From NCBI GenBank assembly GCA_946499885.1, contig CAMMTN010000017.1, positions 1 to 36,609 of the forward strand: a stretch of 36,609 nucleotides of DNA. The letters are read 5' to 3'. A program made the translations under genes and the position numbers. Below the pieces are notes generated by a model. It saw only the letters and a program-made list of their open reading frames with translations. It was not told where the DNA came from and did not search any database. This DNA comes from an uncultured Clostridium sp. (GTDB taxonomy: Bacteria > Bacillota > Clostridia > TANB77 > CAG-508). Below, piece by piece: positions 1 to 36,609 of this stretch; the stretch's first letter is position 1, and the number at the start of each line of letters is the position of its first letter.

Positions 1-78
1 TGTATCAATCGTCAAGAGAGTCAAAAAGTTGTAGATAACTACTTCGTTGGCACCATAAAAGCATCAAGGAGTTCGTAA
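1..78 (+). other. Possible 3' end of a gene entering from the left
   Basis: One frame is open from base 1 to a TAA at 76-78 and would encode about 25 residues (ending GTIKASRSS). The other plus frames close by base 38. I do not recognise the peptide, and the last codons run into the left arm of the terminator at 55-99, so the frame may be chance. The left edge of the window cuts it off, so length and start cannot be judged. Confidence 0.2.
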
Positions 79-99
79 GATTAACCTTGATGCTTTTAT
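55..99 (+). terminator. Strong terminator-like hairpin
   Basis: Perfect 15-bp inverted repeat, ATAAAAGCATCAAGG at 55-69 and CCTTGATGCTTTTAT at 85-99, with a 15-nt loop. The arm ends in an A-run on one side and a T-run on the other, so it could stop transcription from either direction. It separates whatever lies to the left from the integrase remnant, whose stop codon is at 131. Confidence 0.7.
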
Positions 100-130
100 A
101 ATAAAATTGCTAGAATTTTCTAACAAATTT

Positions 131-475
131 CTAACAATTTGAAATATTTACATTAGTAGATGTATTAGAGTCCAGATCTAATATATCTTTTTTATTTATT
201 TTATTATCTGTATTAGTATTAAAACTTAATGCTTTTTCAATAGCTGATGCAGAATCTATTTTTGTGCTTGAATCTAAATGAGTATATCTTTCTGTTGTTT
301 TAGAACTAGAATGTCCTAACCAATCTTGAAATTCTCTTAAAGATATTCCCTTTTTAACAAGTAAAGTAGCACAACTATGTCTTAAATCATGAAATCTTAT
401 TTCTCTTAAATCATTATTTCTTAATATTTGTTTGAATTTATGACTAACATAGTCGGGTTTTCTTAAATTTCCTAA
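131..475 (-). pseudogene. Tyrosine recombinase (phage-type integrase), C-terminal remnant
   Basis: Reading the minus strand from 475 to the TAG at 131-133 gives about 114 residues that match the catalytic C-terminus of lambda-type tyrosine recombinases. FHDLRHSCATLL carries the H-x-x-R pair, WLGHSSSKTTERYTHL carries the third His and the nucleophilic Tyr, and a low-complexity Asn/Thr-rich tail follows. An in-frame stop (476-478) closes the frame upstream, and no N-terminal arm-binding or core-binding domain, nor the first catalytic Arg, is visible further up. It is therefore a 3' fragment of an enzyme normally 350-400 residues long and cannot be active as it stands. It marks a former integrated element at the left border of the ribosomal operon. 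Assignment is by motif reading only. Confidence 0.85.
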
Positions 476-585
476 TTATTTTATCATAGTTTATCCCCGA
501 TTTTAAGTTTCTTAGTAAAAAATATGCTGTTTATATGAAATTTATGGTTGCCATTTAAGATATTTGATAAAATTGACCAAAAGTA

Positions 586-614
586 TTGACTTTCACATTT
601 ATCCATTATATAAT
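586..614 (+). promoter_or_regulatory. Sigma-A-type promoter ahead of the S10 operon
   Basis: TTGACT at 586-591 and TATAAT at 609-614 are separated by exactly 17 nt, close to the vegetative consensus. The predicted start is near 621. It points at rpsJ 240 nt downstream, with a terminator-like hairpin (746-776) in between, so it drives either the ribosomal operon through an attenuator or a separate short transcript. Confidence 0.75.
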
Positions 615-618
615 ATAA

Positions 619-765
619 AAGCATGAAATTGGCGATGAAGTAAGATGTGGCTACACAGTGCATACAAATGGCATTGATGGAGGGAACTCTTATGGAGTAT
701 GTCGTGGCAAAGACCAAGGCGGTAAGTTTAAAATAAAGCACTTATCCCAAGATAATCATGCATAA
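619..765 (+). other. Leader segment or decayed ORF between promoter and rpsJ
   Basis: This stretch is clearly richer in G+C (about half) than its surroundings. One frame is open from 619 to a TAA at 763-765 (48 codons, including GYTVHTNGIDGGNSYG) with no ATG and no Shine-Dalgarno; GTG at 658 is the only candidate start. A very short ATG frame (MKLAMK) lies at 623-643. It could be a fragment of a mobile-element gene or an untranslated structured leader of the S10 operon. I do not recognise the peptide. The minus-strand frame over the same bases has no ribosome site and looks like a shadow. Confidence 0.3.
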
Positions 766-776
766 CTTGGGTTTTT
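746..776 (+). terminator. Terminator-like hairpin upstream of rpsJ
   Basis: CCCAAG at 746-751 pairs with CTTGGG at 766-771, followed directly by TTTTT. It sits 130 nt downstream of the promoter start and 78 nt before rpsJ, so it may act as an attenuator in the S10 leader or close a separate small transcript. Confidence 0.55.
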
Positions 777-853
777 ATATTGGTAATATTCAAAACACCA
801 GGGTGCGTTTATAACTGCCGACCACAAAATTATTTTTAAGGAGGGAATTTTAA

Positions 854-1186
854 ATGGCAGCAAAAAAAGAAAATGCGGTAACAAGCGAAAAAATTAGAAT
901 AAGATTAAAGGCTTATGATCATGTTGTTTTAGAACAGTCTGCTCAAAGAATAGTAGATACTGCTAAAAAAACAGGAGCAAAAGTATCTGGTCCTATTCCA
1001 TTACCAACAGAAAAAGAAGTTATAACAATTTTACGTTCTCCACACAAACACAAAGATTCAAGAGAACAATTTGAAATGAGAACACACAAAAGAGTTATTG
1101 ATATTCTTTATCCAACACAAAAAACTGTTGACAATCTAATGAAAATAGATTTACCTGCAGGTGTTGATATAGAAATCAAATTATAA
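854..1186 (+). CDS. rpsJ: 30S ribosomal protein S10
   Basis: S10 of the small-subunit head, also the NusB partner in antitermination complexes. The 110-residue product has the family core from [17 protein letters not shown] to the C-terminal VDIEIKL, including GPIPLPT and the long loop with [19 protein letters not shown]. It is slightly longer than the usual 102-105 residues because of a charged N-terminal tail of about ten residues ([10 protein letters not shown]). The start is fixed by GGAGGG eight to thirteen bases upstream. It is the first gene of the S10-spc-alpha cluster and is followed by an 88-nt gap before rplC that contains a small hairpin (CATTT/AAATG) inside a GCTG/CAGC pair. Confidence 0.97.
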
Positions 1187-1274
1187 TTAAAGAAAATAAT
1201 ATTAATCAAAACCAAGCTGGTATAACATTTATAAAATGCAATACAATATATCAGCCAATAGTTAGGAGGAAAAA

Positions 1275-1907
1275 ATGAATAAAGGATTAATAGGAAAGAA
1301 AATAGGAATGACTCAAATATTTGACGAACATGGAAGAGTAATTCCAGTTACAGTTATAGAAGCTGGACCTTGTGTGATAGCACAAGTTAAAACAGAAGAA
1401 ACAGATGGATATACAGCTGTTCAATTAGGATTTGGAGATGTTAAAGAAAAGAAATTAACAAAACCAGAAAAAGGACATTTTACAAAAGTAAATGTTACAC
1501 CTAAAAAACATTTAAGAGAATTTAGATTAGATTCAGTAGAAGGACTAACAGTAGGTCGAGAATTAAAAGCTGACGTATTTGCAGTTGGAGATAAATTAGA
1601 TATACAAGGAACTTCAAAAGGAAAAGGATTCCAAGGTGTTATTAAACGTCATGGACAATCAAGAGGACCAATGGGACATGGCTCTATGTATCACAGAAGA
1701 CCAGGTTCAATGGGACCAACTTCAACTCCAGGTAGAGTTTTCAAAGGTAAAAAATTACCAGGACATATGGGATCACAAACAATTTCAATCCAAAACTTAG
1801 AAGTTGTAAGAGTAGATTTAGATAAAAATGTAATATTAGTTAAAGGTAGTGTACCAGGAGCTAAAGGTGCAATACTAAAACTAAAATCAAGTGTAAAATC
1901 AAGATAG
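1275..1907 (+). CDS. rplC: 50S ribosomal protein L3
   Basis: L3, an early-binding large-subunit protein near the peptidyl transferase centre. The 210-residue length is normal. It opens with the family signature [17 protein letters not shown], and the central loop that reaches the active centre is present ([25 protein letters not shown], about residues 122-146). The start has TTAGGAGG about six bases upstream. The next gene, rplD, begins 18 nt after the stop, so the pair is co-transcribed. Confidence 0.97.
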
Positions 1908-1925
1908 AGAAGGAGGAGAAACGAA

Positions 1926-2549
1926 ATGCCTAAAATAGATGTATACGATATACAAGGTAAAAAAGTTAGCACAGTTGACTTAAAAGAAGAAGTATTTGGT
2001 ATAGAACCAAACGAAGCTGTTGTACATAGCGTTTTAGTTAACTTTTTAGCTAATCAAAGACAAGGTACACAAAACACTAAAACAAGAGCAGAAGTTCGTG
2101 GTGGTGGTAGAAAACCTTGGAGACAAAAAGGAACAGGTAGAGCAAGACAAGGAAGTATTAGAGCTCCACAATGGATTAAAGGTGGTATAGCTTTAGGACC
2201 AAAACCTCGTTCATACAAATATACAGTAAATAAAAAAGAAAAGAGATTAGCAATTAAATCTTGCTTAAGCTCAAAAGTATTAGAAAAAGAATTAGTAGTT
2301 GTAGATAGCTTACCATTAAAAGAAATTAAGACAAAAGAAATGGTAAAAACATTAAACAACTTAAAGGTAGAAGGAAAAACATTAATTCTTTTACCAGAAA
2401 GAAATGAAACAGTACAAAAATCAGCAAGAAATATTGAAGGAGTAAAGACAACACTAGTAAATACAATAAATGTATATGATTTATTAAAATATAAAAATCT
2501 TGTTATAACATTAGATACTGTTAAGAAATTAGAGGAGGTGTACGCATAA
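1926..2549 (+). CDS. rplD: 50S ribosomal protein L4
   Basis: L4, which lines the exit tunnel; in gammaproteobacteria it also represses its own S10 operon. Length 207 is typical. The tunnel loop is intact: [25 protein letters not shown] (about residues 51-75), followed by the [10 protein letters not shown] element. AAGGAGG lies about eight bases before the ATG. The stop overlaps the rplW start by one base (TAATG), which predicts translational coupling. Confidence 0.97.
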
Positions 2550-2896
2550 TGATGGCTGAAGATATAATAATAGCACCAGTTGTTACTGAAAAATCAAGTG
2601 ACGGAATACAAGAAGGAAAGTACACTTTTAAAGTAAACAAGAAAGCTACAAAAGTAGATATAAAAAGAGCAGTAGAAAAATTATTTGAAGTTAAAGTATT
2701 ATCAGTAAATACTGTAACTGTAAAGGGAAAAGAAAAAAGAGTTGGAAGAAATGTTGGAAAAACATCTGAATGGAAAAAAGCAATAGTTACAATAGATACT
2801 AATGCAGGAGAAAAATCTTACCTAACAAAAGGTGGAAAAGAAGTTAAAGTTTCTAAAAAATATAAAGACTCTATTGATGAGTTCATGGGAGCTTAA
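2549..2896 (+). CDS. rplW: 50S ribosomal protein L23
   Basis: L23 sits at the exit of the peptide tunnel and is the docking point for trigger factor and SRP. The 115-residue product matches across its length ([15 protein letters not shown] at the start, then [24 protein letters not shown]). Two ATG codons stand in tandem at 2549 and 2552; the first overlaps the rplD stop. AGGAGGTG in the 3' end of rplD serves as ribosome site. It is slightly longer than the usual 95-100 residues because of a C-terminal tail. Confidence 0.96.
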
Positions 2897-2994
2897 TTTT
2901 AAACAAATTATCGAGAAATAACTCGGATAATAAATTTTATCTGCAATACGGAGCAGGAAAAAATCCGTAAATAAAATATTAAGGAGAAACAAAA
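2897..2994 (+). promoter_or_regulatory. Two hairpins in the rplW-rplB gap
   Basis: Hairpin 1 pairs CGAG (2912-2915) with CTCG (2922-2925), flanked by TTAT/ATAA. Hairpin 2 pairs ATTTTAT (2934-2940) with ATAAAAT (2971-2977) and inside it ACGGA (2948-2952) with TCCGT (2964-2968). The second ends just before the AAGGAG of rplB. It is unlike families PK and LP in sequence, and its function is unknown. Confidence 0.4.
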
Positions 2995-3822
2995 ATGGGA
3001 ATAAAAAGATTCAAAGCCTATACACCATCAAGAAGAAATATGACTGTATTAGACTATAGCGAAATAACAAAGAAAACTCCTGAAAAATCTTTAATAACAA
3101 CAAAAAAAGAAAAAGCAGGAAGAAACGCACAAGGTAAAATTACAGTTAGACATCAAGGTGGAGGAAATAGACAAAAATACAGAATAATAGATTTTAAAAG
3201 AAATAAAGTGGATATGCCAGCAACAGTTATTGGTATAGAATACGATCCAAACAGAAGTGCAAACATAGCTTTAATCCAATATGAAGATGGGGAAAAAGCA
3301 TATATATTAGCACCAGTTGGATTAACAGATGGAGCTGTTGTAGTATCAGGAGAAAAAGCTGATATTAAACCAGGAAATTGTATGAAAATAGAAAACATAC
3401 CAGTTGGTACAATGATTCATAACATCGAATTAAATCCAGGTCAAGGTGGAAAATTAGTTAGAGCTGCTGGTCAAGAAGCTCAATTAATGGCTAAAGAAGG
3501 TAAATATGCTCATGTTAGATTACCTTCAGGTGAAATGAGATTAGTTATGGCTGTATGTAAAGCTACAATTGGAACAGTAGGAAATCAAGAACATGAAAAT
3601 GTTAAACTTGGTAAAGCTGGTAGAAAAAGACATATGGGTTGGAGACCAACAGTTAGAGGTTCTGTAATGAACCCAGTAGATCACCCTCATGGTGGTGGTG
3701 AAGGTAGAGCTCCAGTAGGACACGCAGGACCAATGACTCCTTGGGGTAAACCAGCACTTGGATATAAGACAAGAAAGAAAAATAATAGAACAGATAAATT
3801 TATAGTAAAAAGAAGAAAATAG
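2995..3822 (+). CDS. rplB: 50S ribosomal protein L2
   Basis: L2, needed for subunit association and assembly of the peptidyl transferase centre. The 275-residue length is standard. The OB/SH3 body is followed by the highly conserved C-terminal loop with [16 protein letters not shown] (about residues 222-237), which carries the catalytically implicated His. AAGGAG is about eight bases upstream of the start. It is followed by a 118-nt gap that holds pseudoknot element PK-1. Confidence 0.98.
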
Positions 3823-3844
3823 TAAGGAGCGCTAAAAACTGACA

Positions 3845-3915
3845 TCACTTATTCACAATTAGGGGCATATCATGTCCCAAGTATAAGTGACGAAAGGGAA
3901 AAGATGTGTCCCCTT
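3845..3915 (+). repeat. PK-1: pseudoknot-type element upstream of rpsS
   Basis: Upstream strand TCACTTAT (3845-3852) is perfectly complementary to ATAAGTGA (3883-3890), which lies in the loop of a hairpin. The hairpin stem is AGGGGCATATC (3861-3871) with GATGTGTCCCCT (3903-3914), containing one bulge and one G-U pair. An inner CCC/GGG helix (3876-3878 with 3896-3898) frames the loop. It ends 25 nt before the rpsS ATG, next to its AAGGAGG. The stem is a diverged form of the family stem GGGGACATACCTC. Confidence 0.75.
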
Positions 3916-3940
3916 ACCGATGAAAAGGAGGAATAATTAA

Positions 3941-4219
3941 ATGTCAAGATCAAGCAAAAAAGTTCCATTTGTTGCTCCAGAGTTAATGAAGAGAATAGAA
4001 GCAATGAATGAAAGTGGAAAAAAAGAAGTTATAAAGACATGGTCAAGAGCTTCTACAATATATCCACAAATGGTTGGACATACAATAGCAGTACATGACG
4101 GAAGAAAACATGTGCCAGTATATATATCTGAAGAAATGATTGGACATAAATTAGGCGAATTTGCGCCAACAAGAACATTTAAAGGACACGCAGGAGACAA
4201 AACAACATCAAAGAAATAA
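3941..4219 (+). CDS. rpsS: 30S ribosomal protein S19
   Basis: S19, in the 30S head where it forms a complex with S13 and contacts A-site tRNA. At 92 residues it is normal in length. Motifs are [15 protein letters not shown] at the start, [29 protein letters not shown] in the middle and [16 protein letters not shown] at the end. AAGGAGG lies about nine bases upstream. It sits between PK-1 and an array of four hairpins. Confidence 0.97.
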
Positions 4220-4224
4220 GATGA

Positions 4225-4338
4225 TTGTGCATTTACTAAATCAAAGATTTCGATGCACAAATGTGCAAATTGCTTTGCAATATTGCACAATCCAAGGTAA
4301 ATTAACCTTGTTGTTTCAGAAAAATTTAACAATTTTTC
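4225..4338 (+). promoter_or_regulatory. Array of four hairpins between rpsS and rplV
   Basis: In order: TTGTGCAT (4225-4232) with ATGCACAA (4253-4260); GTGCAA (4263-4268) with TTGCAC (4283-4288), enclosing ATTGC/GCAAT; CAAGGT (4293-4298) with ACCTTG (4305-4310); and GAAAAATT with AATTTTTC (about 4319-4338). The last ends about 30 nt before rplV. The GTGCA-TTGC-GCAA-TGCAC design recurs at 18951-18978, so it may be a further small repeat family. An overlapping frame at 4161-4349 is a shadow. Confidence 0.5.
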
Positions 4339-4367
4339 TTACACAATAATAAAGGAGGGAATCTAAA

Positions 4368-4727
4368 GTGGAAGCAAAACAAGAAATCATACCACAAGCA
4401 AAAGCTACTCTTAAATATGCTAGAATTTCTTCAAGAAAAGTTAAAATTGTAGCAGATTTAATAAAAGGTAAAGATATAGATGAAGCTGTAGCTATATTAA
4501 AATATACTCCAAAAGCTTCATCAGAAGTATTAGAAAAATTATTAAAATCAGCAATAGCTAATGCTGAAAATAACCATAATATGGCTCATGAAAAATTATA
4601 TGTAGCTGACATATTTGCAAACCAAGGTCCAACATTAAAAAGAATAAGACCTGCAGCAAAAGGTTCAGCAGTTAGAATAAGAAAAAGAACAAGTCATATT
4701 ACAATAGTATTAAAAGAGAGAGATTAA
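4368..4727 (+). CDS. rplV: 50S ribosomal protein L22
   Basis: L22, whose beta-hairpin lines the narrow part of the exit tunnel and is a known macrolide-resistance position. The product has 119 residues from a GTG start placed ten bases after AAAGGAGGG. Family motifs are [31 protein letters not shown]-like [20 protein letters not shown], and the hairpin/C-terminus [28 protein letters not shown]. It is followed after 27 nt by rpsC. Confidence 0.97.
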
Positions 4728-4754
4728 TAGAAAGGAAAGGAGGACATTTATAAA

Positions 4755-5417
4755 ATGGGACAAAAAATGGATCCACATGGATTAAGAGTTGGTATTATTA
4801 AAGATTGGGATTCTAAATGGTATGCAAATAAAAAAGAATTTGGAGATTATTTAGTAGAAGACCATAAAATTCGTGTGTATGTTAAGAAAAAATTATATGC
4901 AGCTGGAATTTCTAAGATTGAAATTGAAAGAACAGCTAAATTCGTTAAAATTAATGTTTATGCAGCAAAGCCTGGAATTATTATAGGAAAAGGTGGAAAT
5001 CTTGCTGAAAGCTTAAAAGCTGAATTACAAAAAATGATAAATAAAGAAGTAAATTTAAATATAGTTGAGGTTAAAAGTATAGACTTAGATGCTCAATTAG
5101 TTGCAGAAAATATAGCTGGACAATTAGAAAGAAGAATTTCTTTTAGAAGAGCTATGAAACAATGCATGCAAAAAACTATGAAATCAGGTGCTTTGGGAAT
5201 TAAAACTTCAGTATCTGGAAGATTAGGAGGAGCAGATATGGCTAGAACTGAATTCTATAAAGAAGGAACTATTCCACTTCAAACTTTAAGAGCTGATATA
5301 GATTATGGATTTGCAGAAGCAGATACAACATATGGAAAAATCGGTGTTAAAGTTTGGATATATAAAGGAGAAGTTCTTCCTACTAAAAAGAGAGTAGTGG
5401 AAGGAGGAGACAAATAA
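4755..5417 (+). CDS. rpsC: 30S ribosomal protein S3
   Basis: S3, at the mRNA entry channel, where with S4 and S5 it takes part in the ribosomal helicase activity. The 220-residue product has the N-terminal signature [21 protein letters not shown], a KH-2 RNA-binding domain with the GxxG-type loop IIIGKGG (about residues 75-81), and the C-terminal domain with [22 protein letters not shown] lies about ten bases upstream. Its TAA overlaps the rplP ATG by one base. Confidence 0.98.
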
Positions 5418-5860
5418 TGCCATTAATACCAAAAAGAACAAAATATAGAAAACAACAAAAAGGTAGAAATAGAGGTAAAGCTACTAGAGGAAATAGAGTA
5501 ACAGATGGACAATATGGTTTACAATCTCTAGAAGCTGGACAAATAACATCTAACCAAATAGAAGCAGCCCGTGTAGCTATGACACGTTATATAAAAAGAG
5601 GTGGTAAAGTTTGGATTAAAATATTCCCAGACAAACCAATAACTAGAAAACCTATCGGTACTCGTATGGGTAAAGGTAAAGGTGCTGTTGAATTTTGGGT
5701 AGCAAATGTAAAACCAGGTAGAGTAATGTTTGAAATAGACGGTGTAGCAGAAGAAGTAGCTAGAGAAGCTTTAAGACTTGCTGCAAACAAACTATCTGTT
5801 AAGTGCAAATTTGTACAAAAGGAAACTGAAATAGGTGGTGAAAAAGATGAAGATAAATAA
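5417..5860 (+). CDS. rplP: 50S ribosomal protein L16
   Basis: L16, which organises the A- and P-site tRNA region of the large subunit. The 147 residues compare with the usual 137-145. Clear motifs are [17 protein letters not shown] at the start, [24 protein letters not shown] (about 51-74) and [20 protein letters not shown] (about 81-100). The start is coupled to rpsC by TAATG, with GGAGG in the end of rpsC. Its own end overlaps rpmC by 14 bases. Confidence 0.97.
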
Positions 5861-6047
5861 AATAAAAGAAATGTCTTCACCTGACTTAGAAAAAGAATTA
5901 GGAGAATTAAAATCAGAGTTATTTAAGTTAAGATTTAGTTTAGCAACTCATGGATTAGATAATCCTATGAAAATAAAAGAAGTTAAGAAAGACATTGCTA
6001 GAATTAATACAGTTTTAACTGAAAGAAAGTTAAAAGAAAATAAATAA
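5847..6047 (+). CDS. rpmC: 50S ribosomal protein L29
   Basis: L29, a small helical hairpin protein at the tunnel exit next to L23. I choose the ATG at 5847 (66 residues, the normal length) over the GTG codons at 5835 and 5838, because AGGTGG lies eight bases before it. The sequence starts [20 protein letters not shown] and carries the family helix [36 protein letters not shown]. The first 14 bases overlap the end of rplP in another frame. Confidence 0.95.
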
Positions 6048-6066
6048 TTAAGAAAGGAGATTTAAC

Positions 6067-6330
6067 ATGGAAGAAAGAAATCTTCGTAAAGAAATGATTG
6101 GTATTGTTTCATCTGATAAAATGGATAAAACAGTAGTTGTATCTGTTGAAACAAGTGAGAAGCATAAGACTTATGGAAAAGTTCAAAAAAGAACATATAA
6201 GCTTAAAGCACATGATGAAAACAATGAATGCCAAATAGGAGATAAAGTTAGAGTAATGGAAACAAGACCTTTATCTAAAGATAAAAGATGGAGAGTAGTT
6301 GAAATCTTAGAAAAGGCAGTAATAAAATAA
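6067..6330 (+). CDS. rpsQ: 30S ribosomal protein S17
   Basis: S17, a primary 16S rRNA binder with an OB fold. It has 87 residues, typical in length. Matches include [17 protein letters not shown] near the start, [19 protein letters not shown] in the middle, and [27 protein letters not shown] at the end. AAAGGAG lies nine bases upstream. A 250-nt gap follows before rplN, containing two tandem PK elements. Confidence 0.97.
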
Positions 6331-6358
6331 AAATATGAAACAGGAGAACATTAAATAA

Positions 6359-6437
6359 AGGGTAAACACTAGAATATAAGGTGAGAGGACATACCTCGAA
6401 CCGAATAAGGAGTGACCCTAGGTAAGAGGTGTGTCCT
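6359..6437 (+). repeat. PK-2: first of two tandem pseudoknot-type elements before rplN
   Basis: Upstream strand AGGGT (6359-6363), AAA, CACT (6367-6370) is complementary to loop AGTGACCCT (6411-6419). Hairpin stem AGGACATACCTC (6386-6397) pairs with GAGGTGTGTCCT (6426-6437) over 12 bp with one G-U. Here the pseudoknot bases are GGG/CCC where the neighbouring copy has AGG/CCT, a compensatory change. AAGGAGG follows at 6450-6456 with no gene behind it. Confidence 0.8.
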
Positions 6438-6470
6438 GGAATAAATATAAGGAGGCAAACACTCAAATAA

Positions 6471-6550
6471 AAGGTAAACACTGGAACATAAGGGGAGGGG
6501 ACATACCTCGAACCGAATGAGAAGTGACCTTAGGCAAGAGGTGTGTCCCC
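6471..6550 (+). repeat. PK-3: second tandem element, 30 nt before rplN
   Basis: AAGGT (6471-6475), AAA, CACT (6479-6482) is complementary to loop AGTGACCTT (6523-6531). Stem GGGGACATACCTC (6497-6509) pairs with GAGGTGTGTCCCC (6538-6550), 13 bp with one G-U. It is the closest match to the family consensus and ends just upstream of the rplN AAGGAGG. Confidence 0.85.
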
Positions 6551-6580
6551 TGACATTAGAAAAAAGGAGGAAAAATAGAG

Positions 6581-6949
6581 ATGGTACAACAACAAACTAT
6601 ATTAAAAGTAGCAGATAATACAGGCGCAAAAGAAATTATGTGTATCAGATGTCTAGGCGGTTCTTATAGGAAATATGCTAGAATTGGTGACATAATAGTT
6701 GCTTCTGTTAAAACAGCTACACCAGGTGGCGTTGTAAAAAAAGGTGATGTTGTTAAAGCTGTTGTTGTAAGAACTAAAAAGCCTACTAGAAGAGCAGATG
6801 GTTCTTATGTAAGATTTGATGAAAATGCAGCAGTTATAATAAGAGAAGATGGAACACCAAGAGGAACTCGTATATTTGGACCTGTTGCAAGAGAATTAAG
6901 AGAAAAAGATTATATGAAGATTTTATCTCTTGCCCCAGAAGTTCTTTAA
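6581..6949 (+). CDS. rplN: 50S ribosomal protein L14
   Basis: L14, on the subunit interface beside L19 and the binding site of RsfS. The 122 residues are standard length. Signature stretches are [20 protein letters not shown] (about 9-28), [15 protein letters not shown], and the C-terminal [23 protein letters not shown]. The start follows AAAGGAGG by about twelve bases. It lies between tandem PK-2/PK-3 and the long palindrome LP-1, whose outer arm begins in its stop codon. Confidence 0.97.
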
Positions 6950-7074
6950 TCTCAAAAATAAACGGCGTCTTGCGTTGTCAAAATTTAGACAAAAAAACCT
7001 CGACGTACACAAAGTACGCCTTCGATATTTTTGCTAAATTTTTCCTAGCAATACTTGTTTCTTTTTAAGATTAA
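6946..7074 (+). repeat. LP-1: long palindromic element between rplN and rplX
   Basis: Outer arms TTAATCT (6946-6952) and AGATTAA (7068-7074) enclose the conserved left box CTTGCGTTGTCAA (6969-6981) and right box TTTCCTAGCAATACT (about 7041-7055). The centre folds with AAAATTTAG against CTAAATTTT, CAAAAA against TTTTTG, and CGTAC against GTACG around the loop ACAAA. This is one of six copies in the window. The boxes are shared by all copies, while the outer arms differ and remain complementary. Confidence 0.75.
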
Positions 7075-7202
7075 TAACTATAAAAAATAAATTCTATAAA
7101 AATATTTTAAATGCATTACTCAATTTAAAGAAAAAATTGGTAATTGAAATATAAAAAGTTCAAATTTATAAATCTCACTTAAAGGAAGAGGTGAAAGAAG
7201 TA

Positions 7203-7511
7203 ATGAGAATAAAAAAAGGAGATACAGTTAAAGTTTTATCAGGAAATGATAAAGGAAAGACAGGAGAAGTATTAGAAATAATACCTAAAACAGAAAGAAT
7301 AATTGTTAAAGGTATAAATATAAGAAAAAAACACGTTAAGGCAAGAAAGCAAGGAGAGGAAAGCGGAATTATTTCAGTTGAATGTCCTATACATAGCAGT
7401 AAGGTAAATGTTGTTTGTCCAAAATGTGGAAAGGCTACAAGAATACAATATAAAATTGAAAAAGATGAAAAAGTACGTGTTTGCCAAAAATGTGGAGCAA
7501 AAATAAAATAA
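7203..7511 (+). CDS. rplX: 50S ribosomal protein L24
   Basis: L24, an assembly initiator protein with a KOW domain. I choose ATG at 7203 (102 residues), nine bases after AGAGGTG; a GTG at 7191 would add four residues with poor ribosome-site spacing. The KOW core is IKKGDTVKVLSGNDKGKTGEVLEI. The C-terminal half holds a zinc ribbon, CPKC (72-75) and CQKC (94-97), a form common in Clostridia. The gene is 253 nt from rplN and 30 nt from rplE. Confidence 0.95.
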   Translation: MRIKKGDTVKVLSGNDKGKTGEVLEIIPKTERIIVKGINIRKKHVKARKQGEESGIISVECPIHSSKVNVVCPKCGKATRIQYKIEKDEKVRVCQKCGAKIK

Positions 7512-7541
7512 TATGTAAAGAAAGGAGGACTATTTAAACTT

Positions 7542-8081
7542 ATGGAAATTTTAAGAGATCAATATGAAAAAGAAATTATACCAGCAATGATGAAAAAATT
7601 TAACTATAAATCAGTTATGCAAGTTCCAAAGTTAGAAAAAATAGTTATAAATATAGGTTTAGGTGATACTAAAGATAATCCTAAATCACTAGAAAATGCT
7701 ATAAATGATGTTACAATTATAACTGGACAAAAACCAATTGTAACAAAAGCAAAAAAAGCTATAGCAGCCTTCAAAATAAGAGAAGGAATAAATATGGGAT
7801 GTAAAGTTACATTAAGAAAAGGAAAAATGTATGATTTTGCATACAAACTATTTAATGTAGCACTTCCAAGAGTTAGAGACTTTAGAGGAGTTTCAAGTAA
7901 TTCATTTGATGGTAGAGGAAATTATTCAATGGGAATTAAAGAACAATTAATATTTCCAGAAATCGAATATGATAAAATAGACAAAATAAGAGGAATGGAT
8001 ATAATCTTCGTTACAACTGCAAAAACAGACGAAGAAGCTAAGGAATTACTTACTCTACTTGGTATGCCATTTAAAAATTAG
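7542..8081 (+). CDS. rplE: 50S ribosomal protein L5
   Basis: L5 binds 5S rRNA in the central protuberance and contacts P-site tRNA. It has 179 residues, the family length. It opens with [34 protein letters not shown]. Further conserved parts are [21 protein letters not shown] (about 65-85), [28 protein letters not shown] (about 107-134) and the end [12 protein letters not shown]-like [25 protein letters not shown] precedes the ATG. Confidence 0.98.
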
Positions 8082-8083
8082 AG

Positions 8084-8206
8084 AAAATTAATGAAAAGCT
8101 TCGTCTTGCGTTGTCAAGCGTTGCAAAAAAGTTCTCAATATACACAAAGTATTATTTCAAACTTTTTTGCTAGCTTTCCTAGCAATACTCGCTTTTGATT
8201 AATTTT
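8084..8206 (+). repeat. LP-2: long palindromic element between rplE and rpsZ
   Basis: Outer arms AAAATTAATGAAAAGC (8084-8099) and GCTTTTGATTAATTTT (8191-8206) are complementary at 15 of 16 positions. Inside lie the left box TCTTGCGTTGTCAA (8104-8117), a CAATATACACAAAGTATT centre and the right box TTTCCTAGCAATACT. It lies directly behind the rplE stop codon. Confidence 0.75.
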
Positions 8207-8278
8207 ACAATTAATTAGGAAAATAATTAAAACTGAAATAATAATTTGATTAGAGAAAATTTGAGAAAGGAGAATAAA

Positions 8279-8464
8279 ATGGCTAAAAAATCTTTAAAAG
8301 TAAAACAACAAAGAGCCCAAAAATATAAGACTAGAGAATATAATAGATGTAAAATTTGTGGAAGACCACATGCATATATTAGAAAATTCGGAATTTGCCG
8401 TGTATGCTTTAGAGAATTAGCTCATAAGGGAGAAATTCCAGGAGTTAAGAAAGCTAGCTGGTAA
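8279..8464 (+). CDS. rpsZ: 30S ribosomal protein S14, zinc-binding short form
   Basis: S14 type Z, in the 30S head. It has 61 residues from ATG 8279, nine bases after GAAAGGAG; an in-frame ATT 33 bases upstream is not supported. Two CxxC pairs, CKIC (24-27) and CRVC (40-43), define the zinc-binding C+ form. The ending [10 protein letters not shown] is typical. The gene lies between LP-2 and PK-4. Confidence 0.97.
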
Positions 8465-8507
8465 TTAAAATCCAAATAAAAAAATAAACAGGCAAGCATT
8501 TAAAAAC

Positions 8508-8586
8508 AGGTAATCACTAAAATATAAGGGGAGGGGACATACCTCAAACCGAATAATAAGTGATCCTAGGTAAGAGGTGTGTCCCC
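8508..8586 (+). repeat. PK-4: pseudoknot-type element 28 nt before rpsH
   Basis: Upstream strand AGG (8508-8510), TA, ATCACT (8513-8518) is complementary to loop AGTGATCCT (8559-8567). Relative to PK-3 the loop has GAT in place of GAC, and the upstream strand has a matching A. Stem GGGGACATACCTC (8533-8545) pairs with GAGGTGTGTCCCC (8574-8586). AAGGAGGG of rpsH follows at once. Confidence 0.8.
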
Positions 8587-8614
8587 TGTCATAAAAAAAA
8601 AGGAGGGAAAAGAA

Positions 8615-9013
8615 TTGAATACAACAGATCCAATAGCAGATATGTTAACAAGAATAAGAAATGCAAATAGCTCAAAGCATAAAACAGTTGATGTTCCAGC
8701 ATCAAATATGAAAAGAGCGATAGCTAATATTCTATTTAAAGAGGGATATATAGCAGCATTTGAAGAAATAGATGATTCTCGTCAAGGAATTATAAGAATA
8801 ACTCTAAAATATGATGAAAAAGGAAAAAGAGTTATTGACGGAATAAAAAGAATAAGTAAACCAGGATTAAGAGTATATGCATCTAAAGATGAATTACCTA
8901 AAGTATTAAATGGTTTAGGTATAGCTCTTATATCTACTTCAAAAGGAATAAAAACAGACAAAGAAGCAAGAAATGAAGGCTTAGGAGGAGAAGTTCTTGC
9001 GTATGTATGGTAA
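8615..9013 (+). CDS. rpsH: 30S ribosomal protein S8
   Basis: S8, a primary assembly protein of the 30S platform; in E. coli it also represses the spc operon. I place the start at TTG 8615, seven bases after AGGAGGG, giving 132 residues, the exact family length, beginning [18 protein letters not shown]. The open frame continues upstream into PK-4 but has no ribosome site there. The conserved C-terminus [27 protein letters not shown] is complete. Confidence 0.96.
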
Positions 9014-9039
9014 TTTTAAAAGAAGGAGGGAAAAGAAAG

Positions 9040-9579
9040 ATGTCAAGAATAGGAAACAAACCTATTAATGTACCAGATGGTGTAGAAGTTAAAATAGACG
9101 GACATCACGTTACAGTAAAAGGACCAAAAGGAACATTAGAAAGAGATATACATAAAAATATTACAGTATCATTAGAAGATAAAGTAATAACTGTAAAAAG
9201 ATGTGATGATGAACCAGAAAATAGAAGCTTACATGGTTTAACAAGAACTTTAATAAGCAATATGATAGAAGGAGTTCTTAATGAATATAAAAGAGAATTA
9301 GAAATTAATGGTGTAGGTTATAGAGCTCAAAAGAAAGGAAATAAATTAGTAATGAACTTAGGATACTCTCATCCAGTTGAGATGGATCCACCAGAAGGGA
9401 TTACTTTTGATGTTCCAGACGCTAACCACATTACAGTAAGAGGAATAGACAAAGAAGTAGTTGGTCAAACAGCAGCTGTTGTAAGAACAAAAAGACCACC
9501 TGAAGTATATAGAGGTAAAGGTATTAAGTATGCCGAAGAGCATATTAGAAGAAAAGAAGGCAAGGCAGGTAAAAAATAA
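9040..9579 (+). CDS. rplF: 50S ribosomal protein L6
   Basis: L6, near the sarcin-ricin loop and factor-binding site. ATG 9040, about eight bases after GGAGGG, gives 179 residues, the usual size; the longer frame from 9007 overlaps rpsH and is rejected. Signatures are MSRIGNKPINVPDGVEV, GPKGTLERDIHKNI and the C-terminal RPPEVYRGKGIKYAEEHIRRKEGKAGKK. The stop codon lies in the arm of LP-3. Confidence 0.97.
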   Translation: MSRIGNKPINVPDGVEVKIDGHHVTVKGPKGTLERDIHKNITVSLEDKVITVKRCDDEPENRSLHGLTRTLISNMIEGVLNEYKRELEINGVGYRAQKKGNKLVMNLGYSHPVEMDPPEGITFDVPDANHITVRGIDKEVVGQTAAVVRTKRPPEVYRGKGIKYAEEHIRRKEGKAGKK

Positions 9580-9703
9580 AATTTTAATGAAAAGCTTCGT
9601 CTTGTGTTGTCAACCATCACAAATAATTTTTCAATGTACAAAACGTACAATTTCAAAATTATTTGTTCGGTTTCCTAGCAATACTTGCTTTTGATTAAAA
9701 TTT
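9579..9703 (+). repeat. LP-3: long palindromic element between rplF and rplR
   Basis: Outer arms AAATTTTAATGAAAAGC (9579-9595) and GCTTTTGATTAAAATTT (9687-9703) are complementary at all but one position. Inside are the left box TCTTGTGTTGTCAA (9600-9613), a centre with CAATGTACAAAACGTAC and AAATAATTTT against AAAATTATTT, and the right box TTTCCTAGCAATACT (9671-9685). It overlaps the last base of rplF. Confidence 0.75.
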
Positions 9704-9795
9704 AAAACCTTATATACTTGATTTATATATAAGCGCAAAGTAAAAATCTAAATTAAACTAAGAGCAAAATCTTTTAGTTAGAAAGGAGATTGAAA

Positions 9796-10155
9796 ATGAT
9801 TACAAAAACAGACAGAAAAGCTGAAAGAGAAAGAAGACATGCAAGAGTACGTAGAAAAATTTCAGGAACATCTGAATGCCCAAGATTATGTGTATTTAGA
9901 AGCAATAACAATATATATGTACAATTAATAGATGATGTTAAAAAAACAACATTAGCACAAGCTTCTACATTAGATAAAGAAGTAAAAACAAAACATTCTA
10001 ATAAAGAAGCTGCTAAAGAAGTAGGGGCATTAATTGCAAAAAGAGCTTTAGAGAAAAAAATAGATACAGTAGTTTTCGATAGAGGCGGATACATATATCA
10101 TGGTGTTGTTAAAGAATTAGCTGAAGCTGCAAGAGAAAGCGGATTAAAATTTTAA
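9796..10155 (+). CDS. rplR: 50S ribosomal protein L18
   Basis: L18 binds 5S rRNA with L5. ATG 9796, seven bases after AAAGGAG, gives 119 residues; a TTG six bases upstream is too close to the ribosome site. Family parts are [36 protein letters not shown] near the start, and [26 protein letters not shown] at the C-terminus, typical of bacterial L18. The gene lies between LP-3 and PK-5. Confidence 0.97.
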
Positions 10156-10185
10156 AAAATAAAAACAGGAGAACATTTTAATAAA

Positions 10186-10262
10186 GGTCATAATTAGAAA
10201 ATAAAGGGGAGGGGACATACCCCAAACCAAATAAGAAGTGACCATAGGTAAGGTGTGTCCCT
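10186..10262 (+). repeat. PK-5: pseudoknot-type element 26 nt before rpsE
   Basis: Upstream GGTCA (10186-10190) is complementary to TGACC (10239-10243) in the hairpin loop. The stem is GGGACATACC (10212-10221) with GGTGTGTCCC (10252-10261), one G-U pair. The stem is shorter at the loop side than in PK-3. It ends next to the AAAGGAGG of rpsE. An in-frame extension of rpsE into this element is not translated in my reading. Confidence 0.75.
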
Positions 10263-10288
10263 TGACATTAGTAAAGGAGGAAAGAAAA

Positions 10289-10780
10289 GTGCAATCAGAA
10301 AATATATCTGAATTAAAAGAAAAAGTTGTAGCTATAAACAGAGTTGCAAAGGTTGTAAAAGGTGGTAGAACATTCAGATTTAGTGCAGTAGTTGTTGTTG
10401 GTGATGAAAATGGACACGTTGGTGTTGGAAATGGAAAAGCATCAGAAGTTCCAGACGCAATCAAAAAAGCTATTGAAGATGCTAAAAAGAATTTAGTAGA
10501 AGTGCCTGTTGTTGATTCAACAGTACCACATGAATATGTAGGAAAATTCGGTAGTGCTAATGTTTTATTAAAACCAGCAGAAGAAGGTACTGGAATTATA
10601 GCAGGCGGTAGTGTTAGACCAGTTCTAGAACTTGCTGGATATAGAAATATTAGAACAAAGATAATTGGAACAAATAATCCAAGAAATGTTGTTTATGCTA
10701 CAATAGAAGGATTAAAAGCTATGCAAACTGTAGAAACAGTTGCTAAAAAAAGAGGAAAAAAAGTAGAAGATATATTATAA
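10289..10780 (+). CDS. rpsE: 30S ribosomal protein S5
   Basis: S5, a decoding-fidelity protein and part of the mRNA entry helicase. GTG 10289, eight bases after AAAGGAGG, gives 163 residues, near the usual 166. The double-stranded-RNA-binding-like N-domain ([23 protein letters not shown]) and the C-domain with [25 protein letters not shown] (about 105-129) are intact. rpmD, which normally follows rpsE, is absent; PK-6 fills the gap. Confidence 0.97.
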
Positions 10781-10805
10781 AAATTATAAAATAGGGAAAA
10801 CACTT

Positions 10806-10872
10806 ATTTACAAGGGTAGGGGATATAACTTACCAAAAGTGTAAATGTCATAGAGTAAATGGGTGTCCCCTA
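10806..10872 (+). repeat. PK-6: diverged pseudoknot-type element 34 nt before rplO
   Basis: Upstream ATTTACA (10806-10812) is perfectly complementary to loop TGTAAAT (10840-10846). Stem TAGGGGATAT (10817-10826) pairs with GTGTCCCCTA (10863-10872), with two G-U pairs. The primary sequence of the pseudoknot helix is quite different from PK-2 to PK-5 while the layout is kept. It occupies the place where rpmD usually lies. Confidence 0.65.
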
Positions 10873-10906
10873 ACAAAAAAAGAAAAATAGGAGGTGTACA
10901 AACAAA

Positions 10907-11341
10907 ATGAAATTAGACGAATTAAAACCAGCACAAAAAAATAAAACTAGAACTAGAGTAGGACGTGGAGTTGGTTCTGGTTTAGGAAAGACTTCAGGAA
11001 GAGGTCATAAAGGGCAAAAAGCAAGATCTGGTGGAGGAGTAAGAAGAGGATTCGAAGGTGGTCAAACTCCTTTATATAGAAGATTACCAAAAAGAGGATT
11101 TACAAATATTCATGCAAAAGTGTACACAGAAGTAACTTTAACAATGCTTAACAAAGCAACAACAGAAGAAGTTACAGCTGAAAGCTTAATAAATGATGGA
11201 ATAATTAGTAAAGCAAATGATGGTATAGTAATACTTGCAACTGGTAAACTAGACAAGAAACTAACAGTTAAAGCAACAAGATTCACTAAAGCAGCTATTG
11301 AAAAAATAGAAGCTTTAGGTGGAAAGACAGAGGTGATTTAA
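10907..11341 (+). CDS. rplO: 50S ribosomal protein L15
   Basis: L15, a late-assembly large-subunit protein. It has 144 residues, family length. The glycine-rich N-terminus [26 protein letters not shown] is typical and is followed by [17 protein letters not shown]. The C-terminal globular part ends [21 protein letters not shown] lies about ten bases upstream of the ATG. secY begins immediately after its stop codon. Confidence 0.97.
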
Positions 11342-12664
11342 TTGTTTAAAACACTAAGAAATGCATTAAAGACTCCAGATGTTAGAAAAAAATTGTTATA
11401 TACTTTATTACTTATAGTAATATTTAGATTAGGATGTTATATAACAGTTCCAGGAGTTGATACATTTGCATTAAGCGAAGCTTTTGGAAATACAAATGGA
11501 ATAGCATCACTTATAGATATGATTTCAGGTGGAGCTTTTTCAAGATTTTCAATATTTGCAATGTCTATAAGTCCATATATTACAGCATCAATCGTAATTC
11601 AATTATTAGCTATGATTATACCTTCTTTAGAAAGATTAACTAAAGAAGGTGGAGAAGAAGGTAGAAAGAAAATTAATAAATATACTAAACTTCTTACTGT
11701 ATTTTTAGCATTAATTGAAGGATTAGGATTATATTTATCATACAGTTCATCTGGAATATTTATGGATACAGGTTTTGCAACAGGATTTACTGTAGTAATT
11801 TCATTAATGGCAGGAACTGCATTATTAATGTGGCTAGGTGATGAAATTACAAATAAAGGTATAGGAAATGGTATATCTATAATCATATTTGTAGGTATTA
11901 TAGCAGGGCTTCCAGGAGCGATAACTACAATTTGGAGTTTAATTATGGGAAGTGGTGCATTTAGTACAACAGGACTTTTAATATCTTTAGGAATTATAAT
12001 AGGAGCTTTAATATTAGTAGCAGCAGTTGTATTTGTACAACAAGCTGAAAGAAGAGTACCTGTACAATATTCAAAAAGAGTAGTTGGAAGAAAAATGGTT
12101 GGAGCACAAAATACACATATTCCATTAAAACTTGTTATGGCAGGAGTTATGCCAATAATATTTGCATCATCATTTTTAACATTTCCAGCGATGATTATAC
12201 AAATGTTCATAAGTGATATTGCAAGTCAAACAGGATTTTGGGCTACAATATATAAATTCTCAATAGCATCATCAACATCAAGTGTTGGATGGGGATATAC
12301 AATAGCAAATGCGTTAGTGTATTTACTATTAATAGTAGGATTCACATTCTTCTATACTTATGCTACATTTAATCCAGCAGAAGTATCAAATAATATAAAA
12401 AGAAATGGTGGATTTATACCAGGTATAAGAGCAGGAAAACCAACAACTGATTATTTAAGTTCAATAATTAGTAAATTAACTTGGTTTGGTGGATTATACT
12501 TAGCAATAATTGCAATAATTCCTATGCTTGTAAGATTTATACCAAATGTAGATTTGGCATTTGGAGGAACTTCAATATTAATCGTTGTAGGTGTTGCATT
12601 AGAAACAATACAACAATTAGAATCACAACTTGTAATGAGACATTACAAAGGATTTTTAGAATAA
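11342..12664 (+). CDS. secY: Preprotein translocase channel subunit SecY
   Basis: SecY forms the protein-conducting channel in the cytoplasmic membrane with SecE and SecG. The product has 440 residues from a TTG start that abuts the rplO stop, with AGAGGTG in the end of rplO. Ten hydrophobic segments can be followed. The plug/N-terminal region FRLGCYITVPGVD, the TM2 segment FSIFAMSISPYITASIVIQLL and the cytoplasmic loop QQAERRVPVQYSKRVVGRK are characteristic, as is the late loop FNPAEVSNNIKRNGGFIPGIRAGKPT. It is the only clear membrane protein of the operon. Confidence 0.98.
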   Translation: MFKTLRNALKTPDVRKKLLYTLLLIVIFRLGCYITVPGVDTFALSEAFGNTNGIASLIDMISGGAFSRFSIFAMSISPYITASIVIQLLAMIIPSLERLTKEGGEEGRKKINKYTKLLTVFLALIEGLGLYLSYSSSGIFMDTGFATGFTVVISLMAGTALLMWLGDEITNKGIGNGISIIIFVGIIAGLPGAITTIWSLIMGSGAFSTTGLLISLGIIIGALILVAAVVFVQQAERRVPVQYSKRVVGRKMVGAQNTHIPLKLVMAGVMPIIFASSFLTFPAMIIQMFISDIASQTGFWATIYKFSIASSTSSVGWGYTIANALVYLLLIVGFTFFYTYATFNPAEVSNNIKRNGGFIPGIRAGKPTTDYLSSIISKLTWFGGLYLAIIAIIPMLVRFIPNVDLAFGGTSILIVVGVALETIQQLESQLVMRHYKGFLE

Positions 12665-12676
12665 TGAATAAGAAAG

Positions 12677-12703
12677 CTGACCGCACTTTTTGGGTGCGGG
12701 CAG
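12677..12703 (+). promoter_or_regulatory. G+C-rich hairpin between secY and adk
   Basis: CTG, A, CCGCAC (12677-12686) pairs with GTGCGG, G, CAG (12694-12703) around a T-rich loop. No T-run follows, so it is more likely an mRNA processing or stability hairpin than a terminator. The rest of the 114-nt gap to adk shows nothing clear. Confidence 0.4.
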
Positions 12704-12778
12704 ATTTGCGTAATATATAACAAAATTAAGCTAATGAACTAAATGTAAAATAAAAGCCTAGAAAGGAATGAATAAATT

Positions 12779-13441
12779 ATGTATATAGTAATGCTTGGAG
12801 CTCCAGGAACTGGGAAAGGTACTATTGGAAAAATTTTATCTCAAGATTTAAATTTAGTACATATTTCAACTGGAGATATATTTAGAGAGCAAATAAGTAA
12901 AGAAACAGAATTAGGTAAAAAAATAAAACAATACATAGATAATGGAATTTTAGTTCCAGATGATGTTGTTATAGAAACTGTTAAGGCTAGGTTATTAGAA
13001 AAAGATGTAGAAAATGGAGCAATTCTTGATGGTTTCCCTAGAACTGCTATGCAAGCAGAAGCTTTAAAAGAATTTTTAAAAGAAAATAAGCCTCAAGAAA
13101 AAAGAGTTGCAATAGAATTAAACGTTCCAGATGATGAAATAATTAGAAGAGTTGTTAATAGATTAATATGTACTAATAAATCTTGTGGTGCAATATATAA
13201 CAAAGAAACAAAACCACCAAAAAAAGAAGGTATTTGCGATATTTGTGGAAGCACTTTAAAAAGAAGAGAAGATGATAATGAAGAAACAGTTTCAAAAAGA
13301 CTTGCGATATATCATCAAAATGCAGAAGAATTATTAGAATTCTATAGAAAAAATAATGCTTTATATTCAATATACCCAAAAGAATTAGAAAAAGCAGTAA
13401 GCGATATAAAAAAATTTCTAGAAGAATATAAAAGGAAGTAA
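12779..13441 (+). CDS. adk: Adenylate kinase
   Basis: Converts ATP plus AMP to two ADP in the cytosol. The 220-residue product has the P-loop GAPGTGKGT (7-15), the AMP-binding STGDIFR (30-36) and DGFPRT (84-89) segments, and a long LID domain. The LID has four cysteines (131, 136, 153, 156) that form the zinc site of Gram-positive adenylate kinases. AAAGGAA is the ribosome site. The TAA overlaps the map ATG by one base. A secY-adk-map order is standard in Firmicutes. Confidence 0.97.
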   Translation: MYIVMLGAPGTGKGTIGKILSQDLNLVHISTGDIFREQISKETELGKKIKQYIDNGILVPDDVVIETVKARLLEKDVENGAILDGFPRTAMQAEALKEFLKENKPQEKRVAIELNVPDDEIIRRVVNRLICTNKSCGAIYNKETKPPKKEGICDICGSTLKRREDDNEETVSKRLAIYHQNAEELLEFYRKNNALYSIYPKELEKAVSDIKKFLEEYKRK

Positions 13442-14217
13442 TGAAAGTGGTTACTATAAAATCAGAAAAAGAAATTAAATTAATGAAAGAAGCTTGCAGA
13501 ATAACTAGTTTAGTATACAAAGAAATTGAAAAAGTTATTAAACCAGGAATGTCTACACTAGAGCTAGATAGATTTGCAGAAAAAATAATAAAAGAAAATG
13601 GTGGAACTCCAGCACAAAAAGGTTATCCAAGTGGAATGAAGGGTGTAGGACCATTTCCAGCAACATTATGTATTTCAATAAATGATGAAGTTATTCATGG
13701 AATACCATCTTCAAAGAAAATAATACATGATGGGGATTTAGTAAGCATTGACTTAGTTGTCTATAAAGATGGATTTAATGGAGATGCAGCAAGAACTTTT
13801 GTAGTAGGAAATGCAAGCAAAGAAGCTAGAAGATTAGTAGAAATAACAAGAGAGGCTTTCTTTGAAGGAATTAAATATGCTGTAAAAGGGAATAGAATAG
13901 GAGATATATCTCATGCTATAGGTGAATTTGTAGAAAAAAATGGTTATAGTGTAGTAAGGGAATTTCAAGGACATGGAATTGGCAGAGAAATGCATGAAGA
14001 TCCAGGAATACCAAACTATGGAAAAGCAGGAAGAGGAATTAGATTAGAACCAGGTATGACACTTGCAGTAGAACCAATGGTTATTGCAGGCAAAAGAGAT
14101 ATATATCAAGATTATGATGGCTGGACAATTTTAACAGATGATGGAAGTTTAGCAGCACATTATGAAAATACTATTTTAATTACAGAAAAAGAGCCAGAAA
14201 TATTGACATTAGTTTAA
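13441..14217 (+). CDS. map: Methionine aminopeptidase, type I
   Basis: Removes the initiator methionine from new proteins. The 258-residue length fits the simple type Ia enzyme without zinc-finger extension. The substrate-pocket His lies in NDEVIHGIPS, two metal-binding Asp in SIDLVVYKDGFNGDAARTF, the His in GHGIGREMHEDPGIPNYG, and the Glu ligands in TLAVEPM and HYENTILIT. The start is coupled to adk (TAATG, with AGGAAG just upstream). The 3' end contains the infA promoter. Confidence 0.97.
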   Translation: MKVVTIKSEKEIKLMKEACRITSLVYKEIEKVIKPGMSTLELDRFAEKIIKENGGTPAQKGYPSGMKGVGPFPATLCISINDEVIHGIPSSKKIIHDGDLVSIDLVVYKDGFNGDAARTFVVGNASKEARRLVEITREAFFEGIKYAVKGNRIGDISHAIGEFVEKNGYSVVREFQGHGIGREMHEDPGIPNYGKAGRGIRLEPGMTLAVEPMVIAGKRDIYQDYDGWTILTDDGSLAAHYENTILITEKEPEILTLV

Positions 14218-14231
14218 TTTTGTTATATACT
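14203..14231 (+). promoter_or_regulatory. Consensus promoter for infA-rpmJ-rpsM-rpsK-rpsD-rpoA-rplQ
   Basis: A perfect TTGACA (14203-14208) and TATACT (14226-14231) with a 17-nt spacer. The -35 box is inside the last codons of map. The predicted start is near 14238, inside a small hairpin AAGTGTT (14236-14242)/AACACTT (14256-14262) that would form the 5' end of the transcript, just ahead of the infA ribosome site. Confidence 0.75.
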
Positions 14232-14288
14232 ATATAAGTGTTTAATGTAAAATAGAACACTTGACTAAAAAAGAAAATGGAGGTCAAT

Positions 14289-14507
14289 ATGTCAAAAGAA
14301 GATGTTATAGAAGTTGAGGGAACTGTAGTAGATACATTACCAAATACTACATTCAAAGTAGAACTTGAAAATGGACATCAAATTTTAGCTCATATTTCAG
14401 GAAAACTTAGAATGAACTACATAAAAATCTTGCCAGGAGATAAAGTTAAAGTTGAATTATCACCTTATGACTTAAATCGTGGAAGAATTACATGGAGAGC
14501 TAAGTAA
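14289..14507 (+). CDS. infA: Translation initiation factor IF-1
   Basis: IF-1 occupies the A site of the 30S subunit during initiation. ATG 14289, five bases after ATGGAGG, gives exactly 72 residues, the family length. The single S1/OB fold is complete: [29 protein letters not shown], then [29 protein letters not shown] and RGRITWR. A longer open frame starts four codons earlier in the ribosome site and is rejected. Confidence 0.97.
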
Positions 14508-14560
14508 AATAAAAATATTAACCCAAATATATAATTTTTATAGTAAAGAGGTGTAAGAAA

Positions 14561-14674
14561 ATGAAAGTAAGACCATCAGTAAAACCAATTTGCGAAAAAT
14601 GCAAAGTTATAAAAAGAAAAGGTGTAATTAGAGTTATTTGTGAAAACCCTAAACACAAACAAAGACAAGGATAA
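14561..14674 (+). CDS. rpmJ: 50S ribosomal protein L36
   Basis: L36, the smallest large-subunit protein. Reading from ATG 14561 to TAA 14672-14674 gives 37 residues starting [16 protein letters not shown]. The zinc-binding residues C11, C14, C27 and H32 of the C+ form are all present. AAAGAGGTG lies ten bases upstream. It lies in its usual place between infA and rpsM, followed by a structured 194-nt gap. Confidence 0.97.
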
Positions 14675-14686
14675 TAAAAAGTTAAT

Positions 14687-14832
14687 AACACAAATCTAGA
14701 TTCGCGGCTATAACTGTTAAAATTTTATTTAACAGTTATATATCAGGTTTGTGTCTAATATATTGTTTGAAAACATATTAAAGATTGGTATATAACCAAT
14801 GCATTTCACCTTTAATAAAGTCCAAACACAAA
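14687..14832 (+). promoter_or_regulatory. Structured gap between rpmJ and rpsM with alternative pairings
   Basis: A 13-bp hairpin TATAACTGTTAAA (14709-14721)/TTTAACAGTTATA (14728-14740) is enclosed by ACACAAA (14688-14694) and TTTGTGT (14748-14754). The same TTTGTGT can instead pair with a second ACACAAA at 14826-14832, which would enclose ATTGGT/ACCAAT and ATTAAAG/CTTTAAT helices. These folds exclude each other, the geometry of a regulatory leader. It precedes the rpsM ribosome site by about 20 nt. Confidence 0.45.
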
Positions 14833-14868
14833 ATAAATAATAAAACAAAGTGGAGGTGCTAAAAAATT

Positions 14869-15234
14869 ATGGCTCGTTTAGCAGGCATTGATTTACCTAG
14901 AGAAAAAAGAGTTGAGATTGGATTAACATATATATATGGTATAGGTTTAACAAGCTCACAAAAAATATTAAAAGCAGCAAATGTAAATCCTGATATAAGA
15001 GTTAAAGACTTAACTGATGACCAAGTACAAGCAATAAGAAAAGCTATGGAAGGTTACAAAGTAGAAGGAGACTTACGTAGAGAAGTTGCTTTAAATATTA
15101 AAAGACTTACAGAAATAGGATGCTATAGAGGTTTAAGACATAGAAGAGGCTTACCAGTTAGAGGACAAAGAACAAAAACTAATGCTAGAACAAGAAAAGG
15201 TCCTAGAAAGCTAGTTAGCAAAAGCAAAAAGTAA
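14869..15234 (+). CDS. rpsM: 30S ribosomal protein S13
   Basis: S13, in the 30S head, bridging to the large subunit and touching P-site tRNA. It has 121 residues, standard. It begins [26 protein letters not shown], with the helix-two-turn-helix region following, and ends in the basic tail [28 protein letters not shown] lies about eleven bases before the ATG. It sits between the switch-like gap and LP-4. Confidence 0.97.
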
Positions 15235-15245
15235 ATTCAATAAAT

Positions 15246-15367
15246 AAAATCAATTTTAAACTTCATACTGCGTTGTCAAACTTCGTAAAAATTTTTTCAA
15301 TGTATACACATACTATTTCAAAAATTTTTACTCGTTTTCCTAGCATTATTCGTTTTAAATTGATTTT
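15246..15367 (+). repeat. LP-4: long palindromic element between rpsM and rpsK
   Basis: Outer arms AAAATCAATTTTAAAC (15246-15261) and GTTTTAAATTGATTTT (15352-15367) are complementary at 15 of 16 positions. Inside are the left box ACTGCGTTGTCAAA (15267-15280), the centre GTAAAAATTTTTT against AAAAATTTTTAC, CAATGTATACACATACT, and the right box TTTTCCTAGCATTATT. The arms are unlike those of LP-2 or LP-3. Confidence 0.75.
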
Positions 15368-15486
15368 AAGAACATATGTTACCTAAAAAAGTATAATTGG
15401 TGATTATCACTTGATTTAGATAAATAATATTAAAAAATTAAAAGATTTACGATAGTGAATAATTCTAAAAAGGAGGAAAAACTAAA

Positions 15487-15882
15487 ATGGCTAAAAATGT
15501 AACAAAAAAAGTAACTAGAAGAAGAGACAGAAAAAACATAGAAAAAGGTATGGCTCATATTCATTCTAGTTTTAATAACACAATAGTTACAATAACAGAT
15601 ACTCAAGGTAATGCACTATCTTGGGCAAGTGCCGGAGAACTTGGATTTAAAGGTTCAAGAAAAAGTACTCCATTTGCAGCTGGAGAAGCAGCTGAAACAG
15701 CAGCTAAAGCAGCAATGGAACATGGACTAAAATCAGTTGAAGTTTATGTTAAAGGACCAGGTTCTGGACGTGAAGCAGCTATTAGATCATTACAATCAGC
15801 AGGATTAGAAATAAGTAGCATTAAAGATGTTACTCCAATACCACATAATGGTTGTAGACCACCAAAAAGAAGAAGAGTTTAA
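15487..15882 (+). CDS. rpsK: 30S ribosomal protein S11
   Basis: S11, on the 30S platform near the E site. The 131 residues are typical. Matches run from [27 protein letters not shown] through [21 protein letters not shown] to the invariant C-terminal [24 protein letters not shown] is about ten bases upstream. It is followed by tandem PK-7 and PK-8 before rpsD. Confidence 0.98.
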
Positions 15883-15910
15883 CAAAAAAATAAATAGGAG
15901 AGCACTTAAG

Positions 15911-15990
15911 TAAGGTTAATCACTAAAACATAAGGGGAGGGGACATACCTCGAACCGAAGTGGAAGTGACCTTAGATAAGAGGTGTGTCC
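15911..15990 (+). repeat. PK-7: first of two tandem elements before rpsD
   Basis: Upstream TAAGGT (15911-15916) and CACT (15921-15924) are complementary to loop AGTGACCTTA (15965-15974). Stem GGACATACCTC (15941-15951) pairs with GAGGTGTGTCC (15980-15990). It lacks the outermost CC of the consensus arm. A purine-rich AAAGGGAG (16006-16013) follows without a gene, as after PK-2. Confidence 0.8.
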
Positions 15991-16025
15991 AAAACAAAAA
16001 ATAAAAAAGGGAGAATACTAAAAAA

Positions 16026-16102
16026 GGGTAAACAGTAAATCACAAGGAAAGGGGACATACATTGTCCCAATAGGAATACCCCGATATAAATGTGTATCCC
16101 CT
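16026..16102 (+). repeat. PK-8: second tandem element, 29 nt before rpsD
   Basis: Upstream GGGTA (16026-16030) is complementary to loop TACCC (16077-16081). Stem AGGGGACATACATT (16050-16063) pairs with AATGTGTATCCCCT (16089-16102) with one mismatch and one G-U. The loop-side half of the stem is changed on both strands relative to PK-3 (ATT with AAT in place of CTC with GAG), again compensatory. Confidence 0.75.
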
Positions 16103-16131
16103 AACATTAATTAGGAAGGTGAAAATTAAAA

Positions 16132-16758
16132 ATGGCAAGATATAAAGATGAACAATGCCGTATTTGCCGTAGAGAAGGACAAAAATTGTTTTTAAAAGGT
16201 TCAAGATGTTATACAGACAAATGTAGCATATCAAGAAGAAACTATGCTCCAGGACAAAATGGTCAAAAGAAGAAAAAACTTTCTGAATATGGTACACAAT
16301 TAAGAGAAAAACAAAAAACAAAAGCTTACTATGGAGTAAGTGAAAAACAATTTAGAAAATACTTCGAAATGGCTTCAAATACAAAAGGTATAACAGGTGA
16401 AGTATTACTTCAAATATTAGAAAGTAGATTAGATAATGTAGTATATAGACTAGGATTAGGTAGCTCAAGAGCACAAGCTAGAATGCTTGTAACACATGGC
16501 GCTTTTGAAGTTAATGGTCATAAAGTAGATATACCATCATATTTAGTAAAAGCAGGAGATGTAATCTCTGTAAGAGAAATTAGAAAAGATAACGGAGCTA
16601 TTAAAGCAAACGTAGAAGAAAATGCAGCAAAACCAGTTCCAGCTTGGCTTGAAAAAGATGCAGAAAAATTAAGTGGTAAAGTTGTAAGATTAGCAGCAAG
16701 AGAAGATATAGACTTACCAGTCGAAGAACACTTAATAGTAGAGCTTTACTCTAAATAA
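16132..16758 (+). CDS. rpsD: 30S ribosomal protein S4, zinc-binding form
   Basis: S4, a primary 16S rRNA binder; it is a translational repressor of its own mRNA in several bacteria. The 208 residues include cysteines at 9, 12, 26 and 31, the zinc-binding C+ form, and the S4 RNA-binding domain [34 protein letters not shown] (about 98-131). It ends with the family stretch [24 protein letters not shown] lies nine bases upstream. Its place in the alpha cluster, rather than alone as in Bacillus subtilis, fits Clostridia. Confidence 0.97.
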
Positions 16759-16803
16759 TAGAATATAAGAAGTGAAAATTTCTAATAAAATTGGGAGGTA
16801 AAA

Positions 16804-17751
16804 ATGATAGAATTCGAAAGACCAAATATTAAATGCTTAGAAATTGATAATGATAGTAACTATGCAAAATTTGTATGTGAACCATTGGAAAGAGGATATG
16901 GAATTACAATTGGAAATTCACTAAGAAGAATATTACTATCTTCACTTCCTGGAAGTGCTATTACAAGCGTGAAAATAGATGGAGTTCTACATGAGTTTTC
17001 TACAATACCAAATGTAGTAGAAGATGTTCCAGAAATAGTTATTAACTTAAAAAGTGTAAGATTAAAGCTAGATCAAAATGAAGAAAAAACATTGAGAATA
17101 GATGTTAAAGGACCAGTAGATGTAAAAGCTGGTGACATAATTACAGACGGAACAGTAGAAATACTAAATCCAGATTTACATATAGCAACAGTTTCAGAAG
17201 GTGGAACACTAAAGATGGAACTTACAGCTGATATGGGTAGAGGATATAATAATGCTGAAAAAAATAAAAAACCAGATCAAGCAATAGGAGTACTTCCAAT
17301 AGACTCTATTTATACTCCAGTAAAAAAAGTAAACTATGCAGTTGAAAATACTAGAGTTGGTCAAAGAGTTGACTATGATAAATTAACAATAGAAGTTTGG
17401 ACAGATGGAAGTCTAAAACCTTATGAAGCTTTAAGTTTAGCAGCAAAAGTTATGACAAGTCATTTAGATTTATTTATAGACTTATCTGAAACAGCAAAAA
17501 ATACTCAAGTAATGATAGAAAAAGAAGAAAATAAGAAAGAAAGAGTTCTAGAAATGTCAATTGAAGACTTAGAATTATCTGTAAGATCATTCAATTGTTT
17601 AAAAAGAGCTGGTATTTCTACAGTAGAAGATTTAGCAAATAAATCAGAATCAGATATGATGAAAGTTAGAAATCTTGGAAAGAAATCATTAGATGAAGTT
17701 ACAAATAAATTACATGATTTGGGATTGGATTTTAGAAAAGATGATGAATAA
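16804..17751 (+). CDS. rpoA: DNA-directed RNA polymerase alpha subunit
   Basis: Alpha, which nucleates RNA polymerase assembly and contacts promoter UP elements. The 315 residues comprise the N-terminal dimerisation domain ([22 protein letters not shown] about residues 29-50, then [15 protein letters not shown]) and, after an acidic/basic linker around 235-250, the C-terminal DNA-binding domain ([22 protein letters not shown] to LGKKSLDEV). GGGAGG is six bases upstream. It follows rpsD by 45 nt. A short palindrome GTATTAAA/TTTAATAC (17757-17773) follows it. Confidence 0.98.
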
Positions 17752-17826
17752 TCCTATGTATTAAATTTTAATACGAGTTAGAATTAATGAGAATTTGTAC
17801 TTTAAATAAAGAGGAGGGAAAATAAA

Positions 17827-18351
17827 GTGGCAACTAATAGAAAATTAGGTAAAACAACTGATATAAGATTAGCAATGCTAAGAACACAAGTTACTGACTT
17901 AATATTACATGGTAAAATAGAAACAACAGAAGCTAGAGCAAAAGAAGTAAAAGCCATAGCTGATAGCTTAATATCTTTAGCTGTAAAAGAGAAAGATAAC
18001 TTTGAAACAGTTGATGTAAAAGTTATTAAAGCAAAAGTTGATAGCAAAGGAAATAAAGTTACAGAACTTGTAAAAAGCAAAAATGGTAAAGAATATTTAA
18101 AAGTAGTTAAAGAGGAAACTACTGAAAAAAGACAAAAAGATATGCCATCTAGATTAAATGCTAGAAGAAAAATGATGAAATCATTAAATAAAGTTAAAGA
18201 TGCAGAAGGAAATAACATAGATTTAACAGCAAAGTTATTTAATGAAATAGCTCCTAAATATGAAGGAAGAGTTGGAGGATACACAAGAATTCTTAAACTT
18301 GGACAAAGAAGAGGAGACGCAGCAGAAGTTGTTATGTTGCAATTAGTTTAA
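17827..18351 (+). CDS. rplQ: 50S ribosomal protein L17, long form
   Basis: L17, next to the tunnel exit. It starts at GTG 17827, about eight bases after GAGGAGGG. It has 174 residues, well above the usual 113-130. The conserved ends [25 protein letters not shown] and [22 protein letters not shown] are present. The extra length is an insert of about 45 residues in the middle (around 58-100) rich in Lys, Val and Asp and including [20 protein letters not shown]. It is the last gene of the operon, followed directly by REP-1. Confidence 0.95.
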
Positions 18352-18360
18352 TAAGAAAAA

Positions 18361-18429
18361 TGAACTTTAGGGACGTTCCTTAAAGTTCATTTTTGTATAT
18401 TTAACTTTAAGGAACGTCCCTAAAGTTAA
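18361..18429 (+). repeat. REP-1: inverted REP pair (REPIN-like) after rplQ
   Basis: Left arm 18361-18389 (TGAACTTTAGGGACGTTCCT at its start) and right arm 18401-18429 (TTAACTTTAAGGAACGTCCC at its start) are inverse copies separated by 11 nt. Each arm is itself a small hairpin (ACTTTA with TAAAGT), as REP units are. The same pair is found at 31418 and 36425. It probably doubles as the terminator of the ribosomal operon. Confidence 0.8.
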
Positions 18430-18471
18430 ATTCATATAATATGGTAACTAGTATAAACTTAGGAGGTTATC

Positions 18472-18828
18472 ATGTTAGATTTTATAATAAATGGAGTATT
18501 TTGGGTGCTTGCTTTATATGGCTTAATTGAGATCATTAAAAATATTATATATATTTGTACATATACAAATTTAAAATCTGATGGAATATATATAATTATA
18601 GCTGCTAAAAATCAAGAAAATAGAATAGAGGGCTTTTTACGTACAATTCTTTTTAGAATTATGTATGGAAAAGAAGAATGTGTAAAAGATGTTATAGTAA
18701 CAGATTTAAATTCAACAGATGATACAATGAAAATATTAAATAAACTAAGTAAAGATTATGATGAGATAAAAGTAGTAAATTGGAAAGAATGTAAAGAGGT
18801 AATAGATAGTATAAAAGAAGCTAGCTGA
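18472..18828 (+). CDS. Small membrane-anchored protein, possible glycosyltransferase-like fold
   Basis: 118 residues, starting ten bases after TAGGAGG. One N-terminal hydrophobic segment (about 1-29, FWVLALYGLIEIIKNIIYIC) is followed by a soluble domain. The pattern IYIIIAAKNQENRIEGFLRTIL ... VKDVIVTDLNSTDDTMKILNKLSKDYDEIKVVNW resembles the nucleotide-sugar-binding half of family-2 glycosyltransferases (viVtDdgStDdT). The protein is much too short to be a full enzyme and lacks any later catalytic motif. I do not recognise a named family. It is flanked by REP-1 and a hairpin-rich gap, probably with its own transcript. Confidence 0.75.
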   Translation: MLDFIINGVFWVLALYGLIEIIKNIIYICTYTNLKSDGIYIIIAAKNQENRIEGFLRTILFRIMYGKEECVKDVIVTDLNSTDDTMKILNKLSKDYDEIKVVNWKECKEVIDSIKEAS

Positions 18829-18866
18829 ATATTGGATAGTATTATCAGTTAAAATTATTTTTTATT

Positions 18867-18992
18867 GTATAGGAAAAATCGACTTTTTCATTCATATTTT
18901 AGTGTTTTCAACGATTTTTCCGTATACAACAAGGTTAAGTTTCCTTGGGCTGTGCATATTTGCGAAGCAAAATGCACATGTGGCGAAGCCAC
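18867..18992. repeat. Three consecutive hairpins downstream of the small membrane protein
   Basis: GTATAGGAAAAATCG (18867-18881) pairs with CGATTTTTCCGTATAC (18912-18927); TGTGCAT (18951-18957) pairs with ATGCACA (18972-18978) with TTGC/GCAA inside; and GTGGC (18980-18984) pairs with GCCAC (18988-18992) around GAA. The second resembles the rpsS-rplV array. The gap has no open frame of interest. The first is the best terminator candidate for the gene before it. Confidence 0.5.
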
Positions 18993-19030
18993 TTTTCTTA
19001 TAAGATTATGCTAAATTTACTGAACTTAAT

Positions 19031-19095
19031 AAGAAATAAAATCTATATCCTTAACTAGTTAAAAATTAATTTTACACTAGTTTAAGATATAGATT
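19031..19095 (-). terminator. Terminator of the minus-strand DUF3137-like gene
   Basis: AATCTATATCCTTAACTAGT (19040-19059) and ACTAGTTTAAGATATAGATT (19076-19095) are near-perfect inverse copies of 20 bp. On the minus strand the hairpin is followed by TTTATTTCTTATT. It stands 16 nt beyond the stop codon at 19111. Confidence 0.65.
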
Positions 19096-19110
19096 GTTAG
19101 TGCTTTTATA

Positions 19111-20127
19111 TTATATTCTTTTCTTAAATTCATCTAATAAATAAGAAACTAAATATAAGGCTAAATAATTCTTGTATAAAATTTCTTTATCATATACTTC
19201 ATCTTTTAATGGTGGTGCGGAAAATAGTCCATCAATCCAAAATCGCATATAAATATAATTTTCAATAATAGCAATTTCGAATTTCTTAGTATTATATAAA
19301 TCTATTAAAATTTTAATCAAACCTTCGTCAAATATATTACAATTTGAATTTGAAGAATGTATATTAAAATATTTGTTTAAGTTAGGAATGTTTATATTGT
19401 AATAATTAGTTTCTAAATAATTTTCTGTATTTTTATTTTTTACAACTTGGTTTACATCTGCTGCAAAAGTATTAAATAATTTATCATTCAATATTTTCTT
19501 CTTTTTTATATATAATTCAAAATTTGGATGTGATGACAGTTTACTTTTTGCAAATACACCTTCAAAAGTTTCATATTTTCGAGTAGAGTTAATATGAGTA
19601 TTAGAAGTATGATTATAATACTTATATTCAGTAATGACTTTTGAAATAGTAATTTCATCATTTCCATATATACCATTAATTACATCAGATGATAAAAACT
19701 CATTGAAATGTTCAACTTTAAGTTTTTTATAATCTTCATAATCTATATTGCTTTCTGGATAATATTTTAAAGAAGAATCAAAAGCTTCAATTAATTTTGT
19801 CATTATTTTTTCTTTATATTTTTTTTCATATTCGTTTATATTCGTTTTTTTTCTTAAAGAAATAATCATTGGAAAAGTAAATGAACAAACAAAACAAATC
19901 ATAAAAATGCACATAGTTATATCTTCACTTTCTTATTTAAATCCTATAAAAGCAAACGAAAAAATTACTATAAGTAATAATATGAGTTCAACAATATAAA
20001 TTATTTTTTTAGTATTTTTTCTTTCTGATACAGCTAGAATTCGTTGATTTTCCATTTCATCAAAGATCTGTTTATTTTGAGATATAAATTTATTGTAAAA
20101 ATCCTCAAAGTTATTTTCTATATTCAT
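19111..20127 (-). pseudogene. DUF3137-like two-pass membrane protein split by an in-frame stop
   Basis: Two open frames in the same phase lie head to tail. The first (20127-19933, 64 residues) has a soluble N-terminus and one membrane helix (IIYIVELILLLIVIFSFAFIG). It stops at TAA 19935-19933. Six sense codons later an ATG (19914) opens 267 residues that begin with a second membrane helix (MCIFMICFVCSFTFPMII) and continue as a soluble domain with YYPESNIDYEDYKKLKVEHFNEF, a layout I associate with DUF3137. Joined, they make about 338 residues, a reasonable full length. The second part has no good ribosome site. Either one nonsense mutation has broken the gene, or it is now made as two chains. 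The function of DUF3137 is unknown to me. Confidence 0.65.
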
Positions 20128-20165
20128 ATTGTAACATCTCCCTTTTAATATAAATATTTTAAAAT

Positions 20166-20194
20166 AGTATATAATAATATAAAGTTTTTGTCTA
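20166..20194 (-). promoter_or_regulatory. Promoter of the DUF3137-like gene
   Basis: On the minus strand TAGACA (20194-20189) and TATACT (20171-20166) are separated by 17 nt. They lie about 40 nt before the ATG at 20127, which has GGGAGAT as ribosome site. Confidence 0.5.
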
Positions 20195-20344
20195 TTATTT
20201 TTAAAAAAATCATGTAAAGATATGAATTGTAACCAATAATTAATTATGTATTGGTGAATTGAAAAAGTAAAATATAATTAGAAAAAGTAAATTCTAGTTA
20301 CTGATTAAATGCTATTTAAAAGAATTTAATTAGCCAAAAAGGAT

Positions 20345-20513
20345 TGCTTTTTCTTTAAATTTTGTGTAAAATGAAGATATAAACAAGAAAAAAGGGCGAC
20401 TTTAAGCGAGTGAATTTAAACTAATTTTTTTTCGTGTAAGATTAATTTCTATTCACTTTAGTGGTGCTCTCAACAGAGGCATATTAAGTTAGCCATAGGT
20501 GCTTCTTGTTTAT
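20345..20513 (+). ncRNA. Unidentified structured region, possible small RNA, beside the IS30 element
   Basis: TTGCTT (20345-20350) and TAAAAT (about 20368-20373) with 17 nt between form a possible plus-strand promoter. Directly after it, ATAAACAAGAA (20381-20391) pairs with TTCTTGTTTAT (20503-20513), enclosing AGTGAAT/ATTCACT, a CACTTTAGTG hairpin, and GCTCTC-AACA-GAGGC. The closed shape suggests a stable RNA of about 133 nt, but I cannot match it to any family I know. The 3' arm overlaps the left terminal repeat of the IS, so it could also be a product of IS insertion. The stretch 20195-20340 shows only AT-rich repeats (GAAAAAGTAAA twice). Confidence 0.35.
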
Positions 20514-21806
20514 GTTATAGAGAGATGTTTATCATTATTTAAGAAGATAAGGTTGTAGCGTGACCTTGTCTTTTTCTATCTTTTGTATATGCAATTTATC
20601 TAATGTTTCTTTACCATAGAAAAATTCAAATGCTTCATAAGGAGTTTTACCACCTAATGATTTTCTAGGTACAGAATTAATATGAGAAAACATTAAATCA
20701 AGCTTGTCCTGTGTAAGCTCTTTCATACTCTTTCTCTTTTGAAGAATATCACGAATAAATATGTGATTGTTTTCAACATGAGGCTTTTGACTTGCCATTT
20801 GAGCATCACAATAGAAAATATTACTTCTAATTTCACCAGTTTCATGGTTTATCTCAAAAAGGTTTGGTTTAGCAAATTCAGAACCTCTATCAGTTAGTAA
20901 TAGACCAAATAACTTCTTGAATATTTCTTCAGGCAAAATATCTTGAAAGTAATTTAAAGAATTGGACATTTCTTCTGCAGTTTTATGTTGTTTTAAAAGA
21001 CCTATCATAAGTCCAGTATTTTCAAAGATAAAAGTTTGAATATATGGACCTTCTTGATGATTGTATACAGTATCCATTTCTGTTGTAGGAGAACAAGGAT
21101 TATTTTTAATAAATTCTAAATAATCTTCATACTTTCTTCCAGTATAGTCGGCTGGTTCTGCTCTTTTCTTAAGTTTTTTCTTTTTTAGTTTTCTAGTAAC
21201 TTTTCTTCGTAAATCAAGGTTAGTAACACCCCAATCTTTAAATAGCCCCATTTCTATGTAAGTATATATTGTTTTTTCACATTGAGTAATTTCCTTATGA
21301 TTTTGTAAAATTGTGTAAATAGACTGACCTTGTTTAATTAAAGGACATATTATATGGGCTAATTCGTAAAGTTCAGTAGTGTTTAAATTAACACCTTCTC
21401 TAGAGTCCTTTAAAGTATATTCATAATTTTTTTGAGCAACATTTGCGTAGTAGAAATATTTAGTTTTTCTACATTTTTTAATATTAGGGCAACAGTTACA
21501 AGCACCAACAAATCTATCTCTTCTATTACAAGAAACTTCTTCAAAATGAATACATCTACTAGTACAAACCATACAATCCTTAAAAAATTTACAATTCCAA
21601 GGAGGAGTATCTACTAGAGAATATTTACATTTTCTGTTCTTTTTAATTTCTTTTCCTATTGTAGATTGGCTTTTATTAAGCTCTTTAGCAGTTTCAAATT
21701 TTCTTAATCCTTTGCAAATATTTTGTTCAATAATTTTTCTATCTTCTAAAGAAAGATGTTTTCCATTAAAATCCATAAAATACCTTCTTTCTCAAGAAGC
21801 ACCTAT
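20495..21806 (-). mobile_element. IS30-family insertion sequence
   Basis: Perfect 14-bp terminal inverted repeats, ATAGGTGCTTCTTG (20495-20508) and CAAGAAGCACCTAT (21793-21806), bracket a transposase that fills the 1.31-kb element. No short target duplication is visible next to the repeats. Further out, a second inverted pair AAAAAGTAAATTCTA (20282-20296)/TAGAATTTACTTTTT (21885-21899) and a direct repeat TTAATTATGTATT (20240-20252 and 21909-21921) surround it, which may mark a larger or older element. Confidence 0.8.
20535..21776 (-). CDS. IS30-family transposase
   Basis: DDE transposase of 413 residues. Residues 1-50 form the N-terminal helix-turn-helix (LSLEDRKIIEQNICKGLRKFETAKELNKSQSTIGKEIKKN). 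A Cys-rich zinc-like block follows (62-102, with CMVCTSRC and CNCCPNIKKC). The catalytic triad reads D235 (TTEMDTVYNH), D296 (LLLTDRGSEF) and E335 (KPHVENNHIFIRDIL), followed by the family ending RKSLGGKTPYEAFEFFYG. The frame is intact, so it may be active. The ATG has GAAGG upstream, inside the right end of the IS. Confidence 0.93.
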   Translation of the reverse strand: MDFNGKHLSLEDRKIIEQNICKGLRKFETAKELNKSQSTIGKEIKKNRKCKYSLVDTPPWNCKFFKDCMVCTSRCIHFEEVSCNRRDRFVGACNCCPNIKKCRKTKYFYYANVAQKNYEYTLKDSREGVNLNTTELYELAHIICPLIKQGQSIYTILQNHKEITQCEKTIYTYIEMGLFKDWGVTNLDLRRKVTRKLKKKKLKKRAEPADYTGRKYEDYLEFIKNNPCSPTTEMDTVYNHQEGPYIQTFIFENTGLMIGLLKQHKTAEEMSNSLNYFQDILPEEIFKKLFGLLLTDRGSEFAKPNLFEINHETGEIRSNIFYCDAQMASQKPHVENNHIFIRDILQKRKSMKELTQDKLDLMFSHINSVPRKSLGGKTPYEAFEFFYGKETLDKLHIQKIEKDKVTLQPYLLK

Positions 21807-21813
21807 ACTTACT

Positions 21814-21841
21814 ATTATACAACTTTCTTTTAATCTTACAA
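21814..21841 (-). promoter_or_regulatory. Probable transposase promoter
   Basis: On the minus strand TTGTAA (21841-21836) and TATAAT (21819-21814) are separated by 16 nt, starting transcription at the right edge of the IS. The boxes lie just outside the terminal repeat, so either the flank drives the transposase or the IS end is further out than the visible repeat. Confidence 0.45.
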
Positions 21842-21945
21842 TATCTATTAAAATACAATTAAATTATATTTATTATTATTTGAATAGAATTTACTTTTTT
21901 TATTAACTTTAATTATGTATTAAGTAGCAAACCTTACAAAACAAC

Positions 21946-21974
21946 TTGTAAATCATTATCTCATATGATATAAT
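21946..21974 (+). promoter_or_regulatory. recD2 promoter
   Basis: TTGTAA (21946-21951) and TATAAT (21969-21974) with a 17-nt spacer, about 30 nt before the start of recD2. Confidence 0.6.
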
Positions 21975-22002
21975 GTGAACATAAAATCACAAAAAGAGGT
22001 AA

Positions 22003-24352
22003 GTGAATTTGCAATTACAAGGAGAAGTTATTGAAATAATATACAAAAATGACTTAAATAGTTATTGTATAGCAATTTTTAAAATAGATAAAGAAAAAAA
22101 CGAAAATGACGAAATAAAAACTTTAGAAGAAGAAACTACAATAGTAGGGTATCTACCTTTTATAAATGTGGGAGATACCCTTAAAATTGTTGGAAAAATT
22201 GTAGAACATCCAGAATACGGAAAACAAGTAAAAGTAGATACTTTTGAAAAAATGATGCCACAAACTACAAAAGCTTTAGAAAGATATTTGGCAAATTGTG
22301 GAATTAAAGGAATTGGACCAGCTACAGCAAGTAAAATAGTAGATACTTTTGGAGAAGATACTCTAAATGTATTTAAATTTGAACCAATTAAACTTGCACA
22401 GATAAAAGGCATTACTAAAGATAGAGCTATTGAAATTGCAAATACTTTTATAGAAAATTGGGAAGTTTGGCAATTAGTTGGATTTTTAGATAAATTTGGA
22501 ATAGGACCACAAAGTGCAGAAAAAATATATAAAACTCTTGGAGTAAATGCAATAGATGAAATAGAAGCTAATCCATACATATTAATAGATTTAGTAAATA
22601 AAGTTAATTTTGAGCAGATAGATAAAATGGCTCTAGGACTAGGAATTGAGCATAATAATCAAAAACGTATAAGAAGTGGAATAAAACATGCGTTAATTCT
22701 TATGACATATAATGGGCATTGTTGTACTAGATATGAAAATTTAGTAGATTTTGTTGTTAAACTATTAGGAGTTACAGGAAATGATGTAGAAGAAACTATT
22801 ATAAATATGAAGGCAAAAGAGGATATTGTAATAGAAGAAAGAAATGACGAAGAATGGGTATATCTATATTCATTTTATAAAGCAGAGGAAAATGTAGCTA
22901 GAAGATTAATTGATTTAGATACATATAAAAATATAAAAAAGATTGACAGATTTGAAAAAGAATTAAAGTTATTTGAAGAAAAATCAAGCATAGATTTATC
23001 AGAAAAACAAAAAGAATCAATAGAGGCTATAAACGAAAATAATGTTTGCATTATAACAGGAGGACCAGGTACTGGTAAAACTACAATTATAAAGACAATT
23101 ATAGATATATTTAAGCATAATGAAATGAAGCCAGTTCTTTGTGCACCAACAGGAAGAGCAGCTAAAAAAATGACAGAAACTACAGGGGAAGAAGCAAAAA
23201 CTTTGCACAGATTATTAGAAATAGGTAAATTTTCTGATGAAGACCAAGGAATAAATACAGATATTTCAGTAGCTCCTATTGATGGAGATATTGTTATTGT
23301 AGATGAAATGTCTATGGTGGATATTTTTCTTATGAATTATCTATGTAAAGCTTTATATAAAGGAACTAAATTAGTTTTGGTAGGAGATATAGACCAGCTT
23401 CCATCAGTTGGACCAGGAAATGTGCTGAAAGACATAATTGAATCTGAAAAAATAACAACAATCACATTAAATAAAATTTTTAGACAAGCCGCTAAAAGTA
23501 AAATTATAGTAAATGCGCATAGAGTAAATGAAGGAATAGGCTTTATTACAAAAGAAGAAATACAAGATATGAAAAACGAGAATTTGGAAGATAATTTAGA
23601 AGAAAATGCACAAGATAAAAAAATAGATGGTCAAAAAGAATTTTTAGAAGATTTTTTCTTTGTTGATGAGAAAAATAAAGAAAAGATACTATATAATATA
23701 ATTACTTTAAGTGGTGAAAGACTAAAAAAATATGGAGATTATGATTTTTTTAAAAATATACAAATTATAACTCCAACCAAAAAAGGAGAACTTGGAACAA
23801 AAGAATTAAATAAGATTTTGCAACAAGCTGTAAATCCATCATCTGATACTAAAAAGGAAAGAAAATTTGGAGATAGTACTTTTAGAGAAGGTGATAGGAT
23901 TATGCAAATAAAAAACAATTATGATATTTATTGGGAGAAAAAAGCTCCAACATTTGAAAGTGGAAGTGGAGTATTTAATGGGGAATTTGGTACAATCTGT
24001 ATAATAGACGAATTTAATAAACAAATTAAAATTAAATTTGATGATGAAAAAGAAGTGTGGTATCAGTTTAATGAATTAGAACAAATAGAACATGCTTATG
24101 CGATAACAGTGCATAAAGCACAACGGAAGCGAGTTTGACGTGGTTATAATGCCAATTTCACAAACAGCACCAATGCTACTTACAAGAAACTTGCTATATA
24201 CAGGAATGACAAGAGCAAAGAAACTTTTGATTATAATAGGAAATAAAAATATAATTGATTTTATGATAAATAATAGTGATAATAAAAAAAGAAATACTGG
24301 TTTAGCATTTAAAATAAGCCAATGGGGACGTACACCTTTGGCTCAATTATAA
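22003..24352 (+). pseudogene. recD2: RecD2-type helicase with a one-base frameshift
   Basis: Superfamily 1B 5'-3' DNA helicase of the RecD2/YrrC type, involved in repair and replication restart. The start is GTG 22003 or, with better spacing from AGAGGT, TTG 22009. The N-terminal OB part (VGYLPFINVGDTLKIVG) and helix-hairpin-helix repeats (CGIKGIGPATASKIVD) are followed by Walker A ITGGPGTGKTT (about residue 350), Walker B IVDEMSMVD, GDIDQLPSVGPGNVL and LNKIFRQA. In the C-terminal motif the text reads AITVHKAQ and then shifts: an extra C at 24124 (CAACGGAAGC) makes the frame stop at 24138. Removing it restores QGSEFDVVIMP and a normal end at 24352. The last residues (SQWGRTPLAQL) are encoded by a REP arm. 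A sequencing error is possible. Confidence 0.9.
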
Positions 24353-24417
24353 GATTTATAATGTATTTTTAAATTCTATTTTTAAGCCAAAGGTGTACGT
24401 CCCCATTGGCTTATTTT
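24311..24417 (+). repeat. REP-2: inverted REP pair at the end of recD2
   Basis: Arms 24311-24343 (with AAGCCAATGGGGACGTACAC) and 24385-24417 (with GGTGTACGTCCCCATTGGCT) are perfect inverse copies of 33 bp around a 41-nt AT-rich loop. The left arm lies within the recD2 reading frame and supplies its stop region. The pair also looks like the terminator. The core GGGGACGTACACC is close to the PK stem GGGGACATACCTC. Confidence 0.8.
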
Positions 24418-24449
24418 ATTCGGGGGTAATTTAAGGAGGTACTAAATAT

Positions 24450-25124
24450 ATGTACATTTTTGAAAAAGCCCTCGAATATATTTTTTTGCCATGTTGTGGT
24501 GTTTGCAGTAAATTAGGGGAAGGTTATTTGTGCAAAAAATGTGAAAAAGAGCTTGAGAAATATGTGATAAATAAAAGATATATTGGTAATAATTTAAAAC
24601 GACTTGATAATATCAATATAAATGAAAATATTGAAATGATGCATATTTTAAAATATGAAGGAATAATAAGAAAACTTATATTAGACTACAAATTTAATGA
24701 TAAATCATACTTATATAAAACATTTTGTGAATTTATTATAAAAGGAAAAAAATCTTTTGATTTTATAAAAAGTTATGATATAATAATTCCAGTTCCAATT
24801 CATAAAAAAAGACTGGGAAAAAGAGGATATAATCAGAGTGAATTAATTTCAAAGGAATTAGCAAAAAGCCTAAAAATAAAATGTTACACAGATGTTTTAG
24901 TAAAAATAAAAAACAATAACATGCAAAGTACTTTGAATAAAAAAGAAAGAGAAGAAAACACAAAAAATGCATATAAATTAAAAAATAAAGAAAAAATATA
25001 TAATAAAAAAGTTCTTATTTTTGATGATATATATACAACAGGTGCAACAATTACTTCTTGTATTAAAGAATTAGATAAAGCAAAATTAAACAAAATTGGT
25101 GTTCTAACACTAGCAAAAGATTAA
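24450..25124 (+). CDS. comFC: ComFC-like phosphoribosyltransferase-domain protein
   Basis: Family of ComFC/GntX proteins needed for DNA uptake in naturally competent bacteria. The 224 residues contain an N-terminal zinc-finger-like block, CCGVC (15-19) and CKKC (28-31), and the family stretch IIPVPIHKKRLGKRGYNQSELISKELAK. A PRPP-binding motif VLIFDDIYTTGATITSC is at about residues 188-204. It starts eight to ten bases after AAGGAGG. It follows recD2 closely, an arrangement often seen in Clostridia. No other com genes are in the window. Confidence 0.92.
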   Translation: MYIFEKALEYIFLPCCGVCSKLGEGYLCKKCEKELEKYVINKRYIGNNLKRLDNININENIEMMHILKYEGIIRKLILDYKFNDKSYLYKTFCEFIIKGKKSFDFIKSYDIIIPVPIHKKRLGKRGYNQSELISKELAKSLKIKCYTDVLVKIKNNNMQSTLNKKEREENTKNAYKLKNKEKIYNKKVLIFDDIYTTGATITSCIKELDKAKLNKIGVLTLAKD

Positions 25125-25246
25125 GTTAAAATAAAAAATAGATTGCTATCTAAAAAAATATTATCACTTTTATATAATTTTTATAACAATATAAAACCAA
25201 AAATTTAAAGATAGAAAAATAGTTAAAACCAAGGAAGGAGAAGAAA

Positions 25247-27241
25247 ATGGAAGATTTAGTTGAAAGTATATTAGATTATATAAGATCAGATTATACAGAT
25301 TATGCAATAATGATAAATGGTGAATGGGGAAGCGGAAAAACATATTTTTGGAATAACAAAATAAAACCTAAAATAGAAAACATGCAGCTTAATGGAAAAA
25401 GATATACAGCAATTTATATGTCTTTATATGGTATATCTAATTTAGAAGAAATTAGCAAAAAAATATTCATAGAAACCACTCAACTTATGGATAAAAATTT
25501 AAAAAAGTTCATGGATGCAAGTGGCGTTAAAAATATTCCAGAATACGCAAAAACAGGCTTAGATATGGCTAACTTCTTTGGAGTTACACAAAATGGAGAT
25601 AGAATTGACTATGGACAATTTTTCTCTACAGATGACAAAGTACTATGCTTTGACGACCTAGAGAGAGCAAATGTTGATGTTATAGATATTTTAGGTTATA
25701 TAAATAATTTTGTTGAGCATGATCATATAAAAACTATAATTATATGCAATGAAAAAGAATTATCTACTAAATTAAAAAATAGCAATCTAGAAATGAAAAC
25801 ATTTATTGCAACATATCTTTTAGACAAAGAAAATAAGCTTAATATAAAAACAGACAAGCCAATGGTTGAAAGAATACGTGATACTATAGAATATGTTTTT
25901 GACAAAGCAAATGATTATGAAAGAATAAAAGAAAAATTGATTGGTGAGACTTTTGAATATGCTCCAGAATTTAATTATATTATAAATGGACTTTTAATGA
26001 GATATGAAAACTGTCCTGACTTGATTAGATTTTTAAGAGAAAATACAAACCTTATAATTTCTACATTTAATAAAAGTGGTACAAGAAACTTAAGAATTTT
26101 AAAGCATTCTTTAACAAATTTTAAAAAAATATTTGATATGGTAAATAAAAGTTATCCAAATACAAACCATAGAGTTCTTCAAACTATGTTAATATTTACA
26201 ATAGCTATTTCTTTTGAAATTAAAGCAGGAAAAATTACAAAAGATAAATTTGTAAATATTAATGATAATGAAGAATATAAAGCAATACTTGTTTCTTCAA
26301 GAGTATTTATGGATAATAGGCAATTTTACATTAAAGAGTTTGATAATAACTATTATTATAACTTTAAGGCTGAATATAGATTCTTTAAATTTATAGAATT
26401 ATATGTTCGTACTCGTATATTTGATATGAAAGTATTTAAGCAAGATATGGAAGCTATAATAAATACAGTAGATACAGATAAATTACCTGGTTATAAAAGG
26501 CTTCTTACAGAGGAATATTGGAAGATTGCAGATGACCAATTTGATGGAATAATAACAGAAGTTTTAGAAGATGTAAAAAATGGTAGCATAGAACTTATAA
26601 ATGTAGTAAAACTATTTGCATATTTTGCACATTTTGTAAGAAAAGGACTTATAAATTATGATATGAGAACAATTAAAAGTATATTTTTTAATGGAATGAA
26701 TGCATCTTCATTAAATTCTACATATTGTCCAAATGTCGAAGAAGAACTTGCAAGTTTGGCAATAGAAGAAGATAAATCAGATGATATGGAAGAAGTGCTA
26801 AATTATTTTAACAATATAAATGCTCAATTAAAAGAAAAAATGTATAAAGAAAAAGCTGATGAAATATTTAAATATATTCCTATGAAGATGGAGCAATTCT
26901 ATGATAAATTTGATAAAGAATGTATGAAAGTTCCAATATTTAAGTATTACGATGTATTTCAAATGTTTCAACGTATATCATGTGCAAGTAATGAAGATAT
27001 AGTAACTATAAAAGAAAAATTACTAGATAGAGCTAAGAAATATGGTGAAAAACTACAAGAAGAATTACCAAACTTAAAAAAATTAAAACATGTTATGGAT
27101 GACTATATTGATGGAAAAGAGCCAACAATAAAAATGGTTATATTAAAAGAATTCGCTGACGAACTTGGAAACGTGATAGAAGTTGAACAAGGAGAAAAAG
27201 AAGTTTCTTACGAAAATGAACAGGTTAATGCTACTAATTAA
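25247..27241 (+). CDS. KAP-type P-loop NTPase
   Basis: 664 residues; the ATG follows GGAAGGAG. Walker A is GEWGSGKT (25-32), preceded by YAIMIN, and Walker B is VLCFDDLER (132-140), followed by VIDILGYINNFVEHDHIKTIIICNEKEL, the KAP-family pattern in which the NTPase resembles STAND/AAA modules. The rest (about 230-664) is a long helical region that I do not recognise. No membrane helix is visible in the usual place inside the KAP domain, so it is probably cytosolic. KAP proteins occur in some anti-phage systems, but nothing beside this gene supports a defence role here. The ending is rich in Glu and Asn. Confidence 0.85.
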   Translation: MEDLVESILDYIRSDYTDYAIMINGEWGSGKTYFWNNKIKPKIENMQLNGKRYTAIYMSLYGISNLEEISKKIFIETTQLMDKNLKKFMDASGVKNIPEYAKTGLDMANFFGVTQNGDRIDYGQFFSTDDKVLCFDDLERANVDVIDILGYINNFVEHDHIKTIIICNEKELSTKLKNSNLEMKTFIATYLLDKENKLNIKTDKPMVERIRDTIEYVFDKANDYERIKEKLIGETFEYAPEFNYIINGLLMRYENCPDLIRFLRENTNLIISTFNKSGTRNLRILKHSLTNFKKIFDMVNKSYPNTNHRVLQTMLIFTIAISFEIKAGKITKDKFVNINDNEEYKAILVSSRVFMDNRQFYIKEFDNNYYYNFKAEYRFFKFIELYVRTRIFDMKVFKQDMEAIINTVDTDKLPGYKRLLTEEYWKIADDQFDGIITEVLEDVKNGSIELINVVKLFAYFAHFVRKGLINYDMRTIKSIFFNGMNASSLNSTYCPNVEEELASLAIEEDKSDDMEEVLNYFNNINAQLKEKMYKEKADEIFKYIPMKMEQFYDKFDKECMKVPIFKYYDVFQMFQRISCASNEDIVTIKEKLLDRAKKYGEKLQEELPNLKKLKHVMDDYIDGKEPTIKMVILKEFADELGNVIEVEQGEKEVSYENEQVNATN

Positions 27242-27369
27242 AAGATTGATGTGAGTTTATGCATTTTGAAATTTTTTTATTGTAGTTGAAAATTAAAATT
27301 AGTCAGAACATCTGTATATTTGAGGTTATATAAAGTAAATTTTAATATAAACGTGTAGTTTCAAAAAAA

Positions 27370-27400
27370 TGTATAAAATTTTCCTCTTTAGAGATAATAA
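27370..27400 (+). promoter_or_regulatory. Possible forespore (sigma-F/G-like) promoter of spoVT
   Basis: TGTATA (27370-27375) and GATAATAA (27393-27400) are 17 nt apart and resemble the forespore consensus more than the vegetative one. SpoVT is made under sigma-G control in Bacillus subtilis, so this fits. The 190-nt gap has no other gene-like content. Confidence 0.35.
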
Positions 27401-27432
27401 AAGTAGACATAAATTAAAAAAGGAGGAAAATT

Positions 27433-27987
27433 ATGAAAGCAACAGGTGTTGTAAGAAGAATAGATGATTTAGGTAGAGTTGTTATACCAAAAGAAATAAG
27501 AAAAACTTTAAGAATAAAGGAAGGAGATCCTTTAGAAATATTTACAGATAAAGAAGGAGAGGTAATATTAAAAAAATATTCACCAATTGGAGAACTTTCA
27601 GAATTTGCTACAGAATATGCAGAAACTTTGGCAAAAACAACAGGGCATATTGCTTGTATCACAGATAAAGATACTGTCATAGCAGTTTCAGGTGGTTCCA
27701 AAAAAGAATTTTTAGAGCAAGGAATAAGCAATGAATTAGAAAGAATTATGGAAGATAAAGAAAAATATCTTAGTAAGGAAAATAATGATGTTTCAGTTCC
27801 TATAACAAAAAATGATAATAAAGAAAGAAGATATAATTCTCAAGTTGTTTATCCTATAATATCTGATGGAGATACAATAGGAACTGTTATTCTTTTAGCG
27901 AAAGAAAAAGGTACTAAAATGACTGAAGTAGAACAAAAAGTAGTACAATCTGCCGCTAGTTTTCTAGGAAGTCAAATGGAAATATAA
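27433..27987 (+). CDS. spoVT: SpoVT-like AbrB-family transcription regulator
   Basis: 184 residues, starting eight bases after AAAGGAGG. The N-terminal AbrB/SpoVT swapped-hairpin DNA-binding domain is MKATGVVRRIDDLGRVVIPKEIRKTLRIKEGDPLEIF (1-37). The C-terminal GAF-like sensor domain (about 55-184) includes HIACITDKDTVIAVSGG and VVYPIISDGDTIGTVILL. This two-domain build and length match SpoVT, a regulator of late forespore genes, rather than the shorter AbrB. It suggests an endospore-forming lineage. Confidence 0.92.
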   Translation: MKATGVVRRIDDLGRVVIPKEIRKTLRIKEGDPLEIFTDKEGEVILKKYSPIGELSEFATEYAETLAKTTGHIACITDKDTVIAVSGGSKKEFLEQGISNELERIMEDKEKYLSKENNDVSVPITKNDNKERRYNSQVVYPIISDGDTIGTVILLAKEKGTKMTEVEQKVVQSAASFLGSQMEI

Positions 27988-27989
27988 CC

Positions 27990-28033
27990 ATGTAATAAAA
28001 ATGTAATAAAAATGTAATAAAAATGTAATAAAA
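27990..28033 (+). repeat. Four tandem copies of an 11-bp unit
   Basis: The unit ATGTAATAAAA is repeated four times without change at 27990-28033, starting three bases after the spoVT stop. It contains stop codons in tandem and no spacer, so it is a simple tandem repeat and not a CRISPR. Copy number may vary between strains. Confidence 0.85.
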
Positions 28034-28179
28034 CCTTAAAATGCTAATGCTATATATGTTTTAGAAAAAATTAACAAAAAAAATTAGTAAAAAATAAAAT
28101 TATTGCTTGATTAATTTAAAAAAATGTAGTATAAAATATATGGTATTATTTATTAAAATCACGAAGGAGGAAATGTATT

Positions 28180-28437
28180 ATGGAAAATAGTGTTAATAGA
28201 AATAATCTACCAACAGAAGTAAGTTTGTGGACAAAGATAAGGAATTTTTTATGCCAAGACATAACACTTGAATTAACTCCGAAACAAGAAAAAGTTTTCC
28301 AAGAAGTACATGATTTTTGGCATCAAGAGATTACAGGAAAAAATGTACATGACTTTTTATTCTATGATATAACAGGAGAAAAAGTAAAGAATTTTTTATT
28401 TAAAGAAATAGAAATAACTGATAACATAAAATTATAA
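28180..28437 (+). CDS. Small protein with four 13-residue repeats
   Basis: 85 residues; the ATG follows GAAGGAGG by nine bases, and a terminator stands four bases after the stop. I do not recognise a family. Aligning by eye shows four units: IRNFLCQDITLEL (20-32), VHDFWHQEITGKN (43-55), VHDFLFYDITGEK (56-68) and VKNFLFKEIEITD (69-81). The last three are contiguous with a strict period of 13; the pattern is V-x-[DN]-F-[LW]-x-x-[DE]-I-T. No signal peptide or membrane segment. It forms a single-gene transcript between spoVT and gapA. Confidence 0.75.
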   Translation: MENSVNRNNLPTEVSLWTKIRNFLCQDITLELTPKQEKVFQEVHDFWHQEITGKNVHDFLFYDITGEKVKNFLFKEIEITDNIKL

Positions 28438-28440
28438 TAA

Positions 28441-28475
28441 AAAAAGAACTGAAAATAATCATCAGTTCTTTTTTT
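28441..28475 (+). terminator. Terminator of the repeat-protein gene
   Basis: AAAAAGAACTGA (28441-28452) and TCAGTTCTTTTT (28462-28475 with the T-run) form a 12-bp hairpin ending in T7. Typical intrinsic terminator. Confidence 0.85.
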
Positions 28476-28512
28476 ATGTAATAGGAAGTAAAAATTTTTT
28501 ATTATAAATTAC

Positions 28513-29609
<1,097 letters not shown>

Positions 29610-29629
29610 TTAGCCAAATAAAGAAGTTG

Positions 29630-29690
29630 TAGTTTATTGTGTATTTATTTCTACAATTTATAACGAAAAATACACAATAAACTATTTTTT
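29630..29690 (+). terminator. Terminator after gapA
   Basis: TAGTTTATTGTGTATTT (29630-29646) and AAATACACAATAAACTA (29668-29684) are perfect inverse copies of 17 bp, followed by TTTTTT. The rest of the gap to 29853 shows nothing else clear. Confidence 0.85.
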
Positions 29691-29853
29691 ATGAAAAACG
29701 GAAAAAGAATTACAATTCTGATGCCTACAAACTTTATTTAAAATTTAATAAACATACAAGGAATAATTCTCATAAATTTCAATTTCGTTTTGATTTGCCC
29801 AAAATTTAATTCTTTTCAAACTAGATTTTGATGAGAAAGGAATCTGATAAAGT

Positions 29854-30114
29854 ATGGATAGAGAAATAAAAATAAATGGAATATATAAACATTTTAAAGG
29901 AGATTATTATCTAGTAGAAGATGTTGCAACTCATAGTGAAACAAGAGAAAAATATGTTGTATATAGAGCTCTTTATGGAGATAATAGCTTATATATAAGA
30001 CCACAAGATATGTTTTTATCAGAAGTAGATCATGGAAAATATCCAAATGTAAAACAAAAATACAGATTTGAGTTACAAGAAATTAAAAGTGTGAAAGATA
30101 ATTTTAAAGCATAG
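29854..30114 (+). CDS. DUF1653-family protein
   Basis: 86 residues. The pattern [35 protein letters not shown] followed by [29 protein letters not shown] is that of the small DUF1653 domain (H-[YF]-K-G ... VVYR-L-Y ... RP-x-x-MF). The function of the family is not established to my knowledge. GAAAGGAA lies about ten bases upstream of the ATG. It is 55 nt before pgk, so it may be co-transcribed with the glycolytic genes. Confidence 0.8.
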
Positions 30115-30169
30115 ATATAACTAAAAAAATAGCTTTAAGCGATGAAATGCTTGAATTTGGAGGTATGTT

Positions 30170-31420
30170 ATGAATAAGAAAACTGTAAAAGATATTGATG
30201 TAAAAGGAAAAAAAGTGCTTGTTAGATGCGATTTTAATGTTCCATTAGATGAAAATGGAAAAATAACAGACAATACAAGAATAACAGCAGCACTTCCAAC
30301 AATAAAGTACTTAATGGATAATGGTGCAAAAGTTATACTTTGCTCTCATTTAGGAAGACCAAAGGGAGAAGTAAATGCAAAATATTCTTTGAAACCAGTT
30401 GCAGACGAATTAACGGATTTATTAAGTACAGATGTAAAATTTGCAAATGATATAATAGGAGAAAGCGCAAAACAAGTAACATCATCATTAAATGATGGAG
30501 ATGTTGCATTACTTGAAAATGTAAGATTTGATCAAAGAGAAGAAAAAAATGATGACACATTGTCAATGGAACTTGCTTCGTTATCTGATGGAATATATGT
30601 AAATGATGCATTTGGAACAGCACATAGAGCACATAGTTCAACAGAAGGTGTTGCACATCATGTAGATGAAGCCGTTGCAGGATTTTTAATGCAAAAAGAA
30701 ATAGAATTTTTAAATGGTACTCTAGAAAATCCAGAAAAACCATTTGTTGCAATATTAGGTGGAGCAAAAGTATCTGACAAAATAGGAGTTATAGAAAATT
30801 TATTAGATAAAGTTGATGAAATTCTAATAGGTGGAGGAATGGCATATACATTTTTAAAAGCAAAAGGTTTTGAGATTGGAGATTCTTTATGCGAAGAAGA
30901 TAAAATAGATGAAGCAGAAAGAATAATGAAAAAAGCTCAGGAAGCTGGGGTTAAAGTAGTTTTACCAGTAGATACTGTAGTAGTTCCAACACAAGAAAAG
31001 ACAGATGAAGAACTAGATAAAAAAGAAAAACAAAAAAGATTTATAGAATATTTAAAGACTGCACCTGACAAAGTTGTAGACTCAGATAAAATTCAAAAAG
31101 GTTATGAAGGATGCGATATAGGTCCACGTACAGCAAGAAAATTTGCAGAAGAGCTAAATGGTAAAAAAACAGTATTGTGGAATGGACCTCTAGGAATATG
31201 TGAAGTAAGTAAATTTAGCGTAGGAACAGAAAAAGTTGCAGAAGCTATAGCAAAAACAAATGCTACATCAATAGTTGGTGGAGGAGATAGTGTTGCCGCA
31301 ATAAAAAAACTAGGTCTAGATGATAAATTTACACATATATCTACTGGTGGGGGTGCTTCACTTGAATTATTGGAAGGAAAAGCTTTACCAGGGTTGGTTT
31401 GTTTAACTAACAGAGACTGA
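30170..31420 (+). CDS. pgk: Phosphoglycerate kinase
   Basis: Makes ATP from 1,3-bisphosphoglycerate. The 416 residues include the substrate-binding VRCDFNVPLDENGKITDNTRI (18-38), HLGRPKGEVN, the hinge region with ILGGAKVSDKI, and the C-terminal nucleotide site NGPLGICEVSKFSVGT and GGGDSVAAI. It is about 20 residues longer than most because of a charged insert EKTDEELDKKEKQKRF near 285-300. GGAGG stands before the ATG. Its TGA is the first three bases of REP-3, so the REP insertion sets the end of the gene. Confidence 0.97.
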   Translation: MNKKTVKDIDVKGKKVLVRCDFNVPLDENGKITDNTRITAALPTIKYLMDNGAKVILCSHLGRPKGEVNAKYSLKPVADELTDLLSTDVKFANDIIGESAKQVTSSLNDGDVALLENVRFDQREEKNDDTLSMELASLSDGIYVNDAFGTAHRAHSSTEGVAHHVDEAVAGFLMQKEIEFLNGTLENPEKPFVAILGGAKVSDKIGVIENLLDKVDEILIGGGMAYTFLKAKGFEIGDSLCEEDKIDEAERIMKKAQEAGVKVVLPVDTVVVPTQEKTDEELDKKEKQKRFIEYLKTAPDKVVDSDKIQKGYEGCDIGPRTARKFAEELNGKKTVLWNGPLGICEVSKFSVGTEKVAEAIAKTNATSIVGGGDSVAAIKKLGLDDKFTHISTGGGASLELLEGKALPGLVCLTNRD

Positions 31421-31512
31421 ACTTTAGGGACGTTCCTTAAAGTTCATAAAGAATATAAAAATAGATATTTTAGATAAAGAATTGAACTTTAAGGAACGTC
31501 CCTAAAGTTCAA
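31418..31512 (+). repeat. REP-3: inverted REP pair between pgk and tpiA
   Basis: Left arm 31418-31446 is identical over 29 bases to the left arm of REP-1; the right arm 31482-31512 is its inverse. They are separated by a 35-nt AT-rich loop. The pair fills the pgk-tpiA gap and overlaps the pgk stop codon, ending five bases before the GGAGG of tpiA. It may act as a partial terminator or an mRNA stability element within the glycolytic operon. Confidence 0.85.
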
Positions 31513-31527
31513 GAATGGAGGTACAAA

Positions 31528-32280
31528 ATGAGAAAAAAAGTGATAGCTGGAAATTGGAAAATGAATATGCTTCCAGATGCAGCAATTAGGTTTATTGATG
31601 AACTTATTCCACTTGTAAGAAATACAGAAAAAGAAGTGGTTTTATGTGTGCCATATACGGATTTATTTTATAGCTTACTAGCGACACAAAATACAAATAT
31701 AAAAATTGGTGCACAAAATATGCATTGGGAAGAAAATGGAGCTTATACTGGTGAAGTTTCAGGAAGAATGTTAAAATCAATAGGTGTAGAATATGTAATA
31801 ATAGGTCATTCAGAAAGAAGACAATACTTTGCAGAAACTGATGAAACAGTAAATAAGAAAATAAAATCAGCTTTTAAATATGGTTTAAAACCAATAGTTT
31901 GTGTTGGAGAAACTTTAGAACAAAGAGAAGAAGGAAAAGCTATAGAAATAGTAACTAATCAAACAGAAAAAGCATTAGAAGGATTAACAGAAAACCAAGC
32001 AGAAAACGCTATAATAGCTTATGAGCCAATTTGGGCAATTGGAACCGGAAAAACTGCAACAAAAGAGGATGCAAATGAAATGATAAAAGCAATTAGAGAA
32101 AAAATATCATATTTATATGGACAAATGGTAGCAGATAGAGTTATAATACAATATGGTGGAAGTGTAAAATCTTCTAATGCCAAAGAACTATTTTCTATGT
32201 CAGATATAGATGGTGGTTTGGTAGGTGGAGCAAGTTTAGATGCTACCGAATTTGCTAAAATTGTAAATTATGAAAATTAA
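31528..32280 (+). CDS. tpiA: Triosephosphate isomerase
   Basis: Interconverts dihydroxyacetone phosphate and glyceraldehyde 3-phosphate. The 250-residue length is typical of the TIM barrel. The catalytic Lys is in AGNWKMNM (7-14), the His in VIIGHSERR (about 91-99), and the Glu in AYEPIWAIGTGKTAT (about 168-182); the phosphate-binding GGLVGGASLD closes the barrel. The ribosome site GGAGG directly follows REP-3. Confidence 0.98.
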   Translation: MRKKVIAGNWKMNMLPDAAIRFIDELIPLVRNTEKEVVLCVPYTDLFYSLLATQNTNIKIGAQNMHWEENGAYTGEVSGRMLKSIGVEYVIIGHSERRQYFAETDETVNKKIKSAFKYGLKPIVCVGETLEQREEGKAIEIVTNQTEKALEGLTENQAENAIIAYEPIWAIGTGKTATKEDANEMIKAIREKISYLYGQMVADRVIIQYGGSVKSSNAKELFSMSDIDGGLVGGASLDATEFAKIVNYEN

Positions 32281-32315
32281 ACAAATAATTTATAAAATAT
32301 GTGAAAATGTAAGTA

Positions 32316-32398
32316 GTCCCACATTGTAATTGTACTTTTCGTTTGAATACTTTGAATATTTGGAAAACGAAAATGTCCAATTGCCAGCAAGATGGGAC
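32316..32398 (+). repeat. Long imperfect hairpin between tpiA and gpmI
   Basis: GTCCCACAT (32316-32324) pairs with ATGGGAC (32392-32398) with a small bulge; inside, TAATTG faces CAATTG, and TTTTCGTTT (about 32335-32343) pairs with AAACGAAAA (about 32365-32373). GTCCC at the outer end echoes the REP core in reverse orientation, so it may be a diverged REP or LP relative. It ends 49 nt before gpmI. Confidence 0.5.
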
Positions 32399-32447
32399 GG
32401 AAATACATAAAAATATAAAAATCACATAATTAGAAAGGACTATATTT

Positions 32448-33977
32448 ATGGACAAAAAACTTACAATGCTAATGATATTAGATGGATTTGGAGAAAATAA
32501 AAATGAAGAAGCAAATGCTGTAAAGCTAGCAAATACACCTAATATAGACAAACTTATGAAAACATGTCCAACAACAAAAATATATACAAGTGGACTAAAT
32601 GTTGGGCTTCCTGATGGACAAATGGGAAATTCAGAGGTTGGACATACTAATATAGGAGCAGGAAGAATTGTATATCAAGAATTAACTAGAATTACAAAAT
32701 CAATAGAAGATGGTGATTTCTTTAGTAATGCAGAGTTAGTAGAAGCAATAGAAAACTGTAAGAAAAACAATTCTAAATTACACATTTTAGGATTACTTTC
32801 AGATGGTGGAGTTCATAGCCATATACGTCATTTATTTGCAATATTAGAACTTGCAAAAAGAAAAGATTTTGAAAATGTATATGTACATTGCTTCATGGAT
32901 GGAAGAGATACACCTCCAACTTCAGGTGAGACTTATATTATGAAACTTGAAGAAAAGATGAGAGAAAAAGGTATAGGTAAAATTGCTTCTATCTCAGGTA
33001 GATTTTATGCAATGGATAGGGATAAAAGATGGAACAGGGTTCAAAAAGCTTATGATGCATTAGTAAATGGAGAAGGTATAAAATGTACATCAGCAATTTC
33101 TGCAATAGAAGGTTCATACCAAAAAGAAGTATTTGATGAATTTGTTGAACCAACAGTTATTTGCCAAAATAATGAACCTGTTGCCAAAATAGAAGAGAAT
33201 GATTCAGTAATATTCTTTAATTTTAGACCAGATAGGGCAAGAGAACTTACAAGAGCTTTAGTAGATAAAGATTTTGTCGAATTTGAAACAAAGAAAATGA
33301 ATTTATGCTATGTTTGTTTTACTCAATATGATGAAACAATGCCAAATGTAAAAATTGCATTTAAGCCAGAAACTCTAAAAAATACTTTTGGAGAATATAT
33401 AGCAAATAAAGGGTTAACACAATTAAGAATTGCAGAAACGGAAAAATATGCTCATGTAACATTTTTCTTTAATGGTGGAGAAGAAAAACAATATCAAGGA
33501 GAAGATAGAATATTAGTTCCATCACCAAAAGTTGAAACTTATGATTTAAAACCAGAAATGAGCGCATATGAAGTAACGAAAAAAGTTGTAGAAGCTATCA
33601 AATCTAAAAAATATGATTCTATAATATTAAATTATGCAAATCCAGATATGGTAGGCCATACTGGAAATTTAGAAGCAGCAATAAAAGCAATAGAAACAAT
33701 AGATGAATGTGTAGGAAAAGTAGTAGAAGCAGTAAAAGAAATTGGTGGAGTAATGTTAATTACTGCAGATCACGGAAACGCTGAGCAAATGTTAGATTAC
33801 AAAACAGGAGAACCACATACGGCTCATACTACAAACCCAGTACCATTAATATTAGTAGGAAAAGAGGATGCAAAATTAAGAGAAGGAAAACTTGCAGATT
33901 TAGCACCAACTATGTTAAAATTAATGGGACTAGAAAAACCACAGGAGATGACAGGAGAAAGCATTATAGTAGAATAA
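32448..33977 (+). CDS. gpmI: 2,3-bisphosphoglycerate-independent phosphoglycerate mutase
   Basis: Converts 3- to 2-phosphoglycerate with two Mn ions. The 509 residues are typical. The metal Asp lies in [13 protein letters not shown] (6-18) and the phosphorylated Ser in [34 protein letters not shown] and [12 protein letters not shown] form the substrate site, and [11 protein letters not shown] and [15 protein letters not shown] carry the late metal ligands. AGAAAGGA stands about ten bases before the ATG. The next gene starts 23 nt after its stop. Confidence 0.98.
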
Positions 33978-33999
33978 AAGCAATTAATTGGAGGAATAT

Positions 34000-34797
34000 A
34001 TGTTACAAAATTCAGAGATAAGAAAAATTTACTCTGAATTACAGAAACAATTATTTTATCTAATTCCAGAAAAATGGGATAGAATATATTTATATGCTTC
34101 TGTAGAAGAGAAAATGAAAGGATTAGAAACTGGGGAATTATTTTTCTATTATTTTCCGAAAGGAATATTAAAGAAAAATCCTGTAAATGTATATGAAGTG
34201 CCAAGTAAATTTAGTCTTAATGAAGAAAAATATATTAAATTAGTTGAAAAATTATATATGGAAATAAAAAAAATAAGGCAAATTTTTAGGCAAAACAAAC
34301 ATAGAGTTTGGAATAGCATTACTATAAGGATAGAAGGTTTAAAATTTGAAGTAGAATATAATTATGAAAATTTGTCTAATTTAAATTATTCAAATATGGA
34401 TAGGCATATTATTTGGAAATATAATAATTTGAAATTACCACAAGAAGCATTTTCTAAGAGTGAACAAAAAATTATAAAAAAATATACAAATGAAACTATA
34501 TATTTTAGCCCAGATATTGAAACTTATACTGAATCTATATATAAGAATCCTGTAAAAAAGATAGTTGCATATAATAGGGAAAAGACAGAACTTCTCTATA
34601 TACAAGAATCTAAATTTCAACAAATAGAAAGACAGGCAAAAAGTAATTTTCATGAGCAAAGATATACTTATCAAGTAAGAGGAAAGAAAAAAATTAGAAG
34701 ATTATATGAAAAGGAAAATAGTAAACCAAAAACATATATTGAGCAGATAGAAGAACAGAGGAATGCTGTTAAGAGTCAGATTCTCAAACACATGTAA
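34000..34797 (+). CDS. YezG-like (DUF600) protein with basic C-terminal extension
   Basis: 265 residues from ATG 34000, six bases after TTGGAGG. Residues 1-155 follow the DUF600/YezG pattern: LFYLIPEKWDRIYLYASV, FFYYFPKG, VPSKFSLNEEKYIKLVEKLYMEIKKIRQIF, WNSITIRIEGLKFEVEYNYENL and RHIIWKYNNLKLP. In Bacillus, YezG is the immunity partner of the LXG toxin YeeF. About 110 further residues (155-265) are Lys/Arg/Glu-rich and unlike the family; they include VRGKKKIRRLYEKENSKPK. No LXG toxin is near, and the gene lies 22 nt after gpmI within the glycolytic cluster, so it may have a different role or be an orphan immunity protein. Confidence 0.75.
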   Translation: MLQNSEIRKIYSELQKQLFYLIPEKWDRIYLYASVEEKMKGLETGELFFYYFPKGILKKNPVNVYEVPSKFSLNEEKYIKLVEKLYMEIKKIRQIFRQNKHRVWNSITIRIEGLKFEVEYNYENLSNLNYSNMDRHIIWKYNNLKLPQEAFSKSEQKIIKKYTNETIYFSPDIETYTESIYKNPVKKIVAYNREKTELLYIQESKFQQIERQAKSNFHEQRYTYQVRGKKKIRRLYEKENSKPKTYIEQIEEQRNAVKSQILKHM

Positions 34798-34922
34798 ATT
34801 CTAAAAATAATCATCATCTTGCGTCGTCAAACATGCGTAAAATTTTTTTCAATATACCACACGTATTATTTCAAAAAATTTTACTAGTTTTCCTAGCAAT
34901 ACAATAATTATTTTTAGAATTT
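34796..34922 (+). repeat. LP-5: first of two tandem long palindromes before eno
   Basis: Outer arms AAATTCTAAAAATAAT (34796-34811) and ATTATTTTTAGAATTT (34907-34922) are perfect inverse copies. Inside are the left box TCTTGCGTCGTCAAA, the GTAAAATTTTTTT/AAAAAATTTTAC helix around CAATATACCACACGTATT, and the right box TTTTCCTAGCAATAC. It overlaps the stop codon of the YezG-like gene. Confidence 0.8.
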
Positions 34923-34931
34923 GAAAAGAAG

Positions 34932-35043
34932 AAAAATAATCATCATCTTGCATCGTTAAACTTACGTAAATTTTTTCTCAATATACACACGTATTATTTC
35001 AAAAAAAATTACTTATTTTCCTAGCAATATAATAATTATTTTT
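34932..35043 (+). repeat. LP-6: second tandem long palindrome before eno
   Basis: Arms AAAAATAAT (34932-34940) and ATTATTTTT (35035-35043), with the diverged left box TCTTGCATCGTTAAA and right box TTTTCCTAGCAATAT. It shares AAAAATAATCATCATCTTGC with LP-5 and is a tandem duplicate of it. The remaining 73 nt to eno hold an ATGTTATACAACAT palindrome (about 35067-35080) and the ribosome site GAAAGGAAG. Confidence 0.8.
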
Positions 35044-35092
35044 AGAATTTGAAAAAATAGATATTAATGTTATACAACATAAATATAAATAA

Positions 35093-36418
<1,326 letters not shown>

Positions 36419-36424
36419 GAAATT

Positions 36425-36525
36425 TGAACTTTGGGGACGTTCTTAAAAGTTCAAATTAACACTAATTGTTTATAAAATTTAAAAACAAATATTGGGGGAA
36501 CTTTTAAGAACGTCCCTAAAGTTCA
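36425..36525 (+). repeat. REP-4: inverted REP pair after eno
   Basis: Left arm 36425-36453 (TGAACTTTGGGGACGTTCTT at its start) and right arm 36498-36525 (ending CGTCCCTAAAGTTCA) are inverse copies with a 44-nt loop. The arm differs from REP-1 and REP-3 by a few paired bases (TTCTTAAAAG against CTTTTAAGAA), so both arms have changed together. Probable terminator of the eno transcript. Confidence 0.8.
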
Positions 36526-36538
36526 TCCAAGTATATAT

Positions 36539-36609
36539 TGGGGTATCGCCAAGTGGTAAGGCATCGGACTCTGACTCCGACATTCCTGTGTTCGAATCAC
36601 AGTACCCCA
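36539..36609 (+). tRNA. tRNA-Gln (anticodon CUG)
   Basis: Full cloverleaf: acceptor TGGGGTA/TACCCCA, D-stem GCC/GGC, anticodon stem TCGGA/TCCGA around the loop CTCTGAC (anticodon at 36571-36573), and T-stem CTGTG/CACAG with loop TTCGAAT. The U1-A72 pair is typical of tRNA-Gln. The window ends at base 72, so the discriminator base and CCA lie outside. It reads CAG codons, a minor codon in such AT-rich genes, so a UUG isoacceptor should exist elsewhere. Confidence 0.95.

Follow-up and report, generated by a model that had tools for sequence, protein, structure and literature searches.

Along the ribosomal-protein genes of the window, by which is meant the whole 36,609-nt stretch of Clostridium DNA analysed here, eight copies of a pseudoknot-type element occupy the gaps 5' of rpsS, rplN, rpsH, rpsE, rplO and rpsD, two tandem pairs among them (Table 1; gene names were verified with NCBIfam). 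The original prediction had described eight co-oriented copies before six ribosomal-protein starts, and all of them are present on one strand. A ninth copy is located outside the window, 5' of fusA, and a covariance-model search of the genome brought nothing further above noise. As the nine copies (E 7e-22 to 4e-11) built the model, their matches are by construction, and the informative result is that there are no others; after them, the highest-ranking hit (E 0.31) falls on the opposite strand of one of these copies. A DNA search with one copy as query recovered six further copies. All nine (9/9) are co-oriented and sit between co-directional translation genes, on the strand of those genes.

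Table 1. Copies of the element (PK) in the window and parts of the PK3 unit; positions are those of the window.
Feature	Position	Strand	E value or basis
PK1, before rpsS (S19); class II form with a local GGGGC..GUCCC hairpin	3833..3920	+	3.7e-11
PK2, first (non-terminal) member of the tandem pair before rplN (L14)	6354..6445	+	5e-19
PK3, gene-proximal member of the tandem pair before rplN	6466..6557	+	7.3e-22
PK3 unit, SD-like 5' box AGGAGG, also the sequence after PK2	6450..6455	+	read
PK3 strand A (GGU aaa CACU), partner 6523-6529	6473..6482	+	read; pairing counted over 38 copies
PK3 strand B (AGGGGACAUACCUC), 5' arm of the long stem	6496..6509	+	
PK3 strand A' (AGUGACC), within the loop of the long stem	6523..6529	+	
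PK3 strand B' (GAGGUGUGUCCCCU), 3' arm of the long stem; part of the conserved U.G wobble	6538..6551	+	
rplN native Shine-Dalgarno, downstream of the PK3 stem	6564..6570	+	read
PK4, before rpsH (S8)	8502..8593	+	2.5e-21
PK5, before rpsE (S5)	10180..10269	+	1.7e-15
PK6, before rplO (L15)	10788..10877	+	1.9e-13
PK7, first (non-terminal) member of the tandem pair before rpsD (S4)	15908..15999	+	2e-17
PK8, gene-proximal member of the tandem pair before rpsD	16020..16108	+	1.2e-15

The element, about 90–110 nt long, is predicted to be an H-type pseudoknot RNA, in which an upstream strand, A, pairs with A' in the loop of a 13–14 bp stem, B:B'; the hairpin and the complementary upstream strand that had been described were both found. 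In the common form, the loop pairing makes a longer interrupted helix, GG..UCACU..UCAY with RUGA..AGUGA..CC, while PK1, PK6 and PK8, when read, pair in other registers, which is also apparent from the pairings originally listed, and the pairing of PK5 is poorer. When folded without pseudoknots, six of nine copies (PK1–PK5 and PK7) have the long stem as their best structure, whereas PK6, PK8 and PK9 form other hairpins. The fold z-scores of the nine copies range from -1.4 to -4.6, with -4.2 to -4.6 for PK2–PK4, -2.6 for PK1 and -1.9 for PK5 and PK7.

Homologues were compared as class A (97 sequences, of which 66 remained once thinned at 82% identity) and class C (60 sequences, 51 thinned), the former excluding matches in three plain-inverted-repeat loci, one truncated match, two odd rows and the class C rows. 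With a program of our own that approximates R-scape, and is not R-scape itself, the long stem supplied the top two of all column pairs at E=0 against 20 tree-based null alignments. Stem cells changed on both sides numbered 233, versus 115 in shuffles, in alignment A6, which comprises the best 150 of 163 matches, several antisense ones included, and was fitted to the structure. For the loop pairing A:A' in class A, each copy's own duplex reached -5.7 kcal/mol versus -4.6 kcal/mol for swapped partners (z -5.2, n=66), and across 38 copies 81.8% of A:A' positions were paired, versus 76.1% when shuffled and at most 42.2% when slid. In class C, the upstream loop pairing was not detected by the own-versus-swapped test (p 0.37–0.44), and no column pair cleared the tree-aware null (best E=2). 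The covariation check in homologues, which had been set beforehand, was significant for the stem and for the class A loop pairing, so that the claim of a loop pairing changing on both sides stands for class A and does not extend to class C. Moreover, a U.G wobble in the stem is retained in 37/38 genus copies, which fits RNA better than duplex DNA.

By its position, the element sits in the gap between two co-directional cistrons, directly bordering the next ribosome-binding site on its 5' side. Counted from the last C of the stem, the distance to the start codon is 27, 30, 28, 26, 36 and 30 nt for rpsS, rplN, rpsH, rpsE, rplO and rpsD, in close agreement with the 25, 30, 28, 26, 34 and 29 nt originally given, and 26 nt for fusA. 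The nearness to start codons holds more widely: in class A, where a start was found for 86/97 copies, the spacing has a median of 29 nt (IQR 27–31) and falls within 25–34 nt in 69 of the 86, and the Shine-Dalgarno (SD) begins a median of 13 nt past the stem end. Class C copies, with a start found in 49/60, have a median of 41 nt (IQR 36–45). An SD-like 5' box at near-fixed spacing is present in 44/97 class A copies, versus 10.5 in shuffles, and missing from 53/97; pairing of this box with A' or B' was unsupported by the own-versus-swapped test in class A. The unpaired probability of the SD (class A, n=77) is 0.62 with the element, 0.65 with it deleted and 0.58 with it shuffled, figures that carry a small error in the element cut site for CTGTCA-tail copies (e.g. 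23 for 28 at rpsH). As SD accessibility is barely altered by the element, simple folding does not predict an effect on initiation. For the 12 gene pairs that occur both with and without the element, the gap has a median length of 91–263 nt where it is present and of -17 to 69 nt where it is absent; these lengths are rough because starts were placed by similarity.

A search of 56 genomes, the window's own included, gave 54 matches at E≤0.1. The 38 strong ones (E≤1e-4), from 10 genomes of the genus and including the own nine, all lie in ribosomal-protein or rpsG–fusA gaps on the gene strand. Among the 16 weak matches (E≤0.1), five are in ribosomal-protein gaps, four are elsewhere (three of these being no more than inverted repeats), two lie antisense to strong matches and five were left unread. 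In a second search, with 36 of 49 matches read, 34 adjoin genes of the ribosomal-protein cluster, and two, which are inverted repeats, lie elsewhere. Presence in the genus is patchy, with matches at E≤0.001 in 12/30 genomes, one of which (G015) is a plain inverted repeat, and this patchiness implies that no gene needs the element. The gene that follows also differs among species, being rpsS, rpsC, rpsQ, rplN, rpsH, rpsE, rplO, rpsD or fusA.

In other genera, copies are also found 5' of pgk, murG, pyrH, proS, frr, sufU, minC, rlmB, scpB and others. In six other genomes, with 62 of 72 matches read, a same-strand start with an SD was present, by rule, within 250 nt downstream in 61/62 copies, versus 4/62 when the same rule was applied to the antisense side; the one exception, read by eye, precedes a very short gene. 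The start lies no more than 33 nt from the match end in 44/62, the others being for the most part tandem copies that are not the last of their array, or class C copies with a conserved tail. In one genome (G130), 17/17 copies precede 17 different genes, with the start 7–32 nt past the match. Tandem arrays of two or three copies occur. Outside the order, 4/13 distant matches are within 33 nt of a start, and most are not at starts. The original interpretation is supported in part: the covariation, the uniform orientation in the window's own genome, the strong genus matches and the six other genomes, and the nearness of class A copies to start codons speak for a repeated module at the RNA level, tied to individual start codons. 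That copies in other genera also precede unrelated housekeeping genes makes a single ribosomal protein unlikely as the general regulator, in line with what the original prediction had suspected.

On this sequence evidence, the element probably acts where ribosomes begin translation. The reading that is tentatively favoured, at somewhat below an even chance, is that of a cis-acting translation-initiation element for the downstream cistron, most likely a structured landing, standby or re-initiation pad, because the SD is unsequestered and the stretch from the upstream stop codon to the following ribosome-binding site is taken up by the element. Transcription of the element-bearing gaps is assumed here from the operon context. 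The folded RNA would hold or space a 30S subunit, for which the SD-like 5' box, where present, could be the first contact, and the pseudoknot would hand the subunit over to the real Shine-Dalgarno; each cistron of the long ribosomal-protein mRNA would thereby be initiated on its own.

Placement between cistrons, adjoining the ribosome-binding site, would also suit a role in mRNA processing or stability, in which the pseudoknot marks or blocks nucleases between cistrons and sets cistron-specific mRNA levels, for instance by impeding 5'-to-3' degradation by RNase J, or by providing a site for RNase III within the 13 bp stem. The stable stem of the common form, most pronounced in PK2–PK4 and weaker in PK5, PK7 and PK1, and the tandem arrays of two or three are consistent with such a role, but the start-codon spacing is tighter than a decay barrier requires, and the conservation of the U.G wobble and of the pseudoknot is left unexplained, so that this alternative is considered unlikely.

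An autogenous leader is regarded as rather unlikely. Here, one ribosomal protein would bind all copies and repress each cistron separately, replacing translational coupling; known ribosomal-protein leaders can be pseudoknots, and every strong copy in the window's genus lies in a ribosomal-protein or rpsG–fusA gap. Restriction to ribosomal-protein transcripts holds in that genus, fusA excepted, but is lost in other genera, where pgk, murG, pyrH, proS and other genes carry copies, and the gene preceded varies even among species of the genus.

The patchy presence raises the question of a REP-like or IS200/IS605-like DNA repeat moved by Y1 (RAYT) transposases, whose orientation and position would result from insertion bias or selection and whose RNA fold would have no role. 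REP and GTAG- and CGTC-tagged palindromes are described, in the portion of the source covered (PMC3733652), as repeated intergenic sequences of 20–40 bp that often form head-to-head dimers and in most cases follow coding regions, with CGTC tags noted changed to TGTC. Y1_Tnp genes are present in 19/20 genomes tested, and GGGGAC(G/A)T.. cores are common to the B stem and palindromes in several of ten Y1 flanks read, a likeness to REP/RAYT palindromes as far as these are described there. The elements resemble ~100-nt insertions, and distant relatives (families f27, f65, f77 and f88) lie between genes, in some cases with another copy next to them, and mostly away from starts. Yet no match better than E 0.027 was found in 30 Y1_Tnp loci, where copies flanking the transposase were looked for, and the element departs from the REP pattern so described in its ~90 nt unit, single orientation, position upstream of starts and loop pseudoknot. 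Membership of the IS200/IS605 or REP groups was accordingly rejected on co-orientation, unit length, upstream position and the lack of copies at Y1 loci. The 29 nt spacing, the restriction to ribosomal-protein and str operons in the genus, the compensatory changes in the B stem and A:A' and the conserved wobble likewise speak against a mere DNA repeat, which is judged quite improbable as an account of the present copies; from the stem resemblance, a REP-like palindrome is a possible origin of the element.

That many downstream genes are growth-related housekeeping genes invites the idea of a riboswitch-like sensor that would respond to a global signal of growth state, carried by a metabolite or an ion, and shift between alternative folds. 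Some loop letters are conserved, and the strands AGGGGA, UCCC and AGGGGA allow, by eye, competing pairings in several classes. A bistable switch between a local P2 hairpin and B:B', with P3 as an alternative, was rejected, P2 and P3 being unsupported in class A by the own-versus-swapped test and P3 only weakly supported in class C (p 0.008). The SD, moreover, lies outside both folds, and the alignments inspected contain no highly conserved multi-loop pocket, which makes the sensor very doubtful. A self-cleaving ribozyme separating cistrons is hardly credible, for although the element is pseudoknotted, repeated and found in varied gene contexts, it has no Rfam ribozyme match and no clearly invariant unpaired core, and an HDV-like topology was rejected on the order of the strands, because in class I a hairpin could not be fitted in between B and A'.

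In bacterial ribosomal-protein operons, a structured leader is commonly pictured as a single switch that answers to a particular protein and depends on translational coupling. If the initiation-pad reading is true, a pseudoknot copied before many separate cistrons would mean a different wiring of these operons, offering a directly testable model of cistron-by-cistron initiation and a candidate portable translation part for low-GC Firmicutes, possibly a repeat element domesticated as 5'-UTR RNA. A bolder and doubtful extension is that, in this lineage of gut Clostridia, the copied pseudoknot serves as a general portable initiation module: each copy would uncouple its cistron and recruit its own 30S, ribosomal-protein operons would be sets of separately initiated cistrons and not one coupled chain, and the module, perhaps a domesticated REP-like repeat, may have spread to housekeeping genes genome-wide in sister genera.

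To judge by its sequence, the element matches no described RNA family among those checked. At the gathering cut-offs of Rfam 15, nothing was found at the elements in the whole window, where only a tRNA at the window end was matched, or in five related loci with class I–III copies (L129, L124, L098, L085 and L119); a permissive Rfam scan of 3500–16500 gave eight matches, all far under cut-off. L129 also has a skipping-rope RNA away from the element. Among the Rfam families and the parts of the literature covered, no counterpart repeated before many genes of one operon was found. Ribosomal leader candidates from comparative genomics are similar in being structured RNAs 5' of ribosomal-protein genes in Clostridia or the human microbiome; within the passages of those reports that were covered, each belongs to one gene and none is described as occurring repeatedly in an operon.

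Both the S4 leader of the E. coli alpha operon and the rpsO S15 leader are pseudoknots, and the former has one site per operon, encloses the ribosome-binding site and is bound by S4. The element resembles the S4 leader as a pseudoknot ahead of a ribosomal-protein start in the same gene cluster, but it occurs at many sites, before genes for other proteins too, and its ribosome-binding site is open: in class A, the SD lies past the stem end and is not enclosed by the pseudoknot. In E. coli tisB, a 5'-UTR pseudoknot is required for 30S/S1 binding and standby-mediated translation, and the standby region is followed, about 100 nt further on, by a sequestered ribosome-binding site (PMC7708055). With this system, as far as that account describes it, the element shares a 5'-UTR pseudoknot with compensatory change, seen as sequence covariation in class A and not in class C. 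No such sequestration of the downstream site was found for the element, given the near-equal SD accessibility with and without it. Unlike tisB, the element leaves its ribosome-binding site open, its pseudoknot ends ~29 nt before the start, and its copies stand before many genes.

The assembly holding the window amounts to 1.67 Mb in 52 contigs, of which the window is contig C17 and bears the S10-spc-alpha gene cluster. The original prediction of eight co-oriented elements before six ribosomal-protein (r-protein) genes is borne out: all eight are present, all on the + strand, with a tandem pair in two of the six gaps. NCBIfam confirms rpsS, rplN, rpsH, rpsE, rplO and rpsD, as well as rpsG and fusA on contig C9; the remaining gene names in the cluster come from gene order. 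A DNA similarity search of the same genome recovered a ninth copy in the rpsG-fusA gap, immediately 5' of the fusA ribosome-binding site. When a covariance model (R1) was built from the eight window copies and this ninth, its search of the genome returned nothing above noise beyond the nine. No Rfam family matches at the elements in the window, and the element fits none of the Rfam families.

Read from 5' to 3', the unit begins with a Shine-Dalgarno (SD)-like box (in about half of units), strand A (GG..UCACU..UCAY), AAGGGG and strand B (AGGGGACAUACCUC), followed by a loop with A' (RUGA..AGUGA..CC), strand B' (GAGGUGUGUCCCCU), ~13 nt, the native Shine-Dalgarno and the start codon. B and B' pair over 13-14 bp and A also pairs with A', an arrangement that has the order of an H-type pseudoknot. 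Sought from -62 to -31 of B, the box (AGGAG, GGAGA or AAGGA) is found in 44 of the 97 class A copies, 40 of them with it at -45 to -39, against a mean of 10.5 and a maximum of 19 in 300 mononucleotide shuffles.

Under a tree-aware covariation null, which is our own approximation of R-scape with 20 null alignments, the two highest-ranking of all column pairs among the 97 class A sequences both belong to the stem and have E=0, the following pairs having E of at least 1.3; in the combined core of 156 sequences, two stem pairs reach E=0 and one stem-base pair E=0.1. No pair passes in class C taken alone (best E=2, a stem pair), and no single A:A' pair passes this null alone. When each copy's own duplexes were compared with swapped ones (n=66, thinned at 82% identity), B:B' gave -18.9 versus -15.7 (z -10.8) and A:A' -5.7 versus -4.6 kcal/mol (z -5.2), and the inner alternative helices P2 and P3, the stem base and the 5' box were all unsupported. 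The same comparison in class C (n=51) gave z -6.5 for B:B' and p=0.008 for P3, with no support for the upstream-to-loop pairing (p=0.37-0.44). In a structure-fitted alignment of 140 distinct rows, several of them antisense, drawn from the best 150 of 163 matches, 83.8% of pairs are formed versus 76.6% after shuffling, and the covariation score is 0.258, compared with 0.138 after shuffling and no more than 0.129 after sliding. When the 38 genus copies are simply aligned with MAFFT, A:A' is 81.8% paired (76.1% shuffled, at most 42.2% slid) with 24 double changes versus 10.2 shuffled, and B:B' 92.3% versus 89.0%, with 23 versus 6.8. A U.G wobble within B:B' is retained in 37 of these 38 copies and in 112 of the 140 rows; this wobble and the two conserved helices are features of RNA. 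Pseudoknot-free minimum-free-energy folding yields the long stem in six of the nine copies of the own genome; PK6, PK8 and PK9 fold into different hairpins.

Across 56 genomes, including its own, R1 gave 54 matches at E<=0.1, and the 38 at E<=1e-4 are spread over ten genomes of the window's genus. All 38 lie on the gene strand in r-protein or rpsG-fusA gaps, preceding rpsS, rpsC, rpsQ, rplN, rpsH, rpsE, rplO, rpsD or fusA, and genus tandem arrays hold up to three copies. Eighty named MAG loci around rpsD, assigned to uncultured Clostridium, Clostridia or Clostridiaceae and one to Erysipelotrichaceae, together hold 49 matches (E<=0.1), and in 47 the strand is that of rpsD; 34 of the 36 that were read adjoin r-protein-cluster genes, and gaps before rplE, rpsN, rplF, rplR, rpsK and rplQ are thereby added. 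Of 287 genomes of the order, 68 carry the family according to a second model (R2) built from a diverged subclass, and 64 of the 68 belong to the window's family; of 391 genomes of the class, 10 have it at E<=1e-4, and seven of the ten lie outside the order. Most of the 13 distant places read outside the order lie away from start codons, with a start within 33 nt in 4. One relative's locus, L225 (G170 contig C11), carries triple tandem arrays before rplV and rpsQ at ~77 nt spacing, and another, L129, has an Rfam skipping-rope RNA at 12069-12140, downstream of its r-protein cluster. Among nine non-terminal tandem copies (PK2, PK7 and those of loci L053, L054, L056, L057 and L058), five end in GTGTCCTGAAATAA and PK2 nearly so; gene-proximal copies mostly end in GTGTCCCCTGACA or similar: the lower stem is whole only beside the gene.

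The element is not confined to r-protein operons. Of 72 matches in six genomes from other genera, 62 were read, and 61 of the 62 have a same-strand start codon and SD within 250 nt by rule, versus 4 of 62 on the antisense side by the same rule; the one exception, read by eye, precedes a very short gene. The start codon falls no more than 33 nt past the match end in 44 of the 62, and 57 follow, within 250 nt, an open reading frame of 60 codons or more on their own strand. In one genome, G130, 17 of 17 copies stand before 17 different genes, including sufU, minC, rlmB, pyrH, scpB, murG and proS above the NCBIfam cut-off and, below it, phosphoglycerate kinase, a ribulose-phosphate epimerase and an HIT protein, on a gene map drawn by similarity. 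Pfam named a Na/H exchanger, YabP and a heavy-metal-domain protein among downstream products, and had no family for three of the ten proteins submitted. Further downstream genes in other genomes are frr, ftsA, rplS and an mraY-like transferase, with fusA and rpsJ by similarity and tuf, rplT and uppS read by eye.

The upstream stop codon precedes B by a median of 53 nt (91 copies), and the gap is therefore filled by the element. Among the 80 named loci, 12 gene pairs with both kinds of gap have median lengths of 91-263 nt with the element versus -17 to 69 nt without it, lengths that are rough because starts were set by similarity; two pairs without any element copy and one without data were left out. 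From stem end to start codon, class A measures 29 nt (IQR 27-31), with 69 at 25-34 nt among the 86 of 97 copies having a start and SD by rule, and class C 41 nt (36-45; 49 of 60 copies). The computed unpaired probability of the SD is 0.62 when the element is present, 0.65 when it is deleted and 0.58 when it is shuffled in class A (n=77), and 0.68, 0.68 and 0.60 in class C (n=41); the element is thus predicted to leave the Shine-Dalgarno uncovered.

Other repeats occur in the same genome and its relatives. Y1 (RAYT-like) transposase genes are present in 19 of 20 genomes tested, and several of ten Y1 flanks read contain palindromes GGGGACGT.. or GGGACAT.., one of which, in G275, has GGGACATACCTT and AAGGTATGTCCCC. 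The B stem could derive from such palindromic repeats; the flanks of 30 Y1 loci searched held no strong element match. Imperfect palindromes (CTTGCGTTGTC...CCTAGCAATACT) make up a second repeat family, with 15 own-genome matches at E<0.01 that include the query's antisense; it occupies several r-protein gaps without the pseudoknot element and also the rpsL-rpsG gap. The GAACTTTAGGGACGTTCCTTAAAGTTC palindromes are probably REP-like repeats of a transposase gene of Y1/RAYT type on contig C1 of the own genome, because the same sequence flanks that gene, and the inverted GGGGACGTAC pair resembles palindromes around the second of these Y1 transposase genes, which lies on contig C7.

Other repeats in the window and their positions
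Feature	Position in window
Second palindrome family	6966-7068
Second palindrome family	8085-8205
Second palindrome family	9584-9698
Second palindrome family	15247-15366
Second palindrome family	34814-34902
Second palindrome family	34975-35029
Palindrome GAACTTTAGGGACGTTCCTTAAAGTTC	18359-18430
Palindrome GAACTTTAGGGACGTTCCTTAAAGTTC	31416-31512
Palindrome GAACTTTAGGGACGTTCCTTAAAGTTC	36414-36526
Inverted GGGGACGTAC pair	24324-24404

Repeated r-protein pseudoknots had no match in the open-access journal literature searched. The REPs described in PMC3733652 differ from the element in size, orientation and placement, and the r-protein leader candidates described in PMC8040213 and PMC11109978 stand before single genes, whereas the element here is repeated before many. 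The open ribosome-binding site, the near-fixed distance to the start, the sense direction and the keeping of two helices and the wobble suggest that the element acts on the 30S subunit during initiation, a reading to which we give just short of an even chance: once transcribed and folded, the element would bind the 30S subunit and alter initiation, the analogy being the tisB standby pseudoknot (PMC7708055).
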